Of a stretch of DNA of 64,000 bases, positions 1 to 64,000 are shown in pieces. Location of the stretch: the NCBI GenBank assembly GCA_950106755.1, contig OX467088.1, forward strand, positions 1,100,001-1,164,000, in the 5' to 3' direction. Position 1 is the stretch's first letter; the number at the start of each line of letters is the position of its first letter. The notes under the pieces are model-generated. The model made no database searches. It had not been told where the DNA came from and saw only the letters and a list, made by a program, of their open reading frames with translations. Source of the DNA: Climacium dendroides. Lineage: Eukaryota; Streptophyta; Bryopsida; Hypnales; Climaciaceae. The position numbers were made by a program, and so were the translations under genes.

Positions 1-1917
1 AAGGTGGTGTCTAAGATTCTACCCGCCACCTTCACTTGGAAAAAAACGCTACCCGAAGTCAACACAGCAAATGCTGTGTTTGGGTTGAAAGAAGTTTCTC
101 CATCAAATATTTGCAAAATTAGGAAATTGAATATTCCTGAATACTCAATGAAGAGACCCGGAGATAATTTCGCTCGTTGCTCTGATTGTGATAGATATCA
201 TGAACAAAGAAGAATTGCCCCCATTGGATTACGACGGAAGTGGGACCACCCATTGGAAAAACACAATGCTTGTGCTCGAGCTCATTGAGATCTATACTAT
301 GCCAATCGGTACAGGTCGAGCGCCTACCCTCATGAATGCCTTATGATCATGCATGATAAAATGGATCATGCAAAAACGGCATCTCCTGTGTTTTCACACA
401 AAAGCAAACAACTTGACGACCTCACAAAGTTGCCGGTATCAGTGACCAGAATGATTGTTCATGGGCACGGTGACGTCCGTTATGTTCATTACGGTCTTGA
501 TATCTTCTTACACGACTCTAACTACACGGTGGGGTTGTTTACAAAGCTATTGTGAGACCTTGAACTTCCTCCAAAGTATTCCTCCTGGGAGTTGTTTGTT
601 GGATCAGGCTCAGCTCCATTATTTAAAGCAGTGTTGAAAGGGTCTGAAATGTGTACGTCGTCACTTCGGCCACCGCTCGAAGTTCCTATTGCAACCGTTC
701 CCTTTCCTCCGGTTTTAAACGTTCAAATGGACAATGCCACTGGTGACAATAAGAATCGTTATGTCTTTGCGTTTTGGTCCCTTTTAGTAGCGAAGAAGAT
801 TTTCCAGGAGGTTTACGTGAATTTCATGTTAGTTGGTCATACACATGACGACATTGATGCTTTGTTTGGAAGATGGAGCATGCAATTGAAGAAGGAAACT
901 TTCCCTACCATCCCAACTCTCATGAAATCCTTCATGGATATAGATTCTGTGCCTACAATTCCACACTTGACTGAGGAGGTACCTGATTTCAAAGCCTTCA
1001 TAGAAGGCTCCATTCTGGAAGAGGATGAAGCACTTGTTGGCCATACAAAGGCACAACAATTCAAGTTCTACCTCAACTCGGCAGGTGTTCCAATCATGAA
1101 TTATAAGAGGTATTGTACGGATAGTGATTGGCTTCCAAAAGAGGAGGGAATCAAATTGTAGCAAGAAGACTCTGAAGGACGAAGTCTATGGCCTCGTGGT
1201 GAGCCCATCCTAGTTGACTACGTTCCCATGCGGGGCATGGAGGACATCTCAAAAGGGATGTCGAGGTTCATCAAATATTGGGAGGCATTATGCAACGAAG
1301 ACGAGAGTGGAGAGTATAGGAGATGCTTCGAGCATTTGTTGTTCTATTGGCGTGCAATGAAAGCATGCTTGGTGCAACCCATAGTATCATTCAAGACATT
1401 GAAGGATGGTTTCTAGCCTTCTATACGAGTGGAAGCCATTGTAGAGGATGAACTTGATGACAATGGCGATGTTCGTGAAGAGTTTGCTGAGGACGATGTC
1501 TTTGTAGGGCAACGCTGTGATCGGCCATTGCCATCTTTCCGAGTGGGACGTGATGTTCAGAAAGACTTTTTTGTCACCCTTCGCCCGGCTGAAGGTGATA
1601 CAAAACCCATTTGGATTGCTAGAGCTTTGTTTGACCCATTCACAAATCCGGAGCATCCAAATTGTATTCTGATTCAATATTTTCGGCCCACGGCAAGAGG
1701 CCAAAATGTTCAAGACTTTTACATTGGTTGGGACTCTATGAAGGAATTGCGTTGGAAAGTGGACGAGATCCAAGAACCTATTTGGGAAGATACGAATTCC
1801 CTCATCACAACATGGAAGTCGAAGGTCAAGAAGGACACAATAGAGTGTGTCCTTAGAATCCTTGCAGCACAAGTTCATGTCATCAACGGGAGTTTGTCTT
1901 CATACAATTCCGATTGA
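1..1917 (+). pseudogene. DUF7869-type transposase-like gene, decayed and 5'-partial
   Basis: One plus-strand frame runs from the window edge to the TGA at 1915-1917 and is cut only by in-frame stops at 286 (TGA), 553 (TGA), 1159 (TAG) and 1414 (TAG). No frameshift is needed. The core at about 727-870 reads QMDNATGDNKNRYVF, then a hydrophobic stretch, then VGHTHDDIDALFGRW. I recognise this Q-x-D-N ... G-H-T-H-x-D-I-D pattern from DUF7869 proteins, which are widespread, often multicopy and transposon-like. The acidic residues look like a metal-binding nuclease core, but that is inference. The last segment (1429-1917) has a conserved-looking block around 1610-1730 (IARALFDPFTNPEHPNC). Both TGA stops fit CGA (Arg) changed to TGA, and both TAG stops fit CAG changed to TAG. 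The start lies outside the window. The family call is from memory of the motif, not from a search. Confidence 0.7.
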
Positions 1918-2328
1918 ACATGTACTAATGGTAGTGGAGTCAGTTTATCGTATTTGAAGTTCAGTTTAGTAGTTATTACCCTATAGTAATGGTATTGTAT
2001 AACCATACACAATTTTCTATGATTTATTAGTGTGTGTTGTAGAGTACATTGTGTGGATTGGATTTCATAGTTCTTTATTAGGATTACTTCTATATTTTGT
2101 GTGTTATTACTTACATAGCAAAGTGTAACTAATACTAATAGTATTAAATTTTTTTTTCATATTATACATGTGGCAATCTATATGATGGCATCATTTCAAT
2201 ATTAATTCACTTTGTATGTCATTGATTTTTAAAAGAACATTCACTTTGTATGTCATTGACTTGAAAAAATTATAGTGGGTAGGACCACTTTTTATTTTGT
2301 TAACGTATTAAGCACTTGTCACAATACG
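1918..2328. other. AT-rich non-coding 3' flank
   Basis: This stretch follows the decayed transposase-like gene and has no coding frame of note. It is AT-rich, with a T-run near 2148 and a short direct repeat (TTCACTTTGTATGTCATTGA) at about 2207 and 2240. No element ends were recognised. Confidence 0.5.
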
Positions 2329-2329
2329 G

Positions 2330-2515
2330 ATAGGGGGCCAGTTGGTTGTTACAACTTTCCTGCCACTGAAGTTCACTTAGCAACACCAAATCATGTATAT
2401 CTCATAGCTGCTCATACGAGTATAGTGAGAATCGAACTCAGACCACTTGAATGAAATAAATAGCTTTTTACAACCAACCATCTAGCTCATGACTTGGTGT
2501 CGAGAAAGGACCATT
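2330..2515 (-). mobile_element. possible tRNA-derived SINE
   Basis: On the minus strand 2429-2437 reads GTTCGATTC, which matches the RNA polymerase III B-box core (GWTCRANNC) and sits inside a T-arm-like context. About 45 bases upstream on that strand, GAGCTAGATGG near 2479-2489 is a weak match to an A box. This spacing and order are those of a tRNA-derived SINE promoter. I could not find a clear A-tail or target-site duplication, so the ends given are approximate. A chance B-box match is possible. Confidence 0.4.
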
Positions 2516-2714
2516 CATTGCATTTATACGAGAAGACATATTATCAATGTCACTAATAATTTGTCAAATACGCCCCCAAAAGCCTAAACTGTCATTATAA
2601 TGGAAATTAGGACTAAAAAAAGGACAAATTCAATTATCCATCACTTAAATTTTCAGAAACGCAAATTCAATTTTCTGGTCAAAAAATGAACAATACTATT
2701 TTGGGAGGTCTCCA

Positions 2715-5342
2715 ATCTCCCAAAATAATGAATATGATGTTAGTTCTGGAAAACTCAAGAAATCCATTACCTGATTCGGATCTAGGGTAGTCAACAGGTG
2801 CCGAATCTCCCCTAAGACCCGCTCTATCTACACTGTGAAGTCTACTAAGATGTTCACTACCTTAGTCCCGACTATGTGACCCTCTTGTATCATTTTAGAA
2901 TCAAATAAAGCTGTTTTCGTGACAATGTCTGCTTTGATATCAACTACTTTGGATAGATTCTTGACAAGAGTGAGGGCCTCCTTCTCTCTTTGTTTTGAGG
3001 CCACCATCTCTCCTTCCGCCCAATTCAGTCAAGTCTGGATTTGATCTCGTTCCACCTCCAACTCTTGAATCTGATCTTCTTTCTTCTTTAGGTCTTCCAG
3101 TTTGGGCAGTCGCTTGACTTCTTCAACAATCTGATCCAGCTCCACCTTCAGAACTTCTACCGTGTCTATCACCAGATCCGCCAAGCTATCGTGGAGCACC
3201 TTGGCTTCTTGTATCCATTCGAACCCGGCATTGAAAAACTCCGATTTGGATTTCACTTCCGAATCATTGCTTGACTCACCCCTCTCCATCGCAGCATTAG
3301 GAAAATTCTCAGCCCTCCGGAAGCCCGCTCCACAGCAGCTAAAAGGACCCCATGATTACTTTTAACTTTGCTTGATGATTAATTTTTCCCCTATACTCGC
3401 CCACCTGAAGTCGCAACGTCTGATGACTATCAAGGTTCAGCACCCAAGTATAAGTAATTAAGTAATCAAAGGTTCAACTATCATAATCCAGCTTAATATT
3501 GATTATTGCATACCTTGTTAAAAATCGAGTTATGAAAAAGAAGCAAATGTCAAAAATAGTTCAATGACATCTACCATCAAGCAATTTTTTGATGACATCA
3601 TGAAAGAGACTAATCATTAACATTTGGTTTGAAGGATGGTGAAGAGTTTGTTTTTATAGAAAATCAATTGTCCATGGTGAATCGTCAAAGGATATGGGAT
3701 ATTTAGAAGATAGATCACTCATTGTCAAATGCAAGAATTATGTTCAAAGTCGAATTTCAAACTCCATTTAAGCATAAAACAATGATTTTTTTCAAAAAAC
3801 TTTGAACTAAATAAAGTTGTAGAATCAAGATAGTTTTCATCTCCAAAAATCTGTTTGAGTTTTACATTCTTCAATTCAAAGTTATAGACAAAATTCTAAA
3901 AGAGGTTGAAAGAAAAATTTTCTTTGAAATTTTCAAACACCTTCTCCAAATTTTGTCCATAACTTTTTATTGAAGACTCTAAACTTCAAACGGATTTTTG
4001 TAGATGAATTCTAGTTTTATTTTTTAAATTTATTTAGTTTAAATTTTTTTGAAAAAAATCATTCTATTATGCCTAAATGGGGTCTGAAATTCAACTTTGA
4101 ATACAATTTCAGCTTTTGACTCAACTATGGGTGGTTGTGCTCATCTTAATCCTAATTTACATATCCCACATGCATTGTTTTACCTACTACTATACCACTT
4201 GTATAAATAACTTCTCTCCTCATTCACTAATATCCTCATCTATTTGACAATTGGAGCTTATTGGAATATCTGAATGTTCTCTTATTACTTTGACATCAAG
4301 CTTCAAAGTTCACTTCCCTTTGCTTATGTTTAGTAAAATTGATTAATTCGTCAATTAATGGGATTAACTAAAACTCAAGTACTTGATTATTATAGAGGTT
4401 TCCACTACACTTTCATTACTTGAGTCCTGACATCTTTGGCAAAGTTCACACACTCTGACCATGCACTGTACCTATATGCCCCTACTAATTCCAGGACGGT
4501 TAATAGACTGGTTTGGTCACTGTGGAGGGGGCTTCCGGAGGGCTCAGAATTTCTCTAATGAGACCTTGATCCATGATCCCGGATCTGTTGACTTCCTCTT
4601 CTTCGTCCTCGGATCGGCCAGTGGTTCCTCGGGGCGCTCTTCCGGTTCCGACTCGACTGGATCTTTTGGTTCTTCTCTAGAGAGCCCGTACGACAAAATA
4701 GCCTTTTCGGTGTTGTACTAGACTATTTTCGCAGCACTCAAAAGTTCCTATTGGTGGTATAAGTGAAACAGGTAAGTGCTAACTGGACTTATCTTCGCGC
4801 GGGTTACATGCTCTGCTAGTTTAGAAACTATTTAGGCTATGACTCTACTCCAATGGATGGCCCAGTTCTCCATGACTCCAAAAATTGTGTTAGCTACCGT
4901 AATAGTGACCCGTGTAGGTTTTTCTGGGTACAAGATTGGAATAAGGAATTCTAGGACTTTCTTATATCTCTCGTCTTGGCAATCACTAATAGCGAATCCA
5001 TCTTTAGGGTTTGTAAGCCCTGTAAACTTTCCGACTACAAAACGGTCTGTCCTTGATGCTAACCCGTTTCCGCTCTTCTGGAACTAGTATACATCTGCCC
5101 AAACGTCCTCCGTCCACATAACTGGCTTCTCCCTCAGAGTAAATTCATCCTGATTTGGAACCCCATGGAGTAGTTCCTGAATCATATCTTCACTCTTTAG
5201 ATTCCATAGTCAATGCAGCAGCTCGATACACCCTAGACTAATCAAATCCTCTTCTAACTGTTTGTATTGTTCCGGGTTATCTCGAATAGTTGGAGAAATG
5301 ATCTAGACAGGTACAACTAACTTCTGAATGGGCCCTGTCGCC
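2715..5342 (-). pseudogene. ORF-C copy C0, the ORF downstream of the Ty3 integrase
   Basis: The minus-strand frame begins with an ATG at 5342 (MATGPIQKLVVPV) and matches the ORF-C copy at 9285-11223 over its whole length: the KSEDMIQELLHG segment, the NPKDGFAISDC segment, YPEKPTRVTI, the STYLFHLYHQ segment near 4770, the basic DPRTKKRKSTDPG stretch near 4590, and, beyond an insertion, the coiled-coil part (3289 to about 2880) ending at about 2715 near MDFLSFPEL. Numerous in-frame stops (for example after VPV, in the LLH-stop-LWNL segment and in VY-stop-FQ) and a 1.27-kb insertion make it non-functional. It lies about 250 bases downstream of the integrase end in the same direction, so it occupies the place where some plant Ty3 elements carry an extra or env-like ORF. 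No transmembrane segment is visible. The function is unknown. Confidence 0.72.
3295..4560. mobile_element. insertion with ~40-bp terminal inverted repeats
   Basis: The arms 3295-3335 and 4520-4560 are inverted copies of each other. Both carry the AGCCCTCCGGAAGCCC core and CATTAG at the outer edge, with only a few mismatches. The segment between them is AT-rich and has no coding potential. It splits ORF-C copy C0 between its basic segment (about 4590) and its MERGESS segment (3289), where the intact relative at about 10040-10080 has only about nine bases. It is therefore a non-autonomous DNA transposon. The outer boundary, target-site duplication and superfamily could not be fixed. Confidence 0.65.
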
Positions 5343-5592
5343 ATGAAGCTAAGCAAAAATGAGGAAGGAAAGAAAGCCTTAGTTGGTTGCTAATTCAGTT
5401 GCTAATTCGGACTCGGATAAGTTCTGGTTACGGATTTTGCCGGAACGCCTATCTTCTATTTGACTATTTTGGGTTTCATTTAAATAAAAATGAAGTTCTA
5501 ACTAATTTTTTTTTGAATTTTCTACCTTATTCCACCTATTTCTCTCAAACCAAATTTGTCCCTTGATTCTGGATTTCCACATTATCCCTTTT
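5343..5592. other. spacer between integrase end and ORF-C copy C0
   Basis: About 250 bases of non-coding DNA separate the integrase stop (5593-5595, minus) from the ORF-C ATG (5342). It is AT-rich near 5480-5520. A subgenomic promoter or splice acceptor for ORF-C might lie here, but I see no clear TATA box. Confidence 0.4.
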
Positions 5593-5981
5593 TCAACTGT
5601 GAGAGTCCCTGCAAACATCCTCTACTTCTTCTTGGGAATCCGAGTCCTGTTCGTACTTCTTGACTCGAGATTTGTTCACCCTCGTGTCTAGCCAAACTCC
5701 TTGAAGGTCCTCTAGCTACATGGATCCATTCGAAAATAATTGCCTTATTCTATATAGACCCATCCATCTAGTGTGGAGTTTGCTTGGAAAAATCCGGTAA
5801 CGGCTGTCATACAACAAGACTAACCCCCCTTCCTTGATTTCGTGGTCGGCTGGTAGTTTCTTATCATGGTCTGCCTTCCTCCTTTCCTGTACTTCCCTTG
5901 TATTGTCCAAGGCTACCAGTCTTGCTTCTTCTAAGTTCTCAATAGCCATCAGTCGGATTTCCGGATTATCGGTCCGAATAG

Positions 5982-7954
5982 TGTGAGCGCTTATTTACCC
6001 ACCCTTGGTAAATCAGCAAACACAACCAAGTTCTTTTAATTAGTTTTATCCTATGGGTGTTCTAACGTCGGTCCATTGTGCCTTCCAAGCAATGGATCTT
6101 TCTAAATGTCCTAAATGTCCTAAATGTCCTAAATGTCCTAAATGTCCTACACTTGCAAAACAATTCTTGTTCAATTCTAAACTTTAGTTCCAAAAAAAAC
6201 TAATAAAAAGGGAGACGCTTGAAATTAGTGATAAGGCAAAAGCTTCGCCGTCTTTTAGAAAATCATTAAATTTTTATAACAATCCTAAGACTTGAAGTCA
6301 AAGCTTCGCCGTCTTTTAGAAAATCATCAAAGTTCTACAACAATTTTAGGACTTGAATTCAAACCTCCGCCATATTGAGGGATTAACCTCAAATTCTAAA
6401 ACATGATCTACAAACTAGTACACAACTAGATTTTGAGAATTTTGTTCCAACCAAAACTTCTCCAAATGACACAAAAAAGAAATACAAACTATGACCCAAA
6501 CTCGTACACAACTAGACTTTGAGAGTTTTGTTCCAACCAAAACTTCTCCAAATGACACAAAGAAGAAACACAAACTATAGCCCAAAGGGCCAAAATTTAG
6601 AAGACCATGAGACTACAAGAGAGATAGAGTGAGTGAGGAAGGGAGGCCTTATATACCTTCCTCTGGTCCCCAAAATCAAAGAAAACTTCGAGTGCACTCC
6701 AAGCAATCCTATCCCTTTAGATTTTCATCCTAATTCTAATTTTTTAACTTTTTATGTTGGTCCGAAATTCTAACTTTTGGAAAAATGCTCCAAATCACAA
6801 ACGGATTGCGCCATTGGCTTCAGAAGGCCATTTCAAGTCTAAAAGAACTGCCACCCCTTTTTCATCCGTCAAAAAACCATCTAAAGCTAGCGTCAACTAA
6901 AAACCAAAAAAGGATAAAAATCCAACTTTTGGAGGTTGACTTTTCTAAAGAAAGTAACTAGATTAGGGTCTCAAGTAGGCTTTGGGGAGTAAGAAAAGAC
7001 CTAATTTGGGACCCATTCCGATTCTGTATGTTCCCGATATGCCGGTCAACCCCTCCGTAATATTTAAAATTGTCGATTCGAGGAGGATCTTCCTAGTTGT
7101 AGGTTTTCTAGCTATCAAAATGTCTTGAAACTTGTTGAAGCATGTTATTAGCATAAAACAAGCTAAACGAATTTTTAGTAAGATTTTACCGCACCCATGG
7201 TAAATTCTATGAATTTACCATCTTGGATTTGGGCGGTTGACTTATCGGAAAAAAATCTTCAAAAGATCAGAAAAAACCAAGACTTTTTGGGGAACTTTTC
7301 ATTGAGTTCCTCAAGAGATGTGCAACCTTAGATTCTTACTTTGCACATGTGGAAAAGGAATACCAATCTCGCTATCTCCTTTTAATTTTTGGTAAACATG
7401 GAATCTTCCACACAAAGGGGAATCTTGGCGAACCGATTTTGCCGTTAGACTCCTGGCATGATTTCCACCTAGAAACATCATACTTATATTGTAGATGCCC
7501 TTTGATGCTCCAGTTTGAGTTTCTCCACCTATAAGCTAACAATTGGGATTTCTACTATTTCGTCAATGGAATGGGGAAATTGAGACCTCTCTTGGGAAAT
7601 CTATCTTGAGGTAATCTATCTTGAGGTAATCTATCTTGAGGTTTTTACAAGATTCCCTTAGACCAATTTAGCCAATTTGCGTCTCATTGTACAAATAGAT
7701 GTAGATAATCGGTTAATTTCTATTAACATGCTTACTATTTACAATATGTGGATTTCTACCCTATTTACATATGAGATTTAGGTGTTCTTAGGAAAAACCA
7801 CATATAACGTGACTAGGGGCTGTTTTGGCATGTACAACACTGATTCTGGTCTAACACACTCTTAAGGTCTTTTAATACCTAAAACTACATTCAAAACATA
7901 TAAGAATTTCAAAAAAGAAATTTTGAGTCTTAGGTAATGAAACCGAGACTCACA
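5982..7954. mobile_element. element D1, solo-LTR-like insertion
   Basis: It starts TGTGAGCGC and ends GACTCACA, so it has TG...CA ends with a short inverted repeat. It is flanked by AATAG (5977-5981) and GATAG (7955-7959), a 5-bp duplication with one G/A difference, and it interrupts the integrase precisely at a codon that reads through once it is removed. The 3' part (about 6740-7954) is clearly homologous to element D2 at 45599-49312. A TTATATACC TATA-like box lies near 6651. It contains repeated AAGCTTCGCCGTC motifs (6240 and 6302), a tandem ~100-bp repeat at 6395-6590, three copies of a 16-bp repeat at 7600-7642 and a short conserved ORF at 7349-7534. No gag or pol is present. Confidence 0.8.
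6102..6148. repeat. 10-bp tandem repeat (CTAAATGTCC)
   Basis: About five consecutive copies of CTAAATGTCC lie inside element D1. The related element D2 lacks the array at the equivalent place (about 45730), so it expanded after the two copies separated. Confidence 0.9.
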
Positions 7955-7955
7955 G

Positions 7956-8186
7956 ATAGCATTCCGGGTCGCCATTACTCGGTTGGACTCTATTTCTAGT
8001 TCGATCCCGTGGGTGGTCTCTTGTCCAAATACGAGGAAGAATGGACTTCTCCTTGTGGTAGTCTTCTAAGATAGCATTCCGGGTCGCCATTACTCGGTTG
8101 GACTCTATTTCCAGTTCGATCCCGTGGGTGGTCTCTTGTCCAAATACGAGGAAGAATGGACTTCTCCTTGTGGTAGTCTTCTAAGA
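7956..8186. repeat. 115-bp tandem duplication inside the integrase gene
   Basis: The segment beginning ATAGCATTCCGGGTCG is present at 7956 and again at 8071, nearly identical over about 115 bases (one C/T difference near 8000/8113). It duplicates the SPFFLVFGQET part of the integrase. Because 115 is not a multiple of three, it also shifts the frame. Confidence 0.88.
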
Positions 8187-8374
8187 CGCATTGTATGCAA
8201 GGATAGCAGACGGAAGTTTAAGATCCCAATCCGTCTTGTATTCGGAGATCGTTTTATTCAAAACTTTCTCCACTATCCATTGGCCCGTTCCGTCAGCCCG
8301 TTCGCCCTCAGATTGTATCGAGTGGTCTTCCGATGGGTGATCAGGTATATCGTGGTGATATTATAAATGATGTC

Positions 8375-8855
8375 TGTAGTGATTAGTCGGACCAGTATTC
8401 CTCTAGTTAGCCCTTAATTCTCACTAAAGGCCCACTTAGAGTAAACCGCTCCGGAATTGATCCCACGAGGACTCGAGGCTCACAGATCCATAGGCTAACT
8501 TGATCTAAGTTTTCACTTTCTCTCCTATTTACTAATCCGGACCAGAGGTCCAATCCGGCCGCTAGTGTCAGATGGGTTCCGGAAAAGTCCGGAAACCGTT
8601 TAGTTGCCCCTCCCGAGATCCCTGGGTTTAGGTGACAAGTGGCCAGATCCACCATCCGGATGTTTACTATATCCGAAAACACACACTCTCTCTCTCTCAA
8701 CCTCTACAACTAATGCTAATTTAACTTCAGGGACCGGAAGTATCCTACTGTTCCGTCACCTCACAAATACGGAATACTTACCAGACCAAGTCACACAAGG
8801 ACGGTCAAGGACTACAATGACATTCTAGCATCAATCCGACATTGAGCCTCCCATT
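8375..8855 (-). mobile_element. LTR fragment, family F
   Basis: It begins TGTAGTGATTAG and matches 44407-44885 over about 480 bases, including GATCCCACGAGGACTCGAGG and the CTCTCTCTCTC run near 8690. The match stops near 8855. At 44407 the same sequence abuts a primer binding site, which identifies it as the U5/R end of an LTR read on the minus strand. Here it directly abuts the integrase remnant, so gag and most of pol have been deleted between them. Confidence 0.7.
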
Positions 8856-9284
8856 GTAGGAATCCGGAATCCGGAAACGGATCAATAATATAAGAAGTAG
8901 GTGCGAAAAATAGAAAAAAATCAAAAATTTATAGTGAGAGCATGATTTTTGGACTAGATAGCTTGGATTAGAAAATAAGCATTCCGGCACAACCCAGAAT
9001 CGGAACTTATCCAAATCCGGAATCCGGATTCACCCGGAACACAGGAACCTACCGTATAGGTCTCGTAGCTACGGAAGTAGGATACCGTTAATACAATGGA
9101 CCTGTAGCTGTTGTCTTGATATCCATAAGTAGACGGTTTAGTATTTAAGCTGTTTGCTTAGGGTTTTCCTCTTCACTTTCCTGTTTTGCTTTTTCTGAGA
9201 CTGTCCGTGTGAGTAGTTGAGAGAAAGAGTGGTGAGTTAGCGACTGAAGCAGGGTTACTTCTACCTCATTCTGACTTAGATCTT
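8856..9284 (+). other. leader/LTR-like region before ORF-C copy at 9285
   Basis: This sequence is rich in CCGGAAT/ATCCGGA words and lies directly upstream of the ORF-C start. TTTAGTATTTAAGCTG near 9138-9153 resembles TTTAGTATTTAAATCC at about 39860 in the 3' LTR region of another ORF-C unit and is a plausible TATA-type promoter. This suggests an LTR followed immediately by ORF-C with no gag-pol, which is a non-autonomous arrangement. The boundaries are uncertain. Confidence 0.45.
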
Positions 9285-11223
9285 ATGGCATTCGGATCAG
9301 TACAGAAGGTAGCGGTATCTGCCCGGGTTATCTCTCCGGCCATTCCGGATAACTCGAAACTACACAAGCAGTTAGAGGAAGACTTAACTAAGTTAGGATG
9401 TGTCGGTCTACTACACCGACCATAGAACCTCAAGAGTGAAGATATGATTCAAGAGCTACTTCACGGTATTCCGAATTAGTATGAGCTCACTTTGAGAGGG
9501 TGGCCAGTTGCGTGGACCGAGGACATCTGGGCAGACGTCTATCAGTTCCGGAAGAGTGGGAACGGGTTAGCATCGAAGACGGACCATTTTGTAGCTGGAA
9601 AGTTCACTGGATTTGCAAACCCTAAGGACGGATTCGCTATTAGCAAATGCAAGGACGAGAGACATAGGCGGATACTAGAATTCCTCATTCTCATTTTGTA
9701 TCCGGAAAAGCCAACACGGGTTACCATTATGGTGGCCAATACTATTTTCAAGGCTATGGAGAACCGGGTGGTGCACTGGGGTAGAGTCATAGCCGGAATC
9801 GTGGCTAAGTTAGCGGATCACATGACCCGAGCAAAGGCAAGTCCAGTTAGCACCTACTTGTTCCATCTATACCATCAACATGAACTTTTGAATGCAGCGG
9901 AAGTAATCCAGTATGACACCGGAAAGGCGATCCTGTCATACGGACTTTCCGGGGAGGAGGCGGAAGATCCGGTCGAGTCTGATCCGGAGGAACTTCCCGA
10001 GGAACGTTTGACCGATCCGAGGACCAAGAAGAGGAAGTCAACCGATCCGGGGTCGCGATCCAAGCCCCAGACGATGGAGAGGGGGGAGTCCAACAAGGGA
10101 TCTGAAGTGGAAACGGAATCTGCATTTTTCAATGCGGGGCTCGAGTGGATACGTGAAGCCAAGGTACTCCACGACAGTCTAGCGGATTTGGTGATAGATA
10201 CCGTGGAAGTTTTGAAGGTGGAGCCGGATCAGATCGTGGAAGCTGTCAAGCGATTGCCCAAGCCAGAAGATCTAACGAAGAGGGAGGAGCGGATCCAATA
10301 GTTGGAGGCGGAACGGAACCAACTCCAGGCCCGAGTGAATTGGGCGGAAGGGGAAATGGCAGCTTCAAAGGAGAAAGAAAAGGAGGCTCTCGCTCTGGTC
10401 AAGAATCTATCCGAAGCAGTCAACATCAAAGCCGACCTCGTCATGAAGGCTGCCTTGTTTGACTCCAAGCTGATATCGGAAGGTCACATTACCGGAACCA
10501 AGGTGGTGACTATCCTTGTAGACTTCACTGCGAGGATAGAGCGAGTTTTGAAGGAGATCCAGCAGCTATTGGCGGCTATCGACCCAAACCAGGCAATGGA
10601 TTTCTCCACCTTTCCGGAACTTCCTTTTATCTCAAGTACCCCAGGGAGACCAGTGGCGGATCGTGCAACCCGGATGGAGGGATTGAGGGGGATACTCACA
10701 CCAGCCGAGCCTTCCGCCAATGACGGAGTTGAATTTGAGGCCAGCTTCGGAACCGGAACCTGAGTCCAGCGTGAAATCGGTTCCGGTACCACCCAAAATC
10801 TCAACCCCGGAAGTTCCCAAGTCACAAACAATGCCGAACTTGATGACCAGATCATTCAAGGTTCCGAGACAGCAAGTCAGGGGAGACCTCATCAACCGGA
10901 TTGGTGGAATGACCAATCCGGCTCGGACTAATCTGAAAGGATTTGTACACATGCAAGAGACCACGCCGGAAAAGAGAAGCGAACCCGCAACCTTGGAGGA
11001 TACAACGCCAGAGAAAGAGAAGGAAGTTCAAGTCATCGAAGACTTGGAGGAGGAGAGTGCCCATTCCACTTCCGGAACTGAGGACGACAGCGATCCGTCT
11101 CCCGCAATGCGTCATATCCAAACTCGAGCTACATCAAAGACTACGCCAGCTAAAAGTACGAAAGGAACACCTATCAGTCAAGCAGGGAGCCGCTCAAAGA
11201 AAGTGCGGAAGCCAAAGCATTAG
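9285..11223 (+). pseudogene. ORF-C copy at 9.3 kb, best-preserved N-terminal half
   Basis: The ATG at 9285 opens a frame (MAFGSVQKVAV) that is broken by TAG after LLHRP (about 9424), TAG after GIPN (about 9477) and TAG at 10299. Other copies have Trp and Gln at the first two positions. The globular N-terminal half (to about 9900) includes NPKDGFAISKC, YPEKPTRVTI and STYLFHLYHQHELL. An acidic linker and basic DPRTKKRKS stretch follow, then a long coiled coil from MERGESNKG (10074) to about 10560. A single frameshift near 10720-10760 moves the frame to 10720-11223, which ends in a Lys-rich tail (KSTKGTPISQAGSRSKKVRK). The N-terminal half faintly recalls the 'putative plant transposon protein' domain, but I would not assign it without a search. 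No enzymatic motif is visible. Confidence 0.75.
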
Positions 11224-11590
11224 AATCCATAGGAGAAGAAGTGTAGGATCCGGATCGAGTTTCCGAGTATGGGTCCGGTTTCTGGAATCTTAGGCGGATA
11301 GTAAGGAAATCCGGTAATTTCGAACGATAGTTAGTAATCTTTTCGGATATCCTGGGAGGATCAGTGATTGGTTGCCTGGATTTCCGGGTTTCCTTTTCAG
11401 GTTGTTAGAAGTTGACTGTGAGGTTTTTGTGTTAGTATTTTAAGGGCAGGCAAGTTAGTTGTCGGCCATTCCATTCTACTCCATTCGATCTTAGTGCTTC
11501 CACGTATGTATTACGATTTCCTTTTCTTAATCTAAGTCAGCCAGGGTGCTTCTAGCTGCACTTTGCTTAGATGGAATCTTTGGCTCAGTG
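11224..11590 (+). other. 3' LTR-like flank of the 9.3-kb ORF-C unit
   Basis: After the ORF-C stop come CCGG-rich sequence and a TAGTATTTTAAGG box near 11432, similar in form to the TATA-like boxes of other ORF-C flanks. It is probably a U3/R region. The end is not defined. Confidence 0.4.
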
Positions 11591-13476
11591 TATGCATGTA
11601 TGTTTGTATCTTAATTACAATGCATATATTTATATGGTCAAACTATAAATGGAATCGGTTTTAAATGAAAACAAGGTTTCATGTAGCAGAGAAAGCTCTA
11701 TGTGAAATTCCTACATAAGTACATTTGTATTCTTTGTAATTTGAAACCTCCAACCAAATTGTTCCGCAAAATATTTAATCCAAGCTGGAAAGCTCAAATG
11801 AATGAAGAAACACCTATACTATTTACTATCTCACCTTGCATATTGATTTGTTTGTTGGCCAGGAATTCTGCATTTTAGATCTACATGACTCAAGATTTAT
11901 TAATAAGGTATTTATAACTATTTTACAGCTTATCTAATTTCTTGGCAATTTTAATATTTGGGATTTTTAGGACTATTTAGTACCCGAATAAACAAATTTG
12001 AATCTGAGATTTGAAGAAGATGATTTTGTAGCAAACTTAAAGGAATCCTAAAAATATTGAATTTTATGTGGTGTACAAGTTCACTAAATGAACTTTTTTA
12101 TTAATGACTTTTGAAACGCGTAATGTTCTTTGAATGGTTCTTTTCATAAATGACCATCTTCAGAAAATTGTTACAAATGGGATTTTTATAATATTTGTAT
12201 AGTTTTTCCCTTTTTTTTTTAATTACACGTTAGAGCACATATTTTCTTGAAATTGGAACTATTCTAGAACTTTCTCCTACTTATAGAATTTATTGGTGGG
12301 TTTTTTTTTGGTAATTGCCTTCATCTTGAAAGTGAATACATTGGACATTACTTGGACATATTTCTTCAATGTTTTTTGAATATTCAAATGTTTTTTGAAT
12401 ATTCAAATGTTTTTTGAATATTCAAATGTTTCTTGCAATCACCTAGATCCATTAGAAATTAGAAAAAATTTAGAATTTTCATTGTATTTAATTTACATTT
12501 CAATGTCAAAAGGCTCCCAATTCTATATTTGGAATGATGAACTAAGTGACTAGGAAGATGTTTCATCTAAATCAAGATGTTTTATCCAAAATGATTCTGG
12601 AGAGTGTAAACCTTCAATGACCAATTTGATGAAATGGAGGTAACCAATAAACCAATATGTACACAAAGAATAGAAGCAAAAATATACAAGATTTAGAATA
12701 TTATTCTTTTGTTAAATTACTAACAACAACTTCAAGGGGCTCTAACTCTAATCCCTCAAGTTGACTTCACATAAATACCTAAATATGACCTATAAACAGA
12801 AACCGAATTATTTAATGCATTATTGCATTGAGATTTGTAACTTTAAAGGACAGTTTGTTTAATTGTTTAGATGCAATTTTATGAAATGGAATTGGAGTTG
12901 GAGATGGAATAAGGTCATTCTATATTTAACTATAGTGAAAAGTGATTGAATGAGTATTTTACCATAGTTTGTAACTTTGTATAATCATACTTTCTTAGTT
13001 TTTGTTGGATTTTATTTGCAATTGAAGGGTGATTTTAAGAAATACTCATTATTTTAGAGTCATGTATTGAGTGCTTGCAAGTTGCAATGTCTTTTTTTAT
13101 AACTTTTCATACTTGATTTTTTTTGAGTTTACTAAAGTTTTGACTACTAAAAGCAATACTTTTATTCTTTTAGAAACAAGCTTTTACGAGTTTTGAAGTT
13201 TACAGTTCAGATTTTAAGTATTTCACAAAGAATCATTATTTTATGATTATATGCATTAGAAAATGACTACAAACTTCACTTTTCTTCAATTACATATTTT
13301 TAAAATTCACCATGAAAAAATGAAAATTTAGTCTCTCTCCCTCTATATATTTATAGTTTGTACTCAAAGTACTTATAAGATGTAAGAATGAGTCAATTGC
13401 AAACATATTTGATGAAGAGAAATATCGAAATTCTAAAAGTGAGTAGTCATCAGAATTACGGGTAGGATTCATGGTT
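11591..13476. other. AT-rich intergenic DNA
   Basis: No gene or recognisable element end was found in about 1.9 kb. It contains the 20-bp tandem repeat listed separately, many homopolymer T runs and no ORF with family resemblance. Confidence 0.5.
12369..12430. repeat. 20-bp tandem repeat with palindromic core
   Basis: Three copies of AATGTTTTTTGAATATTCA lie head to tail. Each holds the palindrome TTGAATATTCAA, so the array could form hairpins. No relation to neighbouring elements was seen. Confidence 0.88.
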
Positions 13477-13511
13477 TTTAGGGTATAGGGTTTAGGGTTT
13501 AGGGTTTAGGG
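13477..13511 (+). repeat. interstitial plant telomeric repeat
   Basis: Five heptamers in a row: TTTAGGG, one variant TATAGGG, then three perfect TTTAGGG. It lies about 180 bases outside the GTCCG island of gene B1. Such short tracts occur as promoter telo-boxes and as traces of break repair; the sequence does not decide between them. Confidence 0.92.
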
Positions 13512-13689
13512 CATGGAGTTATTTTTCAAGTTTCACATTGAAGGGGCAAAATTCCCGCTGTCAGTTTTCAAAGTTTTTATGTCCTTACCTGAAGTTCATG
13601 ACGAACTAATGGTCTAACAGGCTGCCAGCTCACTCCTTTGGATTCTCTACTCACAAATAACTAAGTTTGGAGAATCCACAGGTCGTGGG

Positions 13690-13987
13690 CTGCCTGGCCA
13701 TCCGCTCGGCGGACACTGCGCCGACCAAGCGGTCGGCGAAAGCAACGACCCGTCTGCTGAGCGAATGGGCCGACAACCGATCGGTCGGGGCAGACGAAGT
13801 TCATCCGTCCGCCCATCCACCCGTCCGCTCTGCGGACGGCCCGACGGCCAAGCGGTCGGTGCGTCCATTCGACTCGGCCGTCCGTACGTCTCTGTCGACC
13901 GTGGGATGGGAGATGCAGATTCACGCTGTCCGTCTAATCTTGCCGTCCGACCCTCAAGCTGACAGCGACGTCTGCCTCGTCGGTCGG
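13690..13987 (+). promoter_or_regulatory. GTCCG/CGGAC CpG island upstream of gene B1
   Basis: A dense run of CGTCCG, CGGACGG, CGATCGGTCGG and related words interrupts AT-rich DNA and ends directly at a TATA box. Five other islands of the same vocabulary precede the other gene units of the 14-35 kb cluster. All three frames on both strands look open across it, but only because of low complexity. I infer a promoter-proximal island. Confidence 0.7.
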
Positions 13988-13995
13988 TATAAAAA
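13988..13995 (+). promoter_or_regulatory. TATA box of gene B1
   Basis: TATAAAAA lies at the 3' edge of the GTCCG island, 206 bases before the ATG at 14194. The region downstream (AATTGTTTCCCTTGCGGAGT near 14020) is conserved in gene B2, where TATAAAG is at 30792. Confidence 0.78.
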
Positions 13996-14984
13996 GCGGA
14001 GCGGACGGCTCATTTCGCACAATTGTTTCCCTTGCGGAGTGGGTGATCCAGTGGCTATTGGTCTCTGTGCACCCCTTTCGCCTTGGTGTGTGAACAATTG
14101 TGAATGAATGAGTGGTATTCACTAATTATTATAATCTGAAACCACTACACATTAATCATTCTAACATTGAGGTAATTTATAGAGAAGGGTACTATGCCTC
14201 GCAAAGGAATTCCGTTTCTTTCCGGTTCTTCGAAGAAAAGTTCGAAGGGGAAACCACAAGAACTAGATTGGGATGTTTACTTCGATGAATTCAATGTGGC
14301 GAAGGAGGGGTGGGAGTACGAGTCCGACAAAGTGTGGACTTGTACAATGTGCAAGAAATATGTGACCATGTCACACATAGCCAAACTGTGGCCAGCAAAT
14401 GACAGTTTGGAGAAGCAAGTGAGATGGTGGGAAGGCCCTATGAAGATGTGTACGAGTAGACACTTTGTAGAGAGATACGAAGAAATTTGGACAGCTTCAA
14501 ATCTAGGTCCCTCGAAGCCTACTATCATGAACTATTCTACCATGGCAATGGTTTGGGCGGAGATTGTACTCCAGAAAGACGTTGACTAGCGTACAGTTAT
14601 AGGGATGAATAAAGAGACGAAGATGACGTGTCACTCAGCTATGGTGTTTACTAACTAGCGTGGCGAAAGTGATTGCATGCCGTCTTGGTCAAACCGACAC
14701 TACAACAAAAGCAGTGTTTTATGACTGCAAAATATGACTGCAGTGAGTCGTAAAATCAAAAAATACGACTCACGCAGAAATCACTGTAGATGACTCGAAA
14801 TATGATTGACTCTAGTCGTTTAGAAGCAGTCGCTTCAGACATCAGTCATATTGGCAGTCATATTTTTCGAGGGGTATAAATACCCATTTTTAACCATAGT
14901 ATGCCAACATGGCATATACTTTGACTTTCCTAGGGAAGTCTTGACTTTTTCTTGAGTTGCCCAGGCAAACAAAAAAATCCTACG

Positions 14985-15465
14985 TGGAATATGACTATGG
15001 TCAGTCATATTTTTGGATGACGTGGAATATGACTGAAGTGAGTCATATTTTGCAGTGATGTAGAATACGACTCTCATCAGTCATATTTTATGGAATATGA
15101 CTGAGGTGAGTCATATTTTGTAGTAATGTAGAATACGACTCGTCAATCATATTTTATGAAATATGACTGAGGTGAGTCATATTTTGCAGTGATGTAGAAT
15201 ACAACTCTTGGCAGTCATATTTTATAAAATATGACTGAGATGAGTCATATTTTGCAGTGATGTAGAATATGACTTTTGTTAGTCATATTTTATGGAATAT
15301 GACTTCTATGAGTCATATTTTGTAGTGATGTAGAATACAATTCTTGGCAGTCATATTTTATGAAATATGACTGAGATGAGTCATATTTTGCAGTGATGTA
15401 GAATACGACTTTTGTCAGTCATATTTTATGGAATATGACTTCTGTGAGTCATATTTTTGGCTTCA
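14985..15465. repeat. tandem subterminal repeats of the CACTA element
   Basis: Repeats of about 60-67 bases, built from ATATGACT and AGTCATAT separated by TTTGCAGTGATGTAGAATACGA-like spacers, occur here at least seven times. The same AGTCATA words reappear at 16485-16600 beside the other end. In CACTA elements such subterminal motifs are the binding sites of the accessory transposition protein; that role is inferred here from position. Confidence 0.88.
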
Positions 15466-16138
15466 TGAAGTTGCAAGTAGCTTCCAATGTCTTTGTTTCA
15501 ACTTTTGATGCCTATATATACAATTAAAGAAATGAAAGGTTAGTTTTTAGTGATTGAACAACAAAGCCTAACCTTTAAAGACTTACAAAAACATAAAATA
15601 TTTAGCTTAAGTTTAGGATAGAAAGAATAAGATTAATGATGGAAGAAACAAGAAAAAGAAGATAAGTATTAAGAGTTAACAAGAATCAAAAGTTAAGATG
15701 CAACAAGGAATAAAAAACAACAACTAAGCAACAACTAAGACACAACAAGAAACAAGAAGCAACATAAAACAAGAAACAACAATTAAGACACAATATGAGG
15801 CAACAATTAAGACATAAGAACAAAGAAAAAGCAACAACTAAGACACAAGAAAAAACAAGAAGCACCAACTAAGACATAACAAGAAACAACAAGAAATGAG
15901 AGTATAGATACAACAAGAACAAAAAAGAAGCAAGAACTATAAAACAAGAGGAAACAAAAAAAAAGAACTAGGAAGAAGAAAGAGTTCAAATGCAAGAGAA
16001 AGAAAGAATTTAGATGCAACAATAAGAAACAAGAAGCATGAACTAGAGAGCAACAAGAAACAAGAGTTAAGATGCAACAAAAAGCAACAAGTGAGAGCTA
16101 AGAGACAATAAAAAGTAAGAAAGAAGAGCCACAAGAAG

Positions 16139-16285
16139 TGACGGCTAGGGTTTCAGAACCCTAAAAAGTGGCGGCTAGGGTTTCAAAACCCTAAAAAATG
16201 ACGGCTAGGGTCTCAAAACCCTAAAAAAGTGGTGACTAGGATTCAAAATCCAAAAAAGTAGGTGACTAGGATTTCAAAATTTTAA
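16139..16285. repeat. degenerate ~33-bp repeat with telo-box-like AACCCTA
   Basis: Four successive units of the form GTGGCGGCTAGGGTTTC followed by AAAACCCTAAAAA. Each unit contains a short AGGGTTT...AACCCT inverted repeat. It lies inside the CACTA element. Confidence 0.82.
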
Positions 16286-17310
16286 ACAATGACTTCTCTA
16301 TATTTTTTTGGAATTGCCCAAATTTTTCTTGAATTGCCCAAAACAAAAAAAAATCACTATTATATGAAAATATTAGTGATAATATGACTCAATGTTCCCA
16401 AACATGTTCCCTACGTTCCCTATGAAGTACTTTGGTATTCCTAATGGCCGTATAGTATACGCTTGTGACGTACAAGGCGTAAAAATGACTGACAGTCATA
16501 TTTTGCAGTCATATTTCTCCCCAAAGTGTTGGCCTTCAAGAATATGACTGCAAGCAGTCGCCAGTCATCCTCAGTCATAATTCTGCAGTCATAAAGCACT
16601 ACCATTGTTGTAGTGCGAGGTCAATTTGGGTGCCTAAGTTGGCCTATGCGGGATGCAGAGGACAGTGATGCTGACAATGATGAAGAACCAGCTAAACAGT
16701 TGCTACCTCCACCTCCACCTCCGGAGAGGCACGAACGCCAAGAAGAACGCGAAGACATAGAATATGAGAATCAAATGTGGGAAGCATTGAGGAGGAGTGT
16801 CGAGGATCAAGGCCGACCTCGTGGATATCACACTTCACCTCGTCGTGAATGTGATGTACATGGCTCGCGACATGGAGGAAGTAGTTCACACTATAGCAAT
16901 AACCCTCGAGATGGTGGTCCAAACGTAGAAGGAGGCTATAGAACTACGACCTATACGGACTACGGTGGTCTTTCACATGGCGGCCCTCAATATTACCCAA
17001 GAACAAGGGACCTCATGGAAACACTAGTTATACAGACTATGGTGGTTTGGAACAAAGCGGCTCGCGAAATTATCCGGGAACAGGAGGACATGATTTGTAT
17101 GGGCCTCATGGAAGTTCTTACTACACTGGTTCAAGTCATGGAGGGACTGGAAGTTCATATGAATATGCTTCAGTTCCACCTCCAACTTTTGGAGGTCCTT
17201 ATTACGAAAATTATGGACAAGGGCGACAATCAAGCAAATATGGGCCATATGGTGGCTTCGGTTCTACGCCTCAAAGTCAAAATCATGATAGTAGTTCTGA
17301 TTCTGAATGA

Positions 17311-18974
17311 AGTATAGTGTTATTTTGTAGAAAAATACAAGGTGCCATTATGTAGTTATGGGCTTTGTTTTTTAATGTGGTTTCAAGTGTAATGCATTGT
17401 CAATTTGTCATTTGCCATTTGGAAACAATGCAATAGTTGTAGGAATGCAAGTATATTCGAACAAGTGAGATGTATGAAGAACTTGTTTTAGCCCCCAAAA
17501 CGAAAGTGGTACAGGCTATAAGACTATTTTATAATATAATAAAATTATTTGCTTTTTACCTTGTAGAGTAAGTAGAGTTCCATACTATCACTCTAATATG
17601 AATGGTTAATTGTTGTAAGTGTTGAGTATGTGAATGATGTGGTGTAATGTATTTAAACATCGGAAGTTACGTATTTTGGTCATTTGTAATGAGTGTGTAC
17701 TAAAAACCATGAAAGTTACGTGCTTATATATAGAATTGCAAATGTACGGTTGTTTTTTGAGACAAAATGGTGTGACCAAATCATTTTTATAAAACCTTTG
17801 TCGAATAACTCAACACCTTTTGGTATGCACCAAAAGAAATTTCATTATGTAATTAGCTTTGATGTTGTACTTCCCAAATGCTATTTTAAGTATTGGACCT
17901 TCACAACAACAATTCAAGACTTATTCTTCTTCAGGTATTTAACACTAGAAGAGTAAAACAACAAGATATCTTGTTGTTGAAATTCATTGATGAAATGAAT
18001 TCGAGCTCTCTGGATATTGGATAGGCAAGAATATAATGTACAAGTAAAAAATTAAAAATTAAAACAAGTTGCAATTATTTTCCTACCTACTATGACCTAC
18101 TAGGCTACTACCTAGTGTAGTAGTGCCTACACTCCCCCCCGTCCCTTGTTTTGAGCAATTTAGGTCATAACTTCTATTCCCGGTCACTGATTGTGGAAAA
18201 AATGAGGTCTCCATTATCCCATATAGCTTAATAAGATTATCAATTTTTCCATCTTCAGAAAAAGTTTCAAAAAATCACGACAAAATTTCAAGTTGTAAGT
18301 ACCTACCTAATAACCCCTAAACCCTCGAAGGGACCCTAAGCCCTTTAGAAGTGAACCTTCAACTCACAATTAGGCACTCACATACAATCATACATTCATA
18401 CACGATGTTTCCTTCAGTCCTTTAGTTGCCCTCCATCGTCATATCAATTATAGAGACATAGAGGTAAGTAAACGCTTACCATTTTTTATATTGTCATTGA
18501 CATTATTATAATGAACATCTTCAATCACATTTACTATACCACACAAATGAAGACAAGGACTTGTCAACCTAACAATCAATGAATCAATGAATCATTGAAT
18601 CATCAATCATCAATTAAAAATTGAATGAATAAAGAATTGCAAATTATTTCATATAATGATTTCGAGATTTCCAATTTTCCATCCAAACATACGATGACAA
18701 ATGGCGTAAAGACCTCCAAGTTCTCCAAAATCATTGTGAATTAAAACATGCTCATTGATTACAAATGCTGAGATGCACCTTGCTGTAAAACAACATTCAC
18801 AATCAATCCAATCATTGGTGATGAAACTGAGGTATATCATCCGTATATACTGTACTACTATGTAATTGACATGTAACTTAGTATATGTCTTTGCCTCTAT
18901 AAATAGTGTATACTATAAACACCTATAGGCTATAGTTAATTACTTATATATGATATATTAATATCATTAAAGAC
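17311..18974. other. intergenic DNA between gene B1 and the kinase-like gene
   Basis: This is the shared 3' side of two convergent genes. It is AT-rich. 18544-18640 has degenerate (AATC)n-type repeats, and a C-rich run of nine lies near 18132. No gene or element end was recognised. Confidence 0.5.
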
Positions 18975-20471
18975 TTAAACTACAGCTCCAAAGTGGCGGA
19001 AGTGTTCATTTGGTATAGGCCAATGAAACGAAAAAGTAAATCGCGAAATCACTTGCGCCAAACTACTATGGCCATCGGGACCATCTTCGCAAAGTCTCTC
19101 CAAATACACTTGAAAGACTTGTGCTAAGTCGTGATGCGAGTACAACACATGTTTTTTGCTTCCACGACCTTGCAAACCATAGTATGTCTCTGACATACAT
19201 GTACTGTTGATTCTCTTCGCTATTTGACCAACAGCAAATTCTTCGGACTTAATGGTAAGTACGGGTATGTTCTCCACATCTGCATCTCTTCGATGTACGT
19301 ATGTAATCTTTGGATCGATCCACCACCTCCTCCTCAGAACTTCGTCCCGATCACTTGTTGATGTGAATGTATACAATGACTTCATGGGCTCTGTACTAGT
19401 TGTGGTCATCCCCCAATCGCAAATTCCAATGAAAACCTGCGACTCGTCTTCCGGAAAATGGAACATGATGTTGTCTGAAGAAATGTCGTTGTGAAGATGT
19501 CCGGCATCATGTACCGCATTCATAATATGCAGCAGTGCCCAAGCAAGCTCCGTACGCTTTGCTCTCCATTGCTTTAGACGATGAGCACGAATGACCTCCT
19601 CGTCGCTAATTTTGGAGTCACACATAATGCGTATGGCGATATTGTCTGGATAATCGTTATCCATTCTCAACATTTCACGCAAAGTACCACCATTCCACCA
19701 CAATGAATAGCCTTCGTTCCGATTTGCGTGGACTGCAACGAAGCGTATGACTCCATCGTGCGGAATCCGCACCGCCATCGATTCAGTTTGGTGTTCCATC
19801 TTTGCAAGCTCAGGTCGTCGATCCTCCTGGAAAGACATCTTTGTTACAAATTCCCAATGTGGTTGAAGTTCAGGGCACCCTTTGATTCGCACCCTACGAA
19901 TTATGGCATAGCCTCCGCGTAGGACAATATTATCTTGTGGAATCACCCTTGCGGTTCCCGGGAGCGCTATTAAATGGCGAAATACAACTCGCATGTTTAC
20001 TCTCCCTTCGTGAGTTGTCCACCAACTCATAAATCCACCTCTATTTCGTCTTGAAGCAAATGGTCTCATCCGACTCACGAACATGTCCACTTTTGTAATC
20101 GCGTGCGTGAAGGCTTCATCATCAATGCAATGAACCTTACCAAATTTTTCGACGGTCCCTTTCGCATTCCATAGTGCATCATGCGCCCGTTTGTCCAACC
20201 AACTAGTGAAATTTTTCTTTTCCATTTCTTGATACCACCCTCCCACCTGCAACGCTTCATGCATCATGTCTTTTATATTGCCTTTGAACTTCTCAATGCC
20301 CTCCTCTTGATAACGAACATACTTAGAGTCAAGAGACATGGTAGTTTCTCTCTCATAGAATTCAACAATGCATTTTCTCAAAAATGTGGTACAAGTGTGC
20401 GAGGGGTTGTCCATGATGTCAGCCTCAGTAGATTCCTCCACAAACTTCGTTTTCTTCTTTGCCCTTGGCAT
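18975..20471 (-). CDS. divergent protein-kinase-like gene (intact)
   Basis: A single 498-codon ORF with no interruption. I chose the Met at 20471 (MPRAKK) because the paralogue at 33400 starts the same way; an upstream in-frame Met at 20522 exists. Residues 1-180 match nothing I know. A kinase N-lobe follows: Gly-rich loop LRGGYAIIRRV (about 184-194), a VAIK-like FVTKMS with Lys at about 211, then IPHDGVIRFVAVH. The catalytic loop is GHLHNDISSDNIMF (Asp about 329, Asn about 334) and the metal-binding motif is DWG (about 352) in place of DFG. Lys, both Asp and Asn are present, so activity is possible. The C-terminus ends in a SFHWPIPNEHFRHFG block shared with the paralogue. The GTCCG island and TATA-like box lie upstream at 20649-21341. 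It could be a domesticated or host kinase, or cargo of a mobile element. Confidence 0.82.
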   Translation of the reverse strand: MPRAKKKTKFVEESTEADIMDNPSHTCTTFLRKCIVEFYERETTMSLDSKYVRYQEEGIEKFKGNIKDMMHEALQVGGWYQEMEKKNFTSWLDKRAHDALWNAKGTVEKFGKVHCIDDEAFTHAITKVDMFVSRMRPFASRRNRGGFMSWWTTHEGRVNMRVVFRHLIALPGTARVIPQDNIVLRGGYAIIRRVRIKGCPELQPHWEFVTKMSFQEDRRPELAKMEHQTESMAVRIPHDGVIRFVAVHANRNEGYSLWWNGGTLREMLRMDNDYPDNIAIRIMCDSKISDEEVIRAHRLKQWRAKRTELAWALLHIMNAVHDAGHLHNDISSDNIMFHFPEDESQVFIGICDWGMTTTSTEPMKSLYTFTSTSDRDEVLRRRWWIDPKITYVHRRDADVENIPVLTIKSEEFAVGQIAKRINSTCMSETYYGLQGRGSKKHVLYSHHDLAQVFQVYLERLCEDGPDGHSSLAQVISRFTFSFHWPIPNEHFRHFGAVV

Positions 20472-20629
20472 CTTGATGAATGTCGCACGATTCGAGAAAA
20501 AAAATGGCAAGGGTCCCCCCAAGATTTCACCTTTAACCTCCTGAGGAGAGGAAGCAATAGCCAGGGCCCAAAGGCACTAAGCTTCTCTGCTCTCTCTTGC
20601 AAGCAAGGGGGAAGGAAAAAGTGAGAGGC

Positions 20630-21341
20630 GAACGGCCCGACCGCCTCTTTTGTATGAGGCGGACGGCCATCCCGTCCGCCCAATCTCAGCCGTCCACCCT
20701 GGTGGACGGCCAATCGGGTGCCCCGTCGGGTCTGTCCGATTGGCTGTCCGATCGGACTGCTGACCGGTCGGACGGGCCACCCGATCAACCGACCGATCGG
20801 TCGGCCCCGTCCGCCTCGTCTGTCTACTCGGACGGACGTGGACCACGAACCGGACGAACGGGTCGGACGGGGCCGACCGAGTGGACAGACGAGGCGGACG
20901 GGTCGGCCCACGGCCCACGGCCCCGACCGCCCCGTGGTCTGTGTCCGTCCAGTCGGTCTGCCCCGTTCGACCCGTCTGGACAAACGTGGACCACGAACCG
21001 GACAAACGGGTCGGACGGGGCCGACCGAGTGGACGGACAAGGCGGACGGGTCGGACCACGGACCACGGCCTCGACCGCCCCGTGGTCCGTGTCCGTCCAG
21101 TCGGTCTGCCCCGTCTGCCCCGTCCGCCCCGTGCTCCGAGTCCGTCCGCTCGGTCTGCCCCGTCTGCCCCGTCCTCGTCGTTCGACCGCTCGGTCGGCTC
21201 ACTGAACCGACCGACCGACCGTCCACAGGACGGACGCGAGTCCGAAATTTCTATGTCCTCGGACGCTCAGAAACCCACGGACGCGGACGTTAGATGTCCG
21301 TTCGGACGTCCGGGCATCCCAGCGTCCGTGCAACCCTGATT
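20630..21341 (-). promoter_or_regulatory. GTCCG/CGGAC CpG island upstream of the kinase-like gene
   Basis: About 700 bases of CGGAC/GTCCG words, the longest of the islands. It contains two tandem 148-bp units (GACCACGAAC at 20841 and again at 20989). Its gene-side edge aligns with the edge of the island at 33208: a CCTCATA-TATA-type box, then GGCGGTCGGGCCGTTCGCC, then CTCTCACTTTTTCC and CTTGCAAGAGAGAGC. The far edge ends GTCCGTGCAACCCTG, similar to the edge of the orphan island at 42222. Long ORFs across it on both strands are low-complexity artefacts. Confidence 0.75.
20649..20656 (-). promoter_or_regulatory. degenerate TATA-like box of the kinase-like gene
   Basis: On the minus strand CCTCATACAAAAGAGGCGG aligns with CCTCATATAAGACAAGCGG of the plus-strand paralogue (33205-33223), so ATACAAAA stands where that copy has ATATAAGA. 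It lies 180 bases before the ATG at 20471, and 192 bases in the paralogue. Confidence 0.55.
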
Positions 21342-21380
21342 TGGCCCCTCCGATTCTTCTGAATCTACATTTTCAAGGTA

Positions 21381-23372
21381 CTACTTCTTCTCATCCTTCT
21401 CTTTGGATGCGGCCAACACTCTTGAATTAGTGTACACATACACCAAATCTGCAGCTCTCTTTGTTCTCAACTTGTTCCGAGATTTGTTGTGAACAAAAGA
21501 ATAGCTACTCCAATTCCGTTCACATGAAGATGAAGATACCGGTTGGCCCAATATTCTCCTTGCAATTGGAGCAATGAGCTTCCCACATGCGCCTTCAAAA
21601 TCCCACCAAGCGTATGCCGATAATTTTTGTTCACTTGGATCCAACATATTGTGGAAGGGAGGCTCCCTATATCGAAATGCCATGAATTCCTTGACGACGT
21701 CCGCGTAGTCTGTAGGTTTACATATTCGCATGAGAACACACTTGCATGCCTCGGTGGCCTCTGAATTGTCGGCTAGTTCTTTATCGTGCAAAAGATAGGG
21801 ATTCAAAAGTGCTCCTGCATATTGGAGATCGGTTTCTACCATTTCCCATCTAGCGTTGAACGCCTCCTTCAATGGTTTGGTAAGTTCGGGGCTCAATAGA
21901 AAAGGCGGATTTTCTAACCCCCCCACATGCGATCGTATCTTCCTCATAATATGCAAAACTTTCCCTGAACATGGCGTCTTTGCATCTAAATCACGAAGGC
22001 CATACACAACAACGCCCATCAACTGCACAAAATTCGTGCAACACCTCTAGAAATGCTCACTGTTTATTATCTTCTTTGTACACCGAGACTTTGTACGATT
22101 CTTCTTTTTCTTGTCGTCCAACGTCCTCACATATTGTTCCCAACGCGGATCTGTCACACTCTGCTGAAGTTCTCCCTTCACTTTCAATAAGCGTTCAAGC
22201 GCAATGAAATTTGAAGCAAATCTTGTTTCGCCTGGCATCAATAAGCTGTGCTCTTTTTCGTATGAACGAAATATTGCAAGCGGCATGTGCCGCTTTCTAA
22301 AAAACGTAAGAACCATATGAGCTTTGGCCACAACATCCGCCACCCATGCTTCCTTCCTCCAATCTCTTAGCAACAAATTCAAGGCGTGCACCACACAACC
22401 TTGAAAAGAAATGTGAGGATATTTGTTTTTTATGATTCTACATGCTCGAGGGTTTACAGGAGCATTGTCCGTTGTTATTTGCATCACATTATGTGGACCC
22501 ACCTCTTGTATGAATTTGTCCAAAATAGAGGCCAAGTACTCTACGCTTTTTACGAACCCACTTGTATCCACCGATCCCAAAAATTGCTCCCTTGCAGAAG
22601 ATACAAGCATGTAATTCACCAATGGCCGATTTGTAACCGAACTCCATCCATCAATAGACAATGTTGCTCCAAACTTTCTGATACTATCCTCGGTCCTCTT
22701 CTACAACTTTAGCTTGACATCTTCTTTCGCTTCTTCTAGTAATTTGGTTCGTAGAGCGTCGTACAATGGTGGGCTGTATGGCTTACCAAACTCAGCTGTT
22801 TTCTTCACTACTTCTTTGAAGGCCTCACTTCGAGCTACCGCAAATGGTATGTTGGCTGAATAGAAGAAATTGGCCCACATCGCATTCAAATTGCGTCTAT
22901 CAGCTTGTTCAAACCCATCTATTAGCCGACTTTATCTTCAGGACTGATTGATGGAAGAGGGTGGAGTTGGACATTGTTCACTTGATGTTTCCACACTTTG
23001 ATGTACCCTTGAAGACGCACGATGAATTTCAGACGGCGCTGCACACGAGTCCTCTTGTGTTGAACGTAAAAAATCCCTTCTATTTGAGGCATTGCTTGCA
23101 ACCCTCCCTATGTTTTCACCATCTACATTGTCAAGGGCCGATCTTTGTAGAAATAACCCATTACAACCGGCAAAAAGAGTTCGAATTGACAAAGTCAATT
23201 TTGGACATATGCTTACCCCCCTGTCGCGAACACCGTCTTTGCCTTCATATCCAAGGTGCCTCAATATGCGACACTTCCGATTTGCAAACACCAAGTCACA
23301 TGCCTTGCACTGCACTTTACCGCTTGATGGAACAACATAGCAACCGAAAAAATTGTGGAAAGCTCCGTTCAA
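21381..23372 (-). pseudogene. hAT transposase (BED finger, DUF659, hAT dimerisation), decayed
   Basis: One minus-strand frame of about 663 codons runs from the Met at 23372 to the stop at 21381. It is interrupted only by stops near 22940 and 22932, at 22701 and at 22047, with no frameshift. Domains in order: BED-type zinc finger (KVQCKACDLVFANRKCRILRH, residues about 19-40); DUF659-like core starting at LSIDGWSSVTNRPLVNYML with ITTDNAPVNPRACRIIK and CVVHALNLLLRDW; and the C-terminal hAT dimerisation region (PVSSSSCERNWSSYSFVH, then KLRTKRAADLVYVYTN). The acidic residues of the DUF659 part appear present. It would cut and paste hAT elements in the nucleus, but this copy cannot make a full protein. 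Element ends with 8-bp duplications were not found. A GTCCG island lies about 270 bases upstream. Confidence 0.9.
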
Positions 23373-23641
23373 GTTCCAATCTTGTCTTCAGTTCCAAATG
23401 TTTAGGTTCAAATCACCATGTCACATGTATCAAATATAGTCTGTAAGCAAAGTCTTGGAAACCAAAGCCCCCCTGTCCACTGAACTATGCATTACCAAGC
23501 AAGGGACATAAAGATTGCAGCTCCTAGCCCTTGGAAATCTTAGCGTTTAGTTTCTCAGAAGTGCTTGTAAATGCCTTCTTCCTTGCTCTTATAATCCTAA
23601 CTTGTTGAATGTTCTATGCCTTAGAAGTAACCGTTGCCAAC

Positions 23642-23832
23642 GGTCAGAAAACCCGGCGGACGGGGTGGGCGGACAGGGCGGACGGATGGTCGGTCGGGGC
23701 AGTCGAGGCAGATGGCAGGTCGGTCGGGGCAGTCGAGGCGGATGGGCGGGCGGACGGGGCGAACGGATGGGCGTGTATGTCGGATGGGTCAGACGGGTCA
23801 AACGGACGGTCGGGCGGACAGGGCAGTTTTAG
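23642..23832 (-). promoter_or_regulatory. GTCCG/CGGAC CpG island upstream of the hAT gene
   Basis: About 190 bases of GGCGGACGG, GGTCGGTCGGGGCAGTCGAGG and similar words, including a near-duplicate of about 33 bases (23690-23755). It stands 270 bases before the hAT start on the minus strand. I see no TATA box at its gene-side edge, unlike the B and kinase units. Confidence 0.65.
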
Positions 23833-23839
23833 CCTTTTA

Positions 23840-24429
23840 GGGTGGTCAATTTTACTTAGTTACTTCTTTACTTCAAACTTTTGGGCTCTTGGTTCAGTTG
23901 GTTGCATTCTATCCTAGGGATAACTAGATTACCAAAGTAGTAGAAAACAAGTGTTAAGTACTACAACAAAATTCTCAATCAAAGACACAATTCACTAAAA
24001 ACTGGGCATAACATGTACATTTCAATAAAACTTAGTCCAAGAAAATGAATTTTATGATAAAAACATTATATATATATATATATTCAAATAAACAAATAAT
24101 TACTTGCAACATGTTTTTCTTCACTACATGTATATGCAATACAAAAAAGTCATGATGGACATGGTGGGCCACGTACAATACTACTAGTCATAAAAAAAAT
24201 GAAGCCCACACTACATAATTATATCTTGAGTGCCATTAAAATACGACTACATAGGAAATTAAACATTTCACAATTACTTCAACACACTATTATCTTCTTC
24301 GGCATCACGAGATGTCCCCTCCCTCGCCATGAGTCTTCTACTTGTTCGACGAGGCACCGGTTGCGGACTATTTCCATGGCTGCTCCCTCCGCGGCTAGCT
24401 TGTACCTACATGTCAACCCTCTCAAATTG
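23840..24429. other. AT-rich intergenic DNA with a (TA)n microsatellite
   Basis: Non-coding DNA between the hAT island and the 3' end of the RING gene. A (TA)8 tract lies at about 24067-24082. Nothing else was recognised. Confidence 0.55.
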
Positions 24430-27400
24430 TCATTTGGTTTCCGAAGAGTGGTCATCCTCCTCTTCAATCTTTCGTTTATTCTTCTTCTTCGAAGACAGCT
24501 CCACTTCGTGGGCCCTCAAAGCCCTCACAGTACAATCTATGTCATCCATCAGTTGTTTTATCATTTCATCCTCGCTTTTCATCATCCAAGCTTGTTCGCC
24601 TCCCTCTCCTAGATACTTCCTCCACTTGGTAATAATGTCCTTCATATTCATGTCAAATGCCCTTACAACGTCTTCCATCTTATGCTCTATAGATGATTTA
24701 CCATTTAGGTCCACCACAGAACGAACTCTTGCTGCTTCTTCCAACTTCGACAAAATGAAGGCCCGTCCTATCAAATCCGTATTGTAGCCCGCAAATTGCT
24801 TTATGACTTTTGGATCATGCTCAACCTCCACCAAGAGGTCATTTGGACCCTCTCTCTTCCATTCCTTCTCGGGAATTTGAAAGAACTTTTGGTGCTGTGT
24901 GCTCCAATGTCCGCCCATGCTACGACAGAACAACTCTCGAGCCTTGTTGTTCTTAATCTCAAAGGCACGCAACTCAACCTCTACGTCAGATGTCATCCAA
25001 AAGAATTTATCTTTGGTGGAAAATGGGCCATCGCATAGCTCATATATTTGTGATCGAGCATCCCACTTCATTGGTTTCCCCCAATGCAAATAGTTCTGAA
25101 ATTTGTATGGCTTTTGGTCAAGTAGAAGGTTCCATCGATTGTATTTGTGCCTCGTATGCATACGGTACAAAATCCCTAGCATTTCATACAACCTTGCACT
25201 CAGAGGAATATGGCATTCGAGACAACGGTGTTGAAATTCTGCCGATCTTTGAATGCAAAACACATGGAATGTATGGCAACACTGACCCAATGCTATAGCT
25301 CCTTCGGGCCCAAAACAACCTTGGCAAAGAGAACAATGACCCTCCAAGATGGGAGTATTTGAAAAACTTCCTGGCATAAGCTTCTTCTCATGTTGCTGGA
25401 AGTGAGCTGACAACGTGCCATAAGGGATCTATCCTTCCTCCGCTTCCAAAGTCCAATCAATGTTCTCTGTATCATAGGTCTTTCCGTGGTTTAGCCACTC
25501 ATACATCCTATCCATGTTCCCCCAAACCGTAAGTTTTAAATCAGGGTCCTTTCTTTCCTCCTCCAACTTCTCCACAAAACGCTCATAAGAACTCTTGACA
25601 TTCTCGTATGCTATGTTCGATTGCAATGCATACCTCAAGAGCCCGTTCATGAGTCCGGATGATACTGAGGAATGATCTTGTAGTTGCCGCGCCCACACCA
25701 TCCACCATAAATCCGCATTTTCCTTTGGAAGGATTTCACTTAGTACCCCTACTTCCATCATTCGTTTCATTGTTGATTCGGCCTCATTCTTTCCTCGAAC
25801 TGCCAAGTCCAATTGATGCCTTAACTCTTCAACTTCCGGATTTTGTAATTGCATGGAAGCATCTTCAAATGAGGGGAAAACTATGGATTTTGGACTCGGA
25901 ATGCGCTGTCGAAGTTCTACGATCCCATCCTCAGCTTTGCCCTCGTCAAGAGGAAGAGATAGTTGATCGCTCTCTTGTGTTGGTTCACTTGCCTCTAATA
26001 GCCCTACTCCGCCAGGCGATTGTTGACCTGCCTTCTCGTTCTGTAATGTCCACAATGTTTTGCGATGCTCTTCTATCATCTCTTTGCATGTCTTCAACTC
26101 CAACACCAACTTCTCATTCATAGCCTTGAGATTCTCATTCATGGCCTTCAAATTATCATTCGTTCGCTTCAAAGTCTTGTTATTTTTCTTGACACTCTCA
26201 TAGTCATTACCCAAGGGCTTCAAGTTTGGGGTCGGCCTCCAATACAACGTGTTGTATTTGCTCTCCAATGTCTCATACTTTGCCTTGAGGTCATCATGAT
26301 CTTCTTTGGAGTAACGCACCTCCTTCAACTCCAAATTCTACTGTTCCAAAATTTTTTTATGCTTAAGGTCTTCCAACTTCTCGTCTTATAGTTTGTCCGC
26401 AAACTCGACAAACTTTCTGAAAGCCAAAGCACCATGAAGAACGGATGGTATCATTTTCGTAAATGTATCAGTTATTTGCGCAAGAGCAGGCGTCAATACA
26501 ACCACAACTCTAGCTGTACATGATAGAGAATACGCCGTTCTAAATATCTCGCCAAATCCTGATGTTGAATTGCCTGAAGTGGAGCTGCGTCCTTCATTTG
26601 TAGTGCCACCTTCATTAGGATTTCCTCCTACATGCTTAGGGCCACCTTCGTTTATAGTGCTCCCTTCATTTCCGCCATTTGTTGCTTCTCTCTAAATTTC
26701 AAATTGATTCCATCGGAGGGAACACTGCAACAAGTTCTCCATCTCTTCTAGTGGAGGCATCTTTTGTAGAGTCTTGAGATCCTCTGGGCTCAACAAAGCT
26801 AGCAATAGATGATCTTGAATAATCGGGGTCTCTTCGTCGTTGTTCACAGCAGCCTCGTCCCGAGAGTCCATCCTTACATCTGTTGGTTGAGTTGGATGCT
26901 CTTCATTTTGGTTTGGTGAAGTCCGAATTGCATTTTCAGGTCTGGACAGTAGGCTTGGTTTTTTCCTTGATTTAGGAGACGGAGGGACATAGAACATGAT
27001 GTCTTGTGTTGTGTTTGCTAAAAACCGGTCAATACAAGCGTAAGCCTCCTTTACATCTTGAATGTCTTCTCTATCTTCAATGTCTTTTATAGGATCTTCT
27101 TCTTGGAGCTTTTGTAACATCGATGTAGATCCATGTTCTGTTGGTCGAGGGAGCTTCATTGCAATGTTGCTTTCTGGCACCCCTTCCAACACGTTTTGTG
27201 TAGGGTTCAAATCCGTCGGTGGAGTCAAAAACACCTCTCCCTCCACACCGTCCACAGGACAAGTGCTTCCTTTTGTGGGGTCCCCCATACAAGCCGGTTC
27301 TACCGCCATTTTCTTTCCATTCAGCACTTCTGTACGACGCACTTGGATTTCAAGAGGGATCTGAATTGATTCCACAGCGTCCTCTAATGCTTTCTTTTTT

Positions 27401-27900
27401 TCACTTGCTTCAGGAAGTTGCGCCTTCGGAACAAACATATCAGGGATATGTTTCTGATGTCTGCCAATCGCAAGTGGCAATGTCGCTATCGTAGGATACG
27501 TACTCCAATCCACCTGACAGCCCAGTATGAGTTCAGCGTAAACCATGCCTGCCAAGCTGTAGTTAATTTTGCCCTTGCTCATAGCCTTCTCTGGAAATAA
27601 GGCCTTCCACACCTCCATCGAACGGTGCACAAAATGATCATTGAGGCAATTCAATGGTTTAAAACAATATTCACGGGTGTGAAGAGGGTGACACTCTTGA
27701 GGCCACAACTTCCCAATGTGGTACATTTTCACGTATTTGCGGCACAATTTAGAGGTCCAATACTCCACATCCTCTTTCTCCCAACCCGTCTCAGCCTTGA
27801 TGTTGACGTCATCCAAAATGTCAAACCGTAGCTTATGACCAAAGCCCTTCGATTTTGACTTCTTCTTGCCTTCAGTTGCAGCACTACTTGCCCCCGCCAT
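24430..27900 (-). pseudogene. RING-H2 / coiled-coil gene with the B-type N-terminal domain
   Basis: A single minus-strand frame of 1157 codons runs from the ATG at 27900 to TGA at 24430-24432. It is cut only by TAG 26692-26694, TAA 26386-26388, TAG 26338-26340 and TAG 25429-25431. Residues about 20-130 match the N-terminal domain of B1/B2 (LCRKYVKMYHIGKLWP, INYSLAGMVYAELILG, QVDW). A long polar, probably disordered part follows, then a coiled coil with KAMNENLKAMNEKL-type heptads near 26200. A clear RING-H2 finger lies at about 25335-25206: C-x2-C-x14-C-x-H-x2-H-x2-C-x10-C-x2-C. A Lys-rich tail ends the protein. RING-H2 fingers usually act as E3 ubiquitin ligases. The four stops fit Gln or Arg codons changed by C-to-T. 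If all four are real it is a pseudogene; exon structure could in principle skip some of them. Confidence 0.8.
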
Positions 27901-28159
27901 GACTGCTTGAGTGTCGAGTATTCACTTGCAATTTTAGAATGGAAATTTCCAATATATAATCCCCGTTCTCTCAAAATATATAATGTGCTTCACTGTCTCC
28001 AAACGTATGTAAGTAACCAAGGACCAAAATCCAATGTAGTATGATCAAAATATGACCCCCACTCTTCACCACATAGGAGCAACTAGCGCGTGAAGCAATA
28101 GTAGCACATCCGACATAGCAGTGATTCCCAAATGGAAGAGTGAAAGTGAGGAAATGTGT
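27901..28159 (-). promoter_or_regulatory. 5' flank of the RING gene with TATA-like boxes
   Basis: On the minus strand GATTATATATTGG (about 27946-27958) lies roughly 50 bases before the ATG, and another ATTATATATTTTG is near 27978. Either could set transcription start. They lie in AT-rich DNA between the GTCCG island and the ATG, so unlike B1, B2 and the kinase genes the island does not abut the box. Confidence 0.45.
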
Positions 28160-28380
28160 ATTAGCCATCCGCCAATATACCCGTCCGCTTCCAGACCTAA
28201 AAGAGGCCCGGGACCGGACTTGTCTCGGACCACGCGGATGTGGCCCGAGCCGGCGGACGGAGCTGCCCCATCTGCTGCTGAAGCGGCCAGCCGGCCCGGG
28301 CGGACAAAGCTGCCCCATCTGCCGCCGAAGCGGACGACCCGATTGCGTCCGACCGCCCCATCCGCCCCGTCTGCCTAGCC
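28160..28380 (-). promoter_or_regulatory. GTCCG/CGGAC CpG island upstream of the RING gene
   Basis: About 220 bases of CpG-rich sequence with CCGTCCGC, GCGGACGG and repeated CTGCCCCATCTGC units (28263 and 28309). It is 260 bases upstream of the ATG at 27900 and points the same way as the other islands relative to its gene. Confidence 0.65.
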
Positions 28381-28592
28381 CGTCGCCTATTATTTCAAGG
28401 CGTCCAAATTTTTTCCAATTTGGCATGAGACCTAGGATTCTTCTCGTCCGCCTTTACTTACTATCAGTTTTTTTGGGTCAATTAAAGTTTCAGCATCCTA
28501 TGCTTTTGTCATTAACCCAGAAAATCAGAAATAGACAAGTTATAATCAGATTTTAAATAATCATTTAGAGTTTTTTGAAGTTTACAGTGAGA

Positions 28593-28619
28593 CCCTAAAC
28601 CCTAGAACCCTAGAACCCT
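28593..28619 (-). repeat. degenerate telomeric repeat beyond the RING-gene island
   Basis: CCCTAAA is followed by CCCTAGA and further CCCTAGA/CCCTC variants. It lies about 210 bases outside the island, which is nearly the same layout as the telomeric tract outside the B1 island (13477-13511). Confidence 0.7.
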
Positions 28620-29215
28620 CAACTCTTAGTCTCCTACATTTCAGATTACGCCATTGTTTTGAGCAAATTGTAAATTTGTAATATTCATTTGAAATTGTAT
28701 GCATACAAATTTTAACTAGACATAAAGGATATTATTTATTTATTTATTTTTTCATCATGTAGGATATTTCAAAGGGAAAGAAAAAAACAAGAACATGATC
28801 AATATTAGTGATGAAGTGAAACGTTATAATTTACATTTGACCAAATTGAGATGGTGCTACAATCACAACAATTACTTGAAGGGGTTTGGTTTTGGTTTTG
28901 GTTTTGAACCTCATGGACAATTTCCATTGACTTCAAGGTGTTTTGTACATATGGACTTATAGAGAAGCCAAAAATCTATATAACTTATGCATGTCACACA
29001 CTGCAATGCCATGTTTGTACTGTATTTTGTAATGCCCTTTTTTGATTATTTAGGATTGTTTTAAAAGTAAGGGTATACAAAGAGTGTAAAACTTCACAAC
29101 ATTTCTGAAATTAGTAGAACTGTAAAATCCTTACTCATTGTGAAAAGCATTATAATCTTCTAATCCATAAAAAATATGTTTTTGTGTGTGTTTTTTTGTT
29201 TTTTGTTTTGTTTTG

Positions 29216-29246
<31 letters not shown>

Positions 29247-30205
29247 CTTAGAGATTTTGCAACGTGAAGTAATAAAAAAAATTTTAGTTTCTATTTGTAT
29301 AAGTTCTTCTTTTATCTAAGGCTGGGTTTATACTGTGCCTAAGACCGGATGAAAGTCCAGCCGGATTTGCCTTCGATCCATTCTTCAATCCGGCCCTAGT
29401 TTTTTCCATCCGGCCCTACTTAATCTAAACCCCTTGGGCCGGATTTTCAATTCATATGCTCTTCGATTTTATCAAGGCTCAATTAAAAAACGTCAATAAA
29501 AATATGCATGTTTATCTTTTATTTCTTTTTTAATTAAAAACAAAGATTTTTTTCATTTTTTTCATTTTTCTTTTTGTTTCTATACATTTTATTTCTAAAA
29601 TACAAAAAGAAGTTTATTTATTTATTACTTAAAAATAAAATAAAACTTTAATATTTTGGTTTTCCTCTTATATAGAATATGCATTTGTAATCAACATGTT
29701 GAATGCTAAAACATAGGTACTTTATTGTAGTCACTTAGATGATTTTCCTTTAAAATTAAATAAAGTAAATTCATAAGGGAGTTGCTCTAAGAACACCCGT
29801 GCTCTAAGAGTGATCATGACGGAGAGGTACATTTTGCTTTAGTGAATGTACTAGCACATTTTAGGACATGGTCACTTTTAATGACTGTTGCCTTTCAACT
29901 TAAAAAAATTCATAACTAATTACAGAAAGATTTAAAAAATATGAAAGAAATCAAGTCACCAAAAAAATATGAGGATAAAGGGCCTAACGTGCATTTCAAA
30001 ATCTACTCTACAATTTTTGAAATGAATCTTTAATGTGGTTTTTTCTCCAAGAGTTAGTGTATTTGAGGCTCATTTCCAAAAGCCCTCAACACTATGAAAG
30101 TCAAGTTTGTGATGGAAACTCTTGTACAAAATCTTGAATAAGAAAATTATAATCAATCATTTAGAAAATTGGATTTTTGATGCTAAAGTTAGATTTAGAA
30201 TAGAC

Positions 30206-30241
<36 letters not shown>

Positions 30242-30534
30242 CTAAGAATAGCAACTTGGTTAAGTATTATTAGACTTAGAATCTCTATTCTCATAGATAA
30301 TTTTCTTTCTTATTTAGTATTTAGGAAGCTTTAATTCATTTAATTAGGATTTGTTATGAGATTTCAATTTGTTTTCATCAATTTTTTTTGAGATTTCAAC
30401 TTATGTCCTGTTATAAATTCTGAAAATTTCACTACATGCCATATTTATTTTATTTTTTAATTAATTTTTAACAAATCTGACTTGAGTATAGGGTATTCCA
30501 AGTGATGAACTTCAATGTGTATAAGAATGGCCCA
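28620..30534. other. AT-rich intergenic DNA with microsatellites
   Basis: No gene was found. It holds (TA)n tracts at about 29217-29239 and 30209-30235, (TATT)n near 28730, and GGTTTTGGTTTTGGTTTTG at 28888. 29340-29450 has several GCCGGAT/ATCCGGC words. The segment near 30050-30100 (GTATTTGAGGCTCATTTCC) recurs inverted at about 41256-41286, so part of this spacer is dispersed repeat. Confidence 0.5.
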
Positions 30535-30539
30535 TTCAC

Positions 30540-30791
30540 CGTCGGCTCGTCCGCCCGTTCGCCGTCCACCGTCCGTTGTCCGTCCTCCCGTCCGCTGTCC
30601 GTCCGCTATCCGTCCGCTATCCGTCCGACCGTCCGCCGACTGCTGTCCGTCCGTGGGCTTCGTCCGATGTAGTCGTTCGCAGTTCATCGAGGCCGTGCGA
30701 TTAGACGCGCCGGGGCATATTACCCGTCCGATCTGGCGGTCGGCCCGTCCGCCCGTCGGATTTGGGCAGTGATGTCAGCATCGGCGGACGG
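30540..30791 (+). promoter_or_regulatory. GTCCG/CGGAC CpG island upstream of gene B2
   Basis: Repeated CCGTCCG and CTGTCCGTCCG words, ending directly at the TATA box at 30792. The gene-side sequence after the box aligns with the B1 promoter (GTTGTTTCCCTTGCGGAGT), which shows that island, box and leader are one conserved unit. Confidence 0.72.
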
Positions 30792-30798
30792 TATAAAG
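30792..30798 (+). promoter_or_regulatory. TATA box of gene B2
   Basis: TATAAAG at the 3' edge of the GTCCG island, 222 bases before the ATG at 31014. It aligns with TATAAAAA at 13988 of gene B1. Confidence 0.78.
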
Positions 30799-31013
30799 AG
30801 GGGCGCGAACGGCCCATTCCACACAGTTGTTTCCCTTGCGGAGTAGGCAGATCCAGTGCCAATTGGTATCTGTGAGCCCCTTCCGACTTGGAGCGTGAAC
30901 AACTGTGAATGAATTAACTTAATTTTTTGTAATCTCTTCATCACCTTCTCAATTATAGAAATTGTAAACTTCTCACTCAAACATTGCATTCGGTGCGGAA
31001 AAGAAGGATTACC

Positions 31014-32118
31014 ATGGCTCCAAAAGGATTTCCCAATGCGCTGAAGAAGAGTACAAAGGGAAAATCACAAGACATGGATTGGGACGCCTACTTCAACTAC
31101 TTTTGTGTGGCTGAAGAGGGATGGCAATACGAGCCCAAAGTAGTATGGACTTGCACAACGTGCTGAGAGTATGTGAAAATGTCACACATTGCGAAACTTT
31201 GGCCAGCAGATAACACGGTTGTATTGGAGAGACAAGTGAGACGGTGGGAAGGTCCCATGAACACTTGCAAGAGTGAACATTTCAAGCAGAGATACGAGGA
31301 GATTTGGGCATCTTGTGGTCTAGGTGCTTCCAAACCAAATATCATGAACTATTCCACCATGGCAATGATTTGGGCGGAGATTGTACTCCAGAAAGATGTG
31401 GATTGGCGTACGGTGCCTGCAAAGGATAAGAAGACCAAATTGAGCAGTGACAGCGGTGATAGACACCAATTGGGTTGGCCCAAGCGATTGCCTGCCGAAG
31501 TGGTCTAATCGTGGTCAATTTGGATTTCCTCCGGAACCATTGCCAGATGCAGAGGACAATGATGATGATGACGAAGAAGACTTACCACCTCCACCTCCAC
31601 TTCCACAAAGGCACGAACGTCGAGAAGAGCGTGAAGACTTGGACTTCCAAAATCAATTGCGAGAGGCAACAAAAAATAGTATTTTTGATCAAGGTCGCCC
31701 GCGTCAACAACGGTCACCACCTCGTCATGATCGTGATGTGCGTTGCCCGCAATATGGAGGAGGAAGTTTGCATGTTAGCCCTGGCCCCCACGATGACTTC
31801 CAAAATATACGAGGAAGCCATGGAAGCACAAGGTTCACGGACTATGGTGGATCTCAATATGGTGGGTTGCAATTCTATCCGGGGACGGGAGGGCCGGACT
31901 CATATGGGCCTCACGGAAGCTCATACTACACCGGCTCAAGCGAATGAGGGACAAGAGGGTCCAAGGCAAATGCATCACCTCCTCCACCTCCACCATTTGG
32001 AGGTCCATACTTCTCCGATTACGGACAAGGAGGAGGGTCTGGCGGATATGGGTGATCTGGTGGCTTCGGTCCCACCCCCCAAGGTCGAAATGACAATAGT
32101 AGTTCGGATTCAGAATAG
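31014..32118 (+). pseudogene. gene B2, paralogue of B1 without the CACTA insertion
   Basis: The ATG at 31014 begins MAPKGFPNALKKSTKGKSQ. The shared domain follows (VWTCTTC, KMSHIAKLWPADN, HFKQRYEEIWA, IMNYSTMAMIWAEIVLQKDVDW). A TGA at 31164 stands where the RING gene has Arg. A frameshift lies near 31440, after which the frame of 31447-31947 carries NWVGPSDCLPKWSNRGQFGF, the acidic/Pro-rich linker and the Gly/Tyr/Ser-rich tail (TDYGGSQYGGLQFYPGTGG). Further TGA codons occur at 31945 and near 32056, and it ends SSSDSE at 32116-32118. It shows what B1 looked like before its Trp codons became stops and before the CACTA insertion. The product and role are unknown. Confidence 0.78.
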
Positions 32119-32949
32119 AGTATAATGTAGTTTAACTATTTAAGGGTAGAGTAGAAGATGTCTTTTGACTTATTCGGAGGTTATGGATTTACTATTATTG
32201 TTTAAATGTATTTTGGTGACCACTTTTGTGACCATTAGTGGTCAAGGATGTCACTATTTAAAACTTTGAACATGCACATCCATTGAACATGTTTAGTTGT
32301 AGTACCAAAAATCTCTTCTTGGAAATGCTTGATAGTGTTTTTTCTTTTTTAGATTTAGTGCAAGGATACCGAATGCAATGTTGACTTTCTGTATTCTTTA
32401 CCTGCTCTTGGAAGTTGGAAATGAAATTGAAATGCAATTAGTTCTGGAGAATAAATTAAAATCCAAATTCATTTGGAAGAATTGTATAATAGTATTGTGG
32501 ATTTTGATTAGCCCTAATGTAATTGGGCTTATACACATTAAGCCTTCCAATTTTCCATGTCACGAAGTTCATAGGTTTGACTTGCAAAAAATATTTGAAC
32601 TCTTTTTTGCAATTTGAACAGCCTCATAGGTAAACATTATAATTTTTAACTCCATAAGGGATATTGTTGTGCTTTCTTTTTTTCCATAATGTCTAGCATG
32701 TCTAGTTTGAATTTGTACGGTTAAAAACTTGAAATTCCACGAAAATGATAAATGTAATGAAAATATTGACATTTCTTCAGAAGTAAAAATTTCAAGAAAT
32801 TGAAGGAGGTTGAGAAGAAGCCTTGGGTCTATTTTTTAATTATTAGGCATTGAAATGCCCAAATGCCCAATTCCTCCCAAACAAGAAGACCTACATGAAG
32901 CTTATTGAATGAAAAGGGGGAAAAATCACCCTAAAAATGAGACGGTAGA
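32119..32949. other. intergenic DNA; part is a dispersed repeat
   Basis: No gene was found. About 32560-32880 is homologous in the same orientation to about 41430-41790 (for example GATATTGTTGTGCTTTC and TCTAGTTTGAATTTGTA). Both copies stand just upstream of a GTCCG island, so the conserved unit extends several hundred bases beyond the islands. Confidence 0.6.
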
Positions 32950-33207
32950 AATGAAGCGGACGATCTAGCCATCGCCCCCTCTGGACTGTCCGATCACGCA
33001 GACTGCCCGATCGGACGAGCCAGAGGGGGCGCATAGCCACCCCGTCCGCCCGATCAGACGGGCCAGAGGGGGCGGACGGCCACTTCGTCCGCCCGATCGG
33101 ACGGCCTCTGTTCGACCGTGTGGACCGGATGAGGCACCCGCCAACCCTAGACCATCCGATCGGACGGCCTTCGTCCGCTGTAGGACTAGAATGAGGCCGT
33201 CCGCCTC
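32950..33207 (+). promoter_or_regulatory. GTCCG/CGGAC CpG island upstream of the second kinase-like gene
   Basis: It includes three copies of a ~64-bp unit containing CCAGAGGGGGCG and GTCCGCCCGATCGGACGG (33008-33105). The CGATCGGACGG words are partly palindromic. The gene-side edge is conserved with the minus-strand kinase island. Confidence 0.74.
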
Positions 33208-33215
33208 ATATAAGA
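33208..33215 (+). promoter_or_regulatory. TATA box of the second kinase-like gene
   Basis: ATATAAGA followed by CAAGCGGACGGACCGTCCGC and CTCTCACTTTTG, 192 bases before the ATG at 33400. The same order is found in the minus-strand copy. Confidence 0.74.
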
Positions 33216-33399
33216 CAAGCGGACGGACCGTCCGCTCTCACTTTTGCCTTCCCCCTTGCATGCAAGAGAGAGCGGAGAGCTTGGTGGTTTGACCTCCAAT
33301 GGCTCCTTTTTTTGGGTGGGTAAGAGTCTAATATTTGGGGTAACTCTTGCCAAATTTTTTATAAAACTTTGACGTTCATCATTCTATCGGGTTATCAAC

Positions 33400-34884
33400 A
33401 TGCCGAGGGCGAAGAAGGCTTCCAAGGAGCCGAAGGGAAAAGAAGAAGCCCCCTCTATTCAGTGGACAAGGGAGAATCCCTCGGAGAGTTGTAAAGCATT
33501 CTTAATCGAATTGATTGTGAAGTTTTATGAGACAGAGACTACAGTGTCTCTTGACACTAAATATGTGCGATATGAAGAGGATTGCATCGAGAAATTCTTC
33601 GTGGATATGAGGCAGAGGATGTTGGACACCTTGCACGTACTGCAGTGGATTCATGAAACGGAGAAGAAGAATTTCCCCAAATTTCTTGACAGCAAGGTGC
33701 ATGATGCATTATGGAATGCTTCGGTCATTTTGGATAAATATTGGAGGAAGAAACGTGAGAATGATGAAGCCTTCGAGCATGTCATTATGAAAGCGGATTT
33801 CACTGAAAGGTGCCAACCATTTAGGAGGAGGCAGAATAAAGCAAGGTCAATTAGTTGGTGGACGAGCAAGCCTGGAATGGACCAAGTACAAAATACACGT
33901 CGCCTTCTAATAGCCCTTCCGGAAGCGACCATGGTGATTCCCGTAAATAACAAAATCATGTGGGGTGGCTATGCTATAATTTGGAGAGTGCAAATAGAAG
34001 GATGTGTGAAGATTCATCCATCATGGGAGTTTGCAGCAAAGATGTCTCTCCAAGAAGGTGAACGACCTGCTTTTGCAAAGATGGAACACAATACCGAGAC
34101 TATGGTAGTAAGGATTCCGCATGCTGGAGTGATACGTTTTTTTGCAGTGCATTCCAAAAAGAATGAAGGATATTCATTCTGGTGGAACGGCGACACATTG
34201 CGTGAAATGATGCGTCGGAATGATGACTATCCAGACAACATAGTCCTTCGAGTGTTGTATGAGCCACGTATAACAGAAGAAGAAATCATTACTGCTAAAA
34301 ATCTGAAGCGATTTAGAGCCAAACGTGTGGAGCTTGCATAGGCATTACTGTACATCATGAATGCGGTGCACACCGCTGGACATCTCCACAACAACATTTC
34401 TCCGAACAACATCATGTTTCATTTTCCTGAAGATGAGTCCCGGGTTTACATTGGAGTTTGTGATTGGGGGATGACTACAGTGTTGAGCGAGCCCATGAAG
34501 TCGTTGTATACATTCACATCAATAGTTGAAAATGACGAAGCTATAAAGATGAGGTGGTGGGTGGATCCCAGTATTACTTATGTACACGGAAGAGATGCGG
34601 ATGTGCAAAACATCCCTTCTCTTTCCATGCAATCCGAGCAATATGCTGTTGCTAAATTAGCTGAACGGATTAGTAGGCAGTACATGTCGGAGGCGTATCA
34701 CAAGTTGCAGCGTGAATCACGTAGCTCACATGTCAAGTACCTCCATCCACAATTTGTACAGGTGTTTGATACTTACTTGAAGCGCGTTCAGAACAAAGAG
34801 AGTACTTTGGCACAAGTCATCTTCCGTTTTAGTAATTCATTCAACTGGCCTATTCCGGATGAACACTTCCGTGGTTCATATTGA
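33400..34884 (+). pseudogene. kinase-like paralogue, inactivated
   Basis: The ATG at 33400 (MPRAKKASKEPKGK) opens a frame colinear with the intact gene at 18975-20471 and runs to TGA at 34882-34884. Shared blocks include MWGGYAIIWRVQIEGC (Gly-rich loop region), FAAKMSLQ (VAIK-like Lys), HAGVIRFFAVH and ICDWGM-type VCDWGMTT. Two inactivating changes are visible. TAG at 34339-34341 replaces the Trp of ELAWALL, and the catalytic loop reads GHLHNNIS, with AAC at 34393-34395 instead of GAC, so the catalytic Asp is lost. Both are G-to-A changes. The 3' quarter remains open. No frameshift was seen. It is the sister unit of gene B2, 1.3 kb upstream in the same direction. Confidence 0.85.
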
Positions 34885-36154
34885 AGTTCAAGAATAGTTC
34901 ATATAAGTATATAGGCTGGTAGTATGCATAGATGCTAAGTAGTATGTGTGCGAATTACATAGTTGCATAGCATATGTGCACCATTTTGATTTTTTAAGAC
35001 CAATGAATGCCAATGTAGTTGGACTTTTATGTGCCTTTGTAATTGACGAGGATATTTTAATTGATAATGATTTTTAAAGTGTGTGAATTGTCCCTATCTT
35101 TTGTCATTGTTGGTTTGCAATTTTGCATAGAAAAGTCTAAAACCCTGCAATTACGGAAATTGTGATTTTTTAAGTTGGTATTTGCAAGATTGAGAAGTTT
35201 TTGTTTTAAATTGTATGGTCTTCCAATTGTTCAATTTGCCATGTATGGTTGAAGATATTCAATTGGACAATGTATTACGTATAATTGTAAATTGTCTTCT
35301 AGATTCTAGAAGCATGGTTTTTTTGTTTGGTATCAATGGTGTGTTGGTAATTTTTTGAATGCAACGGGTTTGTCGGCCTCATTAAGATGTTAAAAAAAAT
35401 AGTAATTACCCCTTAAATGCTTGAGGTACCAAAATATTAAATATGGTGTGGGAGCATAGAAATCCAGTCTTTACGTTTAGAAGGGAAATAAGGGGAATAG
35501 AGCTCTTTTTACTCCCTATTTTTTTGTTTTTCTTTAGAAAAGTAGACCGGATACCGGAATAGGGTTACTTTAGAATAGATAATAGTGTTAACAGAAGTAA
35601 CCGGAAACCGGAAACCGGAAACCGAAAGTCCGGAAACGGCATAGATAGGTCAAGAGTAGGTCAGAGTGATTTTCATTAGAAATTGGAAACCGGAATAAAA
35701 TAGAAGACCGGAGACTGGAAACGGAAGACAGGCAATCCGGGTGTAACGGGTGCCTACCTAGTTCTAGACCATACTTGAGAGCGGGTCTATTTTGGGGAAA
35801 ACGGTCACCTGTAACGGGTCGGGTGAGTGCAGCCCTAGAAATAGGAAGGGCAGGTGGCTTAGACCTCCTTTTGCACGAAAGCTACCTTGAGAAGAGATTG
35901 GTGAGGAGCATTTGAGGTGTACTTATATGTCAACCAAAGAGATGAAGTTACAGGCTCAGTTTACGGACCGGATTAAGGACAGACGGGTCTTGAAATGAGA
36001 GTTCACTTAGAAGTTCACGTATGAGTGTGGAGTCAGGAGTGTACTGGTGAGACGATTTTTGAGGAGGGTCCTTGAGCGGAATAGGAAAACTAGAGTGCGA
36101 GTGATTGTGAGATTTCAAATAGTGATTCCGGTCACTGAGAGGGTTTGAGAAGAT
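34885..36154. other. intergenic DNA and leader of ORF-C copy C3
   Basis: 34885-35480 is plain AT-rich 3' flank. From about 35530 the sequence becomes rich in CCGGAAACC words (four in a row near 35600-35628), which is the composition of the ORF-C units, so an LTR or leader of the downstream copy probably starts there. No clear TATA box or TG terminus was fixed. Confidence 0.45.
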
Positions 36155-39100
36155 TTGAGAGAACAGCCCACGATGGTGAGAAAAGAGGTAGTTGTATCCT
36201 TGCGCATGGTGAAGCCGGTGGTTCCAGCGGATCCACGAAAGAAAGCAGAGCTAGAAGAAGACCTCCGACAGATGGGGTGTGAGGGATTTCTAGCCCGGCC
36301 ATGGAATTTAAAAGACGAGGAGATCGTGAAGGAGGTAATCGGCGCGCCGCTAAAGAAGTGGAAGGGGACGTCGAGAAGCCGGCCTAAAGACTGGACTCCA
36401 ACGCTGTGGAGGGAGACGTACGATTTCAAGAAGACGGACAAGGGACCGGCTTCCCGGACGGATCGCTTCTACGTGGGTAAGTTCCAGAATCCCCCAACGA
36501 AGAAGGATGGTTTCCCTGTAGCAGAGTGCATAAATGGTAGGGAGAAACGTTTAATGAAGTACCTAGCAGCCATCTTTAGTCCAGAGTGACCAAACAGGAT
36601 TACGGTCACCCTGACGAACACTATTTTCGGTGCACTGTTGGGTGACCGAAAAGTAGATTGGGGCGTAGTGATGAGAGATCAGATTAAGAGATTGGTAGGA
36701 GGTATAGGGAAGTCTAAGCCTTCCCCTATAGCCCCTTTTCTCTACCACTTGTATCAAGCACATGGATGGCTTACAAATAGAGAGATAGATTCATATGATA
36801 CGGCCAGAGCCATGTTCGAATTCGATATAGAAGACCCAGATGACGAAGCTGGACAAGAAGAGGAAGATTCAGAGGTAGACACTATATCAGTCAAGGAAGC
36901 TAAGTCTCAGTGGAGGAGGCAGGACCGTAAAGAGAAAGACTCAGAGATAGGAGAAGGTAGTAAGGGAGTCGATCCGGTCTGGAACCAGGATCCCCTAGGT
37001 CGAATTGTGAGGGAACTTAGTGAGTTCCGGGTCTAGTACGGGAAGAGCCAAGAGATCATTCAAGAATTGTGTCAACTACTAAATGTCAGTCAGCCGCAGT
37101 AGCTCATTGCCCAACTGGATTGGAAGATGAAGGAAGCGGTGAAGAAAGAGCTGAGCGAAGCCGCGAATAAGGTGGACCAGCTAACAAGGGAGTTGGAGGA
37201 GAAGAGAGAAGAAATGGACCAGCAGAAGAAATTCTCCAAGACAGCCGTAAAGAACCTTTAGGCGATCCGGGAGTTCATCGGCAATCCGGGCGAAGTCATC
37301 AACAAAGCAATGTTGTTTGACGAGAAGGTGATGGAGACCGGAAAGCAAATTCCAGCCAACCTAATGATGGCGTTAGTGTCCTACCACTGCAAGATGGAGG
37401 CAATAGTGGAGCCACTACGCGAGGTGATGAAGGAGGTAGAAGAACGAAGAGAGCGAGAGTAGGAACCGGAAACAGAACCGGAACTCACACCAGCACCCCT
37501 TCCGGTCACCAAAGAAGAAGTAAAGGCGAAGGACAAGATGGAGGACGTGCCAAGCTCTTCCATTCGGTCAAAGCCTAAAGGAGAAATGACTTCCCTACTA
37601 GGGGAAGTAACGGACGTTGCTCTTAATGCAGCGCGAGCAGTAGAAGCTGTTGAAGAAGAGAAGACCGGAGAAGTGGAGACAACAAGTAAGGCGAGGGAAC
37701 CATCGGAAGAGGTGAAGGCCACAGCTGAAGAGAAGACGAGATCTGGACCGGAACCATCCGAGAAGAAGAATGTACCCAAACCAAGGCTGAGTACCAAGTT
37801 TATCGACCTAACTGAGTTATCTCCAGTCTCTCCGCCTCCTCCTGCAAAGACACAAAAGGTATTTCCTTCCACCCTACTCAACTTAGCTTTGGGAAGCAAA
37901 ACTGGGTCAATGGAGGAAAGGAAGACCGGATCACAGGGGCAAGGATCCGGAAAAAACAAACCGATTGAGGAAACCACTCCTCAGAATGCTAGGGCCAATG
38001 TTCCACCTACACTGTCACGCCCCTATCTACTTGGGGTGCCCAAATGAACCATAGTGCGCAAGGGGGGACCTTGGGGGTGACTTCCCAAGCCTTGCAATAG
38101 ACTAGGTAGGGAGAATGAAGAAACTCCCGATCAAATAGGGCGCAATAGCGCCCTGGTTTTGAAGTGAACATAAGAGTGTCACACATGCTTGGAAAGCTCT
38201 TGACAATACGCTTCTAATGGCGCAAAGAACGCGCAATTTGGAGTTGTGAGCAAAAAGTTATGGCCGCTCCAAGTTGACTGGGTCCTGGTGGCGCCGGGAC
38301 ACTTGAGGGGTAGGTGTGAGGGGTTCTCAATGAATCCCACAACAAAGTATGGCATGTGGCATATCATTGGAAATCTATGAACACAAGGAACTTAGAATGA
38401 CAAGCATTACGAGGTTTTAAGACATGAGTCAAAAGTTACGGCCAAAAGAAGAGCCGTGGTGAAGGCATGACGCCTCCCCCGATGCATCCGAATCTTTAGA
38501 GGGCCATAACTTTGCAAGGACTTGTCCAAATGAGAAGAGTGAGTAGTCCATCGGCATCTACTCGTCGTGTAGATGTCTAAAATGGGCTCGCATTCTGTAT
38601 TTGTAGTTCGGAGCGCAAAGTTACACCGGTTGGAAGTTCGGGAGTTCAAACGGTGACGTAACTTGGCGATTTGGGTTGGAAGTGGGTGGTCTTCTACAAC
38701 CCAAGGTTATCCAAGGACTTCCTTCGACCTAGGACGGGGGAGTCTGCCGAATACCACAGAGAGTACTATAGGAGGGGTTGGTCTCCCTCCTCATTCCCTC
38801 TTGAAGCCTTGGTGAGTCCTGGTGACTCATGGTTGGTGGTGGTGGCTTCACCACCATGGGACACTTGTGTGTGTCCCGTGGCATCGGTTGGGTGGAGTCC
38901 CACTCTTTGCTAGGCCTCCTTGGATGTGTCCCGAGTTGTGAGTGCCGGTTACCTTTAGTGGATGAGTAGCAAATGCAAAAGGGCTAGCATGGAGCAGGGT
39001 GACACTCAAGGGCGGTTAGGACCATGGTGAGTAGTGCCACCATGGGTCCTTGTACATTAAGGTGGAAGTTCCACCCCATGTTACTAAGTGACATGCCCAG

Positions 39101-39580
39101 TGTCACGATGGGAGTGTGTGCTAGTAGTCCCGGTGACTGGGACTTGGCAAATGAGTTGGAAATGGGGACTAACACTGTGGATGCTTGGTATGTGCAGTGT
39201 TAGGCAGTTGGTGACCAAGTAACACTGTAAGTGGACTGGGGTGAACCTAGTGAGCTGTTGAGAGCTGGTAGGTGTTATTTGGGTCGCGACACACACCAAC
39301 CACGCAGAAGAAGAAGCCTCCAATTATGACACATAAGAAAAGGACGATTCTAGAGGACGATGACGAGGAGGAAGAGGAAGAAGAAGAGGACGAGGATGAA
39401 GAATCCGGTACTGAGGAGGACTCAGAGCCGTATTCTGACCCGAATCAAGCACTGGTAGAGACTCAAGCAACCAAGGCTACAGCATCCAAGAAGAAGAAGC
39501 TTGCCGCTCGGGATAAGGTACGCTAGGGACAGAAGACCGGAATCGGAAAGAAGCCGGCCGTGAAGAAGTTAAAAGCTTAG
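36155..39580 (+). pseudogene. ORF-C copy C3, split by a solo LTR
   Basis: One plus-strand frame from the Met at 36155 (or 36173, MVRKEVVVS) carries the N-terminal block (MGCEGFLARPWNLKDEEIVKE), NPPTKKDGFPVAEC, ITVTLTNTIFGALLGDRKVDWG, IAPFLYHLYQAHGWL, an acidic linker and coiled coil, then a long polar part. Stops at 36587 (TGA), 37034, 37102, 37259 and 37460 (all TAG) interrupt it. A 1279-bp TG...CA element sits at 38013-39291. When it and one duplication copy are removed the frame reads ANVPPTPTTQKKKPP and continues to an acidic run (DDDEEEEEEEEDEDEE) and a Lys-rich tail ending at the TAG 39578-39580. Across 2.1 kb of coding sequence there is no frameshift. The protein is probably nuclear or nucleic-acid-binding, judging from its basic tail; this is inference. 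Confidence 0.77.
38013..39291. mobile_element. solo LTR, TGTCACGCCCC...GGGTCGCGACA type
   Basis: It starts TGTCACGCCCC, ends GTCGCGACA, and is flanked by TACAC (38008-38012) and CACAC (39292-39296), a 5-bp duplication with one C/T difference. The termini resemble those of plant Ty3 chromovirus LTRs. There is no internal coding region and no second LTR, so it is best read as a solo LTR left by recombination. The interior has many GGTGGTG/CACCAT words around 38830-39040, including the inverted pair ACCACCATGGGACAC and ACCATGGTG-type segments. Confidence 0.86.
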
Positions 39581-41035
39581 AAAGTTACGTGGGGTAAATT
39601 TCTGAAGATAGGGTAGTGAAAATCTGAAGTTTTGGGATAGTTGTACATAATTAGGAAAATTACTTTTTTTGAGTGACACGGCCACTAGCAATTGGAAAGT
39701 GACCGAGTCCATAATTATAGGATCTGAGATCCACTTTTAGTGGAAGTGGTGGGAGTTTGAGTGAAAGTCAACAAGGTTAGAAATTAGTAAGGGAATGAAA
39801 CGTGTTGAGCCCTGATTGGCTGGAGCGTTACTTTTAGGTTAGGATTTTGAAGGAGTAGTTTAGTATTTAAATCCGGGATTTCTTTGGTCCTGGTGTGCAT
39901 CTTTATCTTACCTTCTTATATTCATGAGTACCTGGGAGTTCGCTCTTGGCGTGATTGAAACAAATCATAGTTGTGTGTACTTGACACTTGTCCGTGTTTT
40001 GGAAGTCCAGGCTGGAAAGTGAGTGTAAGTGGATACAAAGTATACCCGGATGCTGAGTTTATCCGGTCCAGTATTGAATTAGTGCGTGTAGATGGAGGCA
40101 GAAGGGATCTCTAGTGTGAACTAGGAGTGGACTTGGAAGGGAGTACGGATTGAGGACCACTCTCCGGAAAGAGTAAGGATTAGTACGCCTCCGTAGCGCT
40201 CGTTTCCCCTCTCTTCCCTGCTAGTTCAGACCGGATTTAGGACTAATTCAATAGGCTGTCGTTGTAGCATTGGTTAGGAGGGATTAGACCGGCTTGCGTG
40301 ACCTACTGGACACGATTGCGTTTCCTTTCCAGTTGTGAGGACGGTCTGTTTTCTCATTTGTAGGATTTGAAAGTTTATTTTTGAAAGTTTGATCACATAG
40401 TGAAACTTCTAACACTTTAAAAAGGAAGGGTAGGAGTTAAGCTTCCTTTCTAAATCCCAATTAAGCAGATCCCTCGTCGAGAGGTTAAAATCCACATGGT
40501 TACAATTAGAGATCTAGACCGGATGTGAATACTAGAGGTTAAGGTTAGATCTGTGGAAACGCAGATTCTGGTTACGGTTAGATTTGTGGAAACGCGAATT
40601 CCGGTTACGGTCTGAAAAACGTAAATACATGTAACTACCAAAGGTATGTGAATAGAAGTGTTGGGAGAATTACAGGGTACTAGTGTAAAGCCGTGGGGTA
40701 GTAAACTAACCAGTTAGAGAGTCTGTGATAAACCAATGGGTGTTAGACCGGAATCAATCCGATCAGTGTTGTTAGATCGGGAAGATCCGGTCTGAAGTGT
40801 AGTAGTAATTGTTGGACTGGAGAGATCCGGTCGTGTTTGTCCAAGGAAACAAGGAGGCCAAGTGGAAGTTCCGGTCTATTGTTTTGCTTGGGGTTTTGTG
40901 TTTGTGTGTGTTTCGTGACCATCACTCTACCATTTTCCGGTAATTGTGAACTTAGGAAATTCGATCTTCATGGGAACGATACTCGAGTCACTTTAGGGCC
41001 TCTTTTAAGAAATATTGAGCCTTAGAGAAGGATTT
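39581..41035 (+). mobile_element. 3' LTR-like region of ORF-C unit C3
   Basis: It follows the ORF-C stop. TTTAGTATTTAAATCC near 39858-39873 is a TATA-like box. Repeated ACCGGA and a GTTAGATCTGTGGAAACGC pair (about 40545 and 40578) follow. At 40955-41010 GGGAACGATACTCGAGTCAC is the inverse-complement counterpart of the R/U5 motif (CGTTCCCACGAGGACTTGAGG) in LTR family F. The order box, R, U5 fits a plus-oriented LTR. Exact ends are not defined. Confidence 0.5.
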
Positions 41036-42035
41036 TTGCTTTCCTGTGCTACAACATATGGTGTTTGCAAAACTTAGAAGTTCAGTAAAACCTAACTATT
41101 TTTCATCATTTTAGTGAGGTAATAATTTTGGGAAATTCTTTTTGAAGTCTACTTTTGGCTCCAAAATTCCGATCTTGCAATTAAAGGACAATGATTTTTC
41201 TGAAAGAGATATTATGCAAGGGTACCTTGTGTAATCTTGACTTTTCTTTTGTGTTAAGAGCTTTTGGAAATGAGCCTCAAATACAGTAGATCTTGGAAGA
41301 AAATTCATATTGGAAATTCATATTAAAAAATTATAGAGTAAATTTTGTAAAGCTGTAAATTGATTGAGGTAGTGCAAGTTTGGCCCATTAACCTCATATT
41401 CTTTGGGTCCCCAACATTTTAGATTTGCCTTGCCAAAAAGGCTTCAACTTTTTTTGCGATTTTAACAGCATCATAGTCAAATGTTATAATCTTTCACTCT
41501 ACAAGTGATATTGTTGTGCTTTCTTTTCCTATGCAATCTCTAACAAGTCTAGTTTGAATTTGTATGGTTACAATTCAAAAAAAATTGATACATCTTACCA
41601 AAATGTAGGCTCTTTGTTCAATTTAGAGCAAATTAAAGGAAGTTGAAATTTGAAAATAAGGCTTGGGCATGTAGGGGTTACAACATCCTATGGTTATTTG
41701 GATGATTGAATTTGTTTGAACCATCAACCATTGTTTTTTTGGGCCAATTGAAGGCCCAAATGCCTAAAAACAAAATGGATTGCACCAAATCTATAGGTTA
41801 AATTTGAAGAAAAATTGGATGATAATGCCAAATTGCTCGAATTTGAAAGAAAAAAAATTGGATGAAATTGCGCACATCAAATGTAACTCATCTAAATATG
41901 TAGATGAAAAGATAGTTCTATCCAAAATATAAATGAATACTAAAAAATTTAGTAACATTATTTTGTCATATATTGCCACTTTAGCAATTCTCCAAAAATT
42001 GGAAAAAAAACCATGGTTTCATCCCTACACCGAAG
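41036..42035. other. AT-rich DNA with two dispersed-repeat segments
   Basis: About 41254-41286 is an inverted match to about 30050-30085. About 41430-41790 matches 32560-32880. No gene was recognised. It leads into an orphan GTCCG island. Confidence 0.55.
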
Positions 42036-42222
42036 TTTACCCCATTTTCCGCCCGATGCCCCAATCGGACGACCCCACACCGACCTGTCTGCCCCGTCCG
42101 CCCTCCTGTCCGCCTCCCGTCCGTTGGACGGGGACGGTCAGAACGTCCTATGTCGGCGGACGTTCGGGAACCGGCGGACGTAGACGCTGGACGTCCGTCC
42201 AGACGTCCATATAACCCTGAGG
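42036..42222 (+). promoter_or_regulatory. orphan GTCCG/CGGAC CpG island
   Basis: It has the same vocabulary as the six gene-associated islands and ends GTCCATATAACCCTG at 42222, like GTCCGTGCAACCCTG at 21341. Its upstream flank matches that of the second kinase-like gene. No kinase, B or RING ORF follows; the sequence passes straight into a truncated gag gene on the other strand, so the associated gene was lost or the island was cut off from it. Confidence 0.6.
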
Positions 42223-44205
42223 TCTTCTCTTCCTCCTCTGCCTCCATAGGTCTGGTCCGAGTGGGTCTGGACTCCCGGATTGGTTTGCTTGATTCTTGTG
42301 TCCGAATAATCTCCTCTCTAACTTCTTGGCTAACATTCGAAAATTGGGGAGCGACTGCTACCCCTTTCTCAGCTTGCACTACGCCTCCTTCACTCTAGGA
42401 TTCTCCAGAATGGTCCGAAGGGTCCGGAGTTTTGCTTGCCCTCGTCGTCCGGCAATGAAGACGGAACTTTCTTCTTTCTTCTGCATGCTTACGGGTGGAG
42501 CTACGTGTGTTCACTTGGGTGACTTGGATTGCTTGTTCTTCCGTTTGCTCCATCGGACACCGTCAACGATCCGGATTCTTGATGCCCTCGGTGCTTCCGT
42601 AGTTCAACGCTGTCTTCTCTCAAGGTGGCACCTCCACTTGTTTGAATGTGATTTGCGGACGTGCCGGTTCTAGACATTCTTCGCCATGATGTCCATACTC
42701 CTGGCAGTTTTGGCAAGGCAAGGGTAAAGGCTTGCCTTGTCCGGATCTGGGGTATGGGCACTGGTTCAAATGGTGGGACGGATCCCTATAATTGAAGCAT
42801 GCCCCATACTGCTTTTCCATCGGGATCGGTAGTCTTGATGGAAGGGAAGGCCCTCCGTAAGATCCTGCCGGTCGCTACATGATGGTGTTACGTCTTGCCG
42901 GTATAGTGTACTCCGGATTCGGAAGGTACGGAGCTCGATAGAGCTGCTGTGGAGTTCAACCCCTTCCGTATGCTGGAGCAACTTGGTACACCGGTACTTC
43001 CTCTGTCTCTTCTTCCTCAGGTTCCAAAAGGGTGTAGTAAACTCCTCCCTCCTCATCTACAAATTTTACTTTTCGAGGCGGTAGTCAGAAACATTCATTT
43101 GGGTAGTGTCCGGCTTATCCACATCGTGTACACCAATTGTTCGCTCTTGCTGCCGGAAGAATCCGGCGTTGCTTGCCACTTTCCGCTAGCTGTACTTTGA
43201 TGGTGGCCAAACTCTCTTGGATTTCTCTAATCGCTCATTTTGACTCCACCTCCAATTCTTCCTTCACTTTTACAATAGCTCGGTTTGATACTCGTCAATT
43301 GCCTTTAGATGTCTTCTTCTTTGGCGCGGGCTGGTCCAAGTCACTGTCTTCCAATTCGGAAGATTCCTCCTCAGATCTGGAACTGTCGGACTCGGATGAG
43401 CTTGATCTCTTGTTCTTCTTTCCCTTCTTGTCTTGTCCGGTCTTGCCCTTCTTTTTCCTTCTTAGGGATTTGCGTAGAGATTGCTTGGAATTCTCGTAAT
43501 GTTGGGCTACCTCCATAGCTTCTTGAAGAGTGGCCAGTCTGGACTATCGGATTTGGAACCCCATTCTTTCCAGAAATCCTGCCACATACCATTCAATCTG
43601 TACACTCTGGGCTACCCCGGGGGTTAGTTTGGCAATCAAACCCTTCACTCTTTGCCCATACTTCCGGACAGACTCTCCGGATTTCATTGCTATTTTACTG
43701 AGCCGTCCTAGTGCTCTGGCCTCTCCTCCGACCTCTCTGAATGTCAGTACAAATTCATCTGTCAATTGATTCCAGTTCGTCCGGATGTTGTGCGGTAGAT
43801 CGTTATACCATTTTAAGGCTTCCGCCTTAAGTAATCCGGGGAGGATCCGGAGCCTTGTTCCATCCTGATTGGCTCGGGCAGTGGAATTGAATTCCACCAA
43901 CCAATCATCTACATCCTGACTACCATCACCGTAAAACGTCTAATACTTCAATCGGGTGACTTGCTTGGCCATTTCTTCCGGCTGGACCTCCAAGTCTTCC
44001 GATGGTGGTCCAGATGAACTTGGGTTGTTCGTACTACTAGTGATATCCTTCGGATTGGGCGTAGTTTTGAAGGCTAAATCCGGAACTGAAACGTCCTCTG
44101 GTGGACTAGATATAACTATGATATCTTCTAATTGTTCTATACTAGGTGGGCGAACGATTGGAGTTCTTCTTGAAGCACTCTAATTCCGTCTCCCCTAGGC
44201 TACAG
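42223..44205 (-). pseudogene. Ty3 gag gene with three zinc knuckles, decayed and 3'-truncated
   Basis: On the minus strand one frame carries LKY-stop-TFYGDGSQDVDDWLVEFN, the Retrotrans_gag core (EALKWYNDL, NWNQLTDEFVLTF, VRKYGQRVKGLIAKL), a Lys/Ser/Glu-rich linker (near 43400) and three CCHC knuckles: CTRCG-stop-AGHYPNEC near 43130, CFNYRDPSHHLNQC near 42790 (second Cys replaced by Tyr) and CQNCQEYGHHGEEC near 42710. At least nine stops occur and no frameshift is needed. After the knuckles the frame continues towards the protease linker (EVREEIIRTQESSKP) and is cut at the orphan island. Gag would form the particle and bind RNA. The 5' start is unclear and lies near 44200. The primer binding site and LTR stand just upstream. 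Confidence 0.83.
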
Positions 44206-44377
44206 CACTCCGGGTCGTGACTCTAATTCTTTCGCTCTCACTAATTCCTCGCTTCATACAAAAAAAGAATTACTGTCTCTCCTACTCCTATCTTGGCTGG
44301 AATAGATCTTCTTCTTGCTTTTTCGGCAGGGTGAATAACTCAAATTGGAAGTTATCTATAATTCTGTTATTATCAAG

Positions 44378-44395
44378 TCCCCGGCAGCGACGCCA
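44378..44395 (-). other. primer binding site, tRNA-Asp type
   Basis: On the minus strand TGGCGTCGCTGCCGGGGA differs at two positions from the complement of the 3' end of plant tRNA-Asp, the primer used by Athila-like Ty3 elements. It lies 11 bases inside the LTR edge at 44407 and upstream of gag. The host's own tRNA-Asp might match it better. Confidence 0.78.
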
Positions 44396-44406
44396 GAAAT
44401 CAACCA

Positions 44407-45495
44407 TGTAGTGATTAGTCAGACCAGTATTCCTCCAGTTAGCCCTTAATTCTCACCAAAGACCTACTTAGAGTAAACCGCTTCGGAATCGTTCCCACGA
44501 GGACTTGAGGTTTACAAATTCATAGGCTAACTCAACTTAAGTTTTAACTTTCTCTCCTTCTTACTAATCTGGACTATAGGTCCAGTTCAGCCACTAGTGT
44601 CGGGTGGGTTTCGGAAAAGTTTGGAAACCGTTCAGTTGCCCCTTCCAAGATCCCTGGATTTAGGTGATAAGTGGCCAAATCTACCGTCCGGATGCTTACT
44701 ACATCTAAAAACACGCTCTTTCTCTCTCTCTACCTCTAACACTAATGCTAAACTAACACTTCAGGGACCAGAAGTGTCTTACTTTTCTATCACCTCACAA
44801 ATTCGTAATGCTTACCAGACCAGGTCATGTAGGGACGGTCAAGGACTACAACGACATTCTAGCATTACCCTGACACTGAGCCTCCCGTCGACTGGCTGGA
44901 TATCCTCGCACTCTCTTGGCGTTATGTTGAGGCTTTGACTTCGTCTATGGGGAATTTCGGCAGTCGGAATTTGGGCACGTCTTGCAAACTCCCGTACATG
45001 GAAGTTGCTAGCAGCCTCTCAGATACCCTTACACCTAAGGCCGTATCCTACCCTTAGGCTATACCGGCATCCAGGCAGTAGTACACTAACACTACTGTCG
45101 GAACAATCCAGCTGATCTCTCCATCAAGTTAGTGACGTCCGAAAACCACTCACGAAGTCGACTCTTGCTACTCAAGGTAAGTTCTCAACATCCAGAAAAG
45201 CATGAATGGACCCACACACCCCACAAGCATGTACCAGATACAAAAGTAAGAGAATAGAGATCTCCAAACACTTGAATTAGGCTCAAAAAGATATAAGCTG
45301 AAAATATTGGGACGGATGTGAATGACCACAAAGGTCCATCAAAACCTAATTTATACTAAAACTAACATCATCCTAAAAATCCCACAAAACATTCCTACTA
45401 GACCGCTAGATTTCTGGTAATCTCCTAGATCCTATTTTTCGGTCCGGCTTTTAACGGCCGGACTCCGGTACTGTCGTTAATATATACACTACTGT
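44407..45495 (-). mobile_element. LTR family F, about 1.09 kb
   Basis: It starts TGTAGTGATTAG beside the primer binding site and runs to about 45495, just before the end of ORF-C copy C5. The first 480 bases match 8375-8855. In minus orientation it is the 5' LTR of the gag unit and simultaneously lies 3' of ORF-C copy C5, as in tandem elements that share one LTR. The right terminus is inferred from the end of the neighbouring ORF. Confidence 0.66.
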
Positions 45496-45498
45496 CCA

Positions 45499-48400
45499 CT
45501 ATTCCTCTGGATCCTTATCCGTGGGAGGAATAAGGTCCTTCAACGAGTCCAAATTGATCTACTTCCGGCTACTCTCTGGAGAAAACAAATCCGGACCCTG
45601 TGAGCACTTTTTTACCCACCCATGGTAAACTAGTGTTGCACAACCAGGTTCTTTGTATTGTTTTGTAAGTTTTGTCCTAAAGGTGCCTAGTGTCAATCCA
45701 TTGTGCCTTCCAAGCAATGGATCTTTTCTAACTCTTACATGTGAAAAATAAACAAAACAACAAGAAATTCTAAATAACTATAAGTTTTACCCTTTTATCT
45801 CAACTAACTAAGCCAATGTGGTTTTTATTCAAAATGAATTCAGTCTAGATTTATCATTTTTAAGTGATAGAACATGTTATGCCATTTCTAAAAATATAAA
45901 ACTCGTCCTCATCCGAGCTTTCTAACAATAGTTATGGAAGGATGAAGGTTGACCGCTAATTGGTTCATCAAACTTCATCCATTGATTTCTACTAATCTAT
46001 CTTATAATTTTACTTGATATTTGACTTTTGGTCTCTGAACTCTATTTACTATTTGAATTTCTAATATGGTTGACTTTGGATGATTTATCTAACTTTCATT
46101 CATTTTGACCCCTAAACTTCATCCGTCTCTATCTTTCTCATTTTTTGTTGGATTTCTAAGTGTGAGACATTTTTGGAAACCTCTAAACTAAAGGTATCAC
46201 AATCTGAATCTAAAACTTGGAGAAAATCTAGTTTTAATATTCTGACTTGAAAGGTTAGTTCGGCTAAGGTATTTAAAACCATCTACTTTGCAATTTGATG
46301 GTAATTTGGGTATTTAGAATCTTACCTCACTTTGTGAGTCGTCTTGAACGTTGTAGATGAGTCTTTCAGAATCTCCATTTTTCTCCATAGTTTCGTCTCT
46401 CAATAATTTATGCTCACCGCTTGAAAGTAGACTTTTAATACAAATTTGCAACTAAATTCTAGCTACTATTCCTCCTTTCTTCTATTTGGGATTTTATACT
46501 ATACTTTTCTAATGGTTGGCTTTGAAAACTCTTGACCTCCCAACCACTATTTTTTCATTTTTCGCTTGCCTAATGACACCTTGCGATATTTCACATGGTC
46601 CACCCTTCGTGTCTCAATCCTATTGGTTGTTCTAGATACTTGAGATTTCTCCTTCAACTTCAACTATAACAATCTAACAATTTGGTTTTCAATTCACAAC
46701 TATCATTCCTATTGAGTTTTTGAACTCAAACTTAGTCTAAGCTAAAAGAGTTGAAAGAGGGGTGAGATAGAACTTTGTTTTGCATTCTTCCATTCTAATC
46801 ACACCTCCCTAATCTATCCTTCTTCCCTTTTAATCTATTTTCTAATTTCCTTATCAAATGCCTTAGCTCTCGGTCTGACTTTTGACAGCTTACTATTTTT
46901 AGACTTATAATATATTTTCCTTGTAGAGGCTAAAACTAACTTTCTAAGTTGATGTGGAACTTGCAAATTGGACTTTTCTAGTAGAAATTATGCATGGATG
47001 AAGTTTTGAGTCCTAATTAGTGTCTGAAACTTCATCCGCTTATATCTTACTCATTTTAGCTTGGATTTCTTTGTGTTTTATGTTTCTGGAAAGCTCTTGA
47101 CCTCTACTATGAGATTTTGAACTTCAATTTGTACTGACCCTTCTTTTTAGCGGCCTGACTACACCCTTGGTCTCGGCTCTAAAGAAAGACTGATATTAAA
47201 AATGACAACTTGACCAAACTAAGGAAAAAAGGCCTAACTACATAGAAATGATCAAAAGAAAGGAGAGGTTCAAAGCTTCGCCGTCAAAATGAAAATAGCT
47301 AAGAATTCAAATCCCACAAAGTCAAAGCTTCACCGTATTCTAAAGAATATACAATTTCCTCCTTCACTCTAAAACATGCAAAGTCAAAGCTTCGCTGTTC
47401 CAAATGAGACAAGAAAATTACAAGGAAATACTCCCACTTCCACTACAAGTTAATACAATTATAAAAAACCCTCTAGAGACCCCACAAAGCGACATCGCCA
47501 AGGTATGGAGTGGGGTTTCTCTCTAGGATTAGTACAAGCCAAAAATCCAACAATAATGATCCAAAACCCAAGTTTCAATGACAAAAAACAACCAAGATGA
47601 AGCCAAGATTTGAAAGAACTTGGCCAAGGACAACACAAAGGAAATAGTGCTAAAATAACCAAATGTTAGTGCTAAAATAACTTAAACGATGCTAGAGAGT
47701 TTCCCCAAGCGGCATCGCCAGTCATAGGGGAAGGAGACTCTAGGATTAGTACAAAGTTAGTTCAAAACACCTACAAAACATCAACAAAATACAAGAACTC
47801 TACAAAACATCACCCAAGCTTCAAATAACCCACAAGAAATGCCACAGGAAGATAGCTAAGCTTGAAGGGACCCCAAGTCCTTCAAGAGAGATCCAAAAAC
47901 AACAAAGGAGCTTGAAATGCTCCAAAAACAAGGAAATTCGGCAACGTGGTCTAAATGGCCAAAATCCAACTAAATGGACCCAAATGAAAACAAGGCGGTT
48001 CAAAATGAACCTAAAGGGTGTTTTGAGAGGAGAATGGGTGCCCTTATATACTCTCTCAAGGGCACCCCCCTCCTCTCTTTTCCTACAAGGTAATCTTATC
48101 AATTAAGATTTTCATCTAATTTGCCCAATTTTCACTTCTACGCTGGTTCAAATTCCTAACTTTTGGAGAAATGCTCCAAATCACAAACGGATTGCGCCAT
48201 TGACTTCAGAAGGCCATTTTTAGTCTAAAGGAACTTCCACCCCTTTTTCCTACATCAAAATCACAAAGATTTCTAGCGCTAACTAGAAGACCAAAATTAG
48301 ATAAAAACCCAACTTTTGGAGATCAACTTTTCTAAGAAAAGTAACTAGCCTAGGCTCTTTAGTAGGTATAAGGGAGTAAGAAAAGACCCCGCTTTGACCT

Positions 48401-51308
48401 TAATCCAGTTCCGTATGCTCCTCGTACGCCGGTCAACTCCACGATTAATCTTTAAATTTGCCAATTTTGGAGAATCTTGATGGTTTTGCATCTTCTGACT
48501 ATCGGAATGCCATGAAACTTATTGGAGCTTGTTATTAACATAAAAGAAGCTAACCTAATTTTTAGTGAGATTTTACCGTTGTCAGGGTAATTTCTAGAGA
48601 TTTCCCATCATTACTTTCAACGGTTGACTACCCGGAAAAAGATCTTTTGAAGATCAGAAAAAATCGAGAATTTTCATGGAACCTCTCATGGAGTTTCACA
48701 AGGTATGTGCAAACTCATATTCCTATTTTGCACATCTAAGGAGGGAGAATCAAATCCTGTTATCTCCTTTAACTTCCGATAAGAAAAGAATCTTCCAAAT
48801 AAAAGGGAATCTTGATGAGCCGATTGCTCCGTTGGACTCCTGGCATGATTTCTACTTCGAACTACCGTACTTAAGTTATAGATGCCCTCCTATGATTCGT
48901 CTTGAGTTTTCTTCACTTACAGGCTAACAATTGGAGTTTCTACTATTTTGCCAATGAAATGGGAAAACTGAAACCTCTTCTTTGGGAATCTATACTAAGA
49001 TTTTTACATAGTTCCCTTGAACCAATTTGGTTAGGATCTTTCACTGAAAGGCAGGTTTAGACAAGTTGGGCAATTTCTACTAAACATGGTTATTTTGTAC
49101 AATTTCTGGGTTTCTACCCTATCTACATGCAGGATTTGGTTACAAATAACAAGAAATGTCTCAATTAGGACCAATGGTCATATTGGTATGTGACATCTCC
49201 GTTTTGATTATTAACTCTTTTTGGGACTTTTTGTATATAAAACTATACTCAAAACTTTATAAAATCCAAAAAAAACAATTCCGAAGCATGAGTGACCAAA
49301 TGGGCACTCACAGACCCTTTACTCTCCATCTTGGGTCCCTTACGATGTTGGTGTCCCTGTCCACCCTCCGGGTTCCGACTATCGAAACTTCCGGACTTCC
49401 CTGAGAATCCTTTTGGGTCTTTTTGTGACGGGAAGAAGATTGTACCAACCAGCCTCCGTGAGTCTCCGGAGGAGTACCCGTAAGGTCAATGAGTGGGGTC
49501 ACCGAAAGGAGGTCTTTACTTCCTTGGGGTACCACAACACCCTAATCCACTCCTTCTGGTCTCCCCGGCAGTGGTGAAAGTTCTGGACCAGCAGGTACCA
49601 CCAGTGATACTTTTGTAACGATAGGTTCCGGATCATTACCTTCCGGAACCACCAAGGTCTGGGCGGAAGGGGAAGAAGGAGTTATCGGATTTGACTCTGC
49701 GGGAGCTAGATACTCCATCATATCCCGCATCTCGGCCCGAGAGGCGTCCATCCGTCTCGCTTACTCCAGTAAAAAACTGATAATGGGTACCCGACTCAAG
49801 TTGGCGGCTGCGTCGAAGTTAGCCTCGAACAATCGAGCTTTGTTGATGTAGTCCGCCGACACTTCCAAGGAACTCCGGAGCTGGACCACACCCTAGTACA
49901 ATGCCGCTATCTATCGGCTATGGTCCTCTCCTATGACTCTAGCCGTCTTTTGAGCGGTGCGTAGATCACTCTCCAACCTGACACACTTGGATTCCGATTC
50001 CTGGACTCGATCCAGCAAGGTTCATTTTTCCACTCGTAAAGCACCCAACTCTGTCACCAACCGCTTTTGCTCCTCTATTAAGAGGGCATTTTGTTTTTCT
50101 GCCGCCACATGCGCGTCCGTCCTCTAGAAGATGGCGTTCCGGTCGATCAGTGCCATCTTCCGGCACACCCGTTTGAGGGTCTCCTCATAGTTGTAGAGAA
50201 CCTTCATAAGATCGTCCGCCCACCATATGATGTGTTGGGCCATTTCCGCGATATCTTCCATTGGCGATCCCCCTAATTGGAGTTCGCTTCTCTCTCCCTT
50301 TTTTGCCTCTGTAAGTCTGGTTCGGGAGGGTCCGACCTCGGTCTGAGCGGGATTTACTTGCGACTGCACCGGTCCAATCTTTTGTGGAGAAGGTCGGGTT
50401 TCTTGCGGAGCAGGTCCGGTTTCTTCCTTTCGATCCGGAACTTCTTCCTCTAGTGGCTCCAGCACGAGAGGATCTTTTGTTGGCCTTCCCATTCCGTCGT
50501 GGCCTCTTCGCTAAAAGAATGGGTGGTTCCTTGTCATCCGTCTCTTCATCATCTAGTCTGTCTCGGGGAGCTGAATTAGTTCCTAATAGGCAATTTCCTC
50601 GTTCGCCTTGAGCAGGGAGTGCTGGGAATACAGGTAGAAGATGTAAGCCGGAAGAAGGCTCTCACCCTTCTTCCTCTATCGGAGGGAACGCAAAAGGTCT
50701 CCTATCAATTCATGGATGACGGATGCCCAATCCATCATCATTTTATCTTGAAGACTCCCTAGGATTGCGGAAGCCACTTTGGCTACCACTCGCCTTGGCT
50801 TGGTTGGGTGAAGAATAGGGTTAAGGAACGCTATCACATCCCGTTACTCCGGATTCACTAGATCGGAAACCTGGTGACCCTCCTTCGGATTGGCCGGTGC
50901 CCGAAATTTGCACTCCATGCATTCTTGATTCTTCTCCATAACTTTGTTCAGCACCATCCGGAGCTTGTAGACAGCTCTCCACACGTTGATCATCCACAGT
51001 TCTGGCTTTGCCCGGAGGGTGGTATCCAAGATACCACTTTCCGAACGAAGCAGGCCAGACATTAAACTCTCCTCTCGGATGCCCTAAGGAACATCCAAGA
51101 AACCCTCACATTCCATATTGGTGAGGTTCCGTCGCAAGCGCTCTAGCCGGTCCTCCTCAATGGGAACTTCCAACACCACCTTCATCACCGGAATCGACCT
51201 CGGCCGAGGCGGTGGCGGTGGCATCTCTTCGTCCGAGTCTTCTGGTAGATTCTTCAACTTGCGCCGGCTCGCCCTGGAAGCCATCATCCTCATAGGAAAA
51301 CCTTGCAC
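45499..51308 (-). pseudogene. ORF-C copy C5, split by element D2
   Basis: The frame opens near 51308 (MRMMASRASRRKLKNLPEDSDEE follows), with PIEEDRLERLRRNLTNMECEGFLDV, LWMINVWRAVYKLR, FRAPANPKEGHQVSDL and the LFYLYSQH-type segment near 50620. A Pro/Glu-rich linker, coiled coil (50260-49950) and a polar tail follow. Many TAG stops but one frame are seen to 49313. There element D2 intervenes. On its far side the frame resumes (RVKGPDLFSPESSRK, then INLDSLKDLIPPTDKDPEE) and stops at TAG 45499-45501. The continuity across D2 confirms both the insertion and the ORF. This copy is more divergent from the others in its N-terminal half. TTCTTATA (51477-51484) gives a minus-strand TATAAGAA box upstream. 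Confidence 0.74.
45599..49312. mobile_element. element D2, 3.7-kb TG...CA insertion
   Basis: It starts TGTGAGCACTT and ends GGCACTCACA. It is flanked by a perfect 5-bp duplication GACCC (45594-45598 and 49313-49317) and interrupts ORF-C copy C5 at a codon that reads through after excision. It has the same ends and 3' half as D1 (5982-7954), plus an extra ~1.7 kb in the 5' half. It contains three GTCAAAGCTTCGCCGT-type repeats (47275-47400), a CCTTATATACTC box near 48051 and a conserved short ORF at 48676-48927. No gag or pol is present. It is either a very long solo LTR or a large non-autonomous retroelement. Confidence 0.84.
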
Positions 51309-51780
51309 AATCTCTCCCTACCTCTCTTGCTTACAAAATGTCACTCCGGTTCCCCCTGTACGATCACAACTCACATAGTCCCTCAATCTACCGGAATTCT
51401 CTAAAAGTTGGGAAGACGAAAACGCAGATGTAAGAAAATAAAAAAGTACTCGTGTCTTCCGCCGACTACAGTTCTCTTCTTATACTGGCCAGACGGACAA
51501 ACGGTCGGATGAAAATACGGGATAGGTTTTGGCGGCAAAAACCTAACCCTAGTATGGATCCGGTTTTCAGCTCTTAGGGTTAGTGCCGTCATCCGATTTC
51601 CAGAACTTTCTAGGGTTACGGAATTAGAATTTTATACCTAATGGAATTTTTCCGGATCTGGAGATCCGGTATTCTTGAATTTTTCTAAATTCCTATGAGA
51701 ACTCAAAAACTTTCCTTTTTAAGGGAACAATTTTCGAGATTTCCCGTCAAATGCTAGTGTTCTGGGTCTAGCATGTGGAA
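51309..51780 (-). promoter_or_regulatory. divergent spacer between ORF-C copies C5 and C4, with a TATA box
   Basis: The minus-strand box TATAAGAA at 51477-51484 lies about 170 bases before the C5 frame. The rest is CCGG-containing sequence ending where copy C4 begins abruptly on the other strand. Confidence 0.5.
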
Positions 51781-53263
51781 TCACATTCCTACAGGTACAG
51801 TGCAGACCAAACGGTAGGGAGATTTCGTGCGAGAGAAGTTCAAGGGAGCGGCCAACCCCAAAGACGGATTTGCCATCGAAGACTGTGTCAACGCGCAACA
51901 CCACAGGTTGCTCAAATTCTTGGTGCCAATCCTACGTCTAGAGAAACCCATACGGGTGACTTCCACGATCGAAAATACCATCTTCGGAGCCTTGAGCGGG
52001 GAAAAGAAGATGGATTGGGCGGGCTACATTTACGCGTTGGTGAATGCCCTAATTGCCAATGTGAGAAAGAGTAAGGCTACTCCGGTATGCCCCTACCTTC
52101 TCCACTTGTATAAGAATCAGAGTCTCTTGACCACAGAGGAGAACAAAGAGTAGCGAGCCAAATGCCTCTCCGGACGTTTGGTGGATTGGACGAAGAATTC
52201 GACACCGAACCGAATAGCTCGGAGCTGGAAGACAAGGGTGAGAACTTGAAGAAGAGGGTTTGGGCAGAGGAAGAAGAACAGGAAGAAGATGAAATTCCTC
52301 TCAGTCGGAGAAGGATTAAGAAGACGTCCAATCTAAGGGGATCTTTTTCGGTACCCAGCAAGGACAAGGGTCCGGAACCGGTGAATAGAGTGGAACTGGT
52401 CGTCCCACAAAAAAAGGAGCCAATAGAGGCGGTCAAGCTGAAAACCCGCTCCAATGACCTAGTTGACGGACTTGACGGGTTCGTACAACGACCTGATCCG
52501 AATTCTCAGTGCGGTGAGAGCGGATTGGGAGGTTAAGTACACCACACTAAGGGAAGTGGCAGACTTGGTGGGTGGAAATGTGAACAGTTTGCTACCAAAA
52601 GCGGTAGCAAACTACATCAGCAACACGGATGAGATCTGAGAATTGGAGAATAGAGTACTAAAGCAGAATATGAACCTGCGGGAGACGGACGAGTTGCTTC
52701 TCTGGTTGCGAGGGGAGATTCAAGTCTTTCGGAAGGACCTGGAGACCAGTCGTGAGCAGGTGAAGATTGCAAGGTCTCTGTAGGAGGAGACCAGGGCAGC
52801 AATCGACCGGATGACGGCAGTGGTGGGGGCATTCGGCGATGTGATGGAGAAAGCTAAGCTATTCAATGAGGGAGTGCACAAGGACTAGAAGCCTTCTAGT
52901 ACTCGGATTGCCCTCATCCTAGCTGACTACGCCGGAGAGATAGAGGACACCATGAAGGAATTTCGGAAAGATGCTAAGGGATTAGAGGAGAGCATCTGGA
53001 AGTTCCAGGGTGAGCCAATCTCTCTATTTGGGATTTTGATCCCAAATGAATTCGATGATTTGGAAATCCTAGAGGGGAAGTTTGAGACTCCAGTCTCAAA
53101 AGAGAAGGAAGGAGGAAGGACTTCCATGTCAGGAGCTCCACGAGCAATGGCAGGGACAAACTTCCTTATGGAACCGGAGCGCATTTTGGAAGGGGGAGAC
53201 AGGAGTAAGAGCTTGAGCGAGTCAACACCTATAGCTACTCCAGATAGTGGTGGACCCCCTTAG
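51781..53263 (+). pseudogene. ORF-C copy C4, 5'-truncated
   Basis: It begins within the domain near 51820 (REKFKGAANPKDGFAIEDC) and continues with VTSTIENTIFGALSGEKKMDWAG and VCPYLLHLYKNQSLL, then a stop at 52151 and a frameshift into the acidic linker (52162-52536). The coiled coil (about 52620-52950) holds two further stops, DEI-stop-ELENR and RSL-stop-EETRA, the second fitting CAG to TAG. The tail (52952-53263) starts MKEFRKDAKGLEESI and ends at TAG 53261. The first ~110 codons are missing. Confidence 0.72.
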
Positions 53264-54189
53264 GATGAGTAGATAGTTGAGAATTTAAAGGTAGGAAATT
53301 TTGTTAGACTGGACCTTATCTCGGAAAAGTAGGAAAAGTTCAGATCTGAAAATCTCGGCTGGATCAGTGCCGGAATTCCGAGGACACTTTTTGTAAATTT
53401 TGTATATAATTCAAGTCTCAAGCCTGAGACGGAGAGAGTTATTTTTCTTGCATATGTTGTCTCCTTTTGTATTTTCTATTGTTTTCCTTGTCTTCCCAAA
53501 GAATGGCCGGGTGAGGAAATGAGAGATTGAATACAGATGAGTGGATTGTAAGAGAAGCTTCTCCCCTTGGTGTTTTCTTGTGATTGCATGTGCATGTGAA
53601 CAGGTTGTAAGCATTGGAAGTGAGTCATAACACCTCAGTAGATTTAGAGTTCATTATTCCGGGTGAGATAGTTAGTATTAGGTGTCGTAGCACAGGAAAG
53701 TCAAATTGCTTCTCTAGGACCGGAAATGATCCTAAAGTGACCTGTTTATCGTTCCCACAGAGATTTAGTTGGAGGAATCCTTGTTTGTCCGGAAGAGAAG
53801 GATTTGCTTTGCCACAACAGACCCAAGAACACCTACTCTAATCCGGTTAAGTCCCAATTCTAACTATTCTATTCTATTACCATACTCACCCTTTACCTTC
53901 TCCTATTCACACATTATCTACAATCTATTTACAATCAAACCGGAACTGAAAAGAGGGTAGCTAGTCCGACTTTCCCGTTCTTGGTAACCGGAATCGAGTT
54001 TAACCTCTGAATCAAGAGGGATCCACGTATTGGGCTTGATGCAGGAAGCTTGAAACCTATCCTCTAAGTTTTAGAGTGACAAGAGATCCACTGTAAAAAG
54101 AAAAGAAAAACACAATACAGCAAAGCCTAATTCCGGCCGAACTTTCCTTCACAGCTAAACCGAATAGCTATCGGGCTCAACAGGTCACT
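53264..54189. other. LTR-derived non-coding DNA
   Basis: TTGTATATAATTC at about 53397-53409 is a plus-strand TATA-like box suited to an LTR following copy C4. From about 53690 the sequence changes to a minus-type motif (ATCGTTCCCACAGAGATTTAG near 53752), so two LTR pieces in opposite orientation probably meet here. No ORF was recognised. Confidence 0.4.
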
Positions 54190-55394
54190 ATCGCAGTACA
54201 AAGTAAGTAAATTCCCTGTTATACTCCCAAAAACTCCTTTAAAGTATAACTAAGTGACTCTAAAGATCGAACCCACAAGATCTTGTGAAGTATTTGGCTT
54301 CATTACACGATTTAGGATGAGTTAGCTTATAAACCCAACTTCTGGTTTCAGGTCAATTACTCGAAAAACTATAATATCCGGAAAACGAAGAATTAGCTTC
54401 CCACCACTATTCCGGTTCTACCAACTATCCGGTCTTAACAACAATCACAACCCCAAGAGGCTATAATTTTTTATCCTGGTTACTTCTGTAGACCAATCCG
54501 TTCCAGTCTAACGGTACTATTTTGGATACTACCCGGTTTAATTTATCCTCTGTTTCACCATCAGAGGGTTCGCCCCTTGGTTTTTAGAGTGGTAGGCCCA
54601 CCATTCCTTCCGTAACTTATACTGGCTGAAGACCCACTCTTCTATCTTTTAATCTCCTCCTTACTACGGATCCGGTTTGGTCTTTCACAACAACCTGGGT
54701 ATTAATCCGGATTGCAGGTCACACAAAGACTCCCCGTACGATCCTCTGATACAACAACGACCTTGGGCACCCTCTCCTATCCGTGCGAAGTTAGGTGGTT
54801 ACAAGTGAACCCGTCCATTCCAACACTTACTAGAGCTATTCCATTTACCAAATATGGCAGCAAGACCTCACAGGAGATCGGACACTCAACCGGATTTCCC
54901 ACCCAGGAGTTCTAGCGCAAGTAGAGAATCCCTCCCTATCCACCTAGCCTAACAATGGTTTTCTCACCCGGAATCTCAAACTCTAGACACGTTGAGGAGC
55001 TGAAGCGCACTCCCAACTCTTTTAATACCTACTCACATACACTGAAACTTGTAGAATAAAATACACCAAGGGGAAAAAATGCCAACTCTTAGCTTTCCTC
55101 TTTGCTCTCATCACTTCCGGTCATACAACAGGCACACAACTCTCATGGCACAAATATACAACAGCAAAGCAAAAACAGAGGACACCAAGGAATTTTGCAA
55201 AAGAAGGCTTTTTTTCTCCCTCTCCCTTTCTTAAGGCAGGTTTATATACAAAACCAAAAAAGTGCAAAAAGGCAAAAAGCGTCACGGAATCCAACCGCAT
55301 TTTCCAGCTAAACTTCCAATCCTACCTACCTACCAACCACCGGATAGAATCCAATTCCGATCTAACTCCTCTAGTATGTACAAACTTTTACTAT
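54190..55394 (-). mobile_element. LTR family E, copy E1
   Basis: It matches E2 (55796-56931) over most of its length, including GTAAGTAAATTCCCTGTTATA at the left, CCATCAGAGGGTTCGCC and CACACAAAGACTCCCCGTACG. On the minus strand TGTATATAAACC near 55234-55245 is a TATA box. It lies immediately downstream (minus strand) of the ORF-C tail at 55395, so it reads as a 3' LTR. Confidence 0.66.
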
Positions 55395-55795
55395 CTACAA
55401 TCCTAACCCTAAGGTAGGACTTTTCAGCTCGGCTTCCATCCCCTCGATGATTTCAGTCAGGTTCCGGTTCCGTTCCCCATCCACAGGTTTTGGAACTGGA
55501 TCAGCTTGACCGGAATCGGGTGTGGATTCCAGATCAATGGCGGATTCTGGGGTGTTTGCCAGTTTAGATGCCTGTGCAGTCATCTTGGGCTTGGGAGTCA
55601 TATTCTTCTCTTCTTCAGTAGCTGTCACATCCGGAAACTCTTCTGGTAGGGAGAGCTCCAACAAAGGGACCTCCTTAGCTCCCATTAGTTTCCGACTGCT
55701 CTCTTCAATCTTATCCGCTGAAATCCACTCCTCCTTTAGTGTCGTCTCAACCGGCTCCATGTAGTCTGTGAGAATCCTTACTATGCTAGCACCAG
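55395..55795 (-). pseudogene. ORF-C copy C1, C-terminal fragment
   Basis: A minus-strand frame of about 133 codons from the edge of E2 (GASIVRILTDYMEPVETTLKEEW) to TAG at 55395-55397. It aligns with the tail of copy C2: ADKIEESSRKL against ADRIVESS-stop-KL, and DGERNRNLTEIIEGME against NGERNWNLNEVFEQLE. Everything upstream has been replaced by LTR E2. Confidence 0.66.
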
Positions 55796-56931
55796 ATTGA
55801 CGTAGTACAGAGTAAGTAAATTCCCTGTTATACCCTCAAAAATCACCCTAGAGCATAACAAAATGACCCTAAAGATCGAACCCATGAGATCCTTTGAAGT
55901 AGCTAACTCTATTAAGGAGATAAACCCAATAAAACCCCTCACTTCTACTTTCCGATTGTACCTCGGAAAACCGGAATGTCTAAAACCCAACCGGAAAACT
56001 AAGACCGGACTGTATCCTATTTCCGATTTTACTAGTTCCACGGTTTCTGGCTAACTTCTCAATTCTGGACCATTTTGTTTCCGGTCCTAAGTGTCTACGG
56101 AGCGGATCTGTTCCGGTTCACTCTTTCTAAACCCGGTTTAGTTTTGCCTTTGTTTTACCATCAGAGGGTTCGCCGCTTGCTTTTGAAAGTGGTAGGCCCA
56201 CCACTCCTTCCGTGACTTATAGTGGCTGAAGACCCACTTCCTATCTTTCTATCCTCCTACTCTAATCCGGATCCGGTTTGGTCCTTCACAGCAATCCGGA
56301 TCACAGGTCACACAAAGATCCCCCGTACGATCCTCTCATACTATAACAACTTTGACGCTGATCCGTTCCGTACTAATTTCGGTGGCTACAAGTGCACCCG
56401 TCCGTTCCATCAACTACAGAAGTTCTTCCATTTTACCCACAACGGGGGCAAGACCTCACAGGAGTCAAGACACTCGACCAGATTTCCCACCTAGGAGTTC
56501 TAACACAGCTAAGGAATCCCTCCCTATCCACATAGCCTAATCAACGACTTTCTTACCCGGAATACTAAACTTCTACAGATGCTGAGGCACTGGAATCCAC
56601 TTCTAGCTCTTCATGACCTACTCAGATGTACTTAGAACCGGAAACATCCATCAAAGGGAGAACTCTACCCACACATCCGTGCATACCACCTTACTTCAAC
56701 TCTGTACATTCTTGCCAACACTCGGGAGGAATACACAAAACAAAGTCAATGGAAAGTACACAAGGAAATGCCAAAAGAACTCTCCTCGTCTCCAACTCGG
56801 AGACTATTTTATATACAAAAAGCAAAAAGCAAAAAGTGAATACATGATTTCCGCCTCTGAAGGCGCTGACAATCCGGTCCTACCTTATCCTAACCAGATT
56901 CTATTCCGGTTCTTATTTATAAGTCCTATTT
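55796..56931 (-). mobile_element. LTR family E, copy E2
   Basis: It is a second copy of E1 in the same orientation, directly downstream of ORF-C copy C2. The minus-strand TATATAAAA at about 56808-56816 corresponds to the E1 box. It abuts the C1 fragment without spacer, so the two ORF-C/LTR units form a tandem array shaped by recombination or deletion. Confidence 0.66.
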
Positions 56932-58600
56932 TTACAATCCTTCCTGTTCCGTTTCATACACTCGGGATCCAATGGTAGGGCTCTCATCAGGTCTCTCCAA
57001 CTGCTCGAAGACCTCATTTAGATTCCAGTTCCGTTCCCCATTCGTAGGTAGAACCGGATGTTCTTCCTCAGCTTCCGGGGAGTCCAAATCTATCGGCTGA
57101 TGTCCGGTCGAGGGCGTCTCCTTCTTTGCCCTGCTTGACTAGGGCGTCTTGTCCTTTCCAGGCTCCTGAGCTACGTCTTCCGAAAACAAGTCCGGAAGTG
57201 AAATCTCAGAGAGTCGGATCGGAATCTCCGTCAATTTCTAACTGCTCTCCACGATCCGGTCCGCCGACTCCCGTGCTTTGGATAGGAGCTTCTCTATCTA
57301 CTCCTCAAAATCGGTGAGGATGTGCACCACCCGGGTTCCAGATATCTTCTTGTCCTTGTGCACCTCCTCTTCGAACAGGCGCGCCTTGGTGACGGCGGCT
57401 CCGGGTCCTCCAAGCACGTCCTTCACTTCCACGGCCAACTTCTTCATTTCCTCTGCCATCTCCTTTGTCGCGGTGGCGTTCTCAAGCAACGCGAATAGTT
57501 CGGCCTTGAGGGTGTCCACCTCATCGTGCTGCCGCTTGCTGTCTTCCTTCATCTTCCGGATTGATAACACTCTCAGCCACCTTCCGTGGCAACTGGCTGT
57601 CCGGTTCCGCTCCGATTAATTCCGCGATCTCCCCGAGCGTCCGCTTCTTAACTTCCCAATCCGCTCGGATTCCACAGAGGATCCCAACCAACTCGTCGAA
57701 TGGATCTACGGTCCCGGATCTGGATGCCACATCCGGTCCGGTTGGAGTCTTACTTCTGTGTGGCCGCGGATGTCTCGGGGGCGTTCCTCGATTCCGAGCC
57801 GGTATGGTCTTCTGCCTCTTGGCGGGAACATACGGTTCCTCCTCTTCCTCTTCTTCTTCTTCTTCTTCCTCCTCGGTTTCGTTTCCGGAATCCGCTTCTT
57901 GGTCGGACTCGGATTCTCCGTACTTCATGGTCCGCTCTTGGGCCTTCCACACCTTCAACTCTACTTCCGTCAGCAGCTCTTGTTGCTGATAGAGGTGGTA
58001 AACATAAGGACACAGTGGGATAGCCCTACTTTTCCCCACTCTTGTAGTAAGCTGGAATACCAGATCAAAGAAGATCCGGCCCCAGTCTACTTTCCGGGTT
58101 CCGCTCAACGCTCCGAAAATCGTGTTAGCCAAGGTGATAGTCACCCTGGTGGGCTTTTCCGGATGCAAAACCGGAACCAGGAACTGGAGCAAGCGTTGCT
58201 CCTGGTCATCGAGGCAGTCTTCGACTGCGTAGCCGTCCTTTGGGTTTACTACGCTTCCGAACTTGCCCTGGACGAAATCATCCTTCCGGTTGGCCAGTCC
58301 GAGTCCTCCTGGCCGGAACCCGTATACGTCCCACCACAAAGCCTCGGTCCATTGGACCGGATTCCCTCTCATGGTGTTATCGAACTGATTCGATACGCCA
58401 CTCAGGATTTCTCTAACCATCCTCTCATCTTTGAAACCCCAAGGTTTCAAAGCTAACCCCTGACAACCCATCAACGACAAATCTTCTCTGAGCTCTCCCT
58501 GTTCCGGTTCCTTGGTCGGCATGACCGGAACCACTTTTCTAAGCTTTACTTCACTCGGGGGCGGGGTGTTAGAACCTCTCTTTCGGTTCAGCCGCGGCAT
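56932..58600 (-). pseudogene. ORF-C copy C2, longest open N-terminal part
   Basis: 359 codons are open from the ATG at 58600 (MPRLNRKRGSNTPPPSEVKLRK). The N-terminal domain is complete: MGCQGLALKPWGFKDERMVREIL, NPKDGYAVEDC, HPEKPTRVTITLANTIFGALSGTRKVDWGRIFFDLV and LCPYVYHLYQQQELL. A 14-residue Glu run, a basic stretch and QLPRKVAESVI follow. One frameshift near 57550 joins it to the coiled-coil frame (KRQHDEVDTLKAELFALLEN, VHKDKKISGTRVVHILTDFEE). Then come three TAG stops and the tail GERNWNLNEVFEQLE, ending in TAA at 56932-56934. This copy gives the best view of the family's start and domain order. A TATATAAAG box lies about 300 bases upstream. Confidence 0.8.
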
Positions 58601-59133
58601 GAGGGTAGCTCTTACCCGGTTTTCACTCTTCTACAGTCCTAACAAGGGAGCGCCGACACTTAGATGTTCCGCTCCACCTGTAAACTAACCTACTGGCATG
58701 CTCACACTTTTAGTTTCTCATGTATCCGCTCGCACTCAAGGTCTCACCCACTCATGTCCGGAGGAGATCTCTCTGTCTCACACCCCTCACCTCTTGTACT
58801 TCCTCTTCCTTGCCGTGGTCAACGATAGAAACGTCAAGTGCTAAATCAGGACATGACAACACGTGGAAATCCAGAGACCTGAAAATGGGCAGGGTCAGGC
58901 TTTATATAGTCCTGACGCCCTGGACTGCCTTTATGACCGGTTGGATATCCAGTTCGGTTCTTGACATCCGGTTATCTCCAATCCGGTCAACAAGATTCCG
59001 GTCGGAAATACTTATCCGGTTGTGCATCTAATCCGTTCCGCTTCTACCTAAAACCGGATTAGTTTCGTAAAGTCCTTTTGTGACTATTTTTTGGATTTTA
59101 TTTTTCTCTCTAGATGAATCCGGATACCTATTT
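58601..59133 (-). promoter_or_regulatory. leader and promoter region of ORF-C copy C2
   Basis: On the minus strand ACTATATAAAGCC (58897-58910) is an excellent TATA box about 300 bases before the ATG. The rest has ACCGGA/TCCGGT words typical of these units and no ORF. It separates C2 from the tail of C7. Confidence 0.6.
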
Positions 59134-60263
59134 CTAATCTCCGGTTCGCTCAAAAAGGTAAACAAATAAAAATAAAAAATATGAGTTGTCATACAGATAG
59201 TTTCTTCTCCTTATGGACTTCGTCGTCGAATAGCTTGGCCTTGGTGGCGGCGCCCCGGATCCTCCAAGAATGTCCTTCATCTGGTCCGCTACCCGTCGTA
59301 TTTCCTCTGTTATCTCCAATGTGGCGGCTACATCTTCTCTTAGGACGAGATTTTCCGCCTTCAAGGGATTTGCTTCTGTCTGTAGTCAGATTACTTCTTC
59401 CGCCCGCCTTCGATACTCAGCCAGATCGGTGATACAGTTGGCTACCTTCGTTGGTAGCTGGCTGTTCTGCGGCGCATCCACTAGTCTTTCGATCACCTGC
59501 AGGGTCAGATGCTTCACCTCCCAATCCACCCGGACATTGGAAAGAATGCCAATCACATTATTGAATGGATCCCGTGGATCCATTTCTTCCTCTATAACAC
59601 CCTTCCGTTTCTCATCCGGAGTTGACGGGCCATGACCTGGAGGTGTTCCTCGCCCATAGGGAGGAGTTGTCTTCTGTCGCTTGATCGACGGCATTACCTC
59701 TTCCTCCTCTTCTTCTGTTTCCGGATCCGAATCCGGAACCAATTCCGCTTCATCGTCTTCTTCTGATTCCCCATATTTCAGGAGAGCTCCCTCAGCCTTC
59801 CACTCCTTCTTTTCATCAATCGTTAGGAGTTGATGGTTGTGGTACAGATGGTACAAGTATGGGCATATGGCTGTAGCCCTACTCTTTCCTACCCTCCCGA
59901 TGAGCTGGGTTACCAAATCAAAAATGATCCGGGCCCAATCCACGTTCTGGGTTTCGCTCAAGGAACCGAAAATGGTATTCCCTAGGGTGATTGTTACCCT
60001 CGTCGGTTTCTCCAGATGGAGGATCGGAATCAGAAACCTCAAAAGACGACGGTGTCGGTCGTTTATGCAGTTGTCAACTACATATCCGTCCTTAGGGTTG
60101 GGAACGCCATGGAACTTCCCCCGAATGAATTCATCCTTTCAGCCAGCCATCCCAAGACCCCCTATCCGGAAATCATACACTCCTCTCCAGACTTCCTCAG
60201 TCCAGAGAGACGGATTCCCTCTCAAGGTGTTATCGAACTCATTGGACAATTTGCCCAAGACTT
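59134..60263 (-). pseudogene. ORF-C copy C7, 5' end cut by a CACTA element
   Basis: From the CACTA edge at 60263 the minus frame reads EVLGKLSNEFDNTLRGNPSLWTEEVW, NPKDGYVVDNC, HLEKPTRVTITLGNTIFGSL, NVDWARIIFDLVTQLIGRVGKS and ICPYLYHLYHNHQLL. An acidic linker, SIKRQKTTPPYGRGTP and QLPTKVANCITDLAEYRRRAEEVI follow. A stop at 59386 (TAG) is followed by the start of the coiled coil (LVLREDVAATLEITEEIRR), and homology ends near 59175. It is the closest relative of C2 in this window. The 5' ~70 codons were removed by, or lie beyond, the element starting at 60264. Confidence 0.77.
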
Positions 60264-60545
60264 CACTATAAGAAACCCGTGTTTTTCTCTGCGTTACGTT
60301 GTGACATCACCGTTACTTTTGACGTCACTACGTTTTTGGACGAACGCGTAGTTCAGGGACAATTTTTTGTGATGTCATCTGAAACGTCATAATAGACGTC
60401 AGGAAATATAGGAATGTCACTTTGAACGGACGTGTTTATCACTACGTCCAAAAAAATAAAGGACGTTTCAGATGACGTCCAAAAAAATACGAATCGGCCA
60501 CGTCAGCCACTGGTGCGTCTTTCACTACGGGCAAGTGCACTGTTG
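60264..60545 (+). mobile_element. left terminus of a second CACTA element
   Basis: CACTATAAGAAACCCG is a canonical CACTA terminus and interrupts ORF-C copy C7. The following 250 bases are dense in GACGTC/ACGTCC/TGACGT words, as expected for subterminal binding sites, including the inverted pair GTCATCTGAAACGTC (60376) and GACGTTTCAGATGAC (60463). The matching right end is not in the window. Candidate left duplication: CTT at 60261-60263. Confidence 0.68.
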
Positions 60546-60945
60546 GCACTGAGAGGGCAGGGGGGGTGCTGCCCTACAGGGAAAACACCTGATCAGTACA
60601 GGAAAGAGCTCCAGGGTGTAAAATTTCAGGCTTTCTGGGAGGATGTGAAGTCATGGGTACAAGGTAGGATGAAAGTGACATAGACACATGTAATGACTCA
60701 AGAAATGTGTTTTGGTGTTACAAGTCTAGGGTATGCCAAAATAAAAAGGATGTATAGAATTAAATATTTTAGGTCCTAAAACATGAAAGATGGGAAATAA
60801 AAATGGAGACTCATTGGGATAACCTTCTCATAGAGGTGAAGTTACGCAATATTATTTGGAGATGGGTTTTGAGAACAAAAAATGGGGATTACTTGGAAGT
60901 GTTGGGATCAATGTGTCATTATTCCATTGGCTTTGAAATTGCAAA
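60546..60945. other. non-coding interior next to the CACTA terminus
   Basis: There is a short ORF (60432-60683) without family resemblance and otherwise nothing recognisable. It is probably the interior of the CACTA element. Confidence 0.4.
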
Positions 60946-61450
60946 TTAGGCCCCATAAAATGGAGAGTGACTTGCAGTCCCCATAGTGAATTCCTTCCAA
61001 TGTTTTTTGGATTTACGGAGTTGGGATAAAATTAAATGGGGAAAAAATGAAATGGGGAGAATATAGGGGTGTCCAATTCAAATTCATTCCATTGGGATGG
61101 GGCTTGGGGGTCCCCCCAATATGGGGGTGAATGGTAGTACGGGAAGTGCGAAGAAGTGCTTTCCATTGGGGGTTCGTGGATGGCCCAAACAATTTGGGAG
61201 TAATTTGAAGTCCCCACAGTGAATTCTTCCCACTGCTTTTTGGATTTAGAGAGTTGGGAAAAAATTTAAATGGGGAGAACATGGGGGGGTTATGGCCAAG
61301 TTCATTCCATTGGGTTGAGGCTCGGGGGTTCCCCCCCCAAAATTGGGGTGAATGGTCGTGTGGGGAGTGCCAGGAAGTGCTTTCCCACCTGGATTTAGGG
61401 ATGGCCCAAACAATTTGGGAGTGACTTGCAGTCTCCATAGGGTGAAAGCA
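60946..61450. repeat. tandem repeat, unit about 221-233 bp
   Basis: GCCCAAACAATTTGGGAGT-type starts at about 61183 and 61404, with the first unit's homologous point at 60965, give periods of 233 and 221 bases and about 2.3 units. Units share TTCATTCCATTGGG, GGGGTGAATGG and GGAAGTGC. A detached partial unit is at about 62747-62890. ORFs over it on the minus strand are repeats, not genes. Confidence 0.83.
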
Positions 61451-63127
61451 CATTACGCCCCCCTACAAAGTACGTCAGAAAAATACTTTTTCAAGATGTA
61501 TTTATATAACGTACTTTTTTTAGATGAAATAAACATTATTTTCACTTTTCAATTGATCCAATTGGTAGGTACTTATGTAGAGAAGGTATTCTACCACATT
61601 CTAATCCAATTTAGTGTTTCATCCATCCTCTACAAAGTACTTTACCAACAATAAAAGCGTGTTAGGTTTGTAAAATAATTACAAATGACTTTGTACAGGC
61701 CAAATGAATGATAAAAAAAACACAATAGTTTGTACAAAGATAGAATATATATACTATGCAAGGGCTTCTTGGTCATAGTAGAACTATAATTACAATATCT
61801 ATTGGAATGTGGAAGTCAGATGGGCATTATCTTTTGCAGAGGAAAAAAGACACAAAAAATAATATTTACGTTCATTTTTTGATGAGTAAAGCACTACATT
61901 CACATATTGTAGCATGGCTATTGCTTAAATCTCCAAAATTTTGAATATTTGTTTGACTTTTTCCCTTGCTTCTATTCATGAAGAATTACTTATGGTTTAG
62001 GGTAGTTTTAAACTTTCAACTTCATCTCCACTCTTCGTTTTCAAATTTTAATTTTCTTTTAAAAATTACAATTTTATTTTTAAAAAATTATGAATTAATA
62101 TTATATACTGTGGCATGGTTTGCATAAAATGCTAATGTAGCGAATTCCCACAATCTAGGAACTTCAAGGAACTTCTGGGTTTCTTTTGGCTTCGATTATT
62201 TTTTAATGTATTGTACAATTAAAATATTTGACTTTGAATATTAATCTTAATCTGGAATTTGGGTACTACAGAGTTATGAACTTTAAATCTTCATGTTGGA
62301 AAATCGAGTTGAGAATCTAAGGGAAAAAATTCCCACGTGGCACTTCATTCTCATTTTTTAAAAATTCTTGAATAGAAGAAAGATCAAGATACAAGGCAAA
62401 TTTACATTATTAGTACCTCTAGGATAGCTTTGAATTGCACTAATCCCAATAGTGAGATTATTGTAGGAAGTAGAATTTGCATATAAGTTTCTTAAGGTTT
62501 GAAGTGACATGAATAACTAGAAATTGGGTTAACAGACTAAAATGCACTTCCAATAAACTCAAGTTCAAATGAAGATGTTCATTAAGAAACTCTTGTCTAT
62601 AAGTATGTTACTTTGTAATGGCAAGAATCTACAAGCATCCATTTAAAGTTTCTTTAAGTTCTAATGGTACTTCCACCAAGGTACTTTATATACTTCAAGT
62701 ATTTCATGTCCACTTGAAAATACTCTTGATTTTTGACGAATGTGTATTCAGTGTAGTGTGCTTTCACCCCATAGTGCATTCCTTCCATTGCTTTTCAGAT
62801 TTAGGGAGTTGGGAGGAAAATTAAATGGGGACAACATGGGGGTGTTCCGGCCAAGTTCATTCCATTGGCTTCTAGATGGGGAGATCTCTGCCCACAAAAA
62901 AATAGAGAGCACATTATGTACTCAGCCCAATCTGATTCATTACTATTTTCCACTCTTAGAATATGGTAGAACACAATAATTACAAGTACAACTCCTCTCA
63001 CTACTACGGAACATGGGATGTGACATTCCATTCTATACAAGACATTGATAATCCTTCTATTCAATGCATAGACGACTTCTTCCATTGCATCACCATGCTC
63101 TACTAAACAATCTTCGTAAGATCTATG
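61451..63127. other. AT-rich DNA with one detached satellite unit
   Basis: No gene was found. 62747-62890 carries a diverged piece of the 221-233-bp repeat. The rest shows no element ends. It is probably interior or flank of the CACTA element. Confidence 0.5.
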
Positions 63128-63535
63128 AGAAGGTCTTCTGCTAGCACATGCAAGTACCTAGACCTCGCTCTGGGGTGAAGGCAACAACAAATATGGTGTT
63201 TGAGACATTCTCTATGGAACTTTCACCTTAGAACTCCATGGGAAGGAAACAAAAAACTTTTTTACTGTAGTGAAAAGAACATTCAGAATGGAAGGTGCCC
63301 CAATTCGAGCGAGCATACCTGCCACCTTGGTTTAAATGTGTCCACTGGAATGTTATATCCAACGTCCTTTTCAACAAGCGTGTTAGAGTGGGCGTCCTCC
63401 TTGACATCCATTCGCACATCATGTGCAATGTCAACATTGACAATGACTGTGTAGCAGCCGTTTCATAACAGATGAGCCTCCATTTGCCTACTGCCGTCCA
63501 TCTCTCTCCTACTCACTTCAAGACCGCATCCATGG
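63128..63535. other. non-coding DNA downstream of the TNP2-like fragment
   Basis: No reading frame with family resemblance. It lies 3' of the DUF4216 fragment on the minus strand and may be its 3' untranslated region. Confidence 0.4.
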
Positions 63536-64000
63536 TCAAATGTATGTGCCACCATCTTCGGCCAGTTGCCTCTGAGGCTCCACGTCCACCAACTGAGGTT
63601 GCAAACCGGGGACGTCCGTGTCACTGCCAACATTAATTATGGTAGGCATAGGTTGGTTCACCTGTAGCTGCCCACGTCTGCCCCGGACATCTGTGCGACA
63701 CACAATTTTCCAACCTTGCCTGTGCGGATCATCGGAGAAGAATACTTGTTGACAATGCAATGGGAAAGCAAAAGAATCAGCGTGGACTCCGCCATCCATG
63801 CGAGTGAAGTTTGCTATTGTAAACCCATATTGGTCTTTGCAGATGTTTGCATATCGAGCATCTTCGTTTGATCGAACCCAATCGCACACCAACATTGTCG
63901 TGCAATGATTCCGGTAGTCCAACTCCAATATCTCCTAAATATACCCCACGCACTCATTGGTTCTCTCTATGGGTCGCCCATTGTAAAGCCCCCAACACAG
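63536..64000 (-). pseudogene. TNP2-type CACTA transposase fragment (DUF4216), running off the window
   Basis: The minus-strand frame enters from the right edge (LYNGRPIERTNECVGYI), meets a TAG at about 63936, and continues EILELDYRNHCTTMLVCDWV, DQYGFTIANFTRM, FAFPLHCQQVFFSDDPHRQGWKIVCRT to a stop at 63536. This is the DUF4216 pattern (LDYR ... DWV ... YGF ... NF ... QVFF.DDP...W.IV) found C-terminal to the TNP2 transposase domain in plant CACTA elements. The single TAG fits a Gln codon mutated by C-to-T, so the gene is probably dead unless an intron removes it. Orientation and position fit a gene whose 3' end points towards the CACTA terminus at 60264. Confidence 0.8.

Follow-up and report, generated by a model that had tools for sequence, protein, structure and literature searches.

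In the Spm/CACTA elements, the element protein TnpA binds subterminal repeats that adjoin the promoter, and CACTA elements carry CACTA ends and create a 3-bp duplication. The element addressed here belongs to another superfamily, with CAGGG ends and a duplication of 8 bp. Like the maize hAT elements Ac/Ds, it has this 8-bp target duplication, short terminal inverted repeats and internally deleted derivatives, as well as multiple short CGG-containing repeats near its ends, which are transposase-bound in Ac and are putative sites here (PMC3260210). The Ac transposase binds multiple AAACGG repeats within the terminal 200 bp (PMC3260210), and many hAT-derived proteins prefer CGG or CGC (PMC8097297). 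However, Ac measures 4.6 kb and makes one transcript of 3.8 kb (PMC3260210), whereas the element described here is 17.4 kb, with four genes and with arrays before its internal genes as well. The hAT element Hermes likewise has subterminal repeats, which are putative BED-domain binding sites, but their motif is AAGT, and the available text on Hermes mentions no kinase or RING gene (PMC10368747). Giant cargo-carrying eukaryotic transposons, such as Starships and terminons, are also large and bear accessory genes (PMC6431247, PMC12506042), although they use other enzymes (PMC6431247). The terms hAT, kinase and moss are absent from the accessible text of the 2019 review of giant transposons (PMC6431247), and a search by title and start of abstract, with subscription journals mostly outside its coverage, found no description of a hAT element with several genes in mosses.

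Two nested copies of a four-gene hAT element

In the window (the whole 64,000-nt stretch analysed), the gene cluster is a large DNA transposon of the hAT superfamily with several genes, present as one copy nested inside another; the host genome is that of a moss-like plant. One complete copy of its subfamily I, which lies in another part of the genome, measures 17,429 bp and has four genes, CAGGGTTG ends and an 8-bp target duplication; its RING, hAT and A genes read rightwards in that order, followed by K reading leftwards. Subfamily II has the same four gene families in a different order. In the window, the right part of one subfamily I copy (E1) sits inside the hAT gene belonging to a subfamily II copy (E2); together they have six genes and six islands of GTCCG/CGGAC words.

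11613..21338, + strand: E1, right part of a subfamily I element; copies L064 and L066 match from 11613, and copies share the right end at 21338
13690..13987, + strand: island before E1 gene A, ending at TATAAAAAG
14194..14586, + strand: E1 gene A, conserved first part, with further coding stretches beyond the insert
14698..16615, no strand: 1.9 kb insert in the window copy of gene A
18978..20471, - strand: E1 gene K, kinase-like, 498 aa
20630..21338, - strand: island before E1 gene K, which is also the right terminal region of E1
21331..21338, - strand: right end of E1, CAGGGTTG reading inward
21340..42219, no strand: E2, subfamily II (hAT and RING leftwards, A2 and K2 rightwards), hAT gene cut by E1; right limit probable
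21381..23387, - strand: E2 hAT transposase gene, 3' part lost; DUF659 and hAT dimerisation domain above cut-off
23642..23832, - strand: island before the E2 hAT gene
24430..27903, - strand: E2 RING gene, with A-like start, coiled coil and RING-H2; three ORFs here
28160..28380, - strand: island before the E2 RING gene
30540..30791, + strand: island before gene A2, ending at TATAAAGA
31014..32128, + strand: E2 gene A2, carrying an in-frame stop
32950..33207, + strand: island before gene K2, ending at TATAAGA
33400..34884, + strand: gene K2, kinase-like, ORF split by an in-frame stop
42050..42219, no strand: seventh island, no gene behind, CAGGGTT end (reading inward)

As one of two readings, the preliminary description had proposed the subterminal part of a mobile carrier that moves with different cargo. 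Its mobility is borne out by many dispersed copies (93-97% identity), a common right end and a target duplication. Among 37 separate terminal pieces, 36 stop within query positions 3338-3346, and 19 of them exactly at 3339, which is window position 21338. All five right ends that were fetched read GTGCAACCCTG and then enter five different flanks. The left-end 15-mers predicted from the right flanks of two copies had one match each in 412.6 Mb, on the expected contig, strand and place, and both subfamily I copies tested carry the 8-bp duplication, one of them read directly at the left end. In the C2 copy, the terminal inverted repeats are perfect over 8 bp (CAGGGTTG/CAACCCTG) and alike at 10 of 20 positions overall. 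An apparent left edge shared by L064 and L066 had suggested an element devoid of inverted ends, an idea dropped once the true left end was found; L064 is merely interrupted at that edge, because L068 and L070 still match L066 past it. The cargo part of the proposal fails, given that the four genes have relatives in both subfamilies.

The left arm of the element contains the RING and hAT genes; in E1 it is absent from 11612 leftwards, and a scan of the window for the expected duplication with CAGGGTT found no left end. The 1.9 kb insert in gene A has no match in 29 other A loci. For subfamily II, hAT continues into RING in 27 of 29 loci, and on to A2 in 4 of 4 samples, and copies support the contiguity of E2 as far as 31.3 kb. 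We infer that K2 and the end at 42219 also belong to E2, the CAGGGTT there being its probable right end.

The islands and their words

Islands were called in the 64,000-nt window at a threshold of at least 5 GTCCG/CGGAC words per 300 bp. The window contains 172 such words, with 78 inside the six islands (1,932 bp combined), a density of 4.04 per 100 bp versus 0.15 elsewhere. Peak counts in the islands run from 6 to 18 words per 300 bp, while 100 first-order Markov simulations gave a top 300-bp count of 5 and a mean of maxima of 3.2. Among 30 strand-paired permutations of the pentamer, GTCCG/CGGAC is the commonest in the islands (78), followed by CGGTC/GACCG (31). The six islands first noticed are real, their peaks exceeding the Markov maximum.

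It had also been claimed that six of six gene units directly follow an island. All six islands do lie 5' of a gene in the orientation claimed, but a seventh clear island at 41871-42590 (peak 9, core 42050-42219) precedes no gene and ends at CAGGGTT. It passes the same threshold, and the tally is therefore six of seven clear islands. A weak, overlapping run peaks at 5, equal to the simulated maximum. Islands with no obvious gene behind them occur at 42.05-42.22 kb of the window and at 1480-1940 of L066, and the stretch before the hAT gene in the C2 copy is word-poor, with 3 words in 300 bp and a peak of 4 per 300 bp, below threshold. The six islands are not six independent cases, as all are parts of the same kind of mobile element, present here as two nested copies.

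The distances from island to ATG are 207, 159, 257, 223 and 193 bp in window order, leaving out the hAT gene, the start codon of which is not fixed. The leaders, from TATA box to ATG, can be aligned only between orthologous genes (z 64 and 36), and the islands have short words in common but no alignable sequence. A promoter role of the islands is supported by sequence, through their position, the leaders alignable up to the TATA box, and the TATAAAAAG at the end of the A island, which is kept in 29 of 29 A-region copies. The four islands said to end at a TATA-like box reduce to two homologous pairs, and the box before K1 (gene K of E1) reads TACAAAAG rather than TATA.

The term CpG island, in the sense of a methylation-free promoter, is not supported. 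CpG decay among copies (CpG to TpG/CpA) is 6.5% inside versus 5.7% outside the island for A1, and 6.6% versus 4.0% for hAT. As decay inside is at least as high as outside, nothing here shows a methylation-free island. CpG changes are slightly commoner in the words of the A1 island than in the rest (7.3% versus 6.8%), and somewhat rarer in those of the hAT island (7.4% versus 10.1%). Strong purifying selection on each word is not supported by these rates; single words show little or no constraint and are not clearly protected.

The four genes

The open reading frames had been taken as mostly unrelated to one another, but they are less so than claimed. The genes at 14.2 and 31.0 kb are homologs (67% aa), as are the kinases at 20.5 and 33.4 kb (55% aa), and the start of the 27.9 kb gene shares a domain with both the 14.2 and 31.0 kb genes (E about 1e-18). 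The 27.9 kb ORF and the one labelled RING-H2 form a single gene in another copy. In all 7 comparisons, which together span the four genes, conservation is lowest at codon position 3; this shows codon-level constraint on each gene.

The transposase has hAT domains: the 922-aa ORF of L036 scores 124.1 bits for DUF659 (cut-off 34.7) and 33.4 bits for Dimer_Tnp_hAT (cut-off 21.4), and L074 scores 124.0 bits for DUF659. By eye, its N-terminus has a CxxC...H...C pattern like a BED zinc finger, with no Pfam report of BED. Gene K is predicted to have a kinase fold with conserved catalytic residues. Its AlphaFold model (pLDDT 85.4, pTM 0.67) matches 1,579 PDB chains at E <= 0.001, the best being kinases (TM about 0.6, by target length), and the catalytic-type residues K211, E230, D329, N334 and D352 do not vary across 34 rows, made up of the query plus 33 of 56 matches; the Pfam Pkinase score is 24.6 bits, under the cut-off of 31.7. 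For the RING gene, the L074 relative reaches 34.2 bits for RING-H2 PF13639 (cut-off 27.3), and the window copy scores below cut-off only. No relative of the RING protein appeared at E <= 0.001 among the 7,997 scored candidates listed, which says little. The A domain has no PDB match at E <= 0.001, and zf-C3HC scores 20.2 bits, under its cut-off of 22.2.

Arrays at promoters and ends

Each of the four genes would have its own promoter, mostly a CGGAC/GTCCG-rich array of 190-710 bp ending at a TATA box or its equivalent. The islands are most likely fast-changing arrays of putative binding sites, which may serve as promoters and, at the ends of the element, as subterminal repeats as well. The RING and K genes lie outermost in subfamily I and begin near its two ends, which would also place their arrays in the stretches of subterminal repeats that hAT transposases bind; word arrays do occur at both ends of this subfamily, the left-end sequence itself being rich in GGACGT/CGGAC words. 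An element protein, either the transposase or protein A, may bind the words and thereby couple transposition to the expression of the four genes. We are highly confident of one mobile unit with four genes, its ends, its 8-bp duplication, codon-level constraint, and words in common among islands that cannot be aligned. That an element protein binds the words has about even chances, and the explanation as a whole (two nested four-gene hAT transposons with word arrays as promoters and ends, with binding and coupling) appears reasonably probable. Weighing against it are the single words with no clear protection, the word-poor stretch before the C2 hAT gene, the two islands with no obvious gene, the BED finger that Pfam did not report, and the scan of the window that found no E1 left end. 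A further reading is offered tentatively, with doubts outweighing belief: a four-gene regulon, where one element-encoded CGG-binding protein would read a single word, arrayed both at the ends and before the genes, so that a kinase and a RING-type ligase would be expressed under joint control with transposition. These two would then serve the life cycle of the element, for example against silencing or in setting the transposase level, instead of being passenger cargo.

The strongest alternative, though an unlikely one, is that a host factor reads the word in promoters, the overlap with the element ends being incidental and unused by the transposase. Most islands do sit just upstream of genes, and in subfamily II the RING island lies inside the element, with 2 kb separating it from the next island. 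However, the outermost subfamily I islands reach the word-rich ends, and the 42 kb island terminates at CAGGGTT with no gene behind it. Somewhat less probable is that the islands are GC-rich simple-sequence tracts, expanding by slippage and decaying, with no function beyond the adjoining core promoters. Such tracts would suit islands that evolve several times faster than their flanks, with indels, that contain tandem units of 7-148 bp, and whose single words show little or no constraint; they would also suit the K islands, which vary in length among copies, that of E1 being longer than in most copies scored. Yet identical words turn up before different genes, and across two subfamilies with non-aligning islands, which counts against slippage because slippage of unrelated seeds does not predict it. 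Lastly, a single mobile promoter or subterminal module placed before different, unrelated cargo genes would account for similar word content before different genes, but it is rejected as very improbable, since ortholog islands are themselves unalignable and no more alike than islands of different genes (both kinds of pair barely exceed shuffles), and the same four gene families occur in both subfamilies; of the shared promoter module first proposed, the promoter role survives and the moved module does not.

Ac, as a known hAT element, has a single transcript, and here a hAT-type element adds kinase-like, RING-H2 and A genes. Relatives of these genes have been kept under codon-level constraint in two subfamilies of differing gene order, which fits core functions and not captured fragments. 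If the arrays do link ends and promoters, this transposon would possess a gene network of its own, and the evolution of such a network could be tested with the many copies of the element as natural replicates.

Islands and their carrier

The preliminary description had placed six gene units each directly behind an island rich in the words GTCCG/CGGAC, and had proposed a shared promoter module or a mobile carrier. Word counts and Markov simulations place these six islands, which belong to two nested transposon copies, far from chance:

11613-21338, E1, right part of a subfamily I element (genes A1 and kinase-like K1)
21340 to probably 42219, E2, subfamily II element (genes hAT, RING, A2 and probably K2)
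13690-13987, island
20630-21341, island
23642-23832, island
28160-28380, island
30540-30791, island
32950-33207, island

The six islands cover 1,932 of 64,000 bp and hold 78 of the 172 words, a density of 4.04 per 100 bp against 0.15 elsewhere in the window. Their peaks reach 6 to 18 words per 300 bp, while the best of 100 Markov simulations reached 5. In the same scan a further clear island, the seventh, appeared at 42 kb, which brings the tally to six of seven; a weak overlapping run only equals the simulation level.

The genome (412.6 Mb, 123 contigs) was searched for both parts of E1. The A region (13963-14597) matched in 40 of 40 scored candidates at 95-100% identity (window included; 384 candidates in the first look). 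The stretch 18000-21345 also matched in 40 of 40 (699 in the first look), each time from the first query base, and gene K and the region 3' of gene A therefore belong together; several of these places keep a constant spacing to A-region places. The window and a copy on contig C2 match throughout, and 37 of the 38 other copies have a separate terminal piece. By manual count, 36 of these 37 pieces end at query 3338-3346, 19 of them exactly at 3339 (window 21338), and the remaining one at 3321. At the right end, all five fetched copies read GTGCAACCCTG, followed by five different flanks. The islands belong to one mobile unit, not six.

Gene order and ends of the two subfamilies

Left of the A region, and on its strand, the C2 copy carries a gene with an A-like start, a coiled coil and a RING-H2 domain (PF13639, 34.2 bits against a cut-off of 27.3). 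Also present on this strand are a stretch of high GC content and a transposase of the hAT type (DUF659, 124.0 bits). The GC-rich stretch before hAT is word-poor (3 in 300 bp). After the hAT tail, and before gene A, lies one more island, built of tandem units (L066 1480-1940; 460 bp holding 21 words) and followed by no long ORF. The genes of subfamily I thus stand in the order RING-> hAT-> A-> <-K.

On its right the C2 copy is flanked by DNA that starts with CATTCACC; a hAT element would then have CATTCACC and CAGGGTT in succession at its left end. The genome contains this 15-mer a single time, at C2:49717943. In the fetched sequence the ends form an 8-bp perfect inverted repeat, CAGGGTTG, adjoined by words such as GGACGTCCGGAC; the element is 17,429 bp long, its left end lying about 505 bp upstream of the RING start codon. 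For the C41 copy, the second of the two scored in this way, the prediction (GTCCAAAA) had a single genome match, C41:1798651, giving about 17,404 bp.

In subfamily II, the hAT region (21381-23832) was scored at 40 places (366 candidates). Homology runs from hAT through its island into RING, reaching at least 25.2 kb, at 27 of 29 other loci, and stops near 23.8 kb at L051 and L056. At L056 it stops because another sequence, beginning CAGGGTTGC, starts there (from about 4010), within the subfamily II copy at the position of window 23841. No CGGAC array was found near the end of that sequence, which is thus probably of a different element family. Additionally, 28786-29026 and 30869-31303 matched at 94-99% (four samples from two copies, at positions predicted from the window order). 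With the homology across loci, this joins hAT, RING, the AT-rich spacer and A2 into a single element. K2 and the right end at 42219 probably belong to E2 too, judging by order, by CAGGGTT at 42219 and by shared AT-rich pieces. The right flank of this probable end, 42220-42244, matches 37643-37666 in inverted orientation (79% of 24 nt), within the gag-like ORF at 37.5-38.0 kb; the target into which E2 inserted may thus have been a related repeat.

Nested and decayed copies

At 21339/21340 the hAT sequence continues in 29 of 29 other hAT loci, but in the window E1 has its right end there. In our reading E1 has inserted into the E2 hAT gene, and only one side of this event is visible. The match of E1 to its copies stops at 11613, left of which lie repeats resembling retroelements; the window does not contain the remaining half of E2's hAT gene. 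On C39, the right flank of another subfamily I copy (L065, C39:2163478 onward) is similar to the island before A2 in subfamily II (around window 30690-30800), and this copy thus seems to lie inside a subfamily II element. This second case perhaps reflects a target preference.

The window copies are decayed: gene A carries a 1.9 kb insert, A2 and K2 contain stops and the RING frame is broken. Elsewhere, in L006 and L026, A and K are joined by their 5' parts, as expected of copies with internal deletions.

Short telomere-like tracts (TTTAGGG at 13477-13511, which fits a plant, and ACCCTAGA at 28592-28619) lie in AT-rich stretches upstream of two islands. Long charged ORFs, gag-like in look, at 9480-11223, 37463-38047 and 57521-60138 are probably LTR retroelements; the one tested, 57521-58630, gave no domain above cut-off.

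Conserved genes and changing islands

In each of seven codon alignments, which together cover the four genes, the third position is the least conserved. At E <= 0.001 the kinase-like ORF has 56 relatives; those from named plants are Ceratodon purpureus proteins (47% and 40% identity, the second representing 126 member sequences), and they suggest a moss-like genome. One relative, P0005 (478 aa), is assigned to a Bacilli bacterium metagenome bin and is more likely plant contamination. Among the query and 33 of the 56 hits, K211, E230, D329, N334 and D352 are invariant, in our reading the catalytic residues, and the protein model has a predicted kinase fold. The A domain conserves Cys, His and Trp, with no match among solved folds.

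Orthologs have leaders, the stretches between TATA box and ATG, that align strongly (A1-A2, z 64; K1-K2, z 36); those of A1 and K2 hardly align (z 2.2). Pairs of islands reach z 2.9 to 6.4, and orthologs (4.5, 3.3, 2.9) score no higher than non-orthologs (6.4, 5.2, 3.1); the islands thus have words in common but no alignable ancestry. When copies within one subfamily are compared, minor bases amount to 3-6% in the A1 island against about 1-3% in its surroundings, and to as much as 11-15% in the hAT island against about 1%, with indels. CpG decay inside the islands is not reduced. The A1 island gives its single words no protection, and the hAT island protects them only somewhat. All 29 of 29 copies retain TATAAAAAG, although the flank rate would predict no more than about three changes there. 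A serious rival is that islands arise by slippage, without function. The pattern best fits a redundant, fast-changing array of putative binding sites.

The element is a four-gene transposon of the hAT type, and word arrays lie both at its ends and in front of its genes. In this superfamily, Ac transposase binds repeated AAACGG motifs within the terminal 200 bp (PMC3260210), Hermes has subterminal repeats that are putatively BED-bound (PMC10368747), and many hAT-derived proteins prefer CGG or CGC (PMC8097297). Arrays of putative binding sites may likewise be bound by an element protein, and such binding would tie transposition to the expression of the four genes.
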